Assembly (NCBI RefSeq): GCF_018069875.1
Contig: NZ_JAGQDF010000002.1
Location: 434,001 to 498,000 of the forward strand
Source: Ideonella alba
Lineage (GTDB): Bacteria; Pseudomonadota; Gammaproteobacteria; Burkholderiales; Burkholderiaceae_C
Length of the DNA: 64,000 nucleotides
Reading direction: 5' to 3'
Part shown: positions 1 through 64,000 of the stretch, in pieces
Layout of the letters: each line of letters opens with the position of its first letter
How positions within the stretch are numbered: the first letter of the stretch is position 1
Program-made: the position numbers and the translations under genes
Notes under the pieces: model-generated
What the model was told of the DNA's origin: nothing
Seen by the model: only the letters and a program-made list of their open reading frames with translations
Database searches by the model: none

Positions 1-1023
1 GCCATTGACCAGGCGCAGCAACTCGAAGGCCAGCGCCATGTCGCCCAGCACCACCTCGGCCAGCTCGCTGGTGCGGCCGCGCTCCATCAGCGCCAGGTGC
101 GCCACGCGGTCGGCGCCCCCGGGCATGGCCGGCAGCACGCCGGCGGCGCGGATGCGGTCGAGCAGCAGGGCCAGCGGCCCGCCCTCCAGTTCGGCATTGG
201 CCTTGATCCAGCCGTCCAGCGCCCGCTGCAGCGTGCGCGCATTGCGGTAGCGCTGGCGCGGCTGGCGGTCGGTGGCGCGGTTGACGATGGCCCGCAGCGC
301 ATCCGGTATCGGCCGCGGCACGTTCCACGGCAGGCGCACGAAGTCATTGCCCAGCGGCGGCATCATCGCCACCACGCGGGCCACATCGGTCTGGTCCAGC
401 GCTGGCTGGCCGGCCAGTCCATGGTGCATCACGATGCCCAGCGCGAGCACATCGCCCACGGCGGCGTCGCGCACCTGGCGGAGCTCTTCCATCGCCCCCA
501 CCACCGCGGCGCCACCGCTGCGTTGCGGCACCTCCAGGCCCAGCACCTGCACGCGGCCGCCGTCGTCCACGCTGAGCAGCCACGGCTGCACATCATGGTG
601 GGCCACGCCCGCCTCGTGGGCATAGGCCAGGCCCAGGGCGGCCTGCGAGGCCCAGGGGGCCATCTCCTCGGCCGGAATGCCCTGGCGCGAGAAGCGCTCG
701 GCCCAGGTGACCTGGCCATGGCGCTCATAGGCCACGTAGGGCCAGCGCTCGTGCTCGGCGATCTCGACGGGCGTGGCCAGGTTCGGATGGTTCAGCCGCG
801 CCGCGCGGCGCACGCTCTGCATCCAGGCCGCGGCGGCCTCGCCTTGCGGCTGCTGGCGCGGCATCACCAGCATCCATTCGGTGCCCTGGCGCTCATCGGC
901 GGCATGCCAGGCCATGGTGCGCTCGCTCTTGCCCAGCAGGCGCAGCAGCTGGTAGCGCCCGAAGCGCCGCACCGGGGCGGTGGCGGCTTTCGGGGCGTCG
1001 TCGGAACGGGCGGGAGCACTCAT
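1..1023 (-). CDS. Protein-kinase-like / HDOD domain protein (5' part; runs off the window)
   Basis: The first 341 codons are in the window and the C-terminus lies beyond position 1. Residues about 20-280 align by eye to a Ser/Thr protein kinase fold, starting at RFGRYQLLRLLG and keeping the late-lobe arginine segment. The catalytic parts are degenerate: the HRDLKPxN loop reads HHDVQP, DFG reads LGLE, and no VAIK lysine is visible. From about residue 290 the sequence (LPAMPG, then DMALAFELLRLVN) matches the start of an HDOD domain. Kinase-HDOD fusions are signalling proteins in Burkholderiales. I infer a pseudokinase sensing or scaffold module with unknown partners. The ATG at 1023 is the first start after an 86-nt gap behind addA, with the same direction of transcription. 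Confidence 0.75.
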   Translation of the reverse strand, partial: MSAPARSDDAPKAATAPVRRFGRYQLLRLLGKSERTMAWHAADERQGTEWMLVMPRQQPQGEAAAAWMQSVRRAARLNHPNLATPVEIAEHERWPYVAYERHGQVTWAERFSRQGIPAEEMAPWASQAALGLAYAHEAGVAHHDVQPWLLSVDDGGRVQVLGLEVPQRSGGAAVVGAMEELRQVRDAAVGDVLALGIVMHHGLAGQPALDQTDVARVVAMMPPLGNDFVRLPWNVPRPIPDALRAIVNRATDRQPRQRYRNARTLQRALDGWIKANAELEGGPLALLLDRIRAAGVLPAMPGGADRVAHLALMERGRTSELAEVVLGDMALAFELLRLVNG

Positions 1024-1109
1024 GGCAGCGGGCACGGCGGGCAGCTTGGCTCCGATTGAACCGCGCGCACCGCCGACCCGTAGTCCGGAAGTAGCGGCGC
1101 CAAACCCGG

Positions 1110-4100
1110 CTATTCGCTGGCGTCGAGCGGATGCACCCGGCCGTCCCCGCCCACCAGCAGCGCGCGGACCCGCTCGCCCGGCTGAAGCCGCCGGACCGCG
1201 GCCACGTAGGCCGCCAGCTGTTCTCGGTAGGCCGGCTGGGTGTGCGGCGCATGGTCCAGCTTGTAGTCGATCACCCACCAACTGGGCTCGCCGTCGGGGT
1301 CGCGGCGCTGCACCAGGCGGTCGATGCGCAGCGCGGCCGCGCCGTCGTCCACCGGCACCTCGTCACCGGCCCAGAGGATCGCCGGGTCGCGCCACCAGGG
1401 GCGGAAGTGCGCCCCTGCCAGCACGGCGCGCGCGGCGGCCTGCGGCACGGCGATGTCCAACGGCGCGAGGTCGAACTCGGCGCCGGCAGCACGCGCAGCA
1501 GTCTCCAGCCACTCGTCCAGCGACCCGAGGGCCGGTCCGCGCGGCCCGCAAGCCCATTGCATCAGGCGGTGGAAGGCCTGGCCCAGGCGGGTCAGGCGGT
1601 CGTCCTGGCGCACCGGGGCCACCCAGTCCGCCGCGATGCCGCTGCCGGCCGCGGCCGGCGGGCGCAGCGCCGCCCAGTCGTCAGTCTGCACCACGGCCTG
1701 CTCGCCGGCCGGCGGCGCCACCGCCGGGCTGGGCGTCCAGGGCGCTGCCAGGTCGTGCAGCCGGGCCCACCACGACGGTGCAGGACCGGCGTGGTGCGGC
1801 ACCACGGCACTCAGCACCAGGCGTGTGCGGGCGCGGGTGAGCGCCACGTACAGGCTGTTGAGCTCCTCGCGGGCCTGCTGGGTGTCCTCGTCGGCCTGCA
1901 GCGCATCCAGCGACGGCGCGCGCCTGGCCTCGGAGGCGACGAAGGCCACCCGCGCCGGGTGGTCCTGGTCCACCGGCCAGTCGACCAGCAGCGCGCCGGG
2001 ATCGGGGCGGCGGGCCTGGGGGTCGGTGTCGAGCAGGAACACCACCTCGGCCTCCAGACCCTTGGCGCCGTGCACGGTCAGCAACTGCACCGCATCGGCC
2101 TGGGCCAGTGCCGGCACCGTGGGCGACTGCCGCCGCAGCGCACGCACGAAGCCATAGGGCGTGGCGTAGCGGCCACCATCCAGCGACAGGGCCGCGGCGA
2201 CCAGGCCCTCGATCACCGCCCGCGCCGGGCCGCGGCGCTCGGGCGGCACCGCGCGCAGCATGCGGCCCATCACCTCGCCCTCGTCGACGATGCGGTCGAG
2301 CAGGTCATGCGGCGGCAACTGGCTGGCCAGGTCGGCCCAGCGCGCCAGCAGCGGCGCCGCACGCGCCAGCGCGGGCGGTGCCTCACCGCGGGCCGCCAGG
2401 CGCTGCAGCGCCGGCCACCAGGCGTCGCCGCGGGCCTCGGCGGCCAGAGCGATCAGGTCCGGGTCGCTGGCGTCGAAGACGGGGCTGCGCAACGCCTGGG
2501 CCAGCGACAGGTCGTGGCCAGGCGAGGCCAGCACATCCAGCAGCGCCACCAGGTCGCGCGCCTCGGGTTCGTCCAGCAGCGACAGCTCGGCCGGCTGGAC
2601 ATGCGGCACATGCAGCACACGCAGCGCATCCGACAGGCGCGCCAGCACGCTGCGCTTGCGCGCCAGCACCTGGATGTCGCGCGGCCGGCGACCCTGGGCC
2701 ACCAGCTCGGCGATCGCCCGGGCCACCCAGCGGGCCTCCTGGGCGCCCAGGTGTTCGCGCTCCTCGTGGCGGGGCTGGGTCAGGCTGTCGCGCCAGGGGG
2801 TATCGGCCGGCTCGACCTGCTTGGCCGCGCGCGGAGGACGCTCGACCAGTGGCAGGCGCCAGACACCCTCGCCCGCCTGCGCGACCTCGGTGGTGTGGGG
2901 CCGAAAACCCGCGTAGTCGGTCGCCGCGCCGAAGACCTGGTTCAGCGTGTCGATCACCGCCGTGGCGTTGCGCCGCGTGTGGTCGCAGGACAGGCGCCGA
3001 CCACCCAGGGCGTCAGCGACAAATCGGGCCGCAGCGGCGAAGACGCGCGGCTCGGCGCGGCGGAAGCGGTAGATGCTCTGCTTCGGGTCGCCAACGATGA
3101 ACACCGACAGCGGCTGCTGGCCGCTGGCCCCGCCGCCCGCGCCGGCATAGGCCGCCAGCCAGGGTTGCAGCGCATGCCACTGCAGCGGGCTGGTGTCCTG
3201 GAACTCGTCGATCAGCAGGTGGCGCAGCTGGGCGTCCAGGCGCTCCTGGATCCAGCCGGCCTGCTCGGCGTCGCGCAGCAGGTGCAGCGCCAGGTTCTCA
3301 AGGTCGGGCATGTCGACCAGGCCGCGCGAGCGCTTCAGCGCCGCGAACTCCTGCAGCAGCGCGCGCGCCAGCGGCACCAGCGCGGCATGGTCCTGGTGCG
3401 CCTCGTGCTGGCGCAGGCGCAGCGCGATGGCCAACAGCTGCTCGGCCAGCTGCGGGATCTCGGGCGGCTTGCCGGCCACGTTGCCCTTGGCCTGGCCGGT
3501 GGACTTGCCCAGCAGCGCCTCGCACGCCGCGTCATACGCCAGCTCGACCGCGTCGTCGTGCAGGTGCGCCAGGGCCCGGCTCAGGCCTTCGACCACCGGC
3601 ACCACGGTCTTGCGGGTGTCCTCGCGCAGCCGGTCACGCAGGGCCGTGGCGGTGTCCACCCAGCCGGTTGCGCGCAGCAGCTCGGTGGGGTGGGCCAGGT
3701 TGCGGCAGTCCGGGAAGACCTCGGCCACCGGCGGGACCGAGCCCGCCAGCGTGCCGTGGGCGTCGGCGCGTTCGATCTCGATGCGCCGCTCCAGCACGCC
3801 GTCCAGCCAGCGCTGCACCACGCTGCGGCCGTGGCGGCCCACCAGGCCGCGGTAGGCACGGTCCAGCTCCGGCGTCTGCGCCACGCGGCGCAGGAAGCGG
3901 CGGGTCAGCTCGGGCCGCAGTTCATCGGTGTTCTCGATCAGCGCCATGCCAGGCTGCAGGCCCAGCGACTGCAGCGCGTCCAGCGGCGCCATGCGCAGCA
4001 GCTGCGAGAACCAGCTGTGGAAGGTACGCACCTGCACCGCCCGGCCCTGTGCCAGCACACGCTGCTGCAGCGTGCCCAGTGCGGGCGCCAGCGCCTCGGC

Positions 4101-4421
4101 CTGGGCAGCGTCCAGGCCGCGCTCGCGCAGCGCCTGCACGCGCTGGTCGTGGCTGGCACGCACGTCCGCGAAGGCTGCCAGCCATTCGTCCAGGCGCTCG
4201 CGCATCTCACCGGCGGCCTTGCGGGTGAAGGTGATCGCCAGGATCTGCTGCGGCTGGGCGCCGTCCAGCAGTGCGCGCAGGATGCGCGAGACCAGCATCC
4301 AGGTCTTGCCGGCGCCGGCGCAGGCCTCGACGACGACGCTGCGCGATGGGTCGCAGGCGATCGCGTAGAAGGCGGCGCGGTCGACCGGCTGGCCGTCGGC
4401 GGCGTAGGCGGCGCCGCTCAT
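1110..4421 (-). CDS. addA: AddA-type helicase-nuclease subunit (double-strand break repair)
   Basis: This 1103-residue protein is the UvrD/RecB-like helicase-nuclease subunit of the AddAB enzyme, which resects double-strand breaks for RecA-dependent repair. It shows Walker A ACAGAGKT (residues 33-40), a Q-motif region before it, the Walker B segment DEFQDTSPLQW, the superfamily 1 motif GDPKQSIYRFRRAEP and, near the C-terminus, a PD-(D/E)XK nuclease core (RIDRLV, then IDYKLDHA, then YREQL). The length fits AddA of proteobacteria. Its ATG overlaps the addB stop by 4 nt, so the subunits are probably translationally coupled. RecB is the alternative name for such proteins, but the partner downstream of trxA is AddB-like and no RecC is present. 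Confidence 0.9.
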   Translation of the reverse strand: MSGAAYAADGQPVDRAAFYAIACDPSRSVVVEACAGAGKTWMLVSRILRALLDGAQPQQILAITFTRKAAGEMRERLDEWLAAFADVRASHDQRVQALRERGLDAAQAEALAPALGTLQQRVLAQGRAVQVRTFHSWFSQLLRMAPLDALQSLGLQPGMALIENTDELRPELTRRFLRRVAQTPELDRAYRGLVGRHGRSVVQRWLDGVLERRIEIERADAHGTLAGSVPPVAEVFPDCRNLAHPTELLRATGWVDTATALRDRLREDTRKTVVPVVEGLSRALAHLHDDAVELAYDAACEALLGKSTGQAKGNVAGKPPEIPQLAEQLLAIALRLRQHEAHQDHAALVPLARALLQEFAALKRSRGLVDMPDLENLALHLLRDAEQAGWIQERLDAQLRHLLIDEFQDTSPLQWHALQPWLAAYAGAGGGASGQQPLSVFIVGDPKQSIYRFRRAEPRVFAAAARFVADALGGRRLSCDHTRRNATAVIDTLNQVFGAATDYAGFRPHTTEVAQAGEGVWRLPLVERPPRAAKQVEPADTPWRDSLTQPRHEEREHLGAQEARWVARAIAELVAQGRRPRDIQVLARKRSVLARLSDALRVLHVPHVQPAELSLLDEPEARDLVALLDVLASPGHDLSLAQALRSPVFDASDPDLIALAAEARGDAWWPALQRLAARGEAPPALARAAPLLARWADLASQLPPHDLLDRIVDEGEVMGRMLRAVPPERRGPARAVIEGLVAAALSLDGGRYATPYGFVRALRRQSPTVPALAQADAVQLLTVHGAKGLEAEVVFLLDTDPQARRPDPGALLVDWPVDQDHPARVAFVASEARRAPSLDALQADEDTQQAREELNSLYVALTRARTRLVLSAVVPHHAGPAPSWWARLHDLAAPWTPSPAVAPPAGEQAVVQTDDWAALRPPAAAGSGIAADWVAPVRQDDRLTRLGQAFHRLMQWACGPRGPALGSLDEWLETAARAAGAEFDLAPLDIAVPQAAARAVLAGAHFRPWWRDPAILWAGDEVPVDDGAAALRIDRLVQRRDPDGEPSWWVIDYKLDHAPHTQPAYREQLAAYVAAVRRLQPGERVRALLVGGDGRVHPLDASE

Positions 4422-7081
4422 TCGTCGCCTCCGGGGTCGGTGACCGCCTCGGCCGCGGCATCGGGCGGCGCCGCCCAGTGGTCACGGCGGCACAGGCCGC
4501 GCATGTCGCAGCGCTCGCAGGCCTGGCCGCGGCCGAGCGCACGCAGCGGCTCGCCGGCACGGGCACGGTCGAACTCGGCGGCCAGTTCGCCCAGCAGCCG
4601 CTCGGCGTCGGCCAGCACGTTGGCGTGTTCGATCCAGCGGGGCCCGTCGCGCTCATCGAGCGCCAGGTAGGCCGCGCCCACCGTGGCGCCATCGGCGGCG
4701 GCCAGGGCGGCGTAGAAGGCCAGCTGGGTGTCTTCGAGGCCCTTGGCGCGGCGCTTGAGCTCGTCGGCGCGGCCCGTCTTGTAGTCGATCACCTGCACCG
4801 CACCGCCGGGGCCGCTGTCGAGGCGGTCCAGGCGGCCATGCAGGCCCATCGCGCCCAGCGCGGGTGCGGGACGCTGGCGGTCGATCTCGCCAGCGGTCCA
4901 GCGCCAGCCGGCCTGGTCGCGCGCCTGCAGCCAGGCCAGGTAGGGCTCGCACAGGCGGTCGAAGCTGGCCAGGTAGGGCAGCATCTCGCCTTCGGCCAGG
5001 CGGCCATCGGGCGCCACCTCCTGGGCGCAGCGCCGCAGCAGCGCGCGGTCATCGTCCAGGCGGGCGTCGGCCGCGCGTTGTTCGTGGAAGCGCAGCAGCA
5101 CCGCGTGCAGCCAGTCGCCGTAGTCGCGCTTTTCGGCCAGGCGGTCCAGTTCGTCGTCGCTGGCCAGTCCCAGCAGGCGCTGGGCGAAGAAGCGGTAGGG
5201 ACAGTCGCGCCAGGCGTCCACCGCGCTGGCGCTGAGCGAGTCGGGCCAGCGCGCGCCGCTGGCCATCACCGCCGGCTCGGCCACGGGCTGCACCGCCCAG
5301 GCGCGGCACGGCGGCGCCAGCGTGGAGACCGGCAGCGCCTGGCCGCCGCGCGCCAGCACCAGGCGCTGCAGCAACGGACTGGGGCCGAGCGGTTCGCTGC
5401 CTTCGGCCCGGCGGCGCACCAGGCACAGGTTCGGCAGGCGCAGCGCCTGGATGAAGGCCAGGGCCTCGCGCTCGGCCGCCTCGGCCACGCCCGGCAGGCC
5501 CAGCGCGCGGCGCAGCGCCGGCCCGATCAGGTCGACGCCCGGCTCGTGGCCGCCCAGGCGCTGCTCGTCGGCACCCGGCAGCACCGCGGCCACGAAGGGA
5601 CGCAGCATGGCCCGCGCCAGCGGTGTGATGACCACCCGCGCCTGCGGCGGATGGTCGGGCACGACACTGGCCTCGCTGAGCGCCTCGTCGGCCCAGCTGA
5701 TCAACTCGTCCAGCGTGAAGCGGGTGGCGGCCGCCAGCGCCGGCCAGCCCGCGCCCTGGTTCCAGGGCGCTTCCAGGCGCCATGCCGCCAGCACCGCCCG
5801 GCCGGCCGGGTCGTCGCGCCAGGCGGCGGCCGAGGCGGGATCGTCCAGCCACAGCGCGGCCAGGGCCGACAGCCACTCGGCCAGCGGGCGCCGCGCCGGC
5901 TCGCGCAGCGGCGCCAGGCGGGACTGGGCGCGTTCCCAGAAGGCCTGGGCCTGGTCGCGCCGCGCCGGGCTCAGCCGGCGGCCGCGCCACAGGGCCTCGA
6001 GCACGCGCAACTCCTCGGCCTGTGACGCGAAGGCCGGGTCGTCCTTCAGCCAGGCCAGCCACAGGTCCTCGGCACCGGCCGAGGGCCGTGAGAGGGCCCG
6101 GGCGGCGCGCAGCAGCGCCATCGCCCGCGCCCCGGCGCGCGTGGTGGCCACCCGCCAGCCGGTGTCGTCGACCACCTCGACCGCCGCCCGCTCGAGCAGG
6201 GCCCGCACGCGGCGCACGGCCTCGCGGTCCTGGGCGATCAGCGCGACGGCGCCCTGCTCATGGCGGCGCAGCGCGTCCAGCACCTCGACAGCGGCGGCGC
6301 GGGCCTCGCCCTCGGCGTCATCGGCCAGATGTTCCTGCGGCGGCGGCAGCGTGGCGGCGGCCTCGAAGAGCCGCTCGGGCGGCGGATCCTGGTCTAGCCA
6401 CAGCACCGGCACACCGCGCGCGGCGGCCTCGTCCAGCACCGCCTGCACCAGCGGCACCGTGCCGCCGGCGCGCAGGCCGATCCAGGCACTGGGGCGGGCC
6501 TCGTACAAGGCGTCGCTGGCGGGCGGCTGCACCGCGATCGACCGCGCGGCCCAGGCCAGCGCATAGCCGGCCAGCGAGCGCTCCTGGTCGCCCGGGCCGG
6601 TGCCGCCAGCCAGCCGGGCTTGCGCCGTCGCGACCCATGCGGCGCGGCCTGATGGCGGCTGGGCGGCGAGCGCCTGCTGCCATTCGTCGGCGGTGTCGAC
6701 CACCGCGGCCACCGCCCAGGCGAAGCCCGCCGGGTCGCGCCGGGCCCAGCCGCCCTGGTCGACGCCGCGCAACTGCGCCGCCACCTGCAGCCGGCGGGTG
6801 ACGGTATCGCCGGCCATGGCCTCAGCCGCCGCCGGGGCGCGCGGGCCCAGTTGCGGGGCCAGCGTGGCCACGGTCTCGATCCGCGGCGCCCAGCCGCCGC
6901 GCCGCGCGAAGGCCCGCCGGGCCTGCGGCAGCAGCGCGGTGAAGGGCAGCAGCCAGATCGCATCGCGCAGAACCACCCCTCTGGCCTGCGCCCAGTCGCC
7001 CACCTGGTCGGCCAGACGCGCCCAGGTGTGCTCGTCCAGGGGGGTCGTCTCGGGGGGCGCAGCGGTCATCGGCACGGGCAT
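4418..7081 (-). CDS. addB: AddB-type PD-(D/E)XK nuclease subunit
   Basis: This is the partner of AddA, about 887 residues from the chosen start. The N-terminal two thirds is an inactivated helicase-like region. The C-terminal nuclease domain contains [15 protein letters not shown] and a downstream QLAFYA helix. Four cysteines, one in WRDCPYRFF and three in [10 protein letters not shown], match the Fe-S cluster arrangement of AddB nucleases. The frame stays open up to 7213, but that would run over the trxA start. ATG 7081 has an upstream AAGG and is preferred; ATG 7069 is possible. The gene diverges from trxA and starts a three-gene minus-strand run with addA and the kinase-HDOD gene. Confidence 0.85.
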
Positions 7082-7153
7082 CGGGGACAAGACCTTTGTG
7101 TCAGAATCATTGTGCCCGGTCGCCCCAGATGGCGGCTCCCCGAAGGACACCCC

Positions 7154-7483
7154 ATGAGCAGCGAACTGATCAAGCACATCTCCGACGCCTCGTTCGAGGC
7201 CGATGTCCTGCAATCCGACAAGCCGGTCCTGGTCGACTACTGGGCCGAATGGTGCGGCCCCTGCAAGATGATCGCCCCGATCCTGGACGAAACCGCCAAG
7301 GAATACGGCGAGCGCCTGCAGATCGCCAAGATGAACGTCGACGAGAACCGCGACATCCCCGCCAAGTTCGGCATCCGCGGCATCCCGACGCTGATGCTGT
7401 TCAAGGGTGGTCAGCTGGCGGCCACCAAGGTCGGTGCGCTGAGCAAGGCGCAGCTGGCCCAGTTCCTCGACGGCAACCTCTGA
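7154..7483 (+). CDS. trxA: Thioredoxin 1
   Basis: A 109-residue cytoplasmic disulfide reductase that donates electrons to ribonucleotide reductase, PAPS reductase, methionine sulfoxide reductases and others. The active site WCGPCK lies at about residues 34-39 after VDYWAEW, and the cis-proline segment [12 protein letters not shown] is intact. It is full length for the family. It is encoded just upstream of rho, a common arrangement in proteobacteria. ATG 7154 is preceded by a GAAGGA ribosome-binding sequence. The spacing to addB (divergent, 72 nt) leaves room for one promoter on each strand. Confidence 0.97.
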
Positions 7484-7490
7484 TCTCGCC

Positions 7491-7496
7491 TATACT
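7491..7496 (+). promoter_or_regulatory. Possible -10 element ahead of rho
   Basis: TATACT begins 7 nt after the trxA stop and 262 nt ahead of the rho ATG. No good -35 is visible, so this is tentative. The 274-nt trxA-rho gap (7484-7757) holds no gene. A long C-rich, G-poor stretch at about 7600-7680 would suit Rho loading and autogenous attenuation, which is known for rho leaders in other bacteria. Here that is only inference. Confidence 0.3.
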
Positions 7497-7757
7497 CCTG
7501 CCCTGACGCGCCGGGAACGGCTGCATCGCGCCAAGCGCCCGAGCAGCCACCCCGGAGCCCCGTCAGGCGCCGGACGGCCGCCACCCCAAGCCCAGGCCCA
7601 GCCTGACCGCTTGCGGAACACGTGTCCCGGCCCCCCCTCCCCTACCCGGTTTCATCACGCGCCACGCGGCCGGGATCCCCGTGATCCCCACCTCGATGGC
7701 GATCGGCCAGCCCCGGCTCATGCGGTGCTTCGCTGGCGACCACCCCAGGGTGTATCC

Positions 7758-9023
7758 ATGCATCTTTCCGAACTGAAAGCCCTCCACGTCTCGGCCCTGA
7801 TCGAGATGGGCGAGGCGCTCGAGATCGACAACGTCTCCCGCCTGCGCAAGCAGGAGCTGATGTTCGCGATCATGAAAAAGCGCGCCAAGGCCGGCGAACA
7901 GGTCTTCGGCGACGGCGTCCTCGAAGTGCTGCCCGACGGCTTCGGCTTCCTGCGCTCGATCGACACCAGCTACATGGCGTCGACCGACGACATCTACCTG
8001 AGCCCCAGCCAGATCCGCCGCTTCAACCTGCACACCGGCGACATGGTCGAGGGTGAGGTGCGGGTGCCCAAGGACGGCGAGCGCTACTTTGCCCTGGTGA
8101 AGGTCGACCGTGTGAACGGCCTGACGCCCGAGCAGAGCAAGCACAAGATCATGTTCGAGAACCTGACGCCGCTCTTCCCGAAAGAGCCGTTCAAGCTCGA
8201 GCGCGACGCCTTCAAGGGCGAGGAGAACATCACCGGACGCATCATCGATCTGATCGCCCCGATCGGCAAAGGCCAGCGTGCGCTGCTGGTCGCGCAGCCG
8301 AAGACCGGCAAGACGATCATGATGAAGAACATCGCCCACGCGCTGGTGGCGAACCATCCCGAGATCCACCTGATCGTGCTGCTCGTCGACGAGCGCCCGG
8401 AAGAAGTGACCGAAATGGTGCGCACCGTGCGCGGCGAGGTGATCAGCTCCACCTTCGACGAGCCCGCCGCCCGCCACGTGCAGGTGGCCGAAATGGTGAT
8501 CGAGCGCGCCAAGCGCCTGGTCGAGATGAAGAAGGACGTGGTGATCCTGCTCGACAGCATCACCCGTCTGGCCCGCGCCTACAACAACGTGCTGCCCAGC
8601 TCCGGCAAGGTGCTGACCGGCGGTGTCGACGCCAACGCGCTGCAGCGCCCCAAGCGCTTCTTCGGCGCGGCGCGCAACGTGGAGGAAGGCGGCTCGCTGA
8701 CCATCATCGGCACCGCGCTGATCGACACCGGCTCGAAGATGGACGAGGTCATCTACGAGGAGTTCAAGGGCACCGGCAACTGCGAGATCCACCTGGACCG
8801 CCGCATGGCCGAGAAGCGCGTCTACCCCTCGATCCTGATCAACAAGTCGGGCACCCGCCGCGAGGAGCTGCTGCTCAAGCCCGAGATCATGCAGAAGACC
8901 TGGATCCTGCGCAAACTGCTCTACAACATGGACGAGATCGAGGCGATGGAGTTCGTCCTCGACAAGATGAAGGCGTCGAAGAACAACCTCGACTTCTTCG
9001 ACATGATGCGCCGCGGCGGCTGA
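7758..9023 (+). CDS. rho: Transcription termination factor Rho
   Basis: A 421-residue hexameric RNA-dependent ATPase that ends transcription at untranslated, C-rich RNA. The N-terminal Rho_N domain begins [14 protein letters not shown], followed by the cold-shock-like RNA-binding part (GFGFLRS). The ATPase domain has Walker A QPKTGKT, Walker [17 protein letters not shown], the Q-loop and the R-loop segment [10 protein letters not shown]. Length and ends match beta-proteobacterial Rho. An upstream in-frame extension to 7611 exists but has no homologous look and was dropped. The ATG at 7758 is the start shared with known Rho proteins. Confidence 0.97.
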
Positions 9024-9045
9024 AGCCCGCGCCTCGCATCACCCG

Positions 9046-9071
9046 CACGACCGCGCCCTGGCGCGGTCGTG
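9046..9071. terminator. Bidirectional hairpin terminator between rho and the convergent gene
   Basis: A perfect 12-bp inverted repeat, CACGACCGCGCC / GGCGCGGTCGTG, lies 22 nt after the rho stop and 18 nt from the stop of the convergent gene. It is followed by TCGTTTC on the + strand. Its position between two converging stops supports a role in both directions. Confidence 0.7.
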
Positions 9072-9089
9072 TCGTTTCAGGGTGGTGGG

Positions 9090-9890
9090 TCAGTAGCGCA
9101 CCGACACACCCAGGCCCCAGCGCCAATCGGTGGCGGCGCCGCTGATGCCCCGTGCGACCGAGGCATCGAACTGCAGGTCGGGGTTCACCAGCCAGGCCAC
9201 GCCGGCGTCGGCACTGTGGATCGTGCCGCCGTGGCGGCGTGAGGCCCACTGGTCGAGCGACCATTCCACATAGCCGCGCCACTCGGCACTGAATTCCTTG
9301 CCCACGGTCACCGCCAGCGAACCCGCGGTGTAGCGCTGGCCGTTGGCGTCGCTGAGGCTGCCAATGCCGGGCATCGCGCCGACCGACCAGCCGCCGGGCA
9401 GTTCCCACTCGCCCACCACGCGCAGCGAGGGCCGCACGCCGCTGCCCTTGAAACCCGAGGAGCCGCTGGGCAGGTCGAAGTGCAGCAGCGCCGCGACGCT
9501 GGGCACAAAGTCATCGTCATCACCATCCTGGACATGCCACTTCAGGCCGACCGCGGTGTCGGGCGTGCCCGAGCGGCCGCCCAGCGCCGTGCGCTCGCGC
9601 ACCCTTAGTTCGGTCTCGATGCGCAGCTCCCAGGTCGGGCTCAGACCGATGCGCAGCAGCGTCGGAAAGCTGCGTTCACGCACCGCCGCGGCACCTCGGC
9701 CGTCGCGGGCCCATTCGACGCTGGTCTCGAGCTGGAAGCGGCCGGCGCCGACCACCTCGCTCGACTCGGAGATGTCGGGCCGATCGGTGATGATCGCGCC
9801 ATCGGCTTCGGCGCGCGCGGCCGTGCCCGCCATGGACAGCAACAGGGCGGCCGCCACCGCGCACAGGCGCGTGGAAAGGGTCGTTGGCAT
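9090..9890 (-). CDS. Secreted or outer-membrane beta-barrel-like protein (transporter / phenol_MetA_deg-like)
   Basis: A 266-residue protein with a Sec signal peptide (basic MPTTLSTRL, then a hydrophobic [17 protein letters not shown] stretch with cleavage after ARA). The mature part starts with [14 protein letters not shown] and continues with alternating short strands, ending in an aromatic residue (GVSVRY). This is the pattern of small outer-membrane barrels often annotated as 'putative MetA-pathway of phenol degradation' or simply 'transporter'. ATG 9890 has a good ribosome-binding site (GGAGGATCC); the frame is open further upstream without support. Function and substrate are unknown. 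It stands alone, divergent from rpmE2. Confidence 0.7.
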
Positions 9891-9944
9891 CAGGATCCTC
9901 CGGTGGGCGGTGGGTGGTTGGATGTCAGCCCAGAGCATATCGGG

Positions 9945-9950
9945 TATACT
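9945..9950 (+). promoter_or_regulatory. Possible -10 element for rpmE2
   Basis: TATACT about 98 nt upstream of the L31 start codon lies in a locally AT-richer stretch (GTATACTCCGCGTTTTT). No convincing -35 at 17 nt is visible, so strength and exact start are uncertain. Confidence 0.35.
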
Positions 9951-10047
9951 CCGCGTTTTTCCGCTGTCGGAAAGTGCGAATGTACGAAGGTACGACTGGC
10001 ATGGGGCCAGGCGTGGCTCCCGGCTCACCAGCGATGAGAGAAGCGCC

Positions 10048-10308
10048 ATGAAAGAAGGCATTCACCCGAATTACCGCGACGTCTGCTTCGTGGATCTGTC
10101 CAACGGTTTCAAGTTCGTGACGCGTTCCTGCGCCCCGACCAAGGAAACCATCAAGCTCGACGACGGCCGCGAAGTGCCGCTGTTCAAGCTGGAAACCACC
10201 AGCGAGTCGCATCCCTTCTACACCGGCCAGCAAAAGAGCGTGGACACGCTGGGTGGCCGCGTCGAGAAGTTCCGCAACAAGTTCGCCCGCGTCGGCATCA
10301 AGAAGTAA
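10048..10308 (+). CDS. rpmE2: 50S ribosomal protein L31 type B
   Basis: An 86-residue large-subunit ribosomal protein. [12 protein letters not shown] and the conserved [10 protein letters not shown] block identify L31. The sequence has only two isolated cysteines and no CxxC pair, so it is the zinc-independent type B form. In many bacteria this form is induced under zinc limitation, but no Zur site is evident here. ATG 10048 is preceded by GAGAAG. An intrinsic terminator follows 32 nt after the stop, so the gene is probably monocistronic. Confidence 0.95.
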
Positions 10309-10340
10309 TCCCCTTCTTGCCCGCACGCGTGCAGCGAAGA

Positions 10341-10363
10341 AGGCAGCCTCGGCTGCCTTTTTT
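10341..10363 (+). terminator. Intrinsic terminator of rpmE2
   Basis: An 8-bp stem AGGCAGCC / GGCTGCCT with a 2-nt loop runs straight into TTTTTT. This is a textbook Rho-independent terminator. Confidence 0.85.
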
Positions 10364-10387
10364 CATGCCTGGTGCATCATCGCCTCC

Positions 10388-12037
10388 GTGAGCACGCCCA
10401 CCCCTGCCCTCGTCACGCAGCGCGCCGCACAGCGCCTGCCGCGCGTGCCGCTGCTGCTGCTGTGCGCGGCCTATGTGCTGCCCGGCGTGTTCGGCCGCGA
10501 CCCCTGGCGCAACGCCGATCTGTCCGCTTTCAGCATCATGCTGGGCATGGCCGAAGGCCGGCTGTCCTGGCTGGCGCCGACCCCGGTGGGCGGCATGGCC
10601 GACGCCGCGCTGCTGCCGCACTGGCTGGGCGCGCTGGCCATCCAGGCCCTGGGCGGCTGGCTGGGGCCTGCGCTGGCGGCACGGCTGCCCTTTGCACTGC
10701 TGCTGGCGGCCACGCTGGCCCTGGTCTGGTACGCCACCTATTACCTGGCCCGCACCGAGGCCGCGCAGCCGGTGGCCTTCGCCTTCGGTGGCGAGGCCGA
10801 GCCGCGCGACTACGCCCGGGCGCTGGCCGATGGCGCGCTGCTGGCGCTGATTGCCTGCCTGGGCCTGCTGCAGCTGGGCCACGAGACCACGCCCGAGCTG
10901 GCCCAGCTCAGCGAGGTGGCGCTGCTGCTGTTCGCGCTGGCCGTGGCCACCACGCGGCCACTGCTGGGCCGGCTGCTGGCGCCACTGGCGCTGGTGGCGC
11001 TGGCCTCCAGCGGCGCTCCGGCCATCGCCACGCTGATGGGCCTGGTGGCGCTGGTCACCAGCGCGCGCAGCCGCTTCGAGGGCGTGCGCGCCCTGCTGCC
11101 CTGGCTGGCGATGGGCGCCGCGGCCTCGGCCGCGCTGGCCTTGCTGCTGCACACCTGGCACTGGCGCATCGTGCGCCCGGACAGCCTGGCCGACCTGTGG
11201 GCCCTGGTGCGTCTGCCCGGCTGGTTCCTGTGGCCGGCCTGGCCGCTGGCGCTGTGGACGCTGTGGCGCTGGCGAGGGCACCTGCAGTCACGCCACATCG
11301 CGGTGCCGCTGGGCTGCGCGCTGGTGGCGCTGCTGGCGATGGCAGCCATGGACGGCAACGACCGCGTGCTGTTGCTGGCGCTGCCTGGCGTGGCGGTGCT
11401 GGCGGCCTTCGCGCTGCCGACGCTGGACCGCGGCGCCAGCGCGGCGATCGATTGGTTCTCGGTGTTCTTCTTCACCGGCGCGGCCATCGTGGGTTGGGTG
11501 GTCTATGCCTCGATGCACTGGGGCGTGCCGGCCAAACCGCTGGCCAACATCCAGCGCCTGGCGCCGGGCTTCGTGCCGCAGTTCTCATGGCTGGCGCTGC
11601 TGGCGGCGGTGCTGGGCACGCTGGCCTGGCTGTGGCTGGTGCGCTGGCGCACCGCCCGCCACCGCGATCCGCTGTGGAAGAGCCTGGTGCTGCCGGCCAG
11701 TGGCGTGGCGCTGGCCTGGCTGCTGTCGATGACGCTGTGGCTGCCGGCGCTGGACTACGCACGCAGCCTGCGGCCGCTGGTTCAGCAGATCACCGAGATC
11801 GTGCCGGCCGGCCAATGCCTGCTGGCGCCCGGCCTGCCGCGCACCCAGGTGGCGGCGCTGGAGGTGTTTGGCCGCTACCGGGTGGATGCGCGCACCGATG
11901 GCCCGTGCGATGCCATGGTGCTGCAGGGGCGTCGGCCCGGCGTCGCCCCGGCGATCGACGGCTGGCGCCTGGTGGCCACACTGCGGCGCCCTACCGACCG
12001 CCAGGAACAGACCTGGGTCCTGCGCCGCGAGCGCTGA
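10388..12037 (+). CDS. Polytopic membrane protein, GT-C / ArnT-like glycosyltransferase family
   Basis: About 549 residues with 10-12 predicted membrane helices. Near residue 38 it has GRDPWRNAD after the first helix. This acidic motif in the first periplasmic loop is typical of GT-C enzymes such as ArnT and PMT, which move sugars from lipid-linked donors. A small soluble domain forms the C-terminus (ALEVFGRYRVDARTDGPCDAM). I chose the GTG at 10388 because the frame upstream overlaps rpmE2 and its terminator. The acceptor and donor are unknown. It converges with phoR with only 3 nt between the stops. Confidence 0.6.
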   Translation: MSTPTPALVTQRAAQRLPRVPLLLLCAAYVLPGVFGRDPWRNADLSAFSIMLGMAEGRLSWLAPTPVGGMADAALLPHWLGALAIQALGGWLGPALAARLPFALLLAATLALVWYATYYLARTEAAQPVAFAFGGEAEPRDYARALADGALLALIACLGLLQLGHETTPELAQLSEVALLLFALAVATTRPLLGRLLAPLALVALASSGAPAIATLMGLVALVTSARSRFEGVRALLPWLAMGAAASAALALLLHTWHWRIVRPDSLADLWALVRLPGWFLWPAWPLALWTLWRWRGHLQSRHIAVPLGCALVALLAMAAMDGNDRVLLLALPGVAVLAAFALPTLDRGASAAIDWFSVFFFTGAAIVGWVVYASMHWGVPAKPLANIQRLAPGFVPQFSWLALLAAVLGTLAWLWLVRWRTARHRDPLWKSLVLPASGVALAWLLSMTLWLPALDYARSLRPLVQQITEIVPAGQCLLAPGLPRTQVAALEVFGRYRVDARTDGPCDAMVLQGRRPGVAPAIDGWRLVATLRRPTDRQEQTWVLRRER

Positions 12038-12040
12038 TCC

Positions 12041-13366
12041 TCAGGCCGGGGTCACGGCCGCGGCGCGCACCCGCGAGGGCGGCAGGCGCAAGGTGAAGCG
12101 CGAGCCCTGGCCCACCGCGCTCTCGATCAGCAGCTCGCCGCCGTGGCGCTGCGCCACATGCTTGACGATGGCCAGCCCCAGGCCGGTGCCGCCGGTGTCG
12201 CGCGAGCGGCTACCGTCCACGCGGTAGAAGCGCTCGGCCAGCCGCGGCAGGTGCTCGGGGGCGATGCCGGGCCCGGTGTCAACCACGCTGAGCTCGCCCG
12301 AGCCGTCGTCACCGCGACGCGCGATGATCTGGATGCGGCCCCCCTCGGGGGTGTAGCGCACCGCATTGAAGGCCAGGTTGCCCAGCGCGCTGGACAACTC
12401 GGATTCCTGCCCGGCCAGTGCCTCCAGGGCGCCGGTGTCGACGATCAGCTCGTGGCGCCCCGCCGACAGGGCCCGCACTTCCTGCTCCACCACCTGGGTC
12501 AGACGGGCCACCGGGCACCACTGGTCAGCGGGCGGCCGGGCGCTGCCCTCCAGGCGCGCCAGCGTCAGCAGGTCGCCCACCAGCGCCTGCATGCGCTTGG
12601 CCTGCTGGCCCATCAGGCTCAGCACGCGCTGGCGCTCGACCTCGGTCAGCGGCAGCGTGGCCATGGTCTCGACGAAGCCGGCCAGCACCGTCAACGGCGT
12701 GCGGATCTCATGCGAGACATTGGCGACGAAATCGCGCTTGGTGGCATCCACCCGCTCGCGCTCGGTGATGTCCTGCGTCAGCAGCAGGCGCTTGCCCTGG
12801 CCATAGGGCCGCACCAGCACCGCCAGCAGGCCCTTTCCCTGCGCACCGGGAATCTGCACCGGCTGCTCGAACTGGCGCGCCTGCAGATGCGCCACGAAAG
12901 CCGGCGCGCGAACCAGGTGGGTGACATGCTGGCGCTGGTCGCGCAGCGGGTCCAGCCCCAGGTGGGCGGCAGCCATCTGGTTCATCCACTCGATCTGGTC
13001 GGCCGCATCCAGCAGCAGCACGCCGTTGGGCGACGCGTCGATGGCCTCCAGCATCTGGGCGAGCTGCTCGCGCTCGGCCGACAGCGCCCGCTCGCGCAGG
13101 CGCAGCGCCCGCTCGACGCGCACACCGGCCTCGCCCCAGAAGCCCACCAGGGGCGGTGCGCCGTCGTGCATCTCACTGCTGAGCCAGGTCAGCAGGCGGT
13201 CGCCGCGCAGGCCGTCGACCAGCGCCACCAGCGCGGCCGCCGCCCCGGCGCCCAGCATCGCACCCAGCCGGCCATGTCCCCAGGCCTCGCCCAGCCAGCC
13301 TCCCAGTCCGGCGCCCAGCGCCGCGAACAGCAGCGCCAGCGCGGTGCGTGGCAGCAACCAGAACAT
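12041..13366 (-). CDS. phoR: Phosphate regulon sensor histidine kinase PhoR
   Basis: A 441-residue inner-membrane kinase. It has two short hydrophobic stretches at the N-terminus, a charged linker, a PAS-like domain (LLLDAADQIEWMN), the HisKA box FVANVSHEIRTPLTV with the phospho-acceptor His, and the ATPase boxes N (LGNLAFNAVRY), G1 (VVDTGPGI) and G2 (GGTGLGLAIVKH). It phosphorylates PhoB when the Pst transporter and PhoU report low phosphate. It is the last gene of the pstSCAB-phoU-phoB-phoR run, 16 nt after phoB. Confidence 0.93.
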   Translation of the reverse strand: MFWLLPRTALALLFAALGAGLGGWLGEAWGHGRLGAMLGAGAAAALVALVDGLRGDRLLTWLSSEMHDGAPPLVGFWGEAGVRVERALRLRERALSAEREQLAQMLEAIDASPNGVLLLDAADQIEWMNQMAAAHLGLDPLRDQRQHVTHLVRAPAFVAHLQARQFEQPVQIPGAQGKGLLAVLVRPYGQGKRLLLTQDITERERVDATKRDFVANVSHEIRTPLTVLAGFVETMATLPLTEVERQRVLSLMGQQAKRMQALVGDLLTLARLEGSARPPADQWCPVARLTQVVEQEVRALSAGRHELIVDTGALEALAGQESELSSALGNLAFNAVRYTPEGGRIQIIARRGDDGSGELSVVDTGPGIAPEHLPRLAERFYRVDGSRSRDTGGTGLGLAIVKHVAQRHGGELLIESAVGQGSRFTLRLPPSRVRAAAVTPA

Positions 13367-13382
13367 GCGCGCCGCAACCCCC

Positions 13383-14090
13383 TCAGGCCGACGGCAGGGC
13401 GACCTGCCGCGTCATGCGGTAGCCGGCGCCGCGCACCGTCTCGATCATCTGCGCGCATTGCGCCGGCTGCAGCGCCTCGCGCAGGCGCTTGACGTGCACA
13501 TCGACCGTGCGTTCCTCGATGAAGACGTGGTCGCCCCAGACCCGGTCCAGCAGCTGGGCGCGGCTGTGCACACGCTCGGGGTGGGTCATGAAGAAGTGCA
13601 GCAGGCGGAACTCGGTGGGACCCAGCTTGAGCTCGACGCCGGCACGGCTGACGCGGTGGGTGGCCGGGTCCAGCGTCAGCCCGCCCAGTTCCACCGCGGT
13701 GTCCAGCGCCTCGGGCAGGCGGCGGCGGAGCAGCGCGCGGATGCGCGCCAGCAGCTCCTGCGTGGAGAAGGGCTTGGTCAGGTAGTCGTCGGCGCCGGCA
13801 TCCAGGCCGGCCACCTTGTCGGTTTCCTCGGCGCGCGCGGTCAGCATGATGATCGGCAGGCCGCGCGTGCGCTCGTCGGCGCGCCAGCGGCGCGCCAGCG
13901 CCACGCCGGACTGGCCCGGCAGCATCCAGTCGAGCAGCACCAGGTCGGGCAGCACGGCATCGACCGCGGCCTGGGCCTGCTCGGCGGTCTCGGCCAGCGT
14001 GACCTCGAAGCCGGCATGGCGCAGGTTCAGCGCGATCAGCTCGGCAATCGCGATCTCGTCCTCGACGACCAGGATCGTGGTCATGGCCAT
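13383..14090 (-). CDS. phoB: Phosphate regulon response regulator PhoB
   Basis: A 235-residue OmpR-family regulator. The receiver domain has the phospho-accepting Asp in LVLLDWMLPG, the Thr/Ser switch in MLTARAEE and the Lys in YLTKPFS. The C-terminal winged helix (LGPTEFRLLHFFMTHPERVHSR, then VHVKRLREAL) binds Pho boxes. Candidate boxes are visible upstream of pstS in this window, which suggests that the operon is autoregulated. It starts 2 nt downstream of the phoU stop. Confidence 0.95.
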   Translation of the reverse strand: MAMTTILVVEDEIAIAELIALNLRHAGFEVTLAETAEQAQAAVDAVLPDLVLLDWMLPGQSGVALARRWRADERTRGLPIIMLTARAEETDKVAGLDAGADDYLTKPFSTQELLARIRALLRRRLPEALDTAVELGGLTLDPATHRVSRAGVELKLGPTEFRLLHFFMTHPERVHSRAQLLDRVWGDHVFIEERTVDVHVKRLREALQPAQCAQMIETVRGAGYRMTRQVALPSA

Positions 14091-14092
14091 CC

Positions 14093-14809
14093 TCAGTTGC
14101 GCTGCAGGGCGACCGAGGCCACGGTCTCGACCGGGTTGTGCCGCACGTCCGTGCCCTTGACGATGTAGATGATCTGCTCGGCCAGGTTCTTGGCGTGGTC
14201 GCCCACGCGCTCGATCGCCTTGGCGACGAACACCAGGTCGATGCTGGCCGAGATGGTGCGCGGATCTTCCATCATGTAGGTGATCAGCTTGCGCATCAGG
14301 CCGTCGAACTCCTGGTCGATCTGGTTGTCCTGCTTGATGACCTCCAGCGCCTGCACCGTGTCCAGACGGGCGAAGGCGTCGAGGGCCTTGCGCAGCGAGG
14401 CCACGGCCAGCTCCGACTCGAAGGAGACATCGCTGACCGGCAGCTTCATGCGGCTGAAGACGCCGGTGTTGATCAGGCGCTGCACGGTGCGGGCAATGCG
14501 CGCGGCCTCGTCACCCACGCGCTCCAGGTTGCCGATGGTCTTGCTGATCGCGATCAGCAGGCGCAGGTCACGGGCGGTGGGCTGGCGGCGGGCGATGATG
14601 GCCGAGAGGTCGGCGTCGATCTCGACCTCCAGCTGGTTCACCCGCTCCTCCATCTTCAGGACCTGGGTCGCGGTCTCGGCGCTGTAGTGGACCAGCGCGT
14701 AGATGGCCTGGGCCACCTGGGCCTCGACCAGGCCGCCCATTTCCAGCACACGGGTGGAGACGCCGCTGAGTTCGGCGTCGAACTGGGTCGACAGGTGCTT
14801 GTCGCTCAT
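14093..14809 (-). CDS. phoU: Phosphate signalling protein PhoU
   Basis: A 238-residue helical protein built of two repeated three-helix bundles. Its metal-binding acidic segments (VGDEAARIARTV in the first repeat, IERVGDHAKNLAEQ in the second) are intact. PhoU bridges the Pst transporter and PhoR and shuts off the Pho response when phosphate is plentiful. It lies between pstB and phoB on the same strand, the usual order, and is full length. Confidence 0.95.
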   Translation of the reverse strand: MSDKHLSTQFDAELSGVSTRVLEMGGLVEAQVAQAIYALVHYSAETATQVLKMEERVNQLEVEIDADLSAIIARRQPTARDLRLLIAISKTIGNLERVGDEAARIARTVQRLINTGVFSRMKLPVSDVSFESELAVASLRKALDAFARLDTVQALEVIKQDNQIDQEFDGLMRKLITYMMEDPRTISASIDLVFVAKAIERVGDHAKNLAEQIIYIVKGTDVRHNPVETVASVALQRN

Positions 14810-14828
14810 GGAAATGTCTCCTGCACGC

Positions 14829-15620
14829 TCAGCCGAAACGGCCGGTGATGTAGTCCTCGGTCTCGCGCTTGGTCGGCTTCATGAACAGGTCGCGGGTGGG
14901 TCCGAACTCGACCAGGTCGCCCAGGTACATGTAGGCGGTGTAGTCGGAGACGCGCGCGGCCTGCTGCATGTTGTGGGTGACGATGACCACGGTGTAGTCG
15001 TCACGCAGCTCGTGGATCAGCTCCTCGACCTTGCCGGTGCTGATCGGGTCGAGTGCCGAGCAGGGCTCGTCGAGCAGCAGCACCTCGGGCTTGATCGCGA
15101 TGCCGCGGGCGATGCACAGGCGCTGCTGCTGACCACCCGACAGGCCGGAGCCGCTCTGGCCCAGCTTGTCCTTGACCTCGGTCCATAGTGCGGCCTTCTT
15201 CAGCGCCCACTCCACCCGCTCGTCCATCTCGACGCGCGAGAGGTTCTCGAACAGGCGCACGCCGAAGGCGATGTTGTCGTAGATCGACATCGGGAAGGGC
15301 GTGGGCTTCTGGAAGACCATGCCCACCTTGGCGCGGATCAGCGAGACGTCCAGGCGCTTGTCCAGCACGTCCTCGCCATCGACCAGGATCTGGCCGGTGG
15401 CACGCTGCTCGGGGTAGAGCTCGAACATGCGGTTGAAGGTGCGCAGCAGCGTCGACTTGCCGCAGCCCGACGGACCGATGAAGGCGGTCACCTTCTTCTC
15501 GGGCAGGTCGAGGTTGATGTGCTTGAGCGCGTGGAAGGCGCCGTAGTAGAAGTTCAGGTCACGTACCGTGATCTTGGCCTTCTCGGTCACGGGCAGATTG
15601 ACTTTGGCGTCCATGGACAT
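14829..15620 (-). CDS. pstB: Phosphate ABC transporter ATP-binding protein
   Basis: A 263-residue ATPase of the high-affinity phosphate importer. Walker A is GPSGCGKST, the signature is LSGGQQQR, Walker B is [13 protein letters not shown] and the switch His is in VTHNMQQA. The frame is open far upstream inside pstA, but homologues begin close to [13 protein letters not shown] 15620 has GGAG just upstream and ATG 15614 is an alternative two codons in. It is 11 nt from the pstA stop. Confidence 0.95.
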
Positions 15621-15631
15621 GGGCTCCAGGT

Positions 15632-16501
15632 TCAGTACTTGTTGCGCAGGAAGACCCGCGCCAGGATGTTCAGCGCCAGCACGCCCAGCGTGATCAGGAA
15701 CACGCCGGCCCAGGCCAGCTGTTGCCAGTTCTCGTAGGGGCTCATCGCGAACTTGAAGATCGTCACCGGCAGGCTGGCCGTGGGCTCGGACAGGCTGGGC
15801 GTCCAGAACTGGTTGGACAGCGCGGTGAACAGCAGCGGCGCGGTCTCGCCCGAGATGCGGGCGATGGCCAGCAGCACGCCGGTCAGCACACCGGCCCGCA
15901 CGCTCTTCAGCGTGATCGAGCTGATCACCTTCCACTTGGGGGTGCCCAGCGCATAGGCGGCCTCGCGCATCGCATGCGGCACCAGGTTCAGCATGTTCTC
16001 GGTCTGACGGATCACCACCGGGATGACGATCAGCGCCAGCGCCAGCACGCCGGCCCAGCCCGAGAAGGTCTTCATCCGCGCCACCACGGTGGCGTAGATG
16101 AACAGGCCGATGACGATGGACGGCGCCGACAGCAGGATGTCGTTGATGAACTGGGTGGTGCGGCCCAGCCAGCTGCGCTGGCCGTACTCGGCCAGGTAGA
16201 TGCCCGCCATCACGCCGATCGGGGTGCCGATCAACGTGGCCAGCGTGACCATCAGCAGCGAGCCGTAGATGGCGTTGGCCAGACCGCCCACGGCTTCCTG
16301 AGGCGGCGGCGTCATCTCGGTGAAGACCTGCAGCGACAGGCCGCCCCAGCCCAGGCGGACCGTCTCGTAGAGGATCCACATCAGCCAGAACACGCCGAAG
16401 GCCATGGCGGCCAGCGACAGCGCCAGCGCCACCGTGTTGGTGCGGCCGCGGCGGCGGTGGCGCGCCTGGCGCGCCGGGTCGAGTGAGGTCAGGCGGCTCA
16501 T
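15632..16501 (-). CDS. pstA: Phosphate ABC transporter permease PstA
   Basis: A 289-residue inner-membrane permease. A basic N-terminus is followed by about six membrane helices and the cytoplasmic EAA-type loop ([17 protein letters not shown]). It forms the channel with PstC. The start overlaps the pstC stop by 4 nt, pointing to coupled translation. Confidence 0.94.
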
Positions 16502-17529
16502 GCGCGGCTCCCTTCACCCTTGCGCAGCTGGGCCAGCAGCAGCTTGGACAGCGCCAGCACGACGAAGGTGATGAAGAACAGGATCAGGCCCAGGTAGATC
16601 AGCGAGGCCTGGTGCAGGCCTTCGCCAGCCTCGGCGAACTCGTTGGCCAGGGCCGAGGTGATGCTGTTGGCGGCCTCGAACAGCGAGACCGAGTTGAGCT
16701 GGTTCATGTTGCCGATCACGAAGGTCACGGCCATGGTCTCGCCCAGCGCGCGCCCCAGGCCCAGCATGATGCCGCCGACCACGCCGGCCTTGGTGTAGGG
16801 CAGCACGATGTTCCAGACCACCTCCCAGGTGGTCGAGCCCAGGCCATAGGCGGACTCCTTGAGCATCGGCGGCGTCACCTCGAACACATCGCGCATGACC
16901 GAGGCGATGTAGGGAATCACCATGATCGCCAGGATGATCCCGGCCGACAGCAGGCCGATGCCCACCGGCGGGCCCGAGACCAGCGCGCCGAGCACCGGCA
17001 CGCCCTTGAAGGCAGCCTGCAGCGGCTGCTGCACATAGGTGGCCAGCAGCGGCCCGAAGACCATCAGGCCCCACATGCCATAGACGATGGACGGCACCGC
17101 CGCCAGCAGCTCGATCGCCGTGCCCAGCGGGCGCTTGAGCCACTGCGGCGACAGCTCGGTCAGGAACAGCGCAATGCCGAAGCTGACCGGCACCGCGATG
17201 ACCAGCGCGATCAGCGAGGTCATCAGCGTGCCGTAGATCATCACCAGGCCGCCGAAACGCTCGGCCGCCGGATCCCAGTCGCTGCTCCACAGGAAGCCCA
17301 GACCGTACTCGCGGATCGCCGACATCGCGCCGATCACCAGCGAGCCCAGGATGGCCACCAGCAGGCCCAGGGTCAGCCAGGCGGCTGAATGGGCGGCGAT
17401 GGCAAACAGGCGATCAGCCCACGGCGCGCGTGCGCGGCGGGGCTGCGGGGCGCCAGTGGGGGTGCTGCGGGTCATCGGGCGCTGGCCGAGCTTGTCTGCA
17501 TCGGCGGGAAGGGTGGCACTCACCTGCAT
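16498..17529 (-). CDS. pstC: Phosphate ABC transporter permease PstC
   Basis: A 343-residue permease with a long cytoplasmic N-terminal tail (about 40 residues rich in Pro and Arg), then six membrane helices. The PstC-specific [10 protein letters not shown] stretch and the EAA loop ([17 protein letters not shown]) are present. ATG 17529 has GAGGAG directly upstream. Met 19 is a possible later start. It lies 46 nt downstream of pstS in the operon. Confidence 0.94.
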
Positions 17530-17575
17530 TCTCCTCGCTCCGGCGCCGCCGTGCGGCCGCGCCGGAGAGTGGCGA

Positions 17576-18607
17576 TCACTTGCCCAGGACGGGCTTGCCG
17601 GCGGTGTCGGCCACCGTCGCCCACTGCTTGCGCACCAGCGCCTTCACGGCGTCGGGCAGCGGCACGTATTCCAGGTCGACGGCCAGCTTGTCGCCGCTGC
17701 CGTAGGCCCAGTCGAAGAACTTCAGCGCCGCAGCACCCTGATCCGGCTTGGCCTGGGCCTTGTGCATCAGGATGAAGGTGGCGCCGGTCAGCGGCCAGCT
17801 GTCCTTGCCCGGCTGCTCGGTGAGGATCTGGTAGAAGGTCTTGGACCAGTCGGCACCGGCCGCCGCGGCCTTGAAGTTCAGGTCGTCGGGGGCGACGTAC
17901 TGACCGTCCTTGTTCTTCATGAGCACATGGGTCATCTTGTTCTGCTTGGCGTAGGCGTACTCGACGTAGCCGATCGCGCCCGGCAGGCGCTGCACGTAGG
18001 CCGACACGCCCTCGTTGCCCTTGCCGCCGGCGCCGGTGGGCCAGTTGACCGCGGTGCCCTCACCCACCTTGGCCTTCCACTCGGCGTTCACCTTGGAGAG
18101 GTAGTTGGTGAAAATGAAGCTGGTGCCCGAACCATCGGCGCGGCGCACCACGGCGATCGTCTGGTCGGGCAGGGCCACGCCCGGGTTCAGTGCGGCGATG
18201 GCCGCATCGTTCCACTGGGTGATCTTGCCCAGGTAGATGTCGCCCAGCACCTGGCCATTGAGCTTCAGCTGGCCCGGCTGGATGCCCTTGACGTTGATCA
18301 CCGGCACCACGCCGCCGATCACCGTGGGGAACTGGACCAGGCCGTCGGCAGCCAGCTCTTCATCCTTCAGCGGCATGTCCGAGGCGCCGAAGTCGACCGT
18401 CTTGGCCTTGATCTGCTTGATGCCGGCGCCCGAACCCACCGACTGGTAGTTCACGCGGGCACCGCCGGCCTTGGCGTAGGCATCGGCCCACTTGGCGTAG
18501 ACCGGGGCCGGGAAGGAGGCGCCGGCGCCGGTGATGTCCTGCGCCAGCACCAGGCCGGACGTCGACAGCAGCACACTGGCCAGCGAGACACGAAGGGTAG
18601 ACAGCAT
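17576..18607 (-). CDS. pstS: Periplasmic phosphate-binding protein PstS
   Basis: A 343-residue secreted solute-binding protein. The signal peptide ([22 protein letters not shown]) ends at AQ, and the mature protein begins [17 protein letters not shown]. The phosphate-binding segments GAGASFP, SVGSGAG and RADGSGTSF are all visible. ATG 18607 has AAAGGG upstream, and the longer frame to 18652 has no support. It heads the pst-pho operon, 68 nt downstream of a candidate Pho box. Confidence 0.95.
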
Positions 18608-18674
18608 GGGAAGCCCTTTCCAGAGGTACACAAGCGCCGGTTCATCCGGCATGCCCGCACTGTAGAAAGGCTCT

Positions 18675-18692
18675 GTGACAGCGTCGTGACAC
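18675..18692 (-). promoter_or_regulatory. Candidate Pho box for the pstS operon
   Basis: Reading towards pstS, GTGTCAC and CTGTCAC lie 11 bp apart with a GACG spacer. This is the direct-repeat geometry of PhoB sites (CTGTCAT with 11-bp period). It ends 68 nt before the pstS start, a plausible place for the -35 region of a PhoB-activated promoter. Confidence 0.65.
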
Positions 18693-18712
18693 GGCTGTCA
18701 CACACGCCATCC

Positions 18713-18741
18713 CGGTCACCGGACTGTCACCCGGCTGTCAT
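18713..18741 (+). promoter_or_regulatory. Second Pho-box-like array in the opposite orientation
   Basis: CGGTCAC, CTGTCAC and CTGTCAT are spaced at exactly 11 bp, on the strand opposite to pstS and just past the glmM stop codon. Only one position deviates from the usual seven-base half-sites. No gene lies downstream in this orientation, so it probably acts as an upstream PhoB platform for pstS, or drives an RNA antisense to glmM. Confidence 0.5.
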
Positions 18742-18752
18742 GACCGCCGAAA

Positions 18753-20093
18753 TCAGCCGGCCTGGGCGGCGGCGGCCAGGCGCTCGGCGGCCTGGCGGGC
18801 CTGCGCGGCGTCCGCCGTCTCGACCATCACCCGCAGCACCGGTTCGGTGCCCGAGGGACGGATCAGCACCCGGCCGGCGTCACCCAGCGCGGCCTTCACC
18901 GCCTCGGTTTCGGCGGCCAGGCGGGCGTTGGACCGCCAATCGGCCCCCTCGGCCAGGCGGACATTGATCATGGTCTGGGGGAACAGTGGCGCGTCGGCCA
19001 ACAGCTCGGGCAGCAACCGGCCGCTGCGCTGCACCGCCTGCAGCACCTGCAGCGCGCTGACGATGCCGTCGCCGGTGCTGTGGCGGTCCAGGGCCAGCAG
19101 GTGGCCCGAGCCTTCGCCGCCGAGGATCCAGCCGCGCAGCGCCAGTTCCTCGAGCACATAGCGGTCGCCCACCTTGGCACGCACCAGCTCGATGCCACGG
19201 CGGCGCAGCGCCAGCTCGACCCCCATGTTGGTCATCAGCGTGCCCACCACGCCGGGCACGGGCTCGCCCTGGGCCAGTCGGTCCAGCACCATCAGGTACA
19301 GCAGTTCGTCGCCGTTGTAGAGGCGACCCTGTCCATCGACCAGTTGCAGGCGGTCGGCGTCGCCATCCAGCGCGATGCCGAAATCCGCGCCACGGGCCTG
19401 CACCTCGGCCTGCAGCGCCTGGGGCGCGGTGGCACCAACGCGGTCATTGATGTTGGTGCCGTTGGGCGACACGCCGATGCTGGTGACCTCGGCCCCCAGC
19501 TCATGGAAGACCGCCGGCGCCACGTGGTAGGCGGCGCCATGCGCGGCATCGACCACCAGCTTCAGGCCGCGCAGCGTCAGGTCACCGCTGACCGTGGTCT
19601 TGCAGAACTCGATGTAGCGGCCCTCGGCATCGGTCAGGCGCCGGGCCTTGCCCAGTTGCGCGGAATCGACCCACTGCGGCGCTTCCTCCAGTGCCAGTTC
19701 GACCGAGCGCTCCCAGTCGTCCGACAACTTCTGGCCGCGCGCCGAGAAGAACTTGATGCCGTTGTCCTGGTAGGGGTTGTGCGAGGCGCTGATCACCACG
19801 CCCAGGTCCAGCCGCAGCGCCCGCGTCAGGTAGGCGACGCCCGGCGTGGGCAGGGGGCCGGTCAGCAGCACATCGACGCCGGCCGAGGCAAAGCCGGCCT
19901 CCAGCGCCGACTCCAGCATGTAGCCCGAGATCCGGGTGTCCTTGCCGATCAGCACGGTGCGCGGACCCTTGGTGCGGCCGGCGCGCAGGACGCGACCCAC
20001 CGCATGGCCCAGGCGCAGCGCGAAGTCGGCCGTGATGGGCGCCTGGCCCACGGTGCCGCGGATGCCATCGGTGCCGAAGTACTGGCGCGACAT
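18753..20093 (-). CDS. glmM: Phosphoglucosamine mutase
   Basis: A 446-residue enzyme converting glucosamine-6-phosphate to glucosamine-1-phosphate for UDP-GlcNAc and cell-wall synthesis. FGTDGIRG is at the N-terminus, the phosphoserine loop is ISASHNP at about residue 100, the Mg-binding loop is DGDADR and the phosphate-binding loop is [12 protein letters not shown]. Length is typical. It follows folP by 39 nt in the conserved ftsH-folP-glmM order. Confidence 0.96.
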
Positions 20094-20132
20094 GACTCTC
20101 TCTCCTGTGTAGTTCTGCGCTGGACCGGATTG

Positions 20133-20975
20133 TCAGTGGGCCGGCGGACCGCCCAGGCCCGCCGCACACCAGACCTTGACCGCATCGACCGTGGCTGCCA
20201 CATCGTGCACACGCACGATGCGCGCGCCCCGCGCGATCGAGGCCAGTGCCGCGGCCACGCTGGGCACCAGGCGCTCGCCCACCGGCCTGCCGGTCAGCTG
20301 GCCCAGTGTGCCCTTGCGCGACCAGCCCACCAGCAGCGGCGGCCCCAGGTCACACAGCGCGGCCTGGCCTTGCCACAAGGCCAGGTTGTGTTCGAGCGAC
20401 TTGCCAAAGCCGTAGCCAGGATCGAGCATGATGCGGCCGTCGATGATGCCGGCCATGCGTGCTGCATGCAGCCGCTGCGCCAGGAAGTCGCGCACCTCGG
20501 CCACCACGTCGGTGTAGGTCGGGCGCTGCTGCATCGTGTCGGGCTGGCCCTGCATGTGCATCAGGCACAGGCCCACGCTGCCATGCGCCGCCACACGCGC
20601 CAGCGCCCCGGGCAGCTGCAGTGCCCGCACATCGTTGATGATGTCGGCGTCCAGCGACAGCACCGCGTCGATCACTTCCGGGCGACTGGTGTCCACGCTG
20701 ACCGGCACGCCCAGCCGCACGGCCTGGCGCACGACGGGCACCACGCGGGCCAGTTCCTCGGCCAGGCTGGGCGGCTGCGATCCGGGGCGGGTGGACTCGC
20801 CGCCGATGTCCAGGATGTCAGCGCCCTGGGCCAGCAGCCGCTCGCAGTGCGCCAGCGCGGCACGCTCACCGGCGTGGCTGCCACCGTCCGAGAAGGAGTC
20901 AGGGGTGACGTTGACGATGCCCATCACCTGCGGGCGGTCCAGGGCGATCTGGAATCGGGTGGTCTGCCAGAACAT
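20133..20975 (-). CDS. folP: Dihydropteroate synthase
   Basis: A 280-residue TIM-barrel enzyme joining p-aminobenzoate to dihydropterin pyrophosphate in folate synthesis; it is the sulfonamide target. The signature VMGIVNVTPDSFSDGG, the metal/pterin segment DIGGESTRPGS and the C-terminal VRVHDV are intact. The Pro residues near the sulfonamide-contact loop are present (ESTRPGS). It lies between ftsH and glmM on the same strand. Confidence 0.96.
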   Translation of the reverse strand: MFWQTTRFQIALDRPQVMGIVNVTPDSFSDGGSHAGERAALAHCERLLAQGADILDIGGESTRPGSQPPSLAEELARVVPVVRQAVRLGVPVSVDTSRPEVIDAVLSLDADIINDVRALQLPGALARVAAHGSVGLCLMHMQGQPDTMQQRPTYTDVVAEVRDFLAQRLHAARMAGIIDGRIMLDPGYGFGKSLEHNLALWQGQAALCDLGPPLLVGWSRKGTLGQLTGRPVGERLVPSVAAALASIARGARIVRVHDVAATVDAVKVWCAAGLGGPPAH

Positions 20976-21052
20976 CGGCCGAAAGGGGTGCCGTTGAAAA
21001 GGCCGACGGGGCCGTCAGGGCCCCGTGGCGTCAGGTTGGCAAGAGGAAAGCG

Positions 21053-22957
21053 TCAGGCGGCAGCCGGTGCACCGTCGGCCTGGGCAGGCGGCGTCGGGCC
21101 GTTGCCACCCTTGCTGGAGCTGGGCGTCCAGTCCTTGGGCGGGCGCGGCGGCTTGCCCTCCATGATGTCGTCGATCTGCTCGCTGTCGATGGTTTCCCAT
21201 TCCAGCAGCGCCTTGGCCATCGCGTGCATCTTGTCCTGATGCTCCTCGATGTGGCGGCGGGCGATCGAGTACTGCTCGTCGATGATCTTGCGGATCTGCT
21301 GGTCGACCTTGCGCATCGTCTCTTCGGACATGTGCGTGGTCTTGGTGACCGAGCGGCCCAGGAAGACCTCGCCTTCGTTCTCGGCGTAGACCATCGGGCC
21401 CAGCTCGTCGGTCATGCCGTAGCGGGTGACCATGTCGCGGGCGATGGCAGTGGCGCGTTCGAAGTCGTTGCTGGCGCCGGTGGTCATCTGGTTCATGAAC
21501 ACTTCTTCGGCGATGCGTCCGCCGAACAGCACCGAGATGGTCGAGAGCATGCGCTCCTTGTCCATGCTGTAGCGGTCGCCCTCGGGCAGTTGCATCGTCA
21601 CGCCCAGCGCGCGGCCGCGCGGGATCACGGTGACCTTGTGCACCGGGTCGGTCTTGGGCATCAGGCGCGCCACCAGCGCATGACCGGCTTCGTGGTACGC
21701 GGTGTTGCGGCGTTCGTCCTCGGGCATGACCATGGACTTGCGCTCGGGGCCCATCATGATCTTGTCCTTGGCGCGCTCGAAGTCGATCATCTCGACCACG
21801 CGGGCGTTGCGGCGGGCGGCGAACAGTGCCGACTCGTTGACCAGGTTGGCCAGATCGGCGCCGGAGAAGCCCGGCGTGCCGCGCGCCAGGATGTCGGCCT
21901 TGACGTCCTGGCCGATGGGCACCTTGCGCATGTGCACGTTGAGGATCTGCTCGCGGCCACGCACATCGGGCAGCGTGACATAGACCTGGCGGTCGAAGCG
22001 GCCCGGGCGCAGCAGCGCCGGGTCCAGGATGTCGGGCCGGTTGGTGGCCGCCATCACGATGACGCCGAGGTTGGTCTCGAAGCCGTCCATCTCGACCAGC
22101 ATCTGGTTGAGGGTCTGCTCGCGCTCGTCATTGCCGCCGCCCAGGCCGGCACCACGGTGGCGGCCCACCGCGTCGATCTCATCGACGAAGATGATGCAGG
22201 GCGCGCTCTTCTTGGCCTGCTCGAACATGTCGCGCACGCGGGCCGCGCCCACGCCGACGAACATCTCGACGAAATCAGAGCCGGAGATGCTGAAGAACGG
22301 CACCTTGGCCTCGCCGGCGATCGCCTTGGCCAGCAGCGTCTTGCCGGTGCCCGGGGGGCCGACCAGCAGCACACCGCGCGGGATGCGGCCGCCGAGCTTC
22401 TGGAACTTCTGCGGGTCCTTCAGGAAATCGACCAGCTCCTTGACCTCTTCCTTGGCCTCGTCGCAGCCGGCGACGTCGGCGAAGGTGGTGGAGTTGTTGG
22501 CCTCGTCCAGCATGCGGGCCTTGGACTTGCCGAAGCTGAACGCCCCGCCCTTGCCGCCGCCCTGCATCTGACGCATGAAGTAGATCCACACGCCGATGAG
22601 CAGCAGCATCGGGCCCCAGGACAGCAGCAGGCTCTGCAGCAGCGAGGGCTCGTCGCGCGGGCGCACATCGAACTTGACGCCGTTGGCGATCAGGTCGCCG
22701 GTCAGGCCGCGGTCGAGGTAGGTGCCGGTGGTGCGGATGTTGCGGTCGTCGGTGGTCTTGGCCGAGATCTCGACGCTGCCCGGACCCTCCTGGATCGTGA
22801 CGCTCTTGATGCGCTTGCTGCGCACCTCTTCGAGGAACTCGGAGTAGCTCAGCTGGCTGCCCGACACAGCGGCCCGATCAAACTGCTTGAAGACAGTGAA
22901 CAGCACCAGGGCGATCACCAGCCACACTGCAATTTTCGAGACCCATTGATTATTCAC
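21053..22957 (-). CDS. ftsH: ATP-dependent zinc metalloprotease FtsH
   Basis: A 634-residue inner-membrane hexameric AAA+ protease degrading misfolded membrane proteins and regulators. Two N-terminal helices ([15 protein letters not shown]-like and [11 protein letters not shown]) flank a periplasmic domain. Walker A is GPPGTGKT, Walker B is IIFVDEID and the zinc site is HEAGH. Translation starts at GTG 22957: homologues begin MNNQW and an AAGGAG lies 5-6 nt upstream. It is downstream of rlmE on the same strand, as in many proteobacteria. Confidence 0.97.
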
Positions 22958-23094
22958 CGCGGCTCCTTCTTGCCATCAGACGCTGGCGGCGGCCCTCCGC
23001 CACCTGCGACTTACCGCATATAGGGTCGATTCTACGCCCCACAAGTTCCCTGACAGCGGGCGTGGACAGACCGTCCAGCCCCCGAAAACCGGGG

Positions 23095-23772
23095 TCAGGC
23101 GCCCGTTTTCAGGCCGATCCCCACCAGAAAGGTCTCGGCCGACTTGTCGCGCGAGGACTTGGGCTTGAAGGGCTTGACCACCCGGAAGCTCTGCTTGAAC
23201 AGCGCCACCAGCGGGTCGTAGGCCCCGCCATGGAAGACCTTGGCCACCAGGGCGCCCTGCGGTTTGAGGTGCTGGCGGCCGAAATCCACCGCCAGTTCCA
23301 CCAGGTGCTCGATGCGGGCGGCATCGGCGCTGGACACCCCCGACAGGTTGGGCGCCATGTCCGAGACCACCAGGTCCACGGGACGGCCGGCCAATGCGGC
23401 TTCCAGCTGCATCAGCACCGAATCCTCGCGAAAATCGCCCTGGATGAACTGAACGCCGTCGATCGCTTCCATCTCCAGCAGGTCCAGCGCGATGATCGTG
23501 CCATCCAGTGCGCCGCTGGCCGCGCCGCCACTGCCGGCCACCTTGGGCGCAAAGCGGCGGCGCAGGTACTGGCTCCAGGCGCCGGGCGCGGCACCCAGAT
23601 CCACCACCACCTGCCCAGGGCGCACCAGGCTGAAGGTCTCGTCGATCTCCTTGAGCTTGTAGGCGGCGCGGGCGCGGTAGCCGTCCTTCTGCGCCTGGCG
23701 CACGTACGGATCGGTGACATGGTCGTGCAGCCACGCCTTGTTCACCTTCTTGCTCTTGGTCTGGACTTTCAT
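23095..23772 (-). CDS. rlmE: 23S rRNA 2'-O-ribose U2552 methyltransferase
   Basis: A 225-residue RrmJ/FtsJ enzyme acting on the 50S subunit A-loop with S-adenosylmethionine. The N-terminal K(T/S)K-rich RNA-binding tail is followed by YKLKEIDE, the SAM loop [15 protein letters not shown] and the catalytic K-D-K-E set (Lys in YKLKEI, Asp in VVSDMAPN, Lys in LVAKVFHGG). It diverges from yhbY with only 30 nt between starts, a conserved pairing. Confidence 0.95.
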
Positions 23773-23802
23773 CGGTATTCAACCCCGGGGGATAATGCCA
23801 CG

Positions 23803-24279
23803 ATGCCTGCGATTGAACTGACGCCCGCCCGCCGCAAGGAATTGCGCGGCGAGGCCCACCACCTCGACCCGGTCGTGATGATCGGTGCCGAGGGCCTGAC
23901 CCCCGCCATCCTCAAGGAGACCGACGCCGCCCTGAAGGCCCACGGCCTGATCAAGGTGCGCGTCTTCTCGGACGACCGCGCCGGCCGCGAGGCCGTGCTG
24001 GCGCAACTGGCCGACCAGCTCGGTGCGGCGCCCGTGCAGCACATCGGCAAGCTGCTGGTGCTGTGGCGGCCCATGCCCGAGAAGGTCAAGGCCGAGCCCG
24101 AAGAGGCCAAGCGGGGCTCGCGCACTGTCAAGCTGGTCACCTTCGCCCGCAAGGGCAGCCCGCGGCCGATCGTCAAGACGGTGACGGTGCATGGCAACGA
24201 GCGCCTGACCGCCGGCGGCCAGATCAAGCGCGCCAAGAAGCGCGCCACCAGCGTCAAGAAGAAGGCCCAGAGCCAGTGA
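23803..24279 (+). CDS. yhbY: YhbY/CRS1 family RNA-binding protein
   Basis: About 158 residues. The first 95 form the CRM domain (LTPARRKELRGEAHHLDPVVMIG, then the GxxG-type segment), which binds pre-50S ribosomal particles. The C-terminal 60 residues are a basic tail ([15 protein letters not shown]), longer than in E. coli YhbY. ATG 23803 matches the family start. The last 26 nt overlap the convergent DUF4149 gene. Confidence 0.9.
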   Translation: MPAIELTPARRKELRGEAHHLDPVVMIGAEGLTPAILKETDAALKAHGLIKVRVFSDDRAGREAVLAQLADQLGAAPVQHIGKLLVLWRPMPEKVKAEPEEAKRGSRTVKLVTFARKGSPRPIVKTVTVHGNERLTAGGQIKRAKKRATSVKKKAQSQ

Positions 24280-24727
24280 CCGGGGCGCGGGCGGCCCGCC
24301 AGGCGAGCGCCGTCACCGCCACGATCTTGATCGCGAACAGGCCGAAGCTCAGGCCATGCAGCACCGCGAAACCCAGCGCGGTGGGCTGTCCGGCCTTGGC
24401 CGCCGCGATCATCGGCTGCAACCCGTAATAGCCCAGCACGGTGCAGCCCAGCGCCAGCAGCGCCAGGCCCATGCCCAGCGTGAACTGGCTGCCCTGCCCG
24501 ACCTCGGCCGCCTCGGCCGCGGCGCGGCGCTCCAGCATCAGCATCAGGCCACCCAGGCCGATGCTCAGCCACGCCTCCTGCGCGAAGATGCGCGCCACCA
24601 CCCGGCCGGCGTCGGCCTGCACCAGCGTGGCGAAGGGCGCCGGTGTGGCGATCAGCGCGATGCACAGCAGCGCGCCGGCCCACAGCCCGGGCACGATGCG
24701 GCGGGTGAAGGCAGCGGCGCGGATCAC
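24254..24727 (-). CDS. DUF4149 family inner-membrane protein
   Basis: 157 residues with four predicted membrane helices ([65 protein letters not shown]). The pattern fits DUF4149, an uncharacterised family often found beside greA and yhbY in betaproteobacteria. It overlaps greA by 4 nt and is probably cotranscribed with carB-greA. Function unknown. Confidence 0.75.
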
Positions 24728-25200
24728 TCGTAGCGGACCGCGACGATCTCGTAGGAGCGCACACCGCCGGGGGCCTGCACGTCCGCCACGTCGCCGGCTT
24801 CCTTGCCGATCAGCGCCCGGGCGATGGGCGAGCTGATCGAGATCAGGCCCAGCTTCAGGTCGGCCTCGTCGTCACCGACGATCTGGTAGGTCACGGCCTT
24901 GCCGCTCTCCTCGTCTTCCAGATCGACGGTGGCGCCGAACACCACCTTGCCGCCGGCGTCCAGGCTGGCGGGGTCGATGACCTGGGCGGCCGAGAGCTTG
25001 CCCTCGATCTCGAGGATGCGGCCTTCGATGAAGCCCTGCTTGTCCTTGGCCGCGTCGTACTCGGCGTTCTCGGACAGGTCGCCCTGGGCGCGGGCCTCGG
25101 CAATGGCCTGCACCACGGCCGGACGCTCGACGTGCTTGAGGCGGTGCAGTTCGTCCTTCAGCTTTTCGGCGCCGCGCTTGGTCAGGGGAATCGTGCTCAT
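24724..25200 (-). CDS. greA: Transcription elongation factor GreA
   Basis: A 158-residue factor that stimulates transcript cleavage in backtracked RNA polymerase. The N-terminal coiled coil carries the acidic tip [13 protein letters not shown] (Asp and Glu that coordinate the polymerase Mg). The C-terminal FKBP-like domain is complete ([18 protein letters not shown]). It lies 153 nt downstream of carB; greA after carAB is conserved in this bacterial group. Confidence 0.97.
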
Positions 25201-25353
25201 GTCTCGGGTGTTCAGGGGTGTCTACAAAGGCAAACCGCCGCCACGGCCCGGTCGGGCGGTGGGCGGCGGCGGTGCAATGGGCGAAGTGTAGTGCAGTCGG
25301 GGCCTGTGCGGCGAGCCGCTCGACCCGGCCCGTCAGATCGGCCGTTCAGCATG

Positions 25354-28611
<3,258 letters not shown>

Positions 28612-28642
28612 GGTCAAAGTCTTTATCTGATTCGGGCAGGCA

Positions 28643-29284
28643 TCAGCCAAGGCTGGCGGTGGCGAGCTTGGCGCCAAAGCCGAGGAACAGGGCGCCAACG
28701 CCCGAGGCGGCCGCACTGGCGGTGCGGCGGTGGGCGGCGAAGGCGGCGGCCAGCCGCATCCCCGCGAAGATCAGCACCGACAGGTAGACGGCACTGCAGG
28801 CCTGCGCGATCGCGCCCAGGCCCAGGAAGGTCAGCGCCGGCCACGGGTACGCGGGGTCGACGAACTGGATGAAGAAGGACACGAAGAACAGGATGGCCTT
28901 GGGGTTGAGCAGGCTGATCACCAGCGCCTTGCGAAACGGCTGGCTCAGGTCCAGCCGGCTCTCGTCCACCGGCGGCAGCTCACCGCGCCAGCGGCGGATC
29001 GCCCCCAGCAGCAGCTGGATGCCCACCCAGGCCAGGTAGCTCGCACCCACGACCTTGATCACCAGGAACAGCGCCGGCACCGCCTTCAGCAGCGAGGCGG
29101 CGCCCAGCGCGGCCAGGGTCATCAGCACGGTGTCGCCGACAAACACCCCGCAGGCCGCGGCATAGCCGGGCCGCACGCCGCGGCGCGCCGCCACCGACAG
29201 CACGAACAGCGAGTTCGGGCCCGGCAGCAGCACGATCGCGATCGTGCCCAGCAGGTAGGTGGTCAGGTCGGTGATGCCGAGCAT
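28643..29284 (-). CDS. LysE/LeuE family amino-acid exporter
   Basis: A 213-residue inner-membrane protein with six predicted helices and the family's opening [18 protein letters not shown] and the mid-protein [17 protein letters not shown]. It is closest by eye to LeuE-type exporters (leucine, methionine analogues); the substrate is not determinable here. It sits between carA and carB, 8 nt from the carA stop, so the three are probably one operon. Confidence 0.85.
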
Positions 29285-29292
29285 GGGGCAAC

Positions 29293-30465
29293 TCAGGCGC
29301 GGGCCTGGTCCATCAGCGTGGTGAAGCGGTCGAACAGGTAGCCGATGTCGTGCGGCCCCGGCGAGGCCTCCGGGTGGCCCTGGAAGCAGAAGGCCGGCTT
29401 GTCGGTGCGGGCCAGGCCCTGCAGCGTGCCGTCGAACAGGCTGACGTGGGTGGCGCGCAGGTGGGCCGGCAGCGTCTTCTCGTCCACCGCGAAGCCATGG
29501 TTCTGGCTGGTGATCGACACGCGGCCGTTGTCCAGGTCCTTCACCGGATGGTTCGCGCCGTGGTGGCCGAACTTCATCTTGAAGGTCTTGGCGCCCGAAG
29601 CCAGCGCCATGATCTGGTGACCCAGGCAGATGCCAAAGGTGGGGATACCGGAATTGATCAGTTCGCGCGCGGCGGCGATCGCGTAGTCGCAGGGTTCCGG
29701 GTCGCCCGGGCCGTTGGACAGGAAGATGCCGTCGGGCTGGTGCTTCAGCACCTCGGCCGCCGGGGTCTTGGCGGGCACCACGGTCACGCGGCAGCCCCGC
29801 TCGGCCAGCATGCGCAGGATGTTGCGCTTGACGCCGAAGTCATAGGCGACGACGTGGTACTTCGCGTTGGTCAGCGTGCCGTAGCCCGGCGTGCCGTCGG
29901 CACGCGAGAGCTGCCATTCGGTCTCGGTCCAGGGGTAGGACTGCTCGGCGCTGACGACCTGGGCCAGGTCCTGGCCGGCCATGCTGGGCGCGGCCTTGGC
30001 GCGGGCCACGGCGTCGGCCACATCGGCGTCGCTGATGGTGTGGCCGGCGGCAAAGGTGGCGATGCAGCCGTTCTGGGCGCCGGTGGTGCGCAACACGCGG
30101 GTCAGGCGGCGGGTGTCGATGTCGGCGATCGCCACCGTGCCCTCGGCCTGCAGGTACTCGCCCAGCGTGCGGGTCTGGCGGAAGTTGGAGGTGCGGACCG
30201 GCAGGTCCTTGATGATCAGGCCGGCAGCATGGACCTTCGTGGCTTCGACATCCTCGTCATTGACGCCGTAGTTGCCGATGTGCGGATACGTCAGCGTGAC
30301 GATCTGCCGGCAGTAGCTCGGGTCGGTGAGGATCTCCTGGTAGCCGGTGAGCGCGGTGTTGAACACCACTTCACCCACCGTGTGACCGGCCGCGCCGATC
30401 GAGGTGCCACGAAAAACCGTGCCGTCAGCAAGCGCGAGGAGGGCGGGAGCGAGGACGGGCAACAA
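29293..30465 (-). CDS. carA: Carbamoyl-phosphate synthase small (glutaminase) subunit
   Basis: About 390 residues. The N-terminal CPSase small-chain domain begins [10 protein letters not shown]. The C-terminal class I glutamine amidotransferase has the nucleophile Cys in FGICLGHQ and the His-Glu pair in [11 protein letters not shown]. No ATG fits. TTG 30465 (or 30462) follows a GGAG at good spacing, and homologues start a few residues before ALADG. The open frame to 30648 is rejected because it lies in the leader. The gene heads carA-leuE-carB-greA. Confidence 0.92.
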
Positions 30466-30610
30466 GGGGAACTCCGGTGTTCGCGCACCCAGCCCCTCGC
30501 CCGCCAGGCCACCCCCGTCCTGCGACGTTTCAGGGGGTTGCCATGGGCTTGGCAGGAAGTTTCCGAAAACGTCGTTTCGCTGGGTGGCTTGTTTTGGGGT
30601 AAACCCGCTG

Positions 30611-30616
30611 ATTATA
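30611..30616 (-). promoter_or_regulatory. -10 element of the carA promoter
   Basis: A perfect TATAAT reads towards carA, 145 nt ahead of its start, in the only AT-rich patch of the 310-nt gap between carA and the divergent BI-1 gene (30466-30775). The best -35 (CTGACA) is 20 nt away, longer than ideal. Nothing else in the gap looks like a gene. Confidence 0.55.
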
Positions 30617-30775
30617 GCCTGAAAGACCGGCTCGCCTGTCAGGTCCACGTTGGAAAGACCCCTCGGCGAAGCGCCCTCGGCGGGCTGGGAACTAGAATGA
30701 CTGCTCAGGGTCTGATGCCCTGGGGCGGGTCACCGCCTGCAACCCACAGACTGGCAACCCCTTGGAGGTTCTTTG

Positions 30776-31471
30776 ATGAACGACAGCCTGCAAACCTTCC
30801 CCGGCCTCTCGACCGGCTCGGGCTCGCTGGCCGCCCAGCGCAACCGCGTGCTGCGCAACACCTACTGGCTGCTGGCCTTGTCCATGGTGCCCACTGTGAT
30901 GGGCGCCTGGCTGGGTGTGAGCACCGGGCTGATGCGCGGCCTGAGCCCGGTGATGTCGCTGGTGATCTTCCTGGCCGGCTCCTTCGGCCTGATGTTCGCG
31001 ATCGAACGCACCAAGAACTCCGCCGCTGGCGTCGGCTTGCTGCTGCTCTTCACGTTCTTCATGGGCGTGATGCTGTCGCGCCTGCTGGGCTTCGTGCTGG
31101 CCAAGGGCAACGGCCCGACGCTGGTGATGACCGCCTTCGGCGGCACCGCGCTGGTCTTCCTGGCCATGGCCACGCTGGCCAGCGTGATCAAGCGCGACCT
31201 GTCGGGCATGGGCAAGTTCCTGATGGTGGGCGCGCTGGTGATCTTCGCTGCCGGCATCATCAACGTGTTCCTGCAGTCGGGTGCGCTGTTCCTGACGGTG
31301 TCGGTGCTGTGCATCGGCCTGTTCTCGGCCTTCATGGTCTACGACATCAAGCGCATCATCGACGGCGGCGAGACCAACTACGTCACCGCCACGCTGGCGA
31401 TCTACCTGGACATCTACAACGTGTTCCAGAGCCTGCTGAGCCTGCTGGGCATCTTCGGCGGCGACGACTGA
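30776..31471 (+). CDS. Bax inhibitor-1 (BI-1/YccA/YbhL) family membrane protein
   Basis: 231 residues with seven predicted helices. The N-terminus LRNTYWLLALSM and the C-terminal signature FMVYDIKRIIDGGETNYVTATLAIYLD are diagnostic of the bacterial BI-1 family, whose E. coli members include the FtsH modulator YccA. These proteins act as pH-sensitive Ca leak channels or protease regulators; the role here is unknown. ATG 30776 follows GGAGG at 7 nt. Confidence 0.9.
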   Translation: MNDSLQTFPGLSTGSGSLAAQRNRVLRNTYWLLALSMVPTVMGAWLGVSTGLMRGLSPVMSLVIFLAGSFGLMFAIERTKNSAAGVGLLLLFTFFMGVMLSRLLGFVLAKGNGPTLVMTAFGGTALVFLAMATLASVIKRDLSGMGKFLMVGALVIFAAGIINVFLQSGALFLTVSVLCIGLFSAFMVYDIKRIIDGGETNYVTATLAIYLDIYNVFQSLLSLLGIFGGDD

Positions 31472-31494
31472 CGCGGCCCGGCCGCATCCACACA

Positions 31495-31515
31495 GGGGCC
31501 TGCGGGCCCCTTTTT
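31495..31515 (+). terminator. Intrinsic terminator after the BI-1 gene
   Basis: Stem GGGGCC / GGCCCC with a TGCG loop followed by five T residues, 24 nt after the stop codon. Confidence 0.8.
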
Positions 31516-31569
31516 CATGCCCGCCGCCACGGCACAATGCGTCGCGAGACAGCCACCCGCCGACCCGCC

Positions 31570-32805
31570 ATGCCCGACTGGAACCAGCCCCTGAGCGACC
31601 TGCCCGATGCCACCGATGTGCTGGTGGTGGGCAGTGGACCCGCCGGCAGCGCGGCGGCGCGGGTGCTGGCCCAGGCCGGCCGCTCGGTGGTGATGGTGGA
31701 TGCCCAGGCCTTTCCGCGCGACAAGACCTGCGGCGACGGCCTGGTGCCCGACACCCACGCCGCACTGCGACGCCTGGGCGTGATCGACGAGGTGCTGCAG
31801 CGTGCCCAGGGCGCGGCGGCGGCGCGCTGTCTGGCGCCCAATGGCCGGCATGTGGACGTGGCGGGCGAGCTGGCGGTGCTGCCACGGCGCGAGCTGGACG
31901 CCCTGCTCTGCCGCGCCGCGGTGGCCGCTGGCGCGCTGCACGCGGCGCCGGCGCGCTTCGTCGCGTCGCTGCGCGGCGACAGCGGTCGCGTCACCGGCGC
32001 GCTGCTCGACGACGGACAGCGCCAGCGTCCGCTGTCGGCGCGCTGGCTGGTGCTGGCCACCGGGGCCGGGACCGGCCCGCTGGCGGCCATGGGCCTGTGC
32101 CAGCGCAAGTCGCCCAGCTGCATGGCGATCCGTGGCTATGTCCGGCACACCGACCCCGACATGGCGGCAGCCGTGGGCGGACTGCGTTTCGTCTGGCACC
32201 CGACACTGCGCGATGGCTACGGCTGGATCTTCGAAGGCCCTGACCACACCTACAACCTGGGCACCGGCGTGCTGGTGGGTCAGCTGGACGAGGACCGCGG
32301 CAAGCCGCCCCGCAACCTGCGCCGCATGTTCGACGACTTCGTGGCCGTCGACCCGGTGGCCGCTCGCCTGGTGCGCGAGGGCACGATGGTGGGCGAGCTC
32401 AAGGGCGCGCCGCTGCGCTGCGACCTGGAAGGCGCGGCCTGGACCGCCCCCGGCGTGCTGGTGGCAGGCGACGCGGTGGGCGCCACCTATTCGTTCTCGG
32501 GCGAGGGCATTGGCAAGGCGATGGAAACTGGCATCGCCGCGGCCGAAGCGCTGATCGCCCACCGGGGCGATGACGCAGCGGTGGAGGCCGCCTACCGCGC
32601 CAGCCTGCAGGCGCTGAAACCGCGCTTCGAGATGTACCGCCAGGCGGCCAGCTTCAACCGCCACCCCTGGCTGCTCAACATCATGGTCTGGCGTGCCAAC
32701 CAGAGCCCGCGCATCCGCGCCAAGCTCAGCGACATCCTGAACGAGCGGCGCATGCCGGGCAGCCTGCTGACCTGGCGCGGCATCCGCAGCATGCTGCTGC
32801 CCTGA
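31570..32805 (+). CDS. FAD-dependent oxidoreductase, geranylgeranyl reductase family
   Basis: About 411 residues. The N-terminal Rossmann motif VLVVGSGPAGSAAARVLA binds FAD, CGDGLVPD follows at about residue 55, and the second FAD segment is VLVAGDAVGATYSFSGEGIG. CGDG and the GD motif are typical of the geranylgeranyl reductase / FixC-like group, which reduces isoprenoid chains or other lipids. The substrate is unknown. ATG 31537 in the same frame is an alternative start adding 11 residues. It stands between a terminator and the convergent rlmD. Confidence 0.8.
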   Translation: MPDWNQPLSDLPDATDVLVVGSGPAGSAAARVLAQAGRSVVMVDAQAFPRDKTCGDGLVPDTHAALRRLGVIDEVLQRAQGAAAARCLAPNGRHVDVAGELAVLPRRELDALLCRAAVAAGALHAAPARFVASLRGDSGRVTGALLDDGQRQRPLSARWLVLATGAGTGPLAAMGLCQRKSPSCMAIRGYVRHTDPDMAAAVGGLRFVWHPTLRDGYGWIFEGPDHTYNLGTGVLVGQLDEDRGKPPRNLRRMFDDFVAVDPVAARLVREGTMVGELKGAPLRCDLEGAAWTAPGVLVAGDAVGATYSFSGEGIGKAMETGIAAAEALIAHRGDDAAVEAAYRASLQALKPRFEMYRQAASFNRHPWLLNIMVWRANQSPRIRAKLSDILNERRMPGSLLTWRGIRSMLLP

Positions 32806-32815
32806 GGCACGCGCC

Positions 32816-34162
32816 TCAGCGCTCGAACACCGCGATGCTCTCGACGTGCGCGGTGTGCGGGAACATGTTCACCGCGCCGGCCGCCACACAGCGGTAGCCG
32901 GCCACGTGCACCAGCAGGCCGGCATCGCGCGCCAGCGTGGCCGGGTTGCAGCTGACATAGACGATGCGCTGCGGCGGCGTCCAGCCCGCGCGCGGGGCCT
33001 GCTGCAGGTCGCCCAGCGCCTTGACCAGCGCAAAGGCGCCCTCGCGCGGCGGGTCGACCAGCCAGCGCTGGGCGTTGCCCCAGCCCACCAGGTCGTCGGG
33101 CGTCAGCTCGAACAGGTTGCGCGCCTCGAAGGCGGTCTTGTGCGCCAGGCCATTGCGCTGCGCGTTTTGGCGCGAGCGCTCGACCAGGGTCTCGCTGCCC
33201 TCGATGCCCAGCACCGATTGCGCGCGGGTGGCGATCGGCAGCGTGAAGTTGCCCAGGCCGCAGAACCAGTCGATCACCCGCTCGTCGGGCTGCGCATCCA
33301 GCAGGCGCAGCGCGCGCCCGACCAGCACGGTGTTGATCTGGTGGTTGACCTGGGTGAAGTCGGTGGGCTTGAACGGCATCGTCACGCCGAACTCGGGCAA
33401 CGAGTAGGCCAGTTCCTCGCCCCCGTCGTCCAGCAGGTGCACGGTGTCCGGCCCCTTGGGTTGCAGCCACCACTGCACGCCGTGCTCGGCCGCGAAGTCG
33501 CGCAGGCGCTGGCGGTCGGCGTCGGACAGCGGCGCCAGGTGGCGCAGCACCAGCGCGGTGACCTGGTCGCCCACGGCGAGTTCGATCTGCGGCAGCGTGT
33601 CGCGCGCATCCATCGCGCCCACCAGCGCGCGCAGCGGCATCAGCATCGCGCTGATGCGCGCCGGCAGCACGTGGCACTCGCGCATGTCGGCCACGTAGCG
33701 CGACTTGCGTTCGTGGAAGCCCACCAGCACGGTTTCCTTGCGCGCCACGTAGCGCACCGACAGCCGGGCGCGCAGGCGGTAGCCCCAGGTCGGTCCCTCG
33801 ATCGGGCGCAGCACGCGCTCGGGCTTGACCTTGCCCAGGTGCGACAGGTTGTCTTCCAGCACCCGCTGCTTGATCGCCACCTGCGCGCTGGCGTGCAGAT
33901 GCTGCATCTTGCAGCCACCACAGGCACCGGCATGCAGGCCGAAATGCGGGCAGCCGGGTGTCACGCGCTGCGCGCTTTCACTGCGCAGCTCGCGCAGGCT
34001 GGCCTGCTCCCAGTTGTTCTTGCGGCGAGCCACCGTGACCAGGGCCTCCTCGCCGGGCAGCGCGCCCTCGATGAAGACCACCTTGCCTTCGGCATTGCGG
34101 GCCACGCCCTGCGCCTCGATGTCGAGCGCATCAACGCGCAGCCATTCGTCCTGTGCTGTCAT
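32816..34162 (-). CDS. rlmD: 23S rRNA m5U1939 methyltransferase
   Basis: A 448-residue enzyme. The TRAM domain is at residues 1-60, the Fe-S cysteines include the cluster CGGCKMQH at about 85-92, the SAM-binding segment is [15 protein letters not shown], and the catalytic Cys is in [12 protein letters not shown], followed by [16 protein letters not shown]. All catalytic features are intact. It lies 71 nt downstream of nlpD on the same strand. Confidence 0.94.
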
Positions 34163-34233
34163 GGTGGGGATTATCGGGGGGCTGAAAACACCGAGGCCGC
34201 CCGCAGGCGGCCCCGGCCGTGGCGCCAGCGGGT

Positions 34234-35100
34234 TCAGCGCGCGGGCAGCAGCCGCGCCGGATCGATGGGCTTGCCCTGGCGCCGGATCTCGAAGTGCAGT
34301 TGCACCCGCTCGGCATCGGTGTTGCCCATCTCGGCGATCTTCTGGCCCTTGCGCACCGCCTGGTCTTCCTTGACCAGCAGGGTCTGGTTGTGGGCGTAGG
34401 CCGTCAGGTAGGTGGCGTTGTGCTTGACGATCACCAGGTTGCCGTAGCCCCGCAGGCCGGAGCCGGCATAGACCACGCGGCCATCCGCGGCCGCCAGGAC
34501 CGGGTCACCTGCCCGCCCGCCGATGCCCAGACCCTTGCTGCGGGCCTCGTCAAAGGGACTGATCACCGGACCGGCCGCGGGCCAGCCCCAGGGGATGTCG
34601 TCGTCGGCCTCCTTGGGCAGCGGCGCCGGGGCCGGCGCAGGCGTCGCAGCGGGTGCGCTGGCCGCGCCGCTGGCCGAGGCGGAGGCCGCGCCGGGCAGCG
34701 GCTTGGCGTCCACCTTGGGTGCGGTCACCGGCTTGGTGGCCACGGCAGTGCCTTCCGGCGGGGCCACGCGCAGCACCTGACCCACCTCGATCAGGTTGGG
34801 GTTCTCGATGCCGTTCCAACGGGCGATGTCGCGCCAGCCCTGGCCGTTCTCCAGCGCGATGCGCATCAGCGTGTCGCCAGGCTTGACCACGTAGGTGCCG
34901 GGCTTGAGGTCGGCTGGCGCGGCCGCCGGGGCCGAGGCCGGCGCCGCGGGTTTGGGCGCCTCGGCCACTGGCCGGGCACCCCGGCCGGCCGAGCGGTCCT
35001 CGACGGGCGCGGGCGGGCGGGTGGCGGAGCAGGCCACCAGCAGCGTCGCCAGGCCGATCATCAGAGTTCGGCGCAGGAGCGGCCGCAGCGCGTCGGTCAT
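34234..35100 (-). CDS. nlpD: NlpD-like lipoprotein, LysM plus degenerate LytM domain
   Basis: About 288 residues. A lipobox (TLLVAC) gives a lipidated N-terminus. A Pro/Ala-rich linker is followed by a LysM domain ([18 protein letters not shown]) that binds peptidoglycan. The C-terminal LytM/M23 domain has lost metal ligands: the usual HxxxD site reads SKGLGIGG and HLHFE reads QLHFE. NlpD proteins of this type activate amidases at the septum rather than cutting peptidoglycan. ATG 35100 has GGGAAG upstream. It is downstream of pcm. Confidence 0.88.
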
Positions 35101-35114
35101 GGAACTTCCCTGGT

Positions 35115-35924
35115 TCATGCAATACCCGATTTTAAGGGGACGAACTGCACCGTCTCTCCCACGGTGCGTTGCCAACCGTCGGCACGGCGGTCGACGATGA
35201 CCAGCACCTGGCTGCGGCCATCGGCGGCCAGCGCCGGCGCCACCAGGCGTCCACCCAGCGCCAGCTGGTCCAGCCAGGCGGCGGGCAGGTCCTCGCCACC
35301 CGCGGCGGCGACGATCGTGTCATAGGGGCCGCCGGGCGCGTGGCCCCGCATGCCGTCGCCGTGGATCAGGCGTACATGGTGCACGCCCAGGGTGCCCAGG
35401 TGGCTGCGGGCCAGCTGGTGCAGCGGGCCCAGGCGCTCGATCGAGACCACGTGCCGGGACAGCGCCGCCAGCACCGCCGCCTGGTAGCCGCAGCCGGTGC
35501 CGATCTCCAGCACCTTGCCCAGGTGGCCGCGGGCCCGGGCGGTCTCGCCCAGGAAGCACCACTCCAGCATGCGAGCGACCACCGAGGGCTTGGAGATGGT
35601 CTGGCCCAGGCCGATCGGCAGGCTGGTGTCCTCGTAGGCCTGGTTGGCGAGCGCCGAGTCAACGAAGCGGTGCCGCGGCACGGCCAGCATGGCCTGCAGC
35701 ACCGGCTCGCTGAGCACGCCATCGGCGCGCAGGCGCTCGACCATGCGGGTGCGCACCGCCGTGCCGTCCAGCCCCAGACCGGTGGGGGTGGACTGCTGGC
35801 GCTGGTCGCGCGCCGCTTCGGCCAGCGGGCGCTGCGGCCGCAGCGTGGCGCCCGCCCCGGCACGGGCGCCGGGCGCCACCGCGTCGAGCGAGGCCGGGAA
35901 GCGGCCGGTGCGGGGTTTGGTCAT
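35115..35924 (-). CDS. pcm: Protein-L-isoaspartate O-methyltransferase
   Basis: A 269-residue enzyme repairing isoaspartyl residues in aged proteins with SAM. The first 55 residues are an Arg/Ala-rich extension not present in E. coli Pcm. The core has RHRFV, the conserved isoaspartate-contact stretch [13 protein letters not shown], and the SAM loop [16 protein letters not shown]. The start overlaps the surE stop by 4 nt and the stop is 14 nt from nlpD, so the three genes form one operon. Confidence 0.92.
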
Positions 35925-36691
35925 GGCCGCGCCAGGCGGGCGGCCCAGTCGCCCAGGTGGGCGTGGTCGGTCAGGTCCACCTGCAGCGGCGTGATCGACA
36001 CCCGCCCCTGCGCCGTGGCGTGGAAATCGGTGCCCTCGCCCGCCTCACGTGCATCACCGGCCGGGCCGATCCAGTAGACCGTCTCACCGCGCGGGCTCTG
36101 CTGGCGGATCACCGGTTCGCTGGCATGGCGCCGCCCCAGGCGGGTGATCTGCCAGTCCAGGGTGTCGGCCTGCGGGTGGTTGGGGATGTTCACGTTGAGC
36201 AGGAAGGGCGCCCCCCAGGTGCCGGCCTGGCGCTGGGCCAGCACCGTCTCGACCACCCGGCGCGCGGTGCGGGCGGCGGCGTCCAGCTCGACCCAGCCTT
36301 TCTCCACCTGCGAGAAGGCGATCGCCGGGATGCCGAACAGATAACCCTCCATGGCCGCCGCCACAGTGCCCGAGTAGAGCGTGTCGTCACCCATGTTGGC
36401 GCCCTGGTTGATGCCCGAGAGCACCAGTTCGGGCCGCTGCGGCAGCAGCCCGGTGAGGGCGATGTGGACGCAGTCGGAGGGCGTGCCGTTCACGTAGCGC
36501 ACGCCCCTGAGGTGCTCGCCCTGGGCGGCGTAGACCGACAGCGGCCGGTTCAGGCTGAGGGCGTTGGAGGTGCCGCTGGCGTTCTGCTCGGGCGCGATGA
36601 CGTCGATCTCGCCCAGGCCCTGGCAGGCCCGCACCAGAGCGGCGATGCCGGGGGCCAGGTAGCCGTCGTCGTTGGCAATGAGGATGCGCAT
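35921..36691 (-). CDS. surE: 5'/3'-nucleotidase SurE
   Basis: A 256-residue survival phosphatase acting on nucleoside monophosphates. The N-terminal metal site [13 protein letters not shown] and the second segment [25 protein letters not shown] are intact. ATG 36691 is the family start (MRILIANDD). The run surE-pcm-nlpD is the classical stationary-phase cluster, but the next gene is rlmD and not rpoS. Confidence 0.95.
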
Positions 36692-36789
36692 GCGCACCGA
36701 TTGTAGGGACGCGTCGCCAGGGTGACGCCGCCGCGCAGCGCGCCTGCCTATCATCGCGCCCCACGACGACCTTTGACAGGAGACAAGCC

Positions 36790-37770
36790 ATGCATGCGTG
36801 GATCTGCAACAACGACGGCGGACCCGAGGCCCTGCGCTGGACCGAGCAGGCCACGCCCGAGCCCGGCCCGGGCCAGGCCCGGGTGGCGATCCGCGCCGCC
36901 AGCCTGAACTTCCCCGATCTGCTGATCACCCAGGGCAAGTACCAGCACAAGCCGCCCTACCCCTTCGTGCCCGGTGCCGAGTTCGCCGGCGTGGTCGAGG
37001 CCGTGGGCGACGGCGTGACACGGCTGAAGGTCGGCGACCGGGTGATCGCGCTGGCCGGCACCGGCGGCTTCGCCACCCATGCGCTGGTCGACGAGGCGCG
37101 GCTGCTGCCTCTGCCCGCGGGCATGCCGTTCGAGCATGGCGCGGCCTTCGCCTTCACCTATGGCACCTCGCACCACGCGCTGATCGACCGCGGCGCGCTG
37201 CAGGCCGGAGAGACCGTGCTGGTGCTGGGCGCCGGCGGCGGCGTGGGCACCGCGGCAGTGCAGATCGCCAAGGCGGCGGGCGCGCGGGTGATCGCTGGCG
37301 CCGCCGGTGCCGACAAGGTGGCCTTCTGCCGCGAGATCGGCGCCGACGAGACCATCGACTACGCCAGCGAGGACCTGCGTGAGCGCCTGAAGGCGCTGAC
37401 CGGCGGCCGTGGCCCCGATGTGGTCTACGACCCGGTGGGCGGCGATCTGGCCGAGGCGGCCTTCCGCTCGATCGCCTGGCGCGGCCGCTACCTGGTGGTG
37501 GGCTTCGCCGCCGGTGGCATCCCGGCGCTGCCGCTGAACCTGCCGCTGCTCAAGGGCGCGTCCCTGGTGGGCGTGTTCTGGGGCGAGTTCGTGCGCCGCG
37601 AGCCGGCCGCCAGCGCCCGCGGCCTGGCGCAGCTGGCCGGGTGGTATGCCGAGGGCCGGGTGCGGCCGCTGATCGACAGCCAGCTGCCCCTGGGCGAGCT
37701 GGGGGAGGCCTTCCGTCGCCTGGCGGCCCGCCAGGTGCGCGGCAAGCTGGTGATGGTCCAGCCAGACTGA
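36790..37770 (+). CDS. NADPH:quinone oxidoreductase-like, zinc-free MDR family
   Basis: 326 residues of the medium-chain dehydrogenase/reductase superfamily. The catalytic half is at residues 1-120 ([17 protein letters not shown]) without zinc ligands. The nucleotide-binding Rossmann motif is [20 protein letters not shown] at about 140-160. QOR-type members reduce quinones or enoyl substrates with NADPH; the exact substrate cannot be read. ATG 36790 follows AGGAGA. It diverges from surE. Confidence 0.88.
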
Positions 37771-37878
37771 GGACGCCGCCGCTGTCCCCCATACAGGGCA
37801 ACTGCCCGAGGCGACCGCCTGCTAGCATGGCGGCCGTCGTGGATAGCGCGGGTCCTGGTGGCCTGTCGAGAGGTCGCC

Positions 37879-38610
37879 ATGTCGGTCAAGGTTCTGATAC
37901 TCGAAGACAACCCGGTCGCCCGGGATTTCCTGTCACGCGTGCTGCGCGAGGCGTTCAGTGATCCGATCACGATCACCGAAGCAGGCGATCTGGAGACCGC
38001 TCGGCGGCAGATCGCCCTGACCGGCCCGGGTGGCCTGCACGGCGCCGACCCGTTCAAGCTGATGCTGGTCGACCTGGAACTGCCCGACGGCAACGGCCTG
38101 GAGCTGCTGGCCGACCTGGGCCAGTACCCCGCCACCAAGGTCGTGACCACGCTGTATTCGGACGACGAGCACCTGTTCCCGGCGCTGCAATGCGGCGCCG
38201 ACGGCTACCTGCTGAAGGAAGACCGCTTCGAGGTGCTGGTCGAGGAGCTGCGCAAGATCGTGCTGGGCCAGCCGCCGCTGTCGCCGGCCATCGCCCGCCG
38301 CCTGCTGACCCATTTCCGCCACGGCACCGCCGCCGATGCGCCGCCGCCCTCCCCCGGCATCGGCACGATGGGCGGCGCCACCAAGGCGCCGGTGCCGATC
38401 GAGAAGCCGGTGGACCTGCCCCACCTGACGCCGCGCGAGATCGAGGTGCTCACCTACCTCAGCAAGGGCTTCACGATCAAGGAGATCGCGAACCTCATGG
38501 GCATCAAGTGGTTCACGGTGAACGACCACATCAAGTCGATCTACCGCAAGCTCAACGTGTCCAGCCGCGCCGAGGCGGCGGTGCTGGCCAGCAAGCAGGG
38601 TTTGGTCTGA
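37879..38610 (+). CDS. NarL/LuxR-type response regulator
   Basis: About 243 residues. The receiver domain has acidic LEDN, the phospho-Asp in LMLVDLELPDG and the Lys in YLLKEDR. A Pro/Gly-rich linker of about 40 residues leads to a LuxR-type HTH (LTPREIEVLTYLSKGFTIKEIANLM, then HIKSIYRKLNVSSRAEA). ATG 37879 has GAGAGG upstream. The next gene, 46 nt on, is its likely histidine kinase. Target genes are unknown. Confidence 0.9.
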   Translation: MSVKVLILEDNPVARDFLSRVLREAFSDPITITEAGDLETARRQIALTGPGGLHGADPFKLMLVDLELPDGNGLELLADLGQYPATKVVTTLYSDDEHLFPALQCGADGYLLKEDRFEVLVEELRKIVLGQPPLSPAIARRLLTHFRHGTAADAPPPSPGIGTMGGATKAPVPIEKPVDLPHLTPREIEVLTYLSKGFTIKEIANLMGIKWFTVNDHIKSIYRKLNVSSRAEAAVLASKQGLV

Positions 38611-38656
38611 TCCATTGCCTTCGGCCCACGGGCCGAAGCTGGGGCATCATCGCGGG

Positions 38657-40933
38657 ATGGCGCTGAACCCGCTGGACTCCACCCAACCCTCGAGCCGCTT
38701 CCCCGCGTCCGGTCTGCCCACCGACAGCGACGGGCCGGCCGACGCCCTGCCCAGCGGTCTGGCCACGGCGACGCCGCGCATCGGCTGGCGGCGCCACGCG
38801 CTGCTGCTGGCGGCCATCGTCGGCTGCCTGACGGTCTTCCTGCTGGCCCGCACCATGGCCAACCACCCCCATGTGGCGGCCGAGTGGCGACAGGGCAATG
38901 ACGACCGGCTGGAACTGGTCTTCTCGCCGCTGCCGGCGCTCAAGGAGCACATGGGCAAGGAGTTGCTGGCCATCGGTGGTGCCGGGGTCGAGCCGGTGCC
39001 CTTCAACAGCCTGGCGCTGACCCATTCCTCGCGCTGGATCAGCGACCCGACACTGCGCCAGCGACTGCTCAACGCGCGGCTCACCGCCGCCCACGCGCTG
39101 GCCGACGGCCAGGTGGTGCTGGTGTTCCGGGACGGCAGCCGGGTCGAGATCGCGTCTCGCCCACGCGGCTATGTCGAGCTGGGCTCGATGTTCTGGCTGC
39201 TCAGCGCCTTCGCGATGGTGGTGTTCCTGGTGGGCTGGATCGTGCCGCTGGTCCAGCCGCGCGAGGGCAATTTTCTCTATGCGGTGATGGCCCATGCGCA
39301 GGCCGCCCAGCTGCTGCTGTCGGCCATCGCCTCGGTGCCGGGCCTGGCCCTGCCGGTGATGCTGGTGGGCAGCGAGCCGATGCTGCGCACGCTGCTGGAC
39401 GCGATCACCGGCGCCGCGGTGCTGACCGCCGTGCTGTGGCACCCCTTGCGCCTGCCCGGTCGCGGCCTGCTGGCCACCGCCGTGTGGGTGGTCACCGGCG
39501 GCTATGCCGCGCTGACCTTCGCCAGCCAACTGCAGCCGATGGCCTGGCGCTGGGGCGACATGCTGCTGCTGGTCCAGGGCGTGTCCTGCGTGCTGCTGCT
39601 GAGCTGGTCCTACAGCCGCGAACGCCACCCTTTCGTGCTGGTGATGCGCCGCTTCACCACCGTCACGGTCTGCGCGCTGCTGCTGCTGGCGCTGTCGGTG
39701 TCCTATGTCGACCGCATGCCCACCGACGTGCAGCCGATGGCGATGGCGGCGCCTATGATCTGGAACGTCTTCCTGGCCTCGGTGGTGCTGCTGGTGCCCT
39801 TCGTGTCACGCTCGCAGCATGTGATGCGCGAGTTCGCGATGCTGGCCGGCATCAGCACCGTGGCCACCTCGGTGGACCTGCTGTTCGTGGCGGTGTTTTC
39901 GTTCAGCCAGTTCACCTCGTTGACGCTGTCGCTGTTCCTGTCGCTGGGCGCCTATGCGGCCATCCGCCAGTGGCTGATCAACCAGATGATGGGTGCCCGG
40001 GCGCTGACCACCGAGCGCATGTTCACCCACCTCTACCGCATCGCGCGCGAGGTGGAAGCGCGCCCCGAGCGCGCGGGCGACCGCATGACCGAGCTGCTGC
40101 GCAACGTCTTCGAGCCGCTGGAGGCGCAGCTGGTGGGCGGCCACGGCAAGCTCAGCCGCATTGCCGGCAACGGCGCGGTGCTGCTGGTGCCGGTGCCCAA
40201 GCTGGTCGAGGCGGCCCACCTGCAAGGCATGGTGGCGCTGCGCTTTGCCGAGCGCGGCAAGCGCCTGTTCACGCCTGAGGACGCGCGCCTGGCCGACCGC
40301 ATCGTCGAGCAGCTGATGCGCGCCCTGGCCCACGACCGCGCGGTCGAGCGCGGCCGCAGCGAGGAGCGCACCCGCATCGCCCAGGACCTGCATGACGACA
40401 TCGGCGCGCGCCTGCTGACGCTGATGTACAAGTCGCCCAGCAAGGAGATGGAGGACTATGTCCGCCACACGCTGCAGGACCTGAAGACGCTCACCCGCGG
40501 CCTGGCCGCCAAGGAGCATCCGCTGACACTGGCCGCCGCCGAGTGGAAGACCGACATGACCCACCGCCTGCAGGCCGCCCGCTGCGAGCTGGAATGGGAG
40601 TCCGATTTCGACGCCGATCCCACGCTGTCGATGGTGCAGTGGTCGTCGATCACCCGCATCCTGCGTGAGCTGGTCAGCAATGTCATCGCCCACGCCCAGG
40701 CGCGCCAGGTGCGCATCGAGTGCCGGCTGCATGAAGGCCGGATGCAGATCCGCATCAGCGACGATGGCAGCGGCCGCAACCCGTCGGTGTGGTCGCATGG
40801 CCTGGGCCTGGGCGGCATCCGCAAGCGCGTCAAGGCCATGGGCGGCACCGTCGAGTGGCAGGAGCGCCAGCCGCGCGGCATCCTCTGCCAGGTCGACATC
40901 CCGCACCTGACCCCTCCCGCCACCACGGCCTGA
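38657..40933 (+). CDS. Membrane sensor histidine kinase (HisKA_3/NarX-like, 7TM-type sensor)
   Basis: About 758 residues. One helix follows the N-terminal tail (LLLAAIVGCLTVFLLA), a periplasmic stretch of about 100 residues comes next, then seven or eight helices at about 190-450. A cytoplasmic GAF-like part precedes the phospho-acceptor box RIAQDLHDDIGARLL and the HATPase (ELVSNVIAHAQA, ISDDGSG, GLGLGGIRKRVKAMGG). It pairs with the response regulator just upstream. The ligand is unknown. ATG 38657 is chosen because nothing supports the earlier ATG at 38615. Confidence 0.88.
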   Translation: MALNPLDSTQPSSRFPASGLPTDSDGPADALPSGLATATPRIGWRRHALLLAAIVGCLTVFLLARTMANHPHVAAEWRQGNDDRLELVFSPLPALKEHMGKELLAIGGAGVEPVPFNSLALTHSSRWISDPTLRQRLLNARLTAAHALADGQVVLVFRDGSRVEIASRPRGYVELGSMFWLLSAFAMVVFLVGWIVPLVQPREGNFLYAVMAHAQAAQLLLSAIASVPGLALPVMLVGSEPMLRTLLDAITGAAVLTAVLWHPLRLPGRGLLATAVWVVTGGYAALTFASQLQPMAWRWGDMLLLVQGVSCVLLLSWSYSRERHPFVLVMRRFTTVTVCALLLLALSVSYVDRMPTDVQPMAMAAPMIWNVFLASVVLLVPFVSRSQHVMREFAMLAGISTVATSVDLLFVAVFSFSQFTSLTLSLFLSLGAYAAIRQWLINQMMGARALTTERMFTHLYRIAREVEARPERAGDRMTELLRNVFEPLEAQLVGGHGKLSRIAGNGAVLLVPVPKLVEAAHLQGMVALRFAERGKRLFTPEDARLADRIVEQLMRALAHDRAVERGRSEERTRIAQDLHDDIGARLLTLMYKSPSKEMEDYVRHTLQDLKTLTRGLAAKEHPLTLAAAEWKTDMTHRLQAARCELEWESDFDADPTLSMVQWSSITRILRELVSNVIAHAQARQVRIECRLHEGRMQIRISDDGSGRNPSVWSHGLGLGGIRKRVKAMGGTVEWQERQPRGILCQVDIPHLTPPATTA

Positions 40934-40940
40934 ACACCCG

Positions 40941-41357
40941 ATGAGCCGCATCCACCACCACCCCGTGCAGGTGCACTTCGGCGACTGCGACCCGGCGGGC
41001 ATCGTCTTCTTCCCCAACTTCTCGCGCTGGATGGACCAGTCCTCGCTGGCCTTCTTCATGGCCTGCGGCCTGCCGCCCTGGCGCGAACTGGAGAAGACCC
41101 GCGGCATCGTGGGCACGCCGGTGCTGGAAATCAACACCCGCTTCGTGGCCAGTGCCACCTATGGCGAGGCGATCATGGTGGAGACCAGCGTCGAGGAATG
41201 GCGCGCCAAGGTCTTCGTCCACCGCCACCGGGTGCTGCGCGGCGACACCCTGCTGTGCGAGTCGCGCGAGGTGCGCGCCTTCGTGGGCCGTGATCCCGAG
41301 ACAGGCCGCCTCAAGGCACTGCCCGTGCCGGACGACATCCGGCTGGCCTGCAGCTGA
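40941..41357 (+). CDS. Acyl-CoA thioesterase, 4-hydroxybenzoyl-CoA thioesterase family
   Basis: 138 residues with a single hot-dog fold. The catalytic Asp lies in HFGDCDPAGIVFFPNFSRW, the hallmark of the 4HBT/YbgC group. It starts 7 nt after the histidine kinase stop and may be cotranscribed with it, though a functional tie is not obvious. YbgC-like acyl-CoA thioesterases are the alternative assignment. Confidence 0.85.
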   Translation: MSRIHHHPVQVHFGDCDPAGIVFFPNFSRWMDQSSLAFFMACGLPPWRELEKTRGIVGTPVLEINTRFVASATYGEAIMVETSVEEWRAKVFVHRHRVLRGDTLLCESREVRAFVGRDPETGRLKALPVPDDIRLACS

Positions 41358-41406
41358 AGCGAACTGCTAACCTGTCGGTCTGTTCTCCCTGCCCGCCACA
41401 CGTCCC

Positions 41407-41847
41407 ATGCGCGTCCTGCTGCTCAACGGTCCCAACCTGAACCTGCTCGGCACCCGCGAGCCCCACATCTACGGCGCCGACACGCTGGCTGACGTGGAGA
41501 AGCGCTTCAGCGATGAAGCGGCCGCACTGGGCCTGCAGGCCGAGTGCTTCCAGACCAACCACGAAGGCCAGATGATCGACCGCATCCATGCGGCGCGGCT
41601 GGACGGCACCCGCTTCATCGTCATCAATCCGGGTGGCTGGACCCACACCAGCGTGGCGCTGCGCGACGCCCTGGCCGGCGTGGCCATCCCGGTGGTCGAG
41701 GTGCATGTGAGCAATGTGCACCGGCGCGAGGAATTCCGCCACCACTCCTACATTTCGGGCATCGCAGAAGGCGTGATCGCTGGGCTGGGCGTGTTCGGCT
41801 ACAGCGCGGCGCTGCAGTTCGTGGCCGGCCGCCTGCGCAGCGCCTGA
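41407..41847 (+). CDS. aroQ: 3-Dehydroquinate dehydratase, type II
   Basis: A 146-residue dodecameric enzyme of the shikimate pathway (3-dehydroquinate to 3-dehydroshikimate). [15 protein letters not shown] carries the catalytic Arg/Tyr region, [15 protein letters not shown] and [18 protein letters not shown] the remaining active-site residues. It is intact and is the last chromosomal gene before the island. Confidence 0.96.
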
Positions 41848-41887
41848 TCAGCAGCGCCCGCCGCACCCGGGCGTGGGCCACCAAAAG

Positions 41888-41913
41888 CAACGGCCCCTGA
41901 AGAGGGGCCGTTG
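41888..41913 (-). terminator. Former tRNA-His terminator, now cut off by the island
   Basis: An 11-bp perfect stem, CAACGGCCCCT / AGGGGCCGTTG, with a GAAG loop. On the minus strand it is followed by CTTTT, so it terminates minus-strand transcription. It lies just outside the left att repeat, where the 3' flank of tRNA-His would have been before insertion. It may now also stop aroQ transcripts. Confidence 0.65.
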
Positions 41914-41922
41914 GCAGGAATG

Positions 41923-41942
41923 CGGTGGGGTGGCTGATGGGA
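41923..41942. repeat. attL: left 20-bp direct repeat of the island
   Basis: CGGTGGGGTGGCTGATGGGA is identical to 61185-61204. It copies the last 17 nt of tRNA-His (including encoded CCA) plus three flanking bases. The flanking bases on both sides differ between the two copies, so the repeat is exactly 20 bp. Confidence 0.9.
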
Positions 41943-41992
41943 GACCATTGGCCACCGCGAAACCCCAGCTCTCACAGGCACTTAGAGCCGAC

Positions 41993-42026
41993 GCAACACA
42001 GGTCTGTGCATCAGATTGTGTGACAG
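41993..42026. promoter_or_regulatory. Candidate integrase/excisionase arm sites, left end
   Basis: GCAACACAGGTCTGT (41993-42007) is an inverted copy, with one inserted base, of the sequence at 61096-61109. TTGTGTGACAG (42016-42026) is a direct copy of 61089-61099. Both lie 50-85 nt inside the att repeat at the left end and 85-120 nt inside at the right end, as expected for arm-type recombinase sites. Confidence 0.5.
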
Positions 42027-42077
42027 GACCGAGCGCACGGCAAGCGCCTGGCAAGGTCGCCAAACCCGGGACCGATG

Positions 42078-42086
42078 TGCTAGATT
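42078..42086 (+). promoter_or_regulatory. Extended -10 promoter of reverse-transcriptase module 1
   Basis: TGCTAGATT fits an extended -10 (TGn plus TATAAT-like). The predicted start, 7 nt later at about 42093, coincides with the first base of the leader's closing stem. No -35 is recognisable. Confidence 0.4.
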
Positions 42087-42092
42087 TGCGGT

Positions 42093-42249
42093 GCCCTGGC
42101 GGTAGGCGGCCCCCCGCTACCTGCAGTCACCTTTCACTGTCACTCTGTGACCTCCTGTAGGCGTCCTGGTCAACTTGGTGTATCCCTGTTGGCAGCGCCA
42201 TATTGGTTAGCTGAATATCCGCGCGCTTGCGCGCTGGGCGCGCCAGGGT
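42093..42249 (+). ncRNA. Predicted structured leader RNA of module 1 (retron-ncRNA-like)
   Basis: GCCCTGGCG (42093-42101) can pair with CGCCAGGGT (42241-42249) to close a 157-nt region. Inside are a hairpin GGTAGGCGG / CCGCTACC with a CCCC loop (42101-42121), GTCAC-TCT-GTGAC (42139-42151) and GCGCGCTTGCGCGC (42220-42233). The 3' arm ends 4 nt before the ribosome-binding site of the next small gene. Retron ncRNAs have such a long-range a1/a2 repeat; no homologous msr/msd sequence is recognised, so this remains a structural inference. Confidence 0.4.
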
Positions 42250-42268
42250 TGTGAAAGGAATCGTTGAG

Positions 42269-42412
42269 ATGAAGAAGAGACGTCCCAACGACCGCCCTGT
42301 TCGCGATTGGTTTGGGATGGGCATTGCACTCGTGCAACTCATCACTGCCATCGTGAACGCGGTCTTCAACTATCAGCTAGCCAATGCCCGCGAAGTGGCT
42401 GCACAAGTTTGA
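42269..42412 (+). CDS. 47-residue basic amphipathic/membrane peptide, module 1
   Basis: MKKRRPNDRPVRDWF is strongly basic and leads into a 20-residue hydrophobic or amphipathic stretch (GMGIALVQLITAIVNAVF). The start ATG 42269 has GAAAGGAA at 42253-42260, part of a 12-nt segment identical to that before the peptide of module 2. The stop overlaps the reverse transcriptase by 29 nt. The pattern resembles small membrane toxins or effector peptides; no family is recognised and function is inferred only. Confidence 0.6.
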   Translation: MKKRRPNDRPVRDWFGMGIALVQLITAIVNAVFNYQLANAREVAAQV

Positions 42413-43145
42413 GCGAAAGCCAGGTCGTTGGGTTTTCGAGCCTTCCCCTGAAGCGCGCGCAGAGGGCGTCGAGGTCAAAGAGCTCGTCGAGTCCCACTGG
42501 AAGGCCCCAAGCTACTACTTTCACCTGCGGCAGGGAGGCCACGTCGCCGCACTGATGCGCCACCAACGAAGCACCTGCTTCGTCAAGGTCGACATCGCCG
42601 ACTTCTTCGGCTCAGTCAGTCGCTCCCGCATCTCGCGCGTGCTGAAGGAGTTCGTCAGCCACGCGGAGGCCAGACGGATTGCAACGGCGAGCACGGTTCA
42701 ACATCCCGAAGACCCAGCCCGGCAAATCCTGCCATATGGGTTCGTCCAGTCGCCGCTGCTGGCCTCGCTCGCGTTGCACAAAAGCGGGCTGGGCAAGTAC
42801 CTCGACCAACTGCATCGCGAGAACAGCGTCGTCGTCACCGTGTACGTCGACGACATCATCGTGTCGGGTAACGACCCCGAAGAACTAGGTGACGTGCTGA
42901 CGACGATGAAGACCAAAGCGCAGCGGTCGCGCCTCGCCTTCAGCGACGACAAGGAACAGGGCCCGGCGGCAACCATCTCCGCGTTCAACATCGAACTTGC
43001 GGCAGGTACTCCGCTTTCGGTCCTGCCACCGAAGCTGGCCGAGTTTCGTGAAGCCTTCCAGGCCTCGACGAGCGAACTGCAACGCGCGGGCATTCAGGGC
43101 TACGTGCGCAGCGTGAACCCGGTTCAGGCGGACTCGTTGCCCTGA
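42384..43145 (+). CDS. Compact reverse transcriptase (253 aa), module 1
   Basis: Motif A is FVKVDIADFFGSV (Asp 70), motif B is LPYGFVQSPLLASLAL (116-131) and motif C is VTVYVDDIIVSG with Asp 156-157, so the polymerase palm is complete. It lacks the retron NAxxH and VTG signatures and ends GIQGYVRSVNPVQ. No maturase, endonuclease, primase or nitrilase domain is attached. At 253 residues it is shorter than usual retron (about 300-320) or DRT enzymes. It probably belongs to one of the unclassified bacterial RT groups. ATG 42384 lies inside the upstream peptide gene, so translation may be coupled. Confidence 0.88.
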   Translation: MPAKWLHKFERKPGRWVFEPSPEARAEGVEVKELVESHWKAPSYYFHLRQGGHVAALMRHQRSTCFVKVDIADFFGSVSRSRISRVLKEFVSHAEARRIATASTVQHPEDPARQILPYGFVQSPLLASLALHKSGLGKYLDQLHRENSVVVTVYVDDIIVSGNDPEELGDVLTTMKTKAQRSRLAFSDDKEQGPAATISAFNIELAAGTPLSVLPPKLAEFREAFQASTSELQRAGIQGYVRSVNPVQADSLP

Positions 43146-43160
43146 CAGGCCGGACATGTC

Positions 43161-43191
43161 CGCGAAAGGCGCCCGATGGGCGCCTTTCGCG
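43161..43191. terminator. Hairpin terminator between module 1 and ardC
   Basis: A 14-bp perfect stem, CGCGAAAGGCGCCC / GGGCGCCTTTCGCG with a GAT loop. It fills the gap between the converging stops at 43145 and 43192 and can act in both directions. Its core AGGCGCCCGA recurs in the terminator after module 2. Confidence 0.75.
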
Positions 43192-44097
43192 TTACGGGCT
43201 GCCCTCGACCTGCGCCGACTCGACGCCGCACAGCAGGTCGGCCGCCCGCTGGGCCTGAGCGGCGGCGGTGAAGATGGCGCGCTTGTCGTGCTTCAGCACG
43301 GCCAGCCACGCGGCCAGGTACGCGGCATGGTCCTCACGCGGTTCCGGGCTGAGCCGGCTGCCGGCGCACACGAAGGCGGCGCCGAGCTCGGCAACGAGCT
43401 CTTCCATCGCGTAGGCCTGGTCGCCGAAGCGCTGGCCGAACTGGCGCGCCAGGCGGTCCGGGTGGCCGGTCCAGTGCACGAGCTCGTGCGCCAGGGTGCC
43501 GAAGTACGCGGCGGCATCGCGGAAACGCGAAGCATCGGGCATCTGCACGAGGTCAGGCCCCGGTGCGTAGAACGCGCGGTCGCCGCCGTGGCGAACCGTC
43601 GCGCCTGCCCGCGCCACCAGGGCCAGCGCGTCGGCGTCGGGCTGGATGGCCGCGGGCACCTCGGGTGCGGCTGGCGCAGCCAGCCCATCCACCTGCTCGG
43701 TGTTGAAGACCGTGTAGCTGCGCAGGAAAGCCACCGCCCGCCGTGCCGGGGCTTCGCCTTCGACCGCCTCGGTGCCCTCCTTGCTGGGGCTGAACTGACC
43801 GGCATAGACCACCATCGTGCCGCGCTCGCCCTTGCGAACCTGCCCGCCCAGCGCCTCGGCCTGGCGGTAGGTCAACCAGGTGCGCGATGTGAAGCCGCGT
43901 TCCATCGCTGCGCCCCACAGCAGCAGAACATTCACGCCACGATACGGCTCGCCGCCGTGCCGGCGGGGCAGCATGCCGCCGCTGGCGGCGCCACGGGACC
44001 ACGGGCACGACCAGGGGCGGACGCCCCGGTCCAGGGCCTCGACGATTCGACGGGTGACCTCGGCGTAGAGGTCGCGCTGCTGTTGCTTGCCTTCCAT
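43192..44097 (-). CDS. ardC: ArdC-like antirestriction protein (ssDNA-binding plus zincin domain)
   Basis: 301 residues. The N-terminal ArdC domain (DLYAEVTRRIVEALDRGVRPW, then YRGVNVLLLWGAAMERGF, then TWLTYRQAEALGGQVRKGERG) binds ssDNA. The C-terminal metallopeptidase-like domain has the zinc motif HELVH followed by GHPDRL and a downstream Glu (YAMEELVAELGAAF). ArdC proteins protect incoming plasmid DNA from restriction. ATG 44097 has AAAGGAG upstream. It sits on the opposite strand between the two RT modules. Confidence 0.85.
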   Translation of the reverse strand: MEGKQQQRDLYAEVTRRIVEALDRGVRPWSCPWSRGAASGGMLPRRHGGEPYRGVNVLLLWGAAMERGFTSRTWLTYRQAEALGGQVRKGERGTMVVYAGQFSPSKEGTEAVEGEAPARRAVAFLRSYTVFNTEQVDGLAAPAAPEVPAAIQPDADALALVARAGATVRHGGDRAFYAPGPDLVQMPDASRFRDAAAYFGTLAHELVHWTGHPDRLARQFGQRFGDQAYAMEELVAELGAAFVCAGSRLSPEPREDHAAYLAAWLAVLKHDKRAIFTAAAQAQRAADLLCGVESAQVEGSP

Positions 44098-44279
44098 GAC
44101 TTGCTCCTTTAGGGCTGGGGGTGCGTGTGGCACCCCGTGCCCGTCGGCGAGACCGGGGGTAGAAGAGCGCAACCGCCGCAGGCCTGGAAGGGGCACACCC
44201 CGGCTGCACGACAGGAAGCTGGGGATGCCAGGCCGGAGGGCACGCCGCAGCGTGCGGACGGTTGCGCGGCGCGAGGGGA

Positions 44280-44358
44280 GACCCCTTAGCGGGGTCATAT
44301 CGAAATTTCGCTGACAGCGAAACACAACTTGCGCTGGGCGAAGTTCTTCGGCTACACT
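44280..44358 (+). promoter_or_regulatory. Control region upstream of module 2
   Basis: The gap 44098-44346 has no gene. It contains a hairpin GACCCC / GGGGTC (44280-44296), a second hairpin TTTCGCT / AGCGAAA (44306-44322) and a candidate promoter TTGCGC (44329-44334) with TACACT (44353-44358) at 18-nt spacing. The hairpins could be operator or terminator sites, for example for the XRE regulator encoded in the module. Transcript start and operator are not proven. Confidence 0.35.
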
Positions 44359-44624
44359 CCGCCCCGAGGCTGACAGAGATAACTGTCGACTGTTGGGGTG
44401 CTACAGCACCCTGTGGGGCCGAAAGGCTCTAACTACTCGCAAGCCCACGCCGCACGGTGCCGGTCCTCCGGTGCGCGGTACGGTTGGGGCCGGTGCGAGC
44501 CTGCCCGGGCGACCCCGGGCAGGCATCTGGAAGTGAAGGGGGTCAACTCGCCGCTTTGCTCTGTTCGGTTGCGGGCGACAGCCACGGCGCACACATCCCG
44601 TGTGCGTTGTTTGGTGCAGCCGAA
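44347..44624 (+). ncRNA. Predicted structured leader RNA of module 2 (retron-ncRNA-like)
   Basis: TTCGGCT-A-CAC (44347-44357) pairs with GTG-C-AGCCGAA (44614-44624), closing about 280 nt. Internal hairpins include GGGTGC-TACA-GCACCC (44396-44411), GGGGCC-GAAA-GGCTCT with a GNRA loop, an 11-bp stem GCCTGCCCGGG / CCCGGGCAGGC (44499-44524) that resembles an msd stem, and CGCACAC / GTGTGCG. The 3' arm runs into the ribosome-binding site of the next peptide. If the promoter at 44329-44358 is right, the 5' arm would lie at the transcript edge, so the exact 5' end is uncertain. Confidence 0.45.
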
Positions 44625-44634
44625 AGGAATCGTC

Positions 44635-44787
44635 ATGAGTGACGTTCTGAAGCCTCCTCAGCGGCGGGCGACGAAGAAGCAACGCAAGAAGTCCTGGTGG
44701 GTGCGTCCCGAGACGTTCCGCCTGGCCACCGCGGTGGTCCGGCTCGTCTCGATGGTCGCCAAGCTGATTGACTTCCTGCTTCGGTGA
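44635..44787 (+). CDS. 50-residue basic amphipathic peptide, module 2
   Basis: The lysine/arginine-rich first half (RRATKKQRKKSWW) is followed by an amphipathic or hydrophobic helix (FRLATAVVRLVSMVAKLIDFLL). The layout matches the 47-residue peptide of module 1: basic head, aromatic hinge, hydrophobic tail. The ribosome-binding segment GAAAGGAATCGT (44622-44633) is identical in both. A membrane-active effector or small RNA-binding partner is plausible; no family is recognised. Confidence 0.6.
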   Translation: MSDVLKPPQRRATKKQRKKSWWVRPETFRLATAVVRLVSMVAKLIDFLLR

Positions 44788-44824
44788 TTCGTCACCCCTT
44801 TATTTCAAATTCGAGAGGCATGCC

Positions 44825-45133
44825 ATGTTGAATCGCGCCCTGAAGCTGCTTCGGACCTACCACCAGTACACCCAAGTGGAGCTGGCCAAGCGCCTTGGGA
44901 TTTCCAACTCGTACCTGAGCGAGCTGGAGAAAGGCGACAAGACGCCCGGGCTGGACCTGCTGGAGCGGTATTCCGAGGTTTTCAAGATGCCCGTGTCCTC
45001 CATCCTCTTGTTCTCGGAGTCCATCAATGAGGACCGAAAGCCCGGGGCGAAGCTGCGGGTGGCGGCGGCGGACAAGATACTGAGGCTGCTTGAGTGGCTT
45101 CAGGAACGCGATGCCGTCGAGCGCGCCGCGTAA
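44825..45133 (+). CDS. XRE-family helix-turn-helix protein, module 2
   Basis: 102 residues. The HTH spans about residues 8-62 (YTQVELAKRLGISNSYLSELEKGDKTPGLDLLERYSEVF), and a C-terminal helix (KILRLLEWLQERDAVE) may dimerise. ATG 44825 follows GAGAGG. It overlaps the reverse transcriptase by 23 nt. From memory, a published retron type carries a small HTH partner beside the RT, so it may be regulator or effector. It has no counterpart in module 1. Confidence 0.85.
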   Translation: MLNRALKLLRTYHQYTQVELAKRLGISNSYLSELEKGDKTPGLDLLERYSEVFKMPVSSILLFSESINEDRKPGAKLRVAAADKILRLLEWLQERDAVERAA

Positions 45134-45992
45134 GGCCTACGCGCTGAATCAGTCGCCGCTCTTCCGCTTGCGCGGCAAGGGGCGGTTTGAGGACGTCATC
45201 GGCGTCAAATGGGAGTCGGTGACGGACCTTCTGGCTGCCGAATCTTTTCGGGTCTGGAAGGGGCCGAAGGACCGGGAAATCCAGGCGCCCATCCATTGGA
45301 TGGCGGCAGTGCACAAGGTCATAGCCGACCTGCTCGCACGCATTGAGGTCCCGGACTACGTGTTCTCGCAGAAGGGCCGTTCGTATGCGGACAACGCGCG
45401 GCAGCACCTCGGTAACCACCCGGTCATCAAGACCGACATCAACAAGTTCTATCCAAGCGTGACCCGGGCCATGGTGTTCCGGATGTTCGTGCGCGACTTC
45501 GAGTGCGCCGCCGATGTCGCGGACCGGCTGGCCGACATCTGTTGCTACAGGCAACTGCATCTGCCTACCGGAAGTCCGCTGAGCGGCCGGGTGGCATTCT
45601 TCGCCGCGAGGGGGCTGTTCGAGGACATCGCCAAGCTCGCAGTTGCCTCAGGCTGCAAACTGACCATCTACGTCGATGACATCGCGCTCTCAGGTCCGAA
45701 CGCCACGAAGCGCCTACTGGGTGAAGTACGCATGCTCATTGCTCGCCATGGCTTGAAGTCCAAGGGCAAGAAGTCGGCCACCTTCGCTGCCGGCGCGCCT
45801 AAGAGTGTCACCGGCGCGGTCATCGTCGGTGAAGAACTGCGGCTGCCAAACGAGCGCCATCGAAAGCTGCATGAGACCCGTTCCGCATACGTCGCCGCAG
45901 ACGGCGATGAGCGAGCGAAGCTCGGCCGCCAGCTGCGTGGACGCCAGCAAGAGGCCGCGCAGATTCTTCGACCCGTGGCGCGGGCGACCTAA
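45111..45992 (+). CDS. Retron-type reverse transcriptase (293 aa), module 2
   Basis: The palm motifs are complete: A VIKTDINKFYPSV (Asp 109), B LPTGSPLSG (151-159), C LTIYVDD (Asp 189-190). NARQH (95-99) matches the retron NAxxH motif, and SVTGAVIVG (232-240) with the following RLPNERHRKLHETRSAY matches the VTG/Y region that binds the ncRNA. YVDD replaces the usual retron YADD. Length is near the retron norm. ATG 45111 has AGGA at 6 nt; a TTG at 45090 is an alternative. It ends 21 nt before a strong terminator. Confidence 0.9.
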   Translation: MPSSAPRKAYALNQSPLFRLRGKGRFEDVIGVKWESVTDLLAAESFRVWKGPKDREIQAPIHWMAAVHKVIADLLARIEVPDYVFSQKGRSYADNARQHLGNHPVIKTDINKFYPSVTRAMVFRMFVRDFECAADVADRLADICCYRQLHLPTGSPLSGRVAFFAARGLFEDIAKLAVASGCKLTIYVDDIALSGPNATKRLLGEVRMLIARHGLKSKGKKSATFAAGAPKSVTGAVIVGEELRLPNERHRKLHETRSAYVAADGDERAKLGRQLRGRQQEAAQILRPVARAT

Positions 45993-46013
45993 CCTGGCAA
46001 CGGTCGTAAACAA

Positions 46014-46037
46014 GAGAGGCGCCCGAAGGCGCCTCTC
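46014..46037 (+). terminator. Hairpin terminator after module 2
   Basis: A 10-bp perfect stem GAGAGGCGCC / GGCGCCTCTC with a CGAA loop, 21 nt after the RT stop. It shares AGGCGCCCGA with the terminator of module 1. The following bases are C-rich rather than T-rich. Confidence 0.65.
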
Positions 46038-46175
46038 CCCCCTTGCGGGGCCGTACAGTGCATTTTCCGGACGGGGCCGAGGCCACGAACGGGCGCGCGG
46101 GAACGCGCCTAATCAGCTTGTCCCGATTGCCTGCGGGTCATCGTCTGAGGGTCTACCTAGGGTAGCTCCCAGGTT

Positions 46176-47069
46176 TTAAACGGCGCGCTGCCTCAGGTCG
46201 TGTAACGTCGTCACGCTGGAACCGACCCACACCAGCGGGTCGCGCAGCTCGACCGCGACGAGCTTGACCCGGCGTTCCAGCGTTACGCGTTCCTGCAAGG
46301 GTCGGTGGCCCCACAGCGAAGTCGCGGCCAGCAGGATACGGCGGGCATGGTTCAGCTCGCGGTCGTAGACGAAGACCAAGCCTCCAAGCCGGTAGGCGCC
46401 GGCCTGGTCGAGCGGCTGGCCGACGAGCTCTGCCCACCGCAGGCAGGCCGCGAGCTGCGGCAGCGCCTTGCGGGCGGCCTCGACCTCGCACACCTCCACC
46501 GTCGCCGGCCCGTCGGCGCGGCGCTGCCAGACAGCACCGTCTGGCATCTTGCGCAGCATCTTCACCATCCGGTCCACCGGGAACGGCGCCTTGCGCCGCA
46601 GCAGCAGGTACTCCCCTGCGGTCTGGAAGCCCTCGACCTGGCGTTCAATGAGGTAACGCGTGGCGAGAGTTCGGTGGAAGAAAGTGCTGCCGGACACGCT
46701 CGACAGGTCTAGCGTGTGCTGCGCCTCGATGCCCCGGGTCTCCAGCCAGGTTGCGCCGACACGGGTCAGGCACAGGCTGCGCGAGCCCAGCGCGTTACGG
46801 CGTTCCAGCAGCAGGCCCTCGGCGACCAGCCGGCTGGCAACGCGCCTACTGACCTGCTCGGCGTATCGCGCCTTGGGCCAGACGGCGCGGGCCAGCTCGG
46901 CGATGCGGACGTGTCCATGGTGGGCGACGACACGCATGCACTTCAGCTCGTTGATGCGGGCCTGCTCGCGCCCGCTGCGGCTGTTGGTTTGTCGCGGCGC
47001 GCGTGATGGTGGCGCGGCGGCGGGCGTGGCGCCCAGCACGCCCTGCAAGTCGGAGGTCGAGACTTTCAT
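46176..47069 (-). CDS. Winged-helix protein of unknown function
   Basis: 297 residues from ATG 47069 (GGAAG upstream; ATG 47093 also possible). Residues about 45-115 look like a winged helix (MRVVAHHGHVRIAELARAVW, then VSRRVASRLVAEGLLLERRNALG, then LTRVGATWLETRGI). This is similar in style to replication-relaxation proteins of mobile elements. The remainder is a mixed domain ending VTTLHDLRQRAV. It is divergent from the alpA-like gene, with 170 nt between. I do not recognise a characterised homologue. Confidence 0.65.
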   Translation of the reverse strand: MKVSTSDLQGVLGATPAAAPPSRAPRQTNSRSGREQARINELKCMRVVAHHGHVRIAELARAVWPKARYAEQVSRRVASRLVAEGLLLERRNALGSRSLCLTRVGATWLETRGIEAQHTLDLSSVSGSTFFHRTLATRYLIERQVEGFQTAGEYLLLRRKAPFPVDRMVKMLRKMPDGAVWQRRADGPATVEVCEVEAARKALPQLAACLRWAELVGQPLDQAGAYRLGGLVFVYDRELNHARRILLAATSLWGHRPLQERVTLERRVKLVAVELRDPLVWVGSSVTTLHDLRQRAV

Positions 47070-47239
47070 GGTGGCTTCCGGTGGTAGGTCCACTGTCTAG
47101 CCACCGTCTCGCCGGCCACCGCCGTCCCGAGTGCCTGCGCGTCATTGCGCGAAGGCTAAAACGGGGGGCTTCACTCCATCGAGCCGGCAGTTCCGCCGCG
47201 CTTCGCCCGACGGGCGCACCCGTCACCTGGAGCATCTCG

Positions 47240-47431
47240 ATGGACAAGTTCATCCCCAAGTCCGCGCTGGTCGAAGCCCTCGGCGTCTCGACCCGCACCC
47301 TGGAAAACTGGATTGCGCAGCGCGCATTCCCCGCCCCGCGCCACCTGGCAGGCAGCCGGCTGTCGTTCTTCGACGTGGCCGAGGTTGAAGCCTGGCTGGA
47401 ACGCGAGCTCACCGAAGGGGGCCAGGCATGA
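47240..47431 (+). CDS. AlpA/excisionase-like HTH protein
   Basis: 63 residues with a MerR-like winged HTH (SALVEALGVSTRTLENWIAQRAFPAP, then SRLSFFDVAEVEAWLER). Small proteins of this kind control integrase and excision in P4-like elements. It overlaps the next gene by 4 nt (ATGA). Strongest candidate for the island's excisionase or master regulator. Confidence 0.8.
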   Translation: MDKFIPKSALVEALGVSTRTLENWIAQRAFPAPRHLAGSRLSFFDVAEVEAWLERELTEGGQA

Positions 47432-47925
47432 AGCGCCCTCGCAACCGCATCGCCAGCACCGAGAACGACCGCTGGTTCGAGCGCTACGGCAAGGGCGGGT
47501 ACTTCTGCCTGCCGCGGGCGATGCTGTTCAACGTGGTCGACTGCATCGACAACGCGGCCATGTATGTGTACCTCGCTCTCGCCTCCTGCCACTACGAGGG
47601 AAACACGACCTACGCTGGGCCGCACATCGCCAAGCTCACGGGCAAGGACGAGCGGGCTGTCCGCGGCCATCTCGCTGACCTGGAAACGCTGGGCCTCATC
47701 CGCCGAGAGCCGCTTGGCCAAGGCTTCAAGGTGCTGTTCCTGTGCCCCGACCGCCAGCGCATCAAGGACGGTGCAGCCGAAATCACGTCACGCAAGCTGG
47801 CGCGGCAGCAGCGCCGCGCGCTGGCTCAGAGGGCAGCGCCATCAGCGACGGATGGCGGTCACCAACGAGAGTTGCTGAATCCGCCGCCGAACGAACCGCC
47901 GCTGGAGAAGCCGCCAGCATCGTGA
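47428..47925 (+). CDS. Winged-helix replication/regulatory protein
   Basis: 165 residues. The N-terminus WFERYGKGGYFCLPRAML is followed by a winged HTH (AGPHIAKLTGKDERAVRGHLADLETLGLIRREPLG) and a basic, Pro-rich disordered tail. Proteins of this shape beside AlpA often act in replication initiation of islands; that is inference. Its last 67 nt overlap the convergent membrane-protein gene. Confidence 0.7.
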   Translation: MKRPRNRIASTENDRWFERYGKGGYFCLPRAMLFNVVDCIDNAAMYVYLALASCHYEGNTTYAGPHIAKLTGKDERAVRGHLADLETLGLIRREPLGQGFKVLFLCPDRQRIKDGAAEITSRKLARQQRRALAQRAAPSATDGGHQRELLNPPPNEPPLEKPPAS

Positions 47926-48311
47926 CGGTGGTCGGAGAAGCCATAGGCATTCCCGTTCACGTCCACATGGCCGGTGGCCATGGGCGTACCGTCAACGTTG
48001 ACCGCCGGCCCGCGGCGGTCATTGCTGCCGTGCCGCCGGCGGTGACCGTCGTCGTCATCGCCTGGGGCGTACCTCGCAGGGGCAGTCAAGCCCAGGCGCT
48101 GGCTCAGGCTGCCTGGCCCGCGCAGGCTCTGCACCGCAAGCACCAGCGCCCAGACAACACCGACCAGGAACACCACGGGGCCGACCAGAATGGCCAAGAG
48201 GTCCACCGGCTTGCCGAAGACACGAATGCCCGGGTTGAACAGCAAGCCGCCGAAGAACAGGAAGGCCCCGGCGAAGGTCAGCAGCAACCAGGTGTACGAG
48301 CGTTGGGGCAT
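47859..48311 (-). CDS. Small two-helix membrane protein with Gly/His-rich tail
   Basis: 150 residues. Two membrane helices (TWLLLTFAGAFLFFGGLLF and LLAILVGPVVFLVGVVWALVLAV) are followed by a polar, Asp/His-rich segment and a Gly/Ser-rich end (GGFSSGGSFGGGFSNSRW). No family is recognised. It overlaps the 3' end of the convergent winged-helix gene by 67 nt, which is unusual and lowers confidence. Confidence 0.55.
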   Translation of the reverse strand: MPQRSYTWLLLTFAGAFLFFGGLLFNPGIRVFGKPVDLLAILVGPVVFLVGVVWALVLAVQSLRGPGSLSQRLGLTAPARYAPGDDDDGHRRRHGSNDRRGPAVNVDGTPMATGHVDVNGNAYGFSDHRHDAGGFSSGGSFGGGFSNSRW

Positions 48312-48673
48312 GAGAGTTTGTGACTGTTGGGCCGGTGCCTTCCGTCACGCAGGTATCGGCCCGACGGGCAGGGACTTGAGCCCGGCACCGGGCCAGACGC
48401 TCGTCACACTCGCGCGCTTCTGCAGGCTTCAGCCTGCCTGACACGGGGCGGGCCAGGCCCGCCCTCGCGTCGCCCCCAGCCCAGGCCCCCCTGCCTTGCG
48501 GGTGCTCTTCACCGGGCGACAGCCGCCCGCAGGGCGGCTTCTTCTTCGGTTCTCAGAACAGGTTTTCTGCAACCGCTTCTGGTCTGAAGGACTTTGGTTA
48601 TTCGTGGGTGGTGGTCACGCGGTAACGGTATCCGGGTGGTGGTCACCCGGCACCGTTACGGCGTGACGTCGTT
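48312..48673. other. 362-nt gene-free gap containing a cruciform
   Basis: No convincing gene lies here. At 48614-48667 a near-perfect three-tier palindrome (7 + 8 + 7 bp) is present: GTCACGC / GCGTGAC, GTAACGGT / ACCGTTAC, CCGGGTG / CACCCGG with a 5-nt loop. GGGTGGTGGTCAC occurs twice (48606-48618, 48634-48646). It begins 6 nt after the res stop and may be a terminator, an operator or an origin-like element. Confidence 0.6.
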
Positions 48674-51600
48674 TCAGATGACGCCAGTCAGCTTGTCGAG
48701 CAGCTTCATCAGGTCCGGCGGCTGCCGGACGATGTGATAGCTCCACCGCCCGAAGCGCCCGTCGTTGTTGACGGCGGTGCACCAGCGGTGCGCGGCCTGG
48801 GCCTTCACCTCGGCGTCACCGGGCTGGCCCTTCACCTCGACCATCAGGCGCTCGCCCGTCGTCAGGTCCACGATGAAGTCGGGCAGGTAGCGGCGGCGGA
48901 TGCCGTCCTTGCGATACGGCACGATGAAGCCCAGGTGGTCGTTCTTGACCCACTTGGCGACACCCTCGTGGGCGTCCAGTGCGGTGGCCGCTGCCTGCTC
49001 CCAGGTCTTCGTGTCCGCGACGATGGCGTTCAGGTGGCACTTCTGCACCGGCCAGGGTTGCCGCCCGGTGAAGAACTCGACATGCCGCGTCGAGCGCTCG
49101 CCCGCAGGCCCCGGCGTGATGATGGGCCGCTCTTGCGTCTTGCCGCTCTCGTCCACCGGCATCAGCGAGTCGAACAGGATGCCCACCGCCTGCTGGAAGT
49201 ACGGGTTCAGCGCCACGTCCTGCGGCGCCCGATTGCCCGACAGCTTCAGCTTCTCGGCCAGGAACCGGGTCGTGTAGCCCAGGAGTTGCGGGAACAGGCG
49301 GTGCGTGGGGATGACATCGCCACGGTCGGCCAGCCACTGCTGCGTCAGCACCTTGGCCATGGTGAAGGCCACCTGCTGCACCCGCACCTTGGCGCGCCAC
49401 TGCTCCAGGTTCACCACGTCGGCCGCGCCGGGGCCGTAGGCGGCCAGGGCACCGTCCTGCGTGGTCAGGCCCTTCATCAGCGTCACATCGGGCACCGTCA
49501 TGGGGTTCAGCTCCAAGGTTGGCACCTTGGGCCAGTCCATGGTGAGCCGCGTCACGCCGGGGTCGGTGTAGCCCTCCACCACCGGGAAGGCCAGCTCGTA
49601 CTGCGCCTTGGCCGGCACGGCGTAAATCTGGTTGGCCGGCGGTGACGGCGGCTGCTGGGCGCCGCCCTCCACCTTGAACGGGATGAGCTCGAAGGGCACG
49701 CCGAAGACCTTGGCAGTCTCTTCGCGGAAGAAGCCGGTGGCCTCGTCCACCGCGTAGGACGTGCGCCGCAGCGCCCGGCCGACCACCTGCTCGCACAGCA
49801 GTTGCGAGCCGAACGGGCGCAGGCCCACCACGTGCGTCACGGTCGTGGCGTCCCAGCCCTCGGACAGCATGGCCACGCTGATGATGCAGCGCACGTCGCG
49901 GCCCGGCGGCACGCTGGCGTCGATGGTCACCAGGCCGTTGTCGTCGTCCTCCAGGGCCTTGCGGTTGTGCTTCTCGACCATGGCCACGTACTCTTCGGGC
50001 ACCTTGTTGCCCGGCCAGCCGGTCTTGCCGATGGTCTCCAGCACGAAGCGCAGGCGCCGCGCCTCGTCGTTCTTGCCGCCGCCTTCCGCGATGTCCTCGG
50101 CCACCTTGCTGTCCACCCGCACGGTCCACTCCCGGCCCGGGGCGTTGCGGAACTGCTCGGGCGCCGCGCCGTAGGTGGCGTTGCCGTTGGCCAGCCAGTC
50201 GTACAGCTCCTTGGCCAGCGCGGTGTCGCGGCACACGATGATGAAGACCGGCGGCACGTCGGTCTTGCGGTGGCCGGCCTTGAACTGCGCCGACCACTGC
50301 TCGGCCGTCTTGCGCCACTCGTCAGCCAGTTGCACGATGGGCTGCGTGGCGTAGCGCATCAGCACGTCGGGCGTCAGCTTGCCGCTGTGGCCTTCCTTCT
50401 CGGCAATCTCCTGCACCCACCGCCACACGTTGAAGTAGGCCGGGGTCTCGGTGCCGCCGATGTCCTGCGTGGGGAGCTGCGGAATCTTCACCAGGCCGGC
50501 TTCGATGGCCTCCAGCAGGCTGAAGTCGGACACCACCCACGGGAAGGGCTTGCCCACCTCGTTGCCGCTGCCCTGGATGAAGAACGGCGTGGCCGACAGG
50601 TCCACGCACAGCCGCACGCCGTTGGTCCGGCCGCCCAGCGCCTTGTTGATGCGGTCGAGACCCTCAATCCACACCGTGGCCTCGCGGGCATCGACCTCGG
50701 CCGTTTCCTCGTCGATGGCGAAGGTGTCCTCGGCGTCGAGCTTGCCGCGCCGGTAGGCGTGGTGGGCCTCGTCGTTCATCACCAGGATGGCCGAGCTGCG
50801 CCCCTTGCGGTTGCCCAGCACGCGGCGCAGGAAGGCGGTGTCGCTCTCGTAGTAGCGCACCTCCTTCACCTCGAAGCCGGTGAGCTGGCCCTTGTTGTCC
50901 CGCAGCTCGCGCAGGATGTCGAAGGCGCCGGTCAGCGCCTGCTGCCGGATGTCGGCCTCGGTCACCGCGTCCTTGCCGCCCACCTTCACGGTGCGCAGCT
51001 TCTCCATCGGCACGCCGCGCTTCACCACCTTGGCCGACGTGCCGTTCACATCGGTCAGCTCGCGCCGCTCCAGGTTGTGCCAGTTGGTGATGAAGACCTC
51101 GCCCTTGCGCAGGTCGGGCATGCGGTGCAGCGGCACCAGTTGCCGGGTGCGGTACAGGCTGAGCTCGTCCAGGTTGGGGTCGAGCTCGCGCAGCCGGTCG
51201 CGGATGGTGACGTTCGGGCAGACGATGAGCACCGTGTCCGAGTAGGCCGAGGCCTGCGGCTGCGCCACCTTGTTCAGGATGGACCAGGCCGACAGCATGC
51301 CCATCACAGTGGTCTTGCCGCTGCCAGTGGCCATCTTCAGCGCGTAGCGCACGAAGGCCTTGTACCCGTCTGCCTTGGCGTCGTCGCCCGGCTCGTCGCT
51401 GGGCACGTTGATGCCCTGCTTCAGGTCGTCTGGCCCTTCCACCAGGAACAGCACCGTCTCCACCGCTTCGAGCTGGGCGAAGAACAGCCGCGGCGAGCGG
51501 TCAGGCGAACGCCACAGTTCCAGCAGTTCCCGCGTTACCTTGGTGGCGCCGGCATAGTCGCGCTCGCGCCACTCGCGCAAGCGCTGGCGGATGAGGTTGG

Positions 51601-51829
51601 CCAGGTCCAGCAGGTATTCCTGCCCCTTCGATGCGTCGTCCAGCAGCGACTGCTGGCCCTTGGCCTTGCGCCCGCGCGCTGCACGGTCGGGCACACGGAA
51701 GAAATACGAGGCCAAGCGCCGGCCTGGCCGCTTCTCCGGGTGCTTGCCCTCTTCGATGTGCCAGTGGAAGGCCGGCGGGTCGTAGGGGCTGTTGATGATG
51801 GGCGCTTCGACGGCGTTGATTTGGCTCAT
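48674..51829 (-). CDS. res: Type III-like restriction enzyme subunit (DEAD helicase-nuclease)
   Basis: A 1051-residue superfamily 2 helicase. Walker A ATGSGKT is at 167-173, the DEAH-type box is NDEAHH, motif III is SATP and motif VI is QVVGRALRR. The C-terminal PD-(D/E)XK nuclease has YLPDFIVDL followed by LMVEVKGQ. It would cut DNA after ATP-dependent translocation together with Mod. Its ATG overlaps the DUF262 stop by 4 nt in a three-gene operon. It is intact and of the usual length. Confidence 0.88.
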   Translation of the reverse strand: MSQINAVEAPIINSPYDPPAFHWHIEEGKHPEKRPGRRLASYFFRVPDRAARGRKAKGQQSLLDDASKGQEYLLDLANLIRQRLREWRERDYAGATKVTRELLELWRSPDRSPRLFFAQLEAVETVLFLVEGPDDLKQGINVPSDEPGDDAKADGYKAFVRYALKMATGSGKTTVMGMLSAWSILNKVAQPQASAYSDTVLIVCPNVTIRDRLRELDPNLDELSLYRTRQLVPLHRMPDLRKGEVFITNWHNLERRELTDVNGTSAKVVKRGVPMEKLRTVKVGGKDAVTEADIRQQALTGAFDILRELRDNKGQLTGFEVKEVRYYESDTAFLRRVLGNRKGRSSAILVMNDEAHHAYRRGKLDAEDTFAIDEETAEVDAREATVWIEGLDRINKALGGRTNGVRLCVDLSATPFFIQGSGNEVGKPFPWVVSDFSLLEAIEAGLVKIPQLPTQDIGGTETPAYFNVWRWVQEIAEKEGHSGKLTPDVLMRYATQPIVQLADEWRKTAEQWSAQFKAGHRKTDVPPVFIIVCRDTALAKELYDWLANGNATYGAAPEQFRNAPGREWTVRVDSKVAEDIAEGGGKNDEARRLRFVLETIGKTGWPGNKVPEEYVAMVEKHNRKALEDDDNGLVTIDASVPPGRDVRCIISVAMLSEGWDATTVTHVVGLRPFGSQLLCEQVVGRALRRTSYAVDEATGFFREETAKVFGVPFELIPFKVEGGAQQPPSPPANQIYAVPAKAQYELAFPVVEGYTDPGVTRLTMDWPKVPTLELNPMTVPDVTLMKGLTTQDGALAAYGPGAADVVNLEQWRAKVRVQQVAFTMAKVLTQQWLADRGDVIPTHRLFPQLLGYTTRFLAEKLKLSGNRAPQDVALNPYFQQAVGILFDSLMPVDESGKTQERPIITPGPAGERSTRHVEFFTGRQPWPVQKCHLNAIVADTKTWEQAAATALDAHEGVAKWVKNDHLGFIVPYRKDGIRRRYLPDFIVDLTTGERLMVEVKGQPGDAEVKAQAAHRWCTAVNNDGRFGRWSYHIVRQPPDLMKLLDKLTGVI

Positions 51830-53574
51830 GCCACGCCCCCCGACACCATGGCGGCCAGCTCAGGGTTCACGGTGCGCCCGCAAATCTCCCAGATGCGCTG
51901 CAGGCGCCGGTCGCGGAAGCTGCGGTAGGTCGCAACGTCGAACACCAGCTTCTTGGTGTCAGCCGCGAATTCGTCCAGCAGCAGGTGCTTCTCGATGGGC
52001 GACCCATAGGACTTGAGACGCCCGAAGTAGCTGTCGGGCAGCTCGGCACGCTTGCGGATGTTGTCGGTCGCGCCCACGAATCGGTAATTCCCGAGGGTGT
52101 TCACCTCGGCACTGCCGAGTCCCAGCTTGGTGGACAAAGCGTGCCGCGGATAGATGTGGTCGATGTGCGGCTCGTTGCCCTTGTACTTCACGTCGAATGG
52201 CGACGAACCCATCTGGTCCACGTACACCAGGTTCAGCAGCAGGAACCTCAAGCGCGTCTGTTCCAGGTGGAACTTCTGCAACTCCGTCGGGTATCCGCGC
52301 CCGATGAAGTAGTCCTTGACCCCTTGCATCGGAAATCCGCCCGGGGACGGCTGACCGACCACCGAATGCAGGCCGTTGATGACCTTGTCGGTGCCCTGCG
52401 AGTACCAGCCAAAGAGCTGGGCCTTGTAGTAGTAGCCGCGCATCAGCGCACGGCTGCGCTCCGTGGGCTTCGGGTTGAAGTACAGGTAATCGAACAGCGG
52501 GATGAAGCTGTTGTGGCTGCGAACCACCTTCTCGGCATAGACCTTCAGGTCTGTCTTGAGGAAGTCGCGCAGCTCCTGGAACGCGGCCTCTGCCCGGTCC
52601 CAGTTCGCCTTCATGTCCGCCAGCAGCTTGGTCCCGTCGGCGCCGGTGAACTTCTCGGCCGATGCCTCGGCACCGCGCCCATGCACCACCAGCAGGCACT
52701 TCAGCGGGAACGTCTTGTCGAAGCCGATGTTGGTGCTGTTCAGCAGCTCGGTGGTGTCTTCGATGGCCTCCTCGATTTCGTCCCAGCCTTCCTTCATGGC
52801 TGCGAACATCAGGTCGGACGCATCGAGCTTGGTGCCGCCGGAGTTCACCCGGACGAAGATGTCCAGCACGGTCCCGTAGGTGTAGTTGTTGGCCACACCG
52901 TCGAGCTCCTGAATCCAGAAGTGCTTGTCCTCGCGCAGCAGCGAAACCAGTTGGCCGAAATTGCGCCGCACGCGCTTCTGGCGCGCCTTCTGTTCCTGGC
53001 TCGTCGGCTGCTTCTCAGCTGGCAGCGCATCGTCGGCCTCATCGAGGCTGTCGTTCATTTCCTCCGACAGTTCCTCGGCCACGCGCTGGGCGTCCTTGCC
53101 CACCAGGTCGGCCACCCGGTACCACGGGCGCGGCAGCGCCACTTTCGAGAACTTCAGCGTGTACAGCAGTCCATCGTCGGACAGCGCTGCGCCGCTGCTG
53201 GCATCGAAGTAGGCCTCCAGGCGTTCGCCGTCGGGGCCCTTGATGGCCCCGGCAAATGTGGCGTACAGCGTCTGCAGCCGCTGCTGACCATCAAGAACGA
53301 ACGTCTTTTCGCACCCCGCCTTGCTGATGTTCGGCTCGTAGTAGTCGCTCAGGTCGGGGTCCCACTCGACCTCCTCCATGAACTTGCGGGCCTTGATTTC
53401 GTCCTTGGTCTTCCAGAACAGCAGCGTCTGGATGGGGTAGTTGCGCATCAAGCTGTCGAACAGCTTGAGCATCTGCTCTTCCTCCCAGACGAAGGGGCGC
53501 TGGATGTGCGGAAGGAACAGGCCCTTGTTGATGACCTGGATGAGGTTGTAGAGCGAGCTCGGCTTGTAGCTCAT
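51826..53574 (-). CDS. DUF262 / HNH (GmrSD-like) protein in the R-M operon
   Basis: 582 residues. The N-terminal DUF262 domain shows IQRPFVWEEEQMLKLFDSL and the nucleotide-binding DGQQRLQTLY (95-104). Towards the C-terminus HIDHIYPRHALS fits a DUF1524-type HNH nuclease. This pairing is known from type IV, modification-dependent enzymes such as GmrSD and BrxU. Here it lies between mod and res with 4-nt overlaps on both sides, so it is a built-in component of the operon. Its role (nicking, control or anti-phage back-up) is unknown. Confidence 0.82.
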   Translation of the reverse strand: MSYKPSSLYNLIQVINKGLFLPHIQRPFVWEEEQMLKLFDSLMRNYPIQTLLFWKTKDEIKARKFMEEVEWDPDLSDYYEPNISKAGCEKTFVLDGQQRLQTLYATFAGAIKGPDGERLEAYFDASSGAALSDDGLLYTLKFSKVALPRPWYRVADLVGKDAQRVAEELSEEMNDSLDEADDALPAEKQPTSQEQKARQKRVRRNFGQLVSLLREDKHFWIQELDGVANNYTYGTVLDIFVRVNSGGTKLDASDLMFAAMKEGWDEIEEAIEDTTELLNSTNIGFDKTFPLKCLLVVHGRGAEASAEKFTGADGTKLLADMKANWDRAEAAFQELRDFLKTDLKVYAEKVVRSHNSFIPLFDYLYFNPKPTERSRALMRGYYYKAQLFGWYSQGTDKVINGLHSVVGQPSPGGFPMQGVKDYFIGRGYPTELQKFHLEQTRLRFLLLNLVYVDQMGSSPFDVKYKGNEPHIDHIYPRHALSTKLGLGSAEVNTLGNYRFVGATDNIRKRAELPDSYFGRLKSYGSPIEKHLLLDEFAADTKKLVFDVATYRSFRDRRLQRIWEICGRTVNPELAAMVSGGVA

Positions 53575-56381
53575 GCCTTCACCTCCAGCACGCGCATCAG
53601 CTCGTTACCGCGCTCGTCGATGACCTTCACCGCCACACGGCGCTTCGGCCCGATGGGAAACGGCTCGCTCACGGTGCCGGCCAGGTGCTCCCACACCGAC
53701 GGGTCGAACTCGGCCTTCAGCGACTTCTGCAGGTTGTCCCACGCGGCGGTCTTGGGGAAGAAGACCTGGGTAGCGTAGAAACACATGCCGTCGTAGTCGG
53801 TGTCCAGCATCCACGCCGGCAGGTTCTGCGCGGGGATGTCTTCCTGGTCCATCGTCGCCGGGTTGAAGATGTCCAGACCGCGCAGCTCGACCTCGTACAG
53901 GTCGGCACCGTCTTCGTTCTTCTTGCCGGCCTTGCGCACCACGGCGTCGGGCAGGCCGGTGACCGAGAAGATTTCGCTGGCTCGGCTGGTCTTCAGCAGG
54001 TCGCTCATGGCCACGTCCGGCGTGACCGTGACGTAGGTGCAGGGCACGCGCAGCTTGGCGCGGTCTTCCAGCAATTCGCGCGCCTTGGCCTGGATGGCGA
54101 AGCCGAAGAAGTACAGGTGCGGGAACTTCAGGAAGTACGCCTCACGCGCTGCCTCGAACACCACGTCGGACGAGATGGCACCGTCCTCGGGGCCGAAGAC
54201 CACGGCGATGCGGTTGCCCTCGGCGTCCAGGCCCTCGGCATGGATGGCGTCGCTGTCGGTCATGCGGCGGATGTCGGCCAGCACCAGTTCACGATTGCCA
54301 GGCAGCCGCAGCGTCTTGGACTGACGCAGCACCTGGGTCATGCGCTCGATGTGTGTGGCGGGGTCGGCGTAACGACCGGCAGGTTCTGCCACCTGCAGGG
54401 GCAAGCCACCGTTAGCAGCGTCGGCATCACCCAGCGCGGCGTCAAGACTCTGAGCTTCTGGCTGGTCGGCAGTCTCCGCTTCGAAGTCAACTGTCTGCGC
54501 CGGAGCGATGGTCGCCTCTACGACGAACGGGCCGGCAACGCGCGTAACTTTGTCGTTGACCTCGGGTCTGTCCACCAAAACCTCGGTCGCCGGTGTTTCT
54601 TCGTTGGCAATTGACTTCAATGTGATGTGCGGCACCAGACCGCCAACCTCTTCGCCACGTCGGCTCTGCTTTCGCTTATAGACGAATCCCCCTTGTGGGC
54701 CAGATTGCTGGTCTTTCAGTTCGTAAAACGGAAAGGTCGCAGTCAGCAAGCGTTGTCTCGCCAACGCCAGCGGTACCCTCGATGTGTCGCAAGTAATCCA
54801 GCGGCGCCCCCATCGCTCTGCCGCAAATGCTGTTGTCCCGGACCCGCAGGTAGGGTCAAAAACCAAATCGCCGGGAGCGGTCACCAAGTGAAGGCATCGC
54901 TCAAGGACCCGAGTATCCGTCTGGACCACGTACAGCCTATCGTCACCCACGAAACCACCGACTCCAGTGTCATTCCACACAGTGCCCAATGGGCTTAGCG
55001 CGAAATCATCGAAGTATCGAACAAACCGAAGAGTATTACCCTTAATTGCCAAACGCTTTGCCGTCCGCAGCCGCTCAATTCCTACCTCGTGAGTCGCCCA
55101 GTGGCGGTTCGCAGCTGGTCGAAACGGTCTACCGCCAAAGTTCACTACAAAACCCAGTGAATCCTGCCAACCTGGCGAAACCATCGGATTTCTTGCAAAA
55201 ACACGACCAAGGCTTCGAACGGAGTTGCCGAGCTTCTTTTCCTCACTTTCCAATGCTCTGCGAGTGCCGTCAGGCAGCTCAATTTGGTCGTAAAACTCAA
55301 GTTCCTCTGGGCTGATTGGTCGGTCCAGAAATACCTTATTGACCTTCTGCCGAGTTTTGTCCTTTGCGTACCACAGCAAATAGTCGTGTGTTGTAGAAAC
55401 TCGGTCGTCGCTTGAGAAGCCAGTTTTCTTGAACGCAATCTGCGCCACATAGTTTGACGAACCGAAAACCTCGTCGAGAACAGCTCTCGCGTGGTGCGCG
55501 TTGTCGTCTGAAATTTGCACGAAAATGCTTCCAGTCTCATTGAGAAGCTCCTTCGAAAGAAAAAGCCTATCGCGCAAATATGTCAGGTAGGAATGAAGCC
55601 CAAGCTCCCACGTATCTCGATAGGCCTTTACCATTTCTGGCTCACGGGTCATAAACCCGTCTTTGCCGTGCTTGTCGCCCATATCACGGTCGCGGACGAA
55701 GGGCTGAAAGTTCGACCCAAACTTCACGCCATAGGGTGGGTCCATGAAAATCATCTGAACCTGACCGCCGAGCCCCTCGAACTCCAGCAGCGAATTCATC
55801 ACCTGCAGGCTGTCGCCGAGAATCATCCGGTTCTGCCACGGCCCCTTGTGCTCGTAGGCATCGAGCTTGTCGGTCACGTCCAGCCCACCGCCGTCGCCGA
55901 ACAGGTCGTAGGTGGTGCCCTTGGCCTTACGGTGCTTGATGCCCTCCAGGATGGCCTTGGTCGAGTGCCGCTCGTGCACGAACAGCGGCACCGTGGGCAC
56001 TGAAATCTGGTGGCGCTCGGCCTTGCCGGTCCAGTTCAGGAAGGGCTGGCTCAGCGCCTGCAGCAGGTCGGCCGCTGCCTTCAGCGACTGCACCTGCACG
56101 CCACCGCCGGCCCACACCTGCGGCGCGGTGAACACCGCCGCCTCGCCCTCGGTGGCGCAGCGCTGCACCAGGCCCAGCAGCCATTCGGCCAGGTCGCGGT
56201 CGCGGTTCTCGTCCCAGCTCAGCGCCGGGTCCAGGCTGCTGTCGTAGCGGTAGGTCTTCGGCGGCTTCCTGGTGTTGAACTGGTCCTGCACGCCAACATC
56301 AGGGCGCTGGGTGGCCTGCTGGGCGTGCTGGTAGTCGGTGGTTTGGCTTTGCGGCGCAGCTGCGCTCTTCTTGGTGGCCAA
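53571..56381 (-). CDS. mod: Type III-like DNA methyltransferase (Mod), beta class
   Basis: 936 residues. The catalytic motif DPPY is at 214-217 and the SAM motif FDPTCGSGTT at 508-517, in the order of beta-class amino-methyltransferases (N6-adenine or N4-cytosine). The C-terminal 200 residues are typical of long type III Mod subunits. Translation likely starts at TTG 56381 (MATKKSAAA) after GGGAG. Bases 54480-55790, covering residues about 200-635, are clearly poorer in GC than both ends, suggesting that the catalytic and target-recognition part was exchanged. Confidence 0.88.
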   Translation of the reverse strand: MATKKSAAAPQSQTTDYQHAQQATQRPDVGVQDQFNTRKPPKTYRYDSSLDPALSWDENRDRDLAEWLLGLVQRCATEGEAAVFTAPQVWAGGGVQVQSLKAAADLLQALSQPFLNWTGKAERHQISVPTVPLFVHERHSTKAILEGIKHRKAKGTTYDLFGDGGGLDVTDKLDAYEHKGPWQNRMILGDSLQVMNSLLEFEGLGGQVQMIFMDPPYGVKFGSNFQPFVRDRDMGDKHGKDGFMTREPEMVKAYRDTWELGLHSYLTYLRDRLFLSKELLNETGSIFVQISDDNAHHARAVLDEVFGSSNYVAQIAFKKTGFSSDDRVSTTHDYLLWYAKDKTRQKVNKVFLDRPISPEELEFYDQIELPDGTRRALESEEKKLGNSVRSLGRVFARNPMVSPGWQDSLGFVVNFGGRPFRPAANRHWATHEVGIERLRTAKRLAIKGNTLRFVRYFDDFALSPLGTVWNDTGVGGFVGDDRLYVVQTDTRVLERCLHLVTAPGDLVFDPTCGSGTTAFAAERWGRRWITCDTSRVPLALARQRLLTATFPFYELKDQQSGPQGGFVYKRKQSRRGEEVGGLVPHITLKSIANEETPATEVLVDRPEVNDKVTRVAGPFVVEATIAPAQTVDFEAETADQPEAQSLDAALGDADAANGGLPLQVAEPAGRYADPATHIERMTQVLRQSKTLRLPGNRELVLADIRRMTDSDAIHAEGLDAEGNRIAVVFGPEDGAISSDVVFEAAREAYFLKFPHLYFFGFAIQAKARELLEDRAKLRVPCTYVTVTPDVAMSDLLKTSRASEIFSVTGLPDAVVRKAGKKNEDGADLYEVELRGLDIFNPATMDQEDIPAQNLPAWMLDTDYDGMCFYATQVFFPKTAAWDNLQKSLKAEFDPSVWEHLAGTVSEPFPIGPKRRVAVKVIDERGNELMRVLEVKA

Positions 56382-56671
56382 GACGTGCTCCCGTTCGGTT
56401 ATTGCATGACGTAACCGACAAGGATACCGGCCGAATTGCTGCATTACGCCGGTCGAATCGACATCGGCGTTATCGCGCGCCAGCGCGTGCAGGTGCCACG
56501 CCGCAGGACGTGGGGCAAGGCGTCCAGCCGCAGCCCCGCGCGCTGCACCGTGCCCACACGGTCAACGCGCGGCAGGGGGGCGCCGCAAGTCAGGTTTCGC
56601 CCCAACGAAATCAGGCCCGCCCACGGGCCGGTGACGCAGTGGGGGCGGAGCCCCGCCCCACCCGCTGAAAG

Positions 56672-56769
56672 CGGGCGGGCAACCCGGGCGATGGCCGACG
56701 TCCAGGAGGTGCCTGCGGGTGGCGCGAACAGCGGCACCAAAGGCAAGCAGCGCGCGGGTTGCCCGCCCG
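56672..56769. repeat. 15-nt inverted repeat closing a 68-nt loop
   Basis: CGGGCGGGCAACCCG (56672-56686) and CGGGTTGCCCGCCCG (56755-56769) are perfect complements. The loop contains a second inverted pair, GGTGCC / GGCACC. It could be an RNA structure on either strand or a DNA cruciform. Confidence 0.6.
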
Positions 56770-57050
56770 TTGGCTCTGCCGTGCAGAGGCAGCGGGATGG
56801 GGCGCGGTATTGGCAAGGGGATGAGGGCGTGCAGCCCGAAACACGGCGTGTCGCCCTAGCGACCGTGAGCCGGGGTGCCCCGCTCCCCCACGGTGGAAGC
56901 GTCTGCTTCTACCGTCTCGGCCTGGGCGACGGTCTGCAAGACGGTCGCCGGTGACGGTCTGCCACCAAGGCCGGCCGTGAACTATTGCCTTGCCAAGCTG
57001 CGCGGCGGCGATACAGTTCGGCTCCTACTTCATCAGCGCACCTCCCGCGC

Positions 57051-57100
57051 AAGAACACGCTCCCCCCACCCAAGCTGGTGGCATCGGGGTCGTGTTCTTT
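57051..57100 (+). terminator. Possible intrinsic terminator within the gene-free region
   Basis: AAGAACACG (57051-57059) pairs with CGTGTTCTT (57091-57099), extended by CCCC / GGGG, and is followed by TAAAAAT. If real, it would end a plus-strand transcript that carries no recognisable protein, hinting at an RNA gene upstream. Confidence 0.4.
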
Positions 57101-57410
57101 AAAAATCCCTGCCTGTCGGCATACCCCAGACCCGCGCTTAGAACAGACTAACTAGCCTTCGCGCCCTGGGGTCGGCGCCGACAAGCCAACTCCCAACTTC
57201 CAAGGCCTGGCCCCACAGCTCCGTGGTGCGCCAGTAGACGCCACCCGTTCGACGGGCTCGGCGTTGGGCACCTCGTGCCCCGCATGCTCCAGCCGTTCTG
57301 GCCTTGAGCTGCCGACTTGCGCTGCCTGAGTCTTCGGCAGCGCTCCACCTCACACATCAAGCCTTGCCGGCGGCGTCGCCGGCAGGGCTTTCGTCTTTGG
57401 AGACTTCAAC

Positions 57411-59240
57411 ATGAGCAACAACAAAATCCTGAGCGCACTGTTCGGCAGCCACAAGGCTGCGGCAGCCCCAGCACTGAAGGCGGTGCCGCCCTCGCCTTCC
57501 CGCGCTGAGCTGATTCACCCCGGCGGCGGCTTCGATGTCGCGGGCTACGACCTGAACGGCAGTTACCGCGTCCTCTCCCGTAAGACCGGCCAGCTCGTCA
57601 CGCTGAGCGGCAAGCTGGACGAAGCGACGCTGCTGACCAAGCTCGGCGCGGCGTACTGCCTCGACCACTACGGCACGATGGACCCGAAGACCCGCAAACG
57701 CGTTTTCGCGTCGGACGTGCTGGCCGAGGAAATCCGGCTGGGCTGCGACGAGTTCGGGCCTGCGCAGGCCGAAACGGTCCGCGGCCCGGGCCTGTACGAG
57801 GACGACGGCAAACTGGTCGTCCACTACGGCCTAGCGGTCTACGACGAAACTGGCACGCCGGTGGACACCACGCCCACCAAGCAGCGCGTGTACGTGGCGG
57901 GCGAGAGTCTCGGCTTCGACGACTCGACGCCCTCGGCATCGGCAGCCGATGTGCACCTGGTCGAAAGCACCTTCGAGTCGTTCGGCTTCGAGCAGCAGCA
58001 CGGCGCGGCGGTGTCGCTGGGTTGGCTGGCCAGCGCAGCGATGGGGGCGGTTCTGCCGCACAGCCCTTCGCTCATCGTTACGGCGGAACGCGGGTCGGGC
58101 AAGACCACCTGGGTGGACCTGCAGACTGCGTTGCTCGGCAGGCAGGCGGTACGGCGTGACGGCGTTCCGACGGTGGCGCAGGTGCTGCACGCGGTGAAGG
58201 ACTCGTCGCTGGCAATGATTTGCGACGAGTTCGAGCCGCTGAAGGTCAGCAAGGGCGAGATGCTGAAGCTGGCCGAGGTGTTCAACAGCGGCTTCACCAA
58301 GACGCCGGGCAAGGGCAAGTTCTCGCGTGTCATCGGCGGCAAGGTGCAGTACTTCAACGCGCCGGCCGGTGTGGTGCTCTGCGGCATCCACCTGCCCGAG
58401 CTCGAACCGGCGCTGGAAAGCCGCTCGGTGCGGCTGTCGATGGTGCCGAAGCAGCGAGCGGGGATGACGAAGAGCCCGCTGCTGGACCCGGCCAGCGGTG
58501 TGCAGCCCGGCGAGCTGGGCGCGCGGCTGCGGCGGCTGCTGGTGGCACGCTGGCAAGTGATGCGCGACGCCCGCGCAGCGGTGCACCGCATGCTGCAGGA
58601 CATCGGGCACCCTGACCGGCGGGCCGACACGTGGAGCCCGCTGCTGGCCGGCTACATCGCCTTGAAGCACGACAGCGTGCCGGCGCTGCGCGACCTGGCT
58701 GCGCTGATTGCGCAGTGGGGGCTGAACGTGGTGCCGCAGGACGAGCACGAGTCGCACGGCGAAGCGTGCCTCGCCGCGATGCTGGACCGCAAGGTGGTAG
58801 TTCGGGTCGAAGCGGACGGCAAGACCGCCAAGCTCTACACCCGGGTGCGCGAGGCGCTGCAGACGCTGGTGTCTGGCGACGCCGACCGCAACACCCTGGC
58901 GGCGTTGGACAAGCACCTGGCCATGCTGGGCGTGCGGGCCCTGTTCGACCGCCAGCGCGAGACCTGGACCCTGGCGGTGGCGTCGTCCGAGCACCACGTC
59001 GGCGCCCGGCAGTTGTTCCAGGGCACGGCGTGGGCACGAGGCACCTGGAAGGCCGCACTGTTGACGCTGCCCGGTGCGGCACGCGGGCAGCAGCGGTTCG
59101 CAGGCGACAGCGTGAAGGCGGTGCTGGTGCCGGCCCCGGCCGCCATCAGCAACCCGCCGAGCGTCAGCGACGACGACGCCCCGGCGCCGCGACAGCCGGC
59201 TGGCGCGAACGCTACGGCGCGAGGCGAGTGGGTGGTCTGA
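57411..59240 (+). CDS. P-loop ATPase, island replication helicase-like (DUF927-type)
   Basis: 609 residues. After a low-complexity start, Walker A is ERGSGKTT (226-232) and Walker B is SLAMICDEFEP (266-276). The region around VEVFNSGFTK / VVLCGIHLPELEPALESRSVRL resembles the sensor and arginine-finger part of DUF927/SF3-like helicases of phages and islands. No primase zinc finger or AEP catalytic site is visible, so it is helicase-only. It lies next to the integrase and probably drives island replication or stability. Confidence 0.7.
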   Translation: MSNNKILSALFGSHKAAAAPALKAVPPSPSRAELIHPGGGFDVAGYDLNGSYRVLSRKTGQLVTLSGKLDEATLLTKLGAAYCLDHYGTMDPKTRKRVFASDVLAEEIRLGCDEFGPAQAETVRGPGLYEDDGKLVVHYGLAVYDETGTPVDTTPTKQRVYVAGESLGFDDSTPSASAADVHLVESTFESFGFEQQHGAAVSLGWLASAAMGAVLPHSPSLIVTAERGSGKTTWVDLQTALLGRQAVRRDGVPTVAQVLHAVKDSSLAMICDEFEPLKVSKGEMLKLAEVFNSGFTKTPGKGKFSRVIGGKVQYFNAPAGVVLCGIHLPELEPALESRSVRLSMVPKQRAGMTKSPLLDPASGVQPGELGARLRRLLVARWQVMRDARAAVHRMLQDIGHPDRRADTWSPLLAGYIALKHDSVPALRDLAALIAQWGLNVVPQDEHESHGEACLAAMLDRKVVVRVEADGKTAKLYTRVREALQTLVSGDADRNTLAALDKHLAMLGVRALFDRQRETWTLAVASSEHHVGARQLFQGTAWARGTWKAALLTLPGAARGQQRFAGDSVKAVLVPAPAAISNPPSVSDDDAPAPRQPAGANATARGEWVV

Positions 59241-59271
59241 GTGAAGCAATGACGGGGCGTGTCCCCACGTA

Positions 59272-59309
59272 CAAAGCGGCACCAAGCCATCGGGCCTGGT
59301 GCCGCTTTG
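59272..59309. terminator. Bidirectional terminator between the ATPase and integrase genes
   Basis: A 13-bp perfect stem CAAAGCGGCACCA / TGGTGCCGCTTTG with a 12-nt loop, followed by CTTTG on the plus strand. It sits between converging stops at 59240 and 59345. Confidence 0.75.
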
Positions 59310-59344
59310 CTTTGTGCGGCGCCGTTGGACCCGGCGCCCTGCCC

Positions 59345-61072
59345 TCAGGCCTCGACCTTGAGGCTCACGTAGCCTTGCCCTGGCTGCCACGGCTTGGCGG
59401 CCAAGGCAGGAAAGCGGACCTTGCGGAACTGCTCGACCAGCAGCTCGAACGGCAGGTCGGAACCGTAGCCGTCGGTGATAGCGCCGTCCCCGGTGGTGTG
59501 GCCCATCAGCCGCTTCAGGTACTTGGACGGCACGGCTGCCGCCTCGAGCATGTCCTTCATGGTGTGCCGGAACGAGTACAGCACCTTGCGGCTGTCCGTG
59601 ATGCCCACGGCACGCTTGTAGCGGCCGAAGAACTTGGAGAACGAACCAGACAGCTTGCCGTGACTGTCTTTCGTCAGCGTCGGGAACAGCACGGCCGCGC
59701 CGCGCTGGCGCACCCACTCCGCATAGCGCAGCAGGCCCAGGTCGATGAGCTCCTGCGCCACCGGCACGCGCCGCACCGACGGTGCGTTCTTCAGGGTCCG
59801 CCGGTGCGACTTCGGAACGTCGCCGTCCTCGAACAGGTCGGCGTCTTCATCGCTGGGCCGGTCGATGAGGTTCAGGTACCAGCCCAGCTTCTCGTCGTGC
59901 TGCAGGTCGCTCAGCGCCAGGCCGGCCAGTTCCTCGGGTCGAGCACCCGTGTAGAACATGAGCACCGGAAGCCAGTAGCTGGCCTCGCCCGACTGGCCCA
60001 CCGACCGCTTGTGCTCGGTGAACACGGGCGAGCCGAACAGGGCGCCGAGGTCAGCCGCGTCGAACGACAGCCGGCGCTTCTGCCGCTGCCGGGCCGCTGC
60101 CTGCTTGAATCCGATGGTGCCGGCCGCAGGGTTCTCCTTCAGCACATGCTTGCCCACGGCAATCTTGTAAATGGCCCGAACCTTGAGGATGCGTTCGTTG
60201 ATGGTCGGCACCGCAAGCCCACGCTCGCGCATTCGCTCGGCAAAGGCGGTCATCTGTTCGGGTGTGACGGCGCCAGGGTGACGAACGCCCAGCCCCTCGG
60301 CGAAGGCCCTCAGGTCGCGCCAAGCAGTCTGCGATGCGATGGTCGTCGGCTTGGGACGGTCCTCGACGTAGTCGCGCCACGTCTCGAAGACTGCTTCCCA
60401 GCTAGGCGCGCGCAGGTGGGCCGGGGCGCGTTCGGGCGCTGCAGACGGGAGCGGGTGCGGCGCATCAGGGGCAACCACGTCGGTATCGACAAGGTCACCA
60501 CGCTGGCGGCCAAGGCGATGGTCGACCGACTCGACGACGGCACGAAGGAACACGTGGGCGGCACGCTTGGCTTCCGCCTCATCGGGGGCGAAGTCCAGGC
60601 CGCACAGGTGCAGGAAGCCGTGCATGGCCGGGAACATGCTCATGCTCTTGCCCTGCGCCAGCAGGCGCCCGAGCTGCGCGCGCTGCTCGGCCAGCTCGGC
60701 TCCCAGCTCGTCGAACTCAGCATCGTCCAGGCCGGCCTGGCGCCGCTGGTCGTCGGCCAGCAGCACCTGGCGCACCCAGAAGCGGGCGATGCCCTTGAGC
60801 TGGTCGTCGTCGAGCTTGGCGATGCGCTTGGCAGAAAGGGAGGCGCGGCTCAGTTCGAGCTGCTCGCTCTTGAGCTTGAACTCGGCGTCGATGCGCGCGA
60901 GCTCGGCGCGGGCGAGCCCTTTGGCCAGGCGACGGTCGGCAGTGCCCAGGCTGCGGACGATGTGCGTCTGCTTGGCGGGATAGGCCGCACGGATGGCGGC
61001 CGGGATGCGACGGCGCACGTACTGGATGCCGTGCTGGCCGCGGGTGTAGATGTTTTCGGCGATAACTTTCAT
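59345..61072 (-). CDS. int: Tyrosine site-specific recombinase (island integrase)
   Basis: About 575 residues from ATG 61072 (MKVIAENIYTRG). The N-terminal arm-binding part (GIQYVRRRIPAAIRAAY) resembles DUF6538-type integrases. A core-binding domain is at about 215-310. The catalytic domain has the first Arg in YTGARPEELAGL, the second in YSFRHTMKDML, and GHTTGDGAITDGYG with the His and the nucleophilic Tyr. The His of the usual HxxR box is Tyr here. It lies 112 nt from tRNA-His and reads away from it. Confidence 0.92.
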   Translation of the reverse strand: MKVIAENIYTRGQHGIQYVRRRIPAAIRAAYPAKQTHIVRSLGTADRRLAKGLARAELARIDAEFKLKSEQLELSRASLSAKRIAKLDDDQLKGIARFWVRQVLLADDQRRQAGLDDAEFDELGAELAEQRAQLGRLLAQGKSMSMFPAMHGFLHLCGLDFAPDEAEAKRAAHVFLRAVVESVDHRLGRQRGDLVDTDVVAPDAPHPLPSAAPERAPAHLRAPSWEAVFETWRDYVEDRPKPTTIASQTAWRDLRAFAEGLGVRHPGAVTPEQMTAFAERMRERGLAVPTINERILKVRAIYKIAVGKHVLKENPAAGTIGFKQAAARQRQKRRLSFDAADLGALFGSPVFTEHKRSVGQSGEASYWLPVLMFYTGARPEELAGLALSDLQHDEKLGWYLNLIDRPSDEDADLFEDGDVPKSHRRTLKNAPSVRRVPVAQELIDLGLLRYAEWVRQRGAAVLFPTLTKDSHGKLSGSFSKFFGRYKRAVGITDSRKVLYSFRHTMKDMLEAAAVPSKYLKRLMGHTTGDGAITDGYGSDLPFELLVEQFRKVRFPALAAKPWQPGQGYVSLKVEA

Positions 61073-61088
61073 GGTCTGTTCCACAAGG

Positions 61089-61109
61089 TTGTGTGACAGA
61101 CCGTGTTGC
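61089..61109. promoter_or_regulatory. Candidate integrase arm sites, right end
   Basis: TTGTGTGACAG repeats 42016-42026 directly, and ACAGACCGTGTTGC is the inverse of 41993-42007 with one base missing. The sites overlap the integrase leader, so they could also serve autorepression. Confidence 0.5.
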
Positions 61110-61133
61110 AACCGCGGTTTAGCCTAGAAGCAA

Positions 61134-61167
61134 CAAGGCCTTGATTCCGTTGGGAATCAAGGCCTTG
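61134..61167 (-). terminator. Island-borne replacement terminator for tRNA-His
   Basis: A perfect 15-bp stem CAAGGCCTTGATTCC / GGAATCAAGGCCTTG with a GTTG loop. It lies 21 nt beyond the 3' end of tRNA-His on the island side, and on the minus strand is followed by TTGCTTC. It probably replaces the chromosomal terminator displaced to 41888-41913. Confidence 0.65.
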
Positions 61168-61184
61168 CGTGCGCTAACGGTGTT

Positions 61185-61204
61185 CGGTGGGGTGGCTGAT
61201 GGGA
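61185..61204. repeat. attR: right 20-bp direct repeat, inside tRNA-His
   Basis: Identical to 41923-41942. Seventeen of the 20 bases are the 3' end of tRNA-His, so the intact tRNA gene is kept at this junction. Confidence 0.9.
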
Positions 61205-61264
61205 CTCGAACCCACGACGACCAGAATCACAATCTGGGACTCTACCAACTGAGCTACAGCCACC
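61188..61264 (-). tRNA. tRNA-His (anticodon GTG)
   Basis: A 77-nt gene including the extra 5' G (G-1) typical of tRNA-His and an encoded CCA. The acceptor GGTGGCTG pairs with CAGCCACC. The D-arm has AGCTCAGTTGGTAGAG, the anticodon loop TTGTGAT and the T-arm GGGTTCGAGTCCC. It serves as the integration site of the island. Confidence 0.97.
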
Positions 61265-61325
61265 ACTGCAGAGCCACGCATTATAGCCCTGAAATCAGGG
61301 CCCTGGCTGCGTGGCCTCGCTCAAC

Positions 61326-63227
61326 TCATTTGGCCGCCGAGGCGGCCGCGGACGGCGTCTCCACGATGCGGGTCTTGAAGCGGCGCTTCAGGGCCTCGTA
61401 GTAGGCCAGGGTCTCGGCCTCGGCCAGGGCCTGGGCCACGTAGGGCTGGGCACGGGGGACATCGGGGTCATTGGCGCCACGGTCCACCACCTTGAGCACC
61501 TGCACCACGGCAAAGCCCTGCTCGCCCAGGTCGACGCCCACCACGGTGGCGCCCTTGCTCAGATCCGCGCGCAGCGCGGCCTCGACCACCTGCCGCGGTT
61601 GACCCGCCGGCTGGGTGCGCGACACCGCCACCGCCGCGCCCTGCGGCTCGCCCGCCTTGGCCTTCAGGGCCTCGACGCGGGCCTGGCCATCCTTGCGGGC
61701 CGCGGCCGCGGCCTGCTCGCTGCGCACGCGCTGCAGCACCCGGTCCTTGACCGCATCCAGCGGCAGCAGCACCTCGGGTTGGTGCTTGACGATGCGGGCG
61801 GAGACCAGTTGGTTCGGGCCGGTCTCGATCGCCTCGGTGTTGCGCTTGTTGTTCAGCACCTCGTTGCCGAAGATCGCCGCCAGCAGCTTGGGCGAGGCCA
61901 GCGGACCGCTGGCCCCCGGCGCCGCCTCGCGGCCCACCACGCCGGTCGACAGCGTCAGCCGCAGCTTGTCGACGGCCGGCTGCAGGCTGTCGGACTGTTC
62001 GTAGACCAGGTTGCCGAACTGCTCGGCCGCCTCGGCAAACTTCTTCTGCGCCATCTGGCGGCCAACCTCGTCGACGATCTCGGCGCGCACCGCCTCGAAC
62101 GGCTTCTTGGTGCCGCCGCGCACGCCGGTCAGCTTGATGATGTGGTAGCCGAATTCGGTTTCCACCGGGCCGACGATCTCGCCGTCCTTCATCGAGAACA
62201 CCGCGTCCTCGAAGGGCTTGGTCATCGCGCCCTTCCCGAAGAACTCCAGGTCGCCGCCCTGGGCGGCCGAGCCCGGGTCGTCCGAGTTCTTCTTCGCCAG
62301 CTCGGCGAAGCCGCCCGGGTTCTTGCGCGCCTGCTCCAGCAGCGCCTGCGCCTTGGCCTTGGCCTTCTCGCGGTCGGCCGCCGGGGCGTCCTTGGGAGCG
62401 TTGACCAGGATGTGGCTGGCGCGGCGCTCCTCGGCCGCGGTGTAGCGGCTGGCGTTCTCCTCGTAGTACTTTTTGAGGTCGTCGTCGCTGAGGCTGAGCT
62501 GCTTCTTCAGCATGTCCAGGTCCAGCACCACGTACTCGATCTGCGCGCTCTCGGGCGTCTTGTAGAAGGCCGGGTGGGCCTTGTAGTAGGCCTCGACCTC
62601 GGCGTCGGTGGGCTGGACCTTGGACAGGTAGTCCTTGGCGTCCAGCTTCTGCACCGCAATCTCGCGCCGCTCCAGCAGGGCGGCCACGCCCGCCTGGCTG
62701 ACCGCGGTGGACGCGAAGCTGCTGTCACCCACGCCGCCCAGCACCTGGCGCAGCATGTAGTCCTGGCGCAGCCGCTCGGCGAAGACCTCGGAGCTCATGC
62801 CCTGCGCCGCCAGCATCTCGGCATTGACGCTGCCGTCGGGGCGGCGCAGCGGGGCGTACTGCGGGTCGCTGGCGAACAGGCGCTTGAGGCGCTCGTCGGA
62901 GATCAGCAGCCGGTCCTTGATGGAGGCCACCGTCAGCACGCGCTGCTGCACCAGCCCCTCCAGCGAGCGCTTGCGCATCTCGGGCGTGTCGAGCAGCTTC
63001 ACGTCGACGCCCGGCATCTGCTGGGTCATGCGCTCGATCTGCTGCTTGTGGGCAGCGTCGAATTCGCCCGACTTGATTGCCGCGCCATTGACCTCGGCCA
63101 CGGTCTTGTTGCTGCCGTCGACAAAGCTGGAGTAGCCCTGGACACCGAAGAAGATGAACGACGGGAAGATCAGCAGCACCAGCAGGAACTGCAGCAGTCG
63201 GGTGTGCGTGCGGACGAAATCGAACAT
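61326..63227 (-). CDS. ppiD: Periplasmic folding chaperone / PPIase-like PpiD
   Basis: About 633 residues from ATG 63227 ([14 protein letters not shown] at 6 nt). One N-terminal membrane anchor ([19 protein letters not shown]) is followed by a SurA_N-type chaperone region with [15 protein letters not shown] parvulin-type rotamase domain is at about 250-355 ([33 protein letters not shown]), with further helical parts after it. It helps periplasmic proteins leaving SecYEG. It is convergent with nothing and sits downstream of the tRNA-Val terminator. Confidence 0.92.
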
Positions 63228-63277
63228 GAATGACCTTGCAAGAGGAGAGCGCGCGGCGCGCGGCGCTTGAAACGACA

Positions 63278-63299
63278 AAGGCGAACCGGAGTTCGCCTT
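63278..63299 (-). terminator. Terminator of the hupB / tRNA-Val transcript
   Basis: A 9-bp stem AAGGCGAAC / GTTCGCCTT with a 4-nt loop. On the minus strand it is followed by TGTCGTTT. It lies between tRNA-Val and ppiD. Confidence 0.7.
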
Positions 63300-63371
63300 G
63301 TGATCGGGTCCAGCGCGAGTCGCGCGCGATTCTAGCCAAGTGTCTAGCCAGGTCGCCGGAGGTCCCGGTGG

Positions 63372-63447
63372 TGGTGGGTGCTGACGGGCTCGAACCGCCG
63401 ACCTACGCCTTGTAAGGGCGCCGCTCTACCAACTGAGCTAAGCACCC
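63372..63447 (-). tRNA. tRNA-Val (anticodon TAC)
   Basis: A 76-nt gene with encoded CCA. The acceptor GGGTGCT pairs with AGCACCC, the D-arm is TAGCTCAGTTGGTAGAG, the anticodon loop CTTACAA and the T-arm GGCGGTTCGAGCCCGTC. It lies 13 nt downstream of hupB and probably shares its transcript. Confidence 0.97.
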
Positions 63448-63460
63448 GGCATTCAGCCGA

Positions 63461-63730
63461 TCAGAGCGCGTCCTTCAGGGCCTTGCCCGGACGGAACTTC
63501 GGCACCTTGGCGGCCTTGATCTTGATGGCGGCGCCGGTGCGCGGGTTGCGGCCGGTGCGGGCGGCGCGCTTGGTCACGGCGAAGGTGCCAAAACCGACGA
63601 TCGACACGGTGCCACCCTTCTTCAGCGTCGTCTTGACGCCGCCGATGAGCGCGTCCAGCGCGCGGCCGGCAGCGGCCTTGGAGATGTCGGCCTTGGTGGC
63701 GATGTGGTCGATCAGTTCAGACTTGTTCAC
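63461..63730 (-). CDS. hupB: DNA-binding protein HU-beta
   Basis: An 89-residue nucleoid protein that bends DNA as a dimer. [25 protein letters not shown] forms the dimer helices, [21 protein letters not shown] is the arm with the intercalating Pro, and the C-terminal [14 protein letters not shown] is standard. It is expressed from a near-consensus promoter about 85 nt upstream and is followed by tRNA-Val. Confidence 0.96.
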
Positions 63731-63813
63731 GAAGAAGCCCCCTCTTGTAAGGACAGTAGTAAGGTCAGTGAGCGTGGGTGGATTTCGGCGCCGCTTCTGA
63801 CGGCGGAAAAACG

Positions 63814-63842
63814 ATTACAGCCGTGGCGCTGAGCAGTGTCAA
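63814..63842 (-). promoter_or_regulatory. Sigma-70 promoter of hupB
   Basis: TTGACA (63842-63837) and TGTAAT (63819-63814) read towards hupB with exactly 17 nt between them. This is the closest match to consensus in the window and fits a highly expressed gene. Confidence 0.85.
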
Positions 63843-63915
63843 GCTTGAAAAATCATTCTAGTTGTTAATCGTTGGGGGGCCGGACGCGCCGCCGCAACGC
63901 CGCGTGATCAGCTGC

Positions 63916-64000
63916 TCAGCGCGAGCGTGTCACCAGGGCCACGCCGGCCACCGTCAGGCCGATGCCGGCCAGCACCCGCAGCCCCAGGGCCTCGCCGAAC
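63916..64000 (-). CDS. C-terminal end of an EamA/DMT-type transporter (partial)
   Basis: Only the last 28 codons are present: FGEALGLRVLAGIGLTVAGVALV then a short basic end and stop. This matches the final helix of EamA (drug/metabolite) exporters, where FGE-LG opens the tenth helix. The rest lies outside the window. Confidence 0.55.
   Translation of the reverse strand, partial: FGEALGLRVLAGIGLTVAGVALVTRSR

What the first reader, a model, noticed from the sequence alone, without database searches (positions are those of the whole stretch)
42078..46037. Two reverse-transcriptase modules with the same architecture in one island
Within 4 kb, two plus-strand units each show a hairpin-rich leader, an identical ribosome-binding segment, a basic-plus-amphipathic peptide of 47-50 residues, a small reverse transcriptase and a GC-rich hairpin terminator with a shared AGGCGCCCGA core. 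The enzymes are not recent duplicates: one is retron-like, the other lacks retron signatures. Retrons and DRT systems are established phage defences, but I do not know a described system that pairs these two enzyme types, each with its own peptide and leader. The pair could be two independent defences or one two-enzyme system.
Basis: partly seen in the sequence, partly recalled or inferred. Interest (0 to 1): 0.92.

Follow-up and report, generated by a model that had tools for sequence, protein, structure and literature searches.

The report
Two retrons with RNA-gated toxic peptides
A mobile island carries two separate reverse-transcriptase units, one a known kind of phage-defence element (type VI retron) and one from a family that matches no named model in the libraries searched, and in both a folded RNA seems to hold shut the start signal of a small basic, partly hydrophobic peptide.

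Summary
Unit 2 (44307-46037) is a type VI retron (HTH_VI, RT_VI). Unit 1 (42078-43191) belongs to a distinct small-RT family (about 250 aa) on P2-like prophages, plasmids and islands. In 12 members scanned, no PADLOC retron or DRT model fits as it fits its own members. It is nevertheless probably a retron: its RT model matches retron RTs best, and its leader has a strongly covarying a1:a2 stem with a TAG-type motif after it. In beta/gamma members a second segment pairs with the peptide's Shine-Dalgarno sequence, crossing a1:a2 (a pseudoknot). The peptide precedes the RT in 52 of 56 loci and is fused to it in 3. In type VI leaders an anti-SD also covaries and a2 seems to lie inside the peptide gene. 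The units are not a pair: 1 of 56 family-1 loci has a type VI RT. Likely mechanism: retron RNA and RT keep a toxic peptide unmade until phage infection. Toxicity, cDNA and the direction of the switch were not tested.

The parts
41923..41942 (.). Left end of the island: 20-bp direct repeat of the tRNA-His 3' end
   Evidence: Identical to 61185-61204; tRNA-His 61188-61263
42078..42085 (+). Promoter -10-like TGCTAGAT just 5' of unit 1
   Evidence: Sequence; similar TGCTAGTAT in L010 and L011; not found by the consensus scan
42093..42101 (+). Unit 1 a1 repeat (GCCCTGGCG)
   Evidence: Pairs with a2; covaries in 30 leaders and an 18-row alignment
42102..42107 (+). Branch-like motif GTAGGC (candidate priming guanosine)
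   Evidence: TAG directly after a1 in 25 of 30 leaders, read by eye; the other five have TAA, CAG or AAG
42130..42137 (+). Unit 1 anti-SD CCTTTCAC
   Evidence: 8 Watson-Crick pairs with 42251-42258; covaries; present in MFE fold
42220..42233 (+). Conserved GCGC hairpin 5' of a2
   Evidence: GCGC arms invariant in 18-row alignment A3
42241..42249 (+). Unit 1 a2 repeat (CGCCAGGGT)
42251..42258 (+). SD-side strand GTGAAAGG of the peptide
42269..42412 (+). Unit 1 peptide, 47 aa, basic N-terminus, hydrophobic helix, NY motif; predicted effector
   Evidence: 28 aligned peptides with invariant Tyr; 8 synonymous and 0 nonsynonymous differences between L010 and L011
42384..43145 (+). Unit 1 RT (253 aa), start inside the peptide gene
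   Evidence: RVT_1 64 bits; AF2 pLDDT 95.1; best folds are retron RTs
43161..43191 (+). 13-bp perfect hairpin at end of unit 1
   Evidence: Sequence
43192..44325 (-). ArdC-like antirestriction protein between the units; true start probably internal, near 44097
   Evidence: ArdcN and MPTase-PolyVal
44307..44321 (+). Unit 2 operator-like palindrome TTCGCTGACAGCGAA
   Evidence: Like sites in 10 of 13 type VI leaders; only site of TTCGCTNNNAGCGAA in the 5.5-Mb genome
44366..44371 (+). Unit 2 putative a1 (GAGGCT)
44564..44573 (+). Unit 2 local anti-SD strand TTCGGTTGCG
   Evidence: Covaries with SD side in 13 type VI leaders
44615..44624 (+). Unit 2 SD-side strand TGCAGCCGAA
44635..44787 (+). Unit 2 peptide, 50 aa, net charge +10; predicted effector
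44651..44656 (+). Unit 2 putative a2 (AGCCTC) inside the peptide gene
44825..45133 (+). XRE HTH protein (HTH_VI)
   Evidence: PADLOC HTH_VI E 7.4e-36
45111..45992 (+). Type VI retron RT (293 aa) with NARQH and VTG motifs
   Evidence: PADLOC RT_VI 250.8 bits; motifs read in the translation
46014..46037 (+). 10-bp hairpin at end of unit 2
   Evidence: Sequence
61185..61204 (.). Right end of island in tRNA-His; integrase-like ORF at 59345-61111

Best explanation
The two units are independent retron-type defence modules carried as cargo of one tRNA-His island. Unit 2 is a type VI retron. Unit 1 belongs to a retron family not described in the sources I could search (called family 1 here). In each, the transcript starts with an msr-msd-like RNA bounded by a1 and a2, and the effector is the small basic, partly hydrophobic peptide encoded next. 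The RNA hides the peptide's Shine-Dalgarno sequence: in unit 1 through a pseudoknot (a1:a2 crossed by anti-SD:SD), in unit 2 through a local hairpin inside the a1-a2 region. RT translation starts inside the peptide gene in unit 1, so RT and peptide are probably co-regulated. I think the RT bound to its RNA, and its reverse transcription of the msd, keep the peptide unmade; phage damage to this complex opens the ribosome site and the peptide harms the membrane, stopping the infected cell. Shown here: the genes, the pairings and their covariation, the predicted RT fold, invariant catalytic aspartates. Inferred: cDNA synthesis, peptide toxicity, phage trigger, direction of the switch.
Against: No msDNA, toxicity or defence was shown. 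RT1 lacks NAxxH (only the H aligns) and VTG. The unit 1 leader is no more stable than shuffles (z -1.20, 27 of 200 as stable). Own pairing is at or above the 95th percentile of swapped partners in 19 of 30 (a1:a2) and 17 of 30 (anti-SD) only, and is best in its row in 5 of 13 type VI leaders. In the alphaproteobacterial members the anti-SD is not at the msr position (L014: 15 swapped partners better); local pairs there were not tested for significance. No Rfam match in the leaders. Hydrophobicity is moderate: 20 of 28 family-1 and 5 of 13 type VI peptides reach a 19-residue mean of 1.6. One peptide pair (L063/L066) shows pN/pS 1.9. The branch and motif anchors were chosen by eye.
Confidence: 0.6

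Rival explanations
1. Same anatomy, opposite direction: the RNA alone represses the peptide, and reverse transcription during infection removes the anti-SD (by RNase H or DNA pairing) and opens translation, so the cDNA is the activator.
For: The SD is closed in the minimum-energy fold without any protein. In type VI the anti-SD strand lies inside the a1-a2 region that would be copied. I recall, from no call, a preprint title about reverse-transcribed ssDNA derepressing translation of a retron protein; my searches did not find it (the library says it holds no bioRxiv collection).
Against: In type VI the SD and start codon lie 5' of the putative a2 and would be copied too. In unit 1 the beta/gamma anti-SD sits between hairpins that look like msr and is probably not copied (inference).
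Confidence: 0.3
2. Unit 1 is not a retron: the leader is a cis-acting translational regulator and the peptide a leader peptide whose translation is coupled to the RT, which has another role such as a DRT-like reaction.
For: RT1 has neither NAxxH nor VTG; no PADLOC retron model fits the 12 members scanned as it fits its own; the predicted RT start lies inside the peptide gene.
Against: a1/branch-motif/a2 anatomy is that of retron RNA and covaries; retron RTs are the best folds; the peptide Tyr is invariant in 28 with both codons used, TAC 14 and TAT 14, so the constraint is on the protein; peptide fused to RT in L042-L044.
Confidence: 0.2
3. The two units form one two-enzyme system, in the manner of DRT3.
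For: Both are adjacent in the window and in L011; shared 12-mer at the two ribosome sites.
Against: 1 of 56 family-1 loci has a type VI RT; strong HTH_VI match in 1 of 16 records; L010 has unit 1 without unit 2; the type VI loci L023-L028 and L083-L087 show no second RT among their annotated genes within 1.5-2.5 kb.
Confidence: 0.03

Closest known systems
Type VI retrons (Mestre et al. 2020 class; PADLOC HTH_VI + RT_VI)
   Same: Unit 2 matches in gene order (peptide, HTH, RT) and in HTH and RT models. [quoted passage not shown] The Mestre paper itself is not held.
   Different: Covarying anti-SD, a2 inside the peptide gene and the shared operator are additions from this work; my searches showed no print of them. 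Unit 1 has no HTH gene and its RT scores only 53.8 bits on RT_VI.
Canonical retrons with solved RTs (Ec86, Ec78/Eco7, Eco8, Ec83, Ec67)
   Different: RT1 is shorter, lacks NAxxH and VTG, and the effector is a peptide that seems gated at translation rather than a larger protein held in a complex.
DRT2, DRT3, DRT9 (defence-associated RTs)
   Same: RT plus structured RNA; DRT2's RNA is pseudoknotted (abstract of PMC12039810 in a listing).
   Different: Lower fold scores (DRT2 16.5, DRT9 16.0); weak Drt3a score (31.5 bits, cut-off 200); a1/branch/a2 RNA; the two units do not co-occur.
RNA-regulated toxin-antitoxin systems with small hydrophobic toxins (recalled)
   Same: Small peptide whose ribosome site is hidden by RNA structure.
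   Different: The regulating RNA is in cis, is retron-like, and the operon encodes an RT.

Membership tests
Type VI retron (unit 2) | RT of the RT_VI family | tested here: met
   PADLOC RT_VI E 3.6e-75, 250.8 bits over 272 of 279 positions
Type VI retron (unit 2) | Associated HTH DNA-binding protein | tested here: met
   PADLOC HTH_VI E 7.4e-36; operator-like site in 10 of 13 leaders
Type VI retron (unit 2) | Small auxiliary ORF upstream of HTH | tested here: met
   50-aa peptide 44635-44787; an ORF of 41-67 aa upstream of the HTH in all 13 loci read
Retron (unit 1) | RT in the retron lineage | tested here: inconclusive
   Joins sampled retrons with 99.3 support and folds best as retron RTs; but no DGR, Abi or CRISPR RT was put in the tree, and only 4 of its 47 rows outside family 1 and type VI were classified
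Retron (unit 1) | NAxxH motif (PMC4244168 passages: H 100%, A 87%, N 62%) | tested here: not met
   Only H60 aligns and is invariant; A56 stands in place of N (alignments A1, A2; register by eye)
Retron (unit 1) | VTG motif (in 47% of retron RTs, further variants exist); typical, not universal | tested here: not met
   Invariant FN (F201 N202) at the place; no VTG (register by eye)
Retron (unit 1) | ncRNA with a1/a2 inverted repeats and a branch-type motif after a1 | tested here: met
   Covarying a1:a2; TAG after a1 in 25 of 30 leaders; branch chemistry itself not testable
Retron (unit 1) | msDNA (branched RNA-DNA) | not testable with these tools
   Needs RNA/DNA from cells
Type VI retron (unit 1) | HTH gene and RT_VI membership | tested here: not met
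   No HTH gene; RT1 53.8 bits on RT_VI; best E of 12 members 4.4e-23, while four other retron RTs score 326-456 bits on their best type. A sister relation to type VI is not rejected (p-AU 0.66)
DRT3-like two-RT system | Two RTs that co-occur across genomes | tested here: not met
   1 of 56 loci
Retron (both) | Anti-phage defence | not testable with these tools
   Needs infection assays

The most novel reading that the evidence does not exclude
Family 1 is a new retron type, spread over alpha-, beta- and gammaproteobacterial mobile elements, in which the retron's own a1:a2 stem and an anti-SD form a pseudoknot that controls synthesis of a toxic peptide. Together with type VI, where a2 lies inside the peptide gene, it defines a class of retrons that act as translational toxin-antitoxin switches rather than by holding a finished effector.
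Probability: 0.5. Interest if true: 0.85.

Novelty: new variant of a known kind. Interest (0 to 1): 0.7.

Why it matters
Retrons are usually described as holding an already made effector in check (abstract of PMC12548924 as listed). Here the RNA anatomy points to control of effector synthesis, with covarying pairs that make the idea testable base by base. The family is present in sequenced E. coli prophages: 33 of 5,426 complete genomes match one member, 28 of them over at least 80% of the query, so a simple laboratory test is possible. In the E. coli record opened, the peptide is annotated only as hypothetical protein and the RT only as RT domain-containing protein, and the 12 members scanned lie outside the PADLOC models, so annotation that relies on those models would miss the family.

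Tried and rejected
Single two-enzyme system: rejected on distribution. Rfam family for the leaders: none (the only sub-threshold hit, E 0.52, lies in the RT gene). Shared terminator core: slightly enriched at most (27 against 16.0, 3 of 100 shuffles as high). Homology of the two peptides: none detected. RT1 relatives by single-sequence scan of viral contigs: none; the profile scan found 38. RT1 in 150 genomes of the window's family: 6 of 150 matched at E 1e-3, the window's own and five weak ones (44% identity at most); of these five L005, L006 and L008 are types II-A, I-B and V, L009 falls beside RT2 in the tree, L007 was not examined. Family 1 at E 1e-20: 2 of 369 (class) and 7 of 398 (phylum), own genome included in each; G260 and G531 match only in part and G525 has a stop inside. 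HTH_VI matched 14 of 16 records, but one at 119.6 bits and the next at 60.6, as generic XRE proteins would. Alignment A3 does not align the anti-SD register, so only a1:a2 was counted with the pair counter, on 18 leaders that I chose among the beta/gamma ones. Rows dropped: L020 (RT frame broken); L030 (starts near a contig end, peptide not testable); near-copies, so that 38 of 52 leaders were entered and reduced there to 30 by k-mer overlap; L146 (no anchor motif). In one search the branch positions, and the anchors and the a2 window, were set after reading the leaders (one search scanned 80 window pairs first, best z 3.4); swapped-partner controls use the same anchors. One search's codon count mis-set some rows and is replaced. 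A DGR- or Abi-containing tree, DefenseFinder and the Mestre tables were not available or not tried. AlphaFold was run once; no peptide or complex was modelled.
Full report
WHAT IS THERE. The finding lies in an island of about 19.3 kb bounded by a 20-bp repeat of the tRNA-His 3' end (41923-41942 and 61185-61204), with an integrase-like ORF beside the tRNA (59345-61111; judged from its sequence, no family scan named it). The island also holds a type III modification gene (53571-56444, MTase_III 504 bits), a weak type III restriction match (48674-51829, 42 bits), a HEC-05-like gene between them (51826-53574, 212 bits) and an ArdC-like protein between the two RT units. Unit 1: leader, 47-aa peptide, 253-aa RT, hairpin. 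Unit 2: leader, 50-aa peptide, XRE protein, 293-aa RT, hairpin.

UNIT 2 IS A TYPE VI RETRON. PADLOC HTH_VI and RT_VI match at 7.4e-36 and 3.6e-75. RT2 bears NARQH and VTG. RT2 relatives: 124 plasmid records at E 1e-5, all below 60% identity, and 23 phage records. I opened 12 loci of this kind (L023-L028, L083-L087, L146). In 10 of them the gene before the RT is annotated as HTH or transcriptional regulator, in L026 and L085 it is an unnamed protein of like length. PMC8541194 (passages read) had already proposed type VI retrons for MuM16-1 and like elements in P2_2H1 and KS5, three of these phages. Of 13 leaders read (these and the window's), 10 have a TTCGC-N5-GCGAA palindrome about 500-560 bases before the HTH gene. 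The pattern TTCGCTNNNAGCGAA occurs once in the 5.5-Mb genome, at 44307-44321. I infer that it is the XRE protein's operator.

UNIT 1 BELONGS TO A FAMILY WITHOUT A MODEL. Homologues: L010 and L011 (79% and 87%), 9 plasmid records, 13 Klebsiella phage records, 38 viral contigs, and 1 of 369 class and 6 of 398 phylum genomes besides the own one. One member matches 33 of 5,426 complete E. coli genomes, 28 over at least 80%; in strain C2 it lies in a P2-like prophage between ogr and ssrA. All 12 members of alignment A1 match RT_VI among PADLOC models, best E 4.4e-23, together with many other retron models; in RT1 the best match covers the middle of the protein only (56-192). Four retron RTs of other types score 326-456 bits on their best type (I-B, II-A, III-A, V).

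THE LEADER RNA. In the window a1 (42093-42101) pairs with a2 (42241-42249). A TAG motif follows a1 in 25 of 30 leaders, as the branch site does in retrons (recalled). For 30 non-redundant leaders the a1:a2 score is 22.4 with the own partner against 14.3 with partners swapped between leaders; none of 20,000 permutations reached it. Own pairing is at or above the 95th percentile of its row in 19 of 30. On an 18-row alignment 97.1% of cells pair, 6 of 8 pairs change on both sides, 0 of 500 shuffles reach this, and slides by 1-3 columns give 24-39%. A second pairing joins an anti-SD strand, 26 nt after the A of the TAG motif, to the peptide's SD (8 Watson-Crick pairs in the window). Across leaders own 18.3 against swapped 12.9, same permutation floor, 17 of 30 at or above the 95th percentile. 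Shuffled-leader tests combined give 1.4e-8 for SD and 2.5e-14 for a2, though many single leaders are weak or not significant. The order a1, anti-SD, a2, SD makes the two stems cross: a pseudoknot. In the alphaproteobacterial members the anti-SD is not at that place. Short local pairs such as CTCCAT:ATGGAG exist but were not tested for significance. The simple fold of the window leader contains the anti-SD:SD helix but is no more stable than shuffles (z -1.20); the unit 2 leader is (z -4.78).

TYPE VI LEADERS HAVE THE SAME LOGIC WITH A DIFFERENT GEOMETRY. A local anti-SD covaries with the SD side in 13 leaders (20.0 against 14.5, p 5e-5; best in its row in 5 of 13). After a scan of 80 window pairs, and anchored at a purine-rich motif, a strand just 5' of the motif pairs with about codons 3-12 of the peptide gene in 12 of 13 leaders: 16.1 against 12.3, p 2e-5, while three control windows give p 0.20, 0.22 and 0.57. 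The anchors were chosen by eye and L146 had none, so this is strong but exploratory. If these are a1 and a2, the SD and start codon of the type VI peptide lie inside the region that would be copied.

THE PEPTIDES. In family 1 a peptide ORF runs past the predicted RT start in 51 of 56 loci. Of the other five, L033 was stored on the opposite strand and has it, L042-L044, identical there, have peptide and RT fused in frame, and L030 begins too near a contig end. In 28 aligned peptides one Tyr is invariant; it is coded 14 times TAC and 14 times TAT, and follows N in 25, H in 2 and S in 1, so the constraint is on the amino acid. L010 against L011: 8 synonymous, 0 nonsynonymous differences; window against either about 0.5 pN/pS; three further pairs 0.30-0.72; L063/L066 1.9. 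Median net charge +4.5 in family 1 and +8 in type VI; 20 of 28 and 5 of 13 reach a hydrophobic 19-residue mean of 1.6. The two peptide families are not detectably related.

NOT A PAIR. L011 (Roseateles subflavus) shares 42093-48135 with the window at 93.7% and so has both units. L010 shares unit 1 and the downstream flank, with no DNA match over most of ArdC and all of unit 2. Over 56 family-1 loci, window not counted (355 kb in all), only L011 has a type VI RT. Among 16 whole records or genomes only L011's has a strong HTH_VI match. RT2 is 99.3% identical between window and L011 while RT1 differs at 0.49 of synonymous sites. The last 150 leader bases of unit 1 are 95% identical (89% over the last 175), which argues for constraint on the RNA.

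MECHANISM. Shown: gene order, pairings, covariation, predicted fold, unique operator-like site. Inferred: the RNA keeps the peptide's ribosome site closed; RT bound to msr and copying of msd maintain this state; phage attack on the complex releases translation; the peptide acts on the membrane. The direction is open. In type VI, copying would destroy the peptide's start, which favours RT as repressor. The opposite direction is held as a rival at 0.3, partly on a recalled preprint title that my searches did not find.

NOVELTY. Unit 2: member of a known type. Unit 1: I saw no description in the paper searches made (listings, not all papers opened). The library lacks most subscription papers, and the Mestre 2020 classification is not held. 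PMC9122126 (passages read) shows P2-like hotspots as reservoirs of defence systems, which fits where family 1 sits. PMC13405049 (passages read) says retrons are grouped into sixteen subtypes with more being classified, so family 1 may have been named elsewhere.

Noticed in passing
window 41923-61204: Integrative island in tRNA-His with a 20-bp attachment repeat; cargo includes a type III modification gene, a HEC-05-like gene and ArdC.
   Followed up: partly
L042:3851-4759 (also L043, L044): Family-1 peptide fused in frame to the N-terminus of its RT, a natural fusion.
   Followed up: partly
L149:3222-4137: E. coli C2 P2-like prophage: family-1 peptide (WP_000380485.1, hypothetical protein) and RT (WP_000151541.1) between ogr and ssrA.
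   Followed up: partly
window 44307-44321: Palindrome TTCGCTGACAGCGAA, sole site of TTCGCTNNNAGCGAA in the genome; like sites in 10 of 13 type VI leaders.
   Followed up: yes
window 48606-48658: Two 25-bp direct repeats (84% alike) with start-to-start spacing 28, just 3' of the restriction-like gene.
   Followed up: no
L057, L063, L066 leaders: The middle of the family-1 leader (putative msd) holds short tandem repeats such as GGGACTC and ATGGGGTCT units, so the copied region may vary by repeat expansion.
   Followed up: no
L024:72-129 (minus): Rfam terC RNA near the type VI retron of Microvirga terrae.
   Followed up: no
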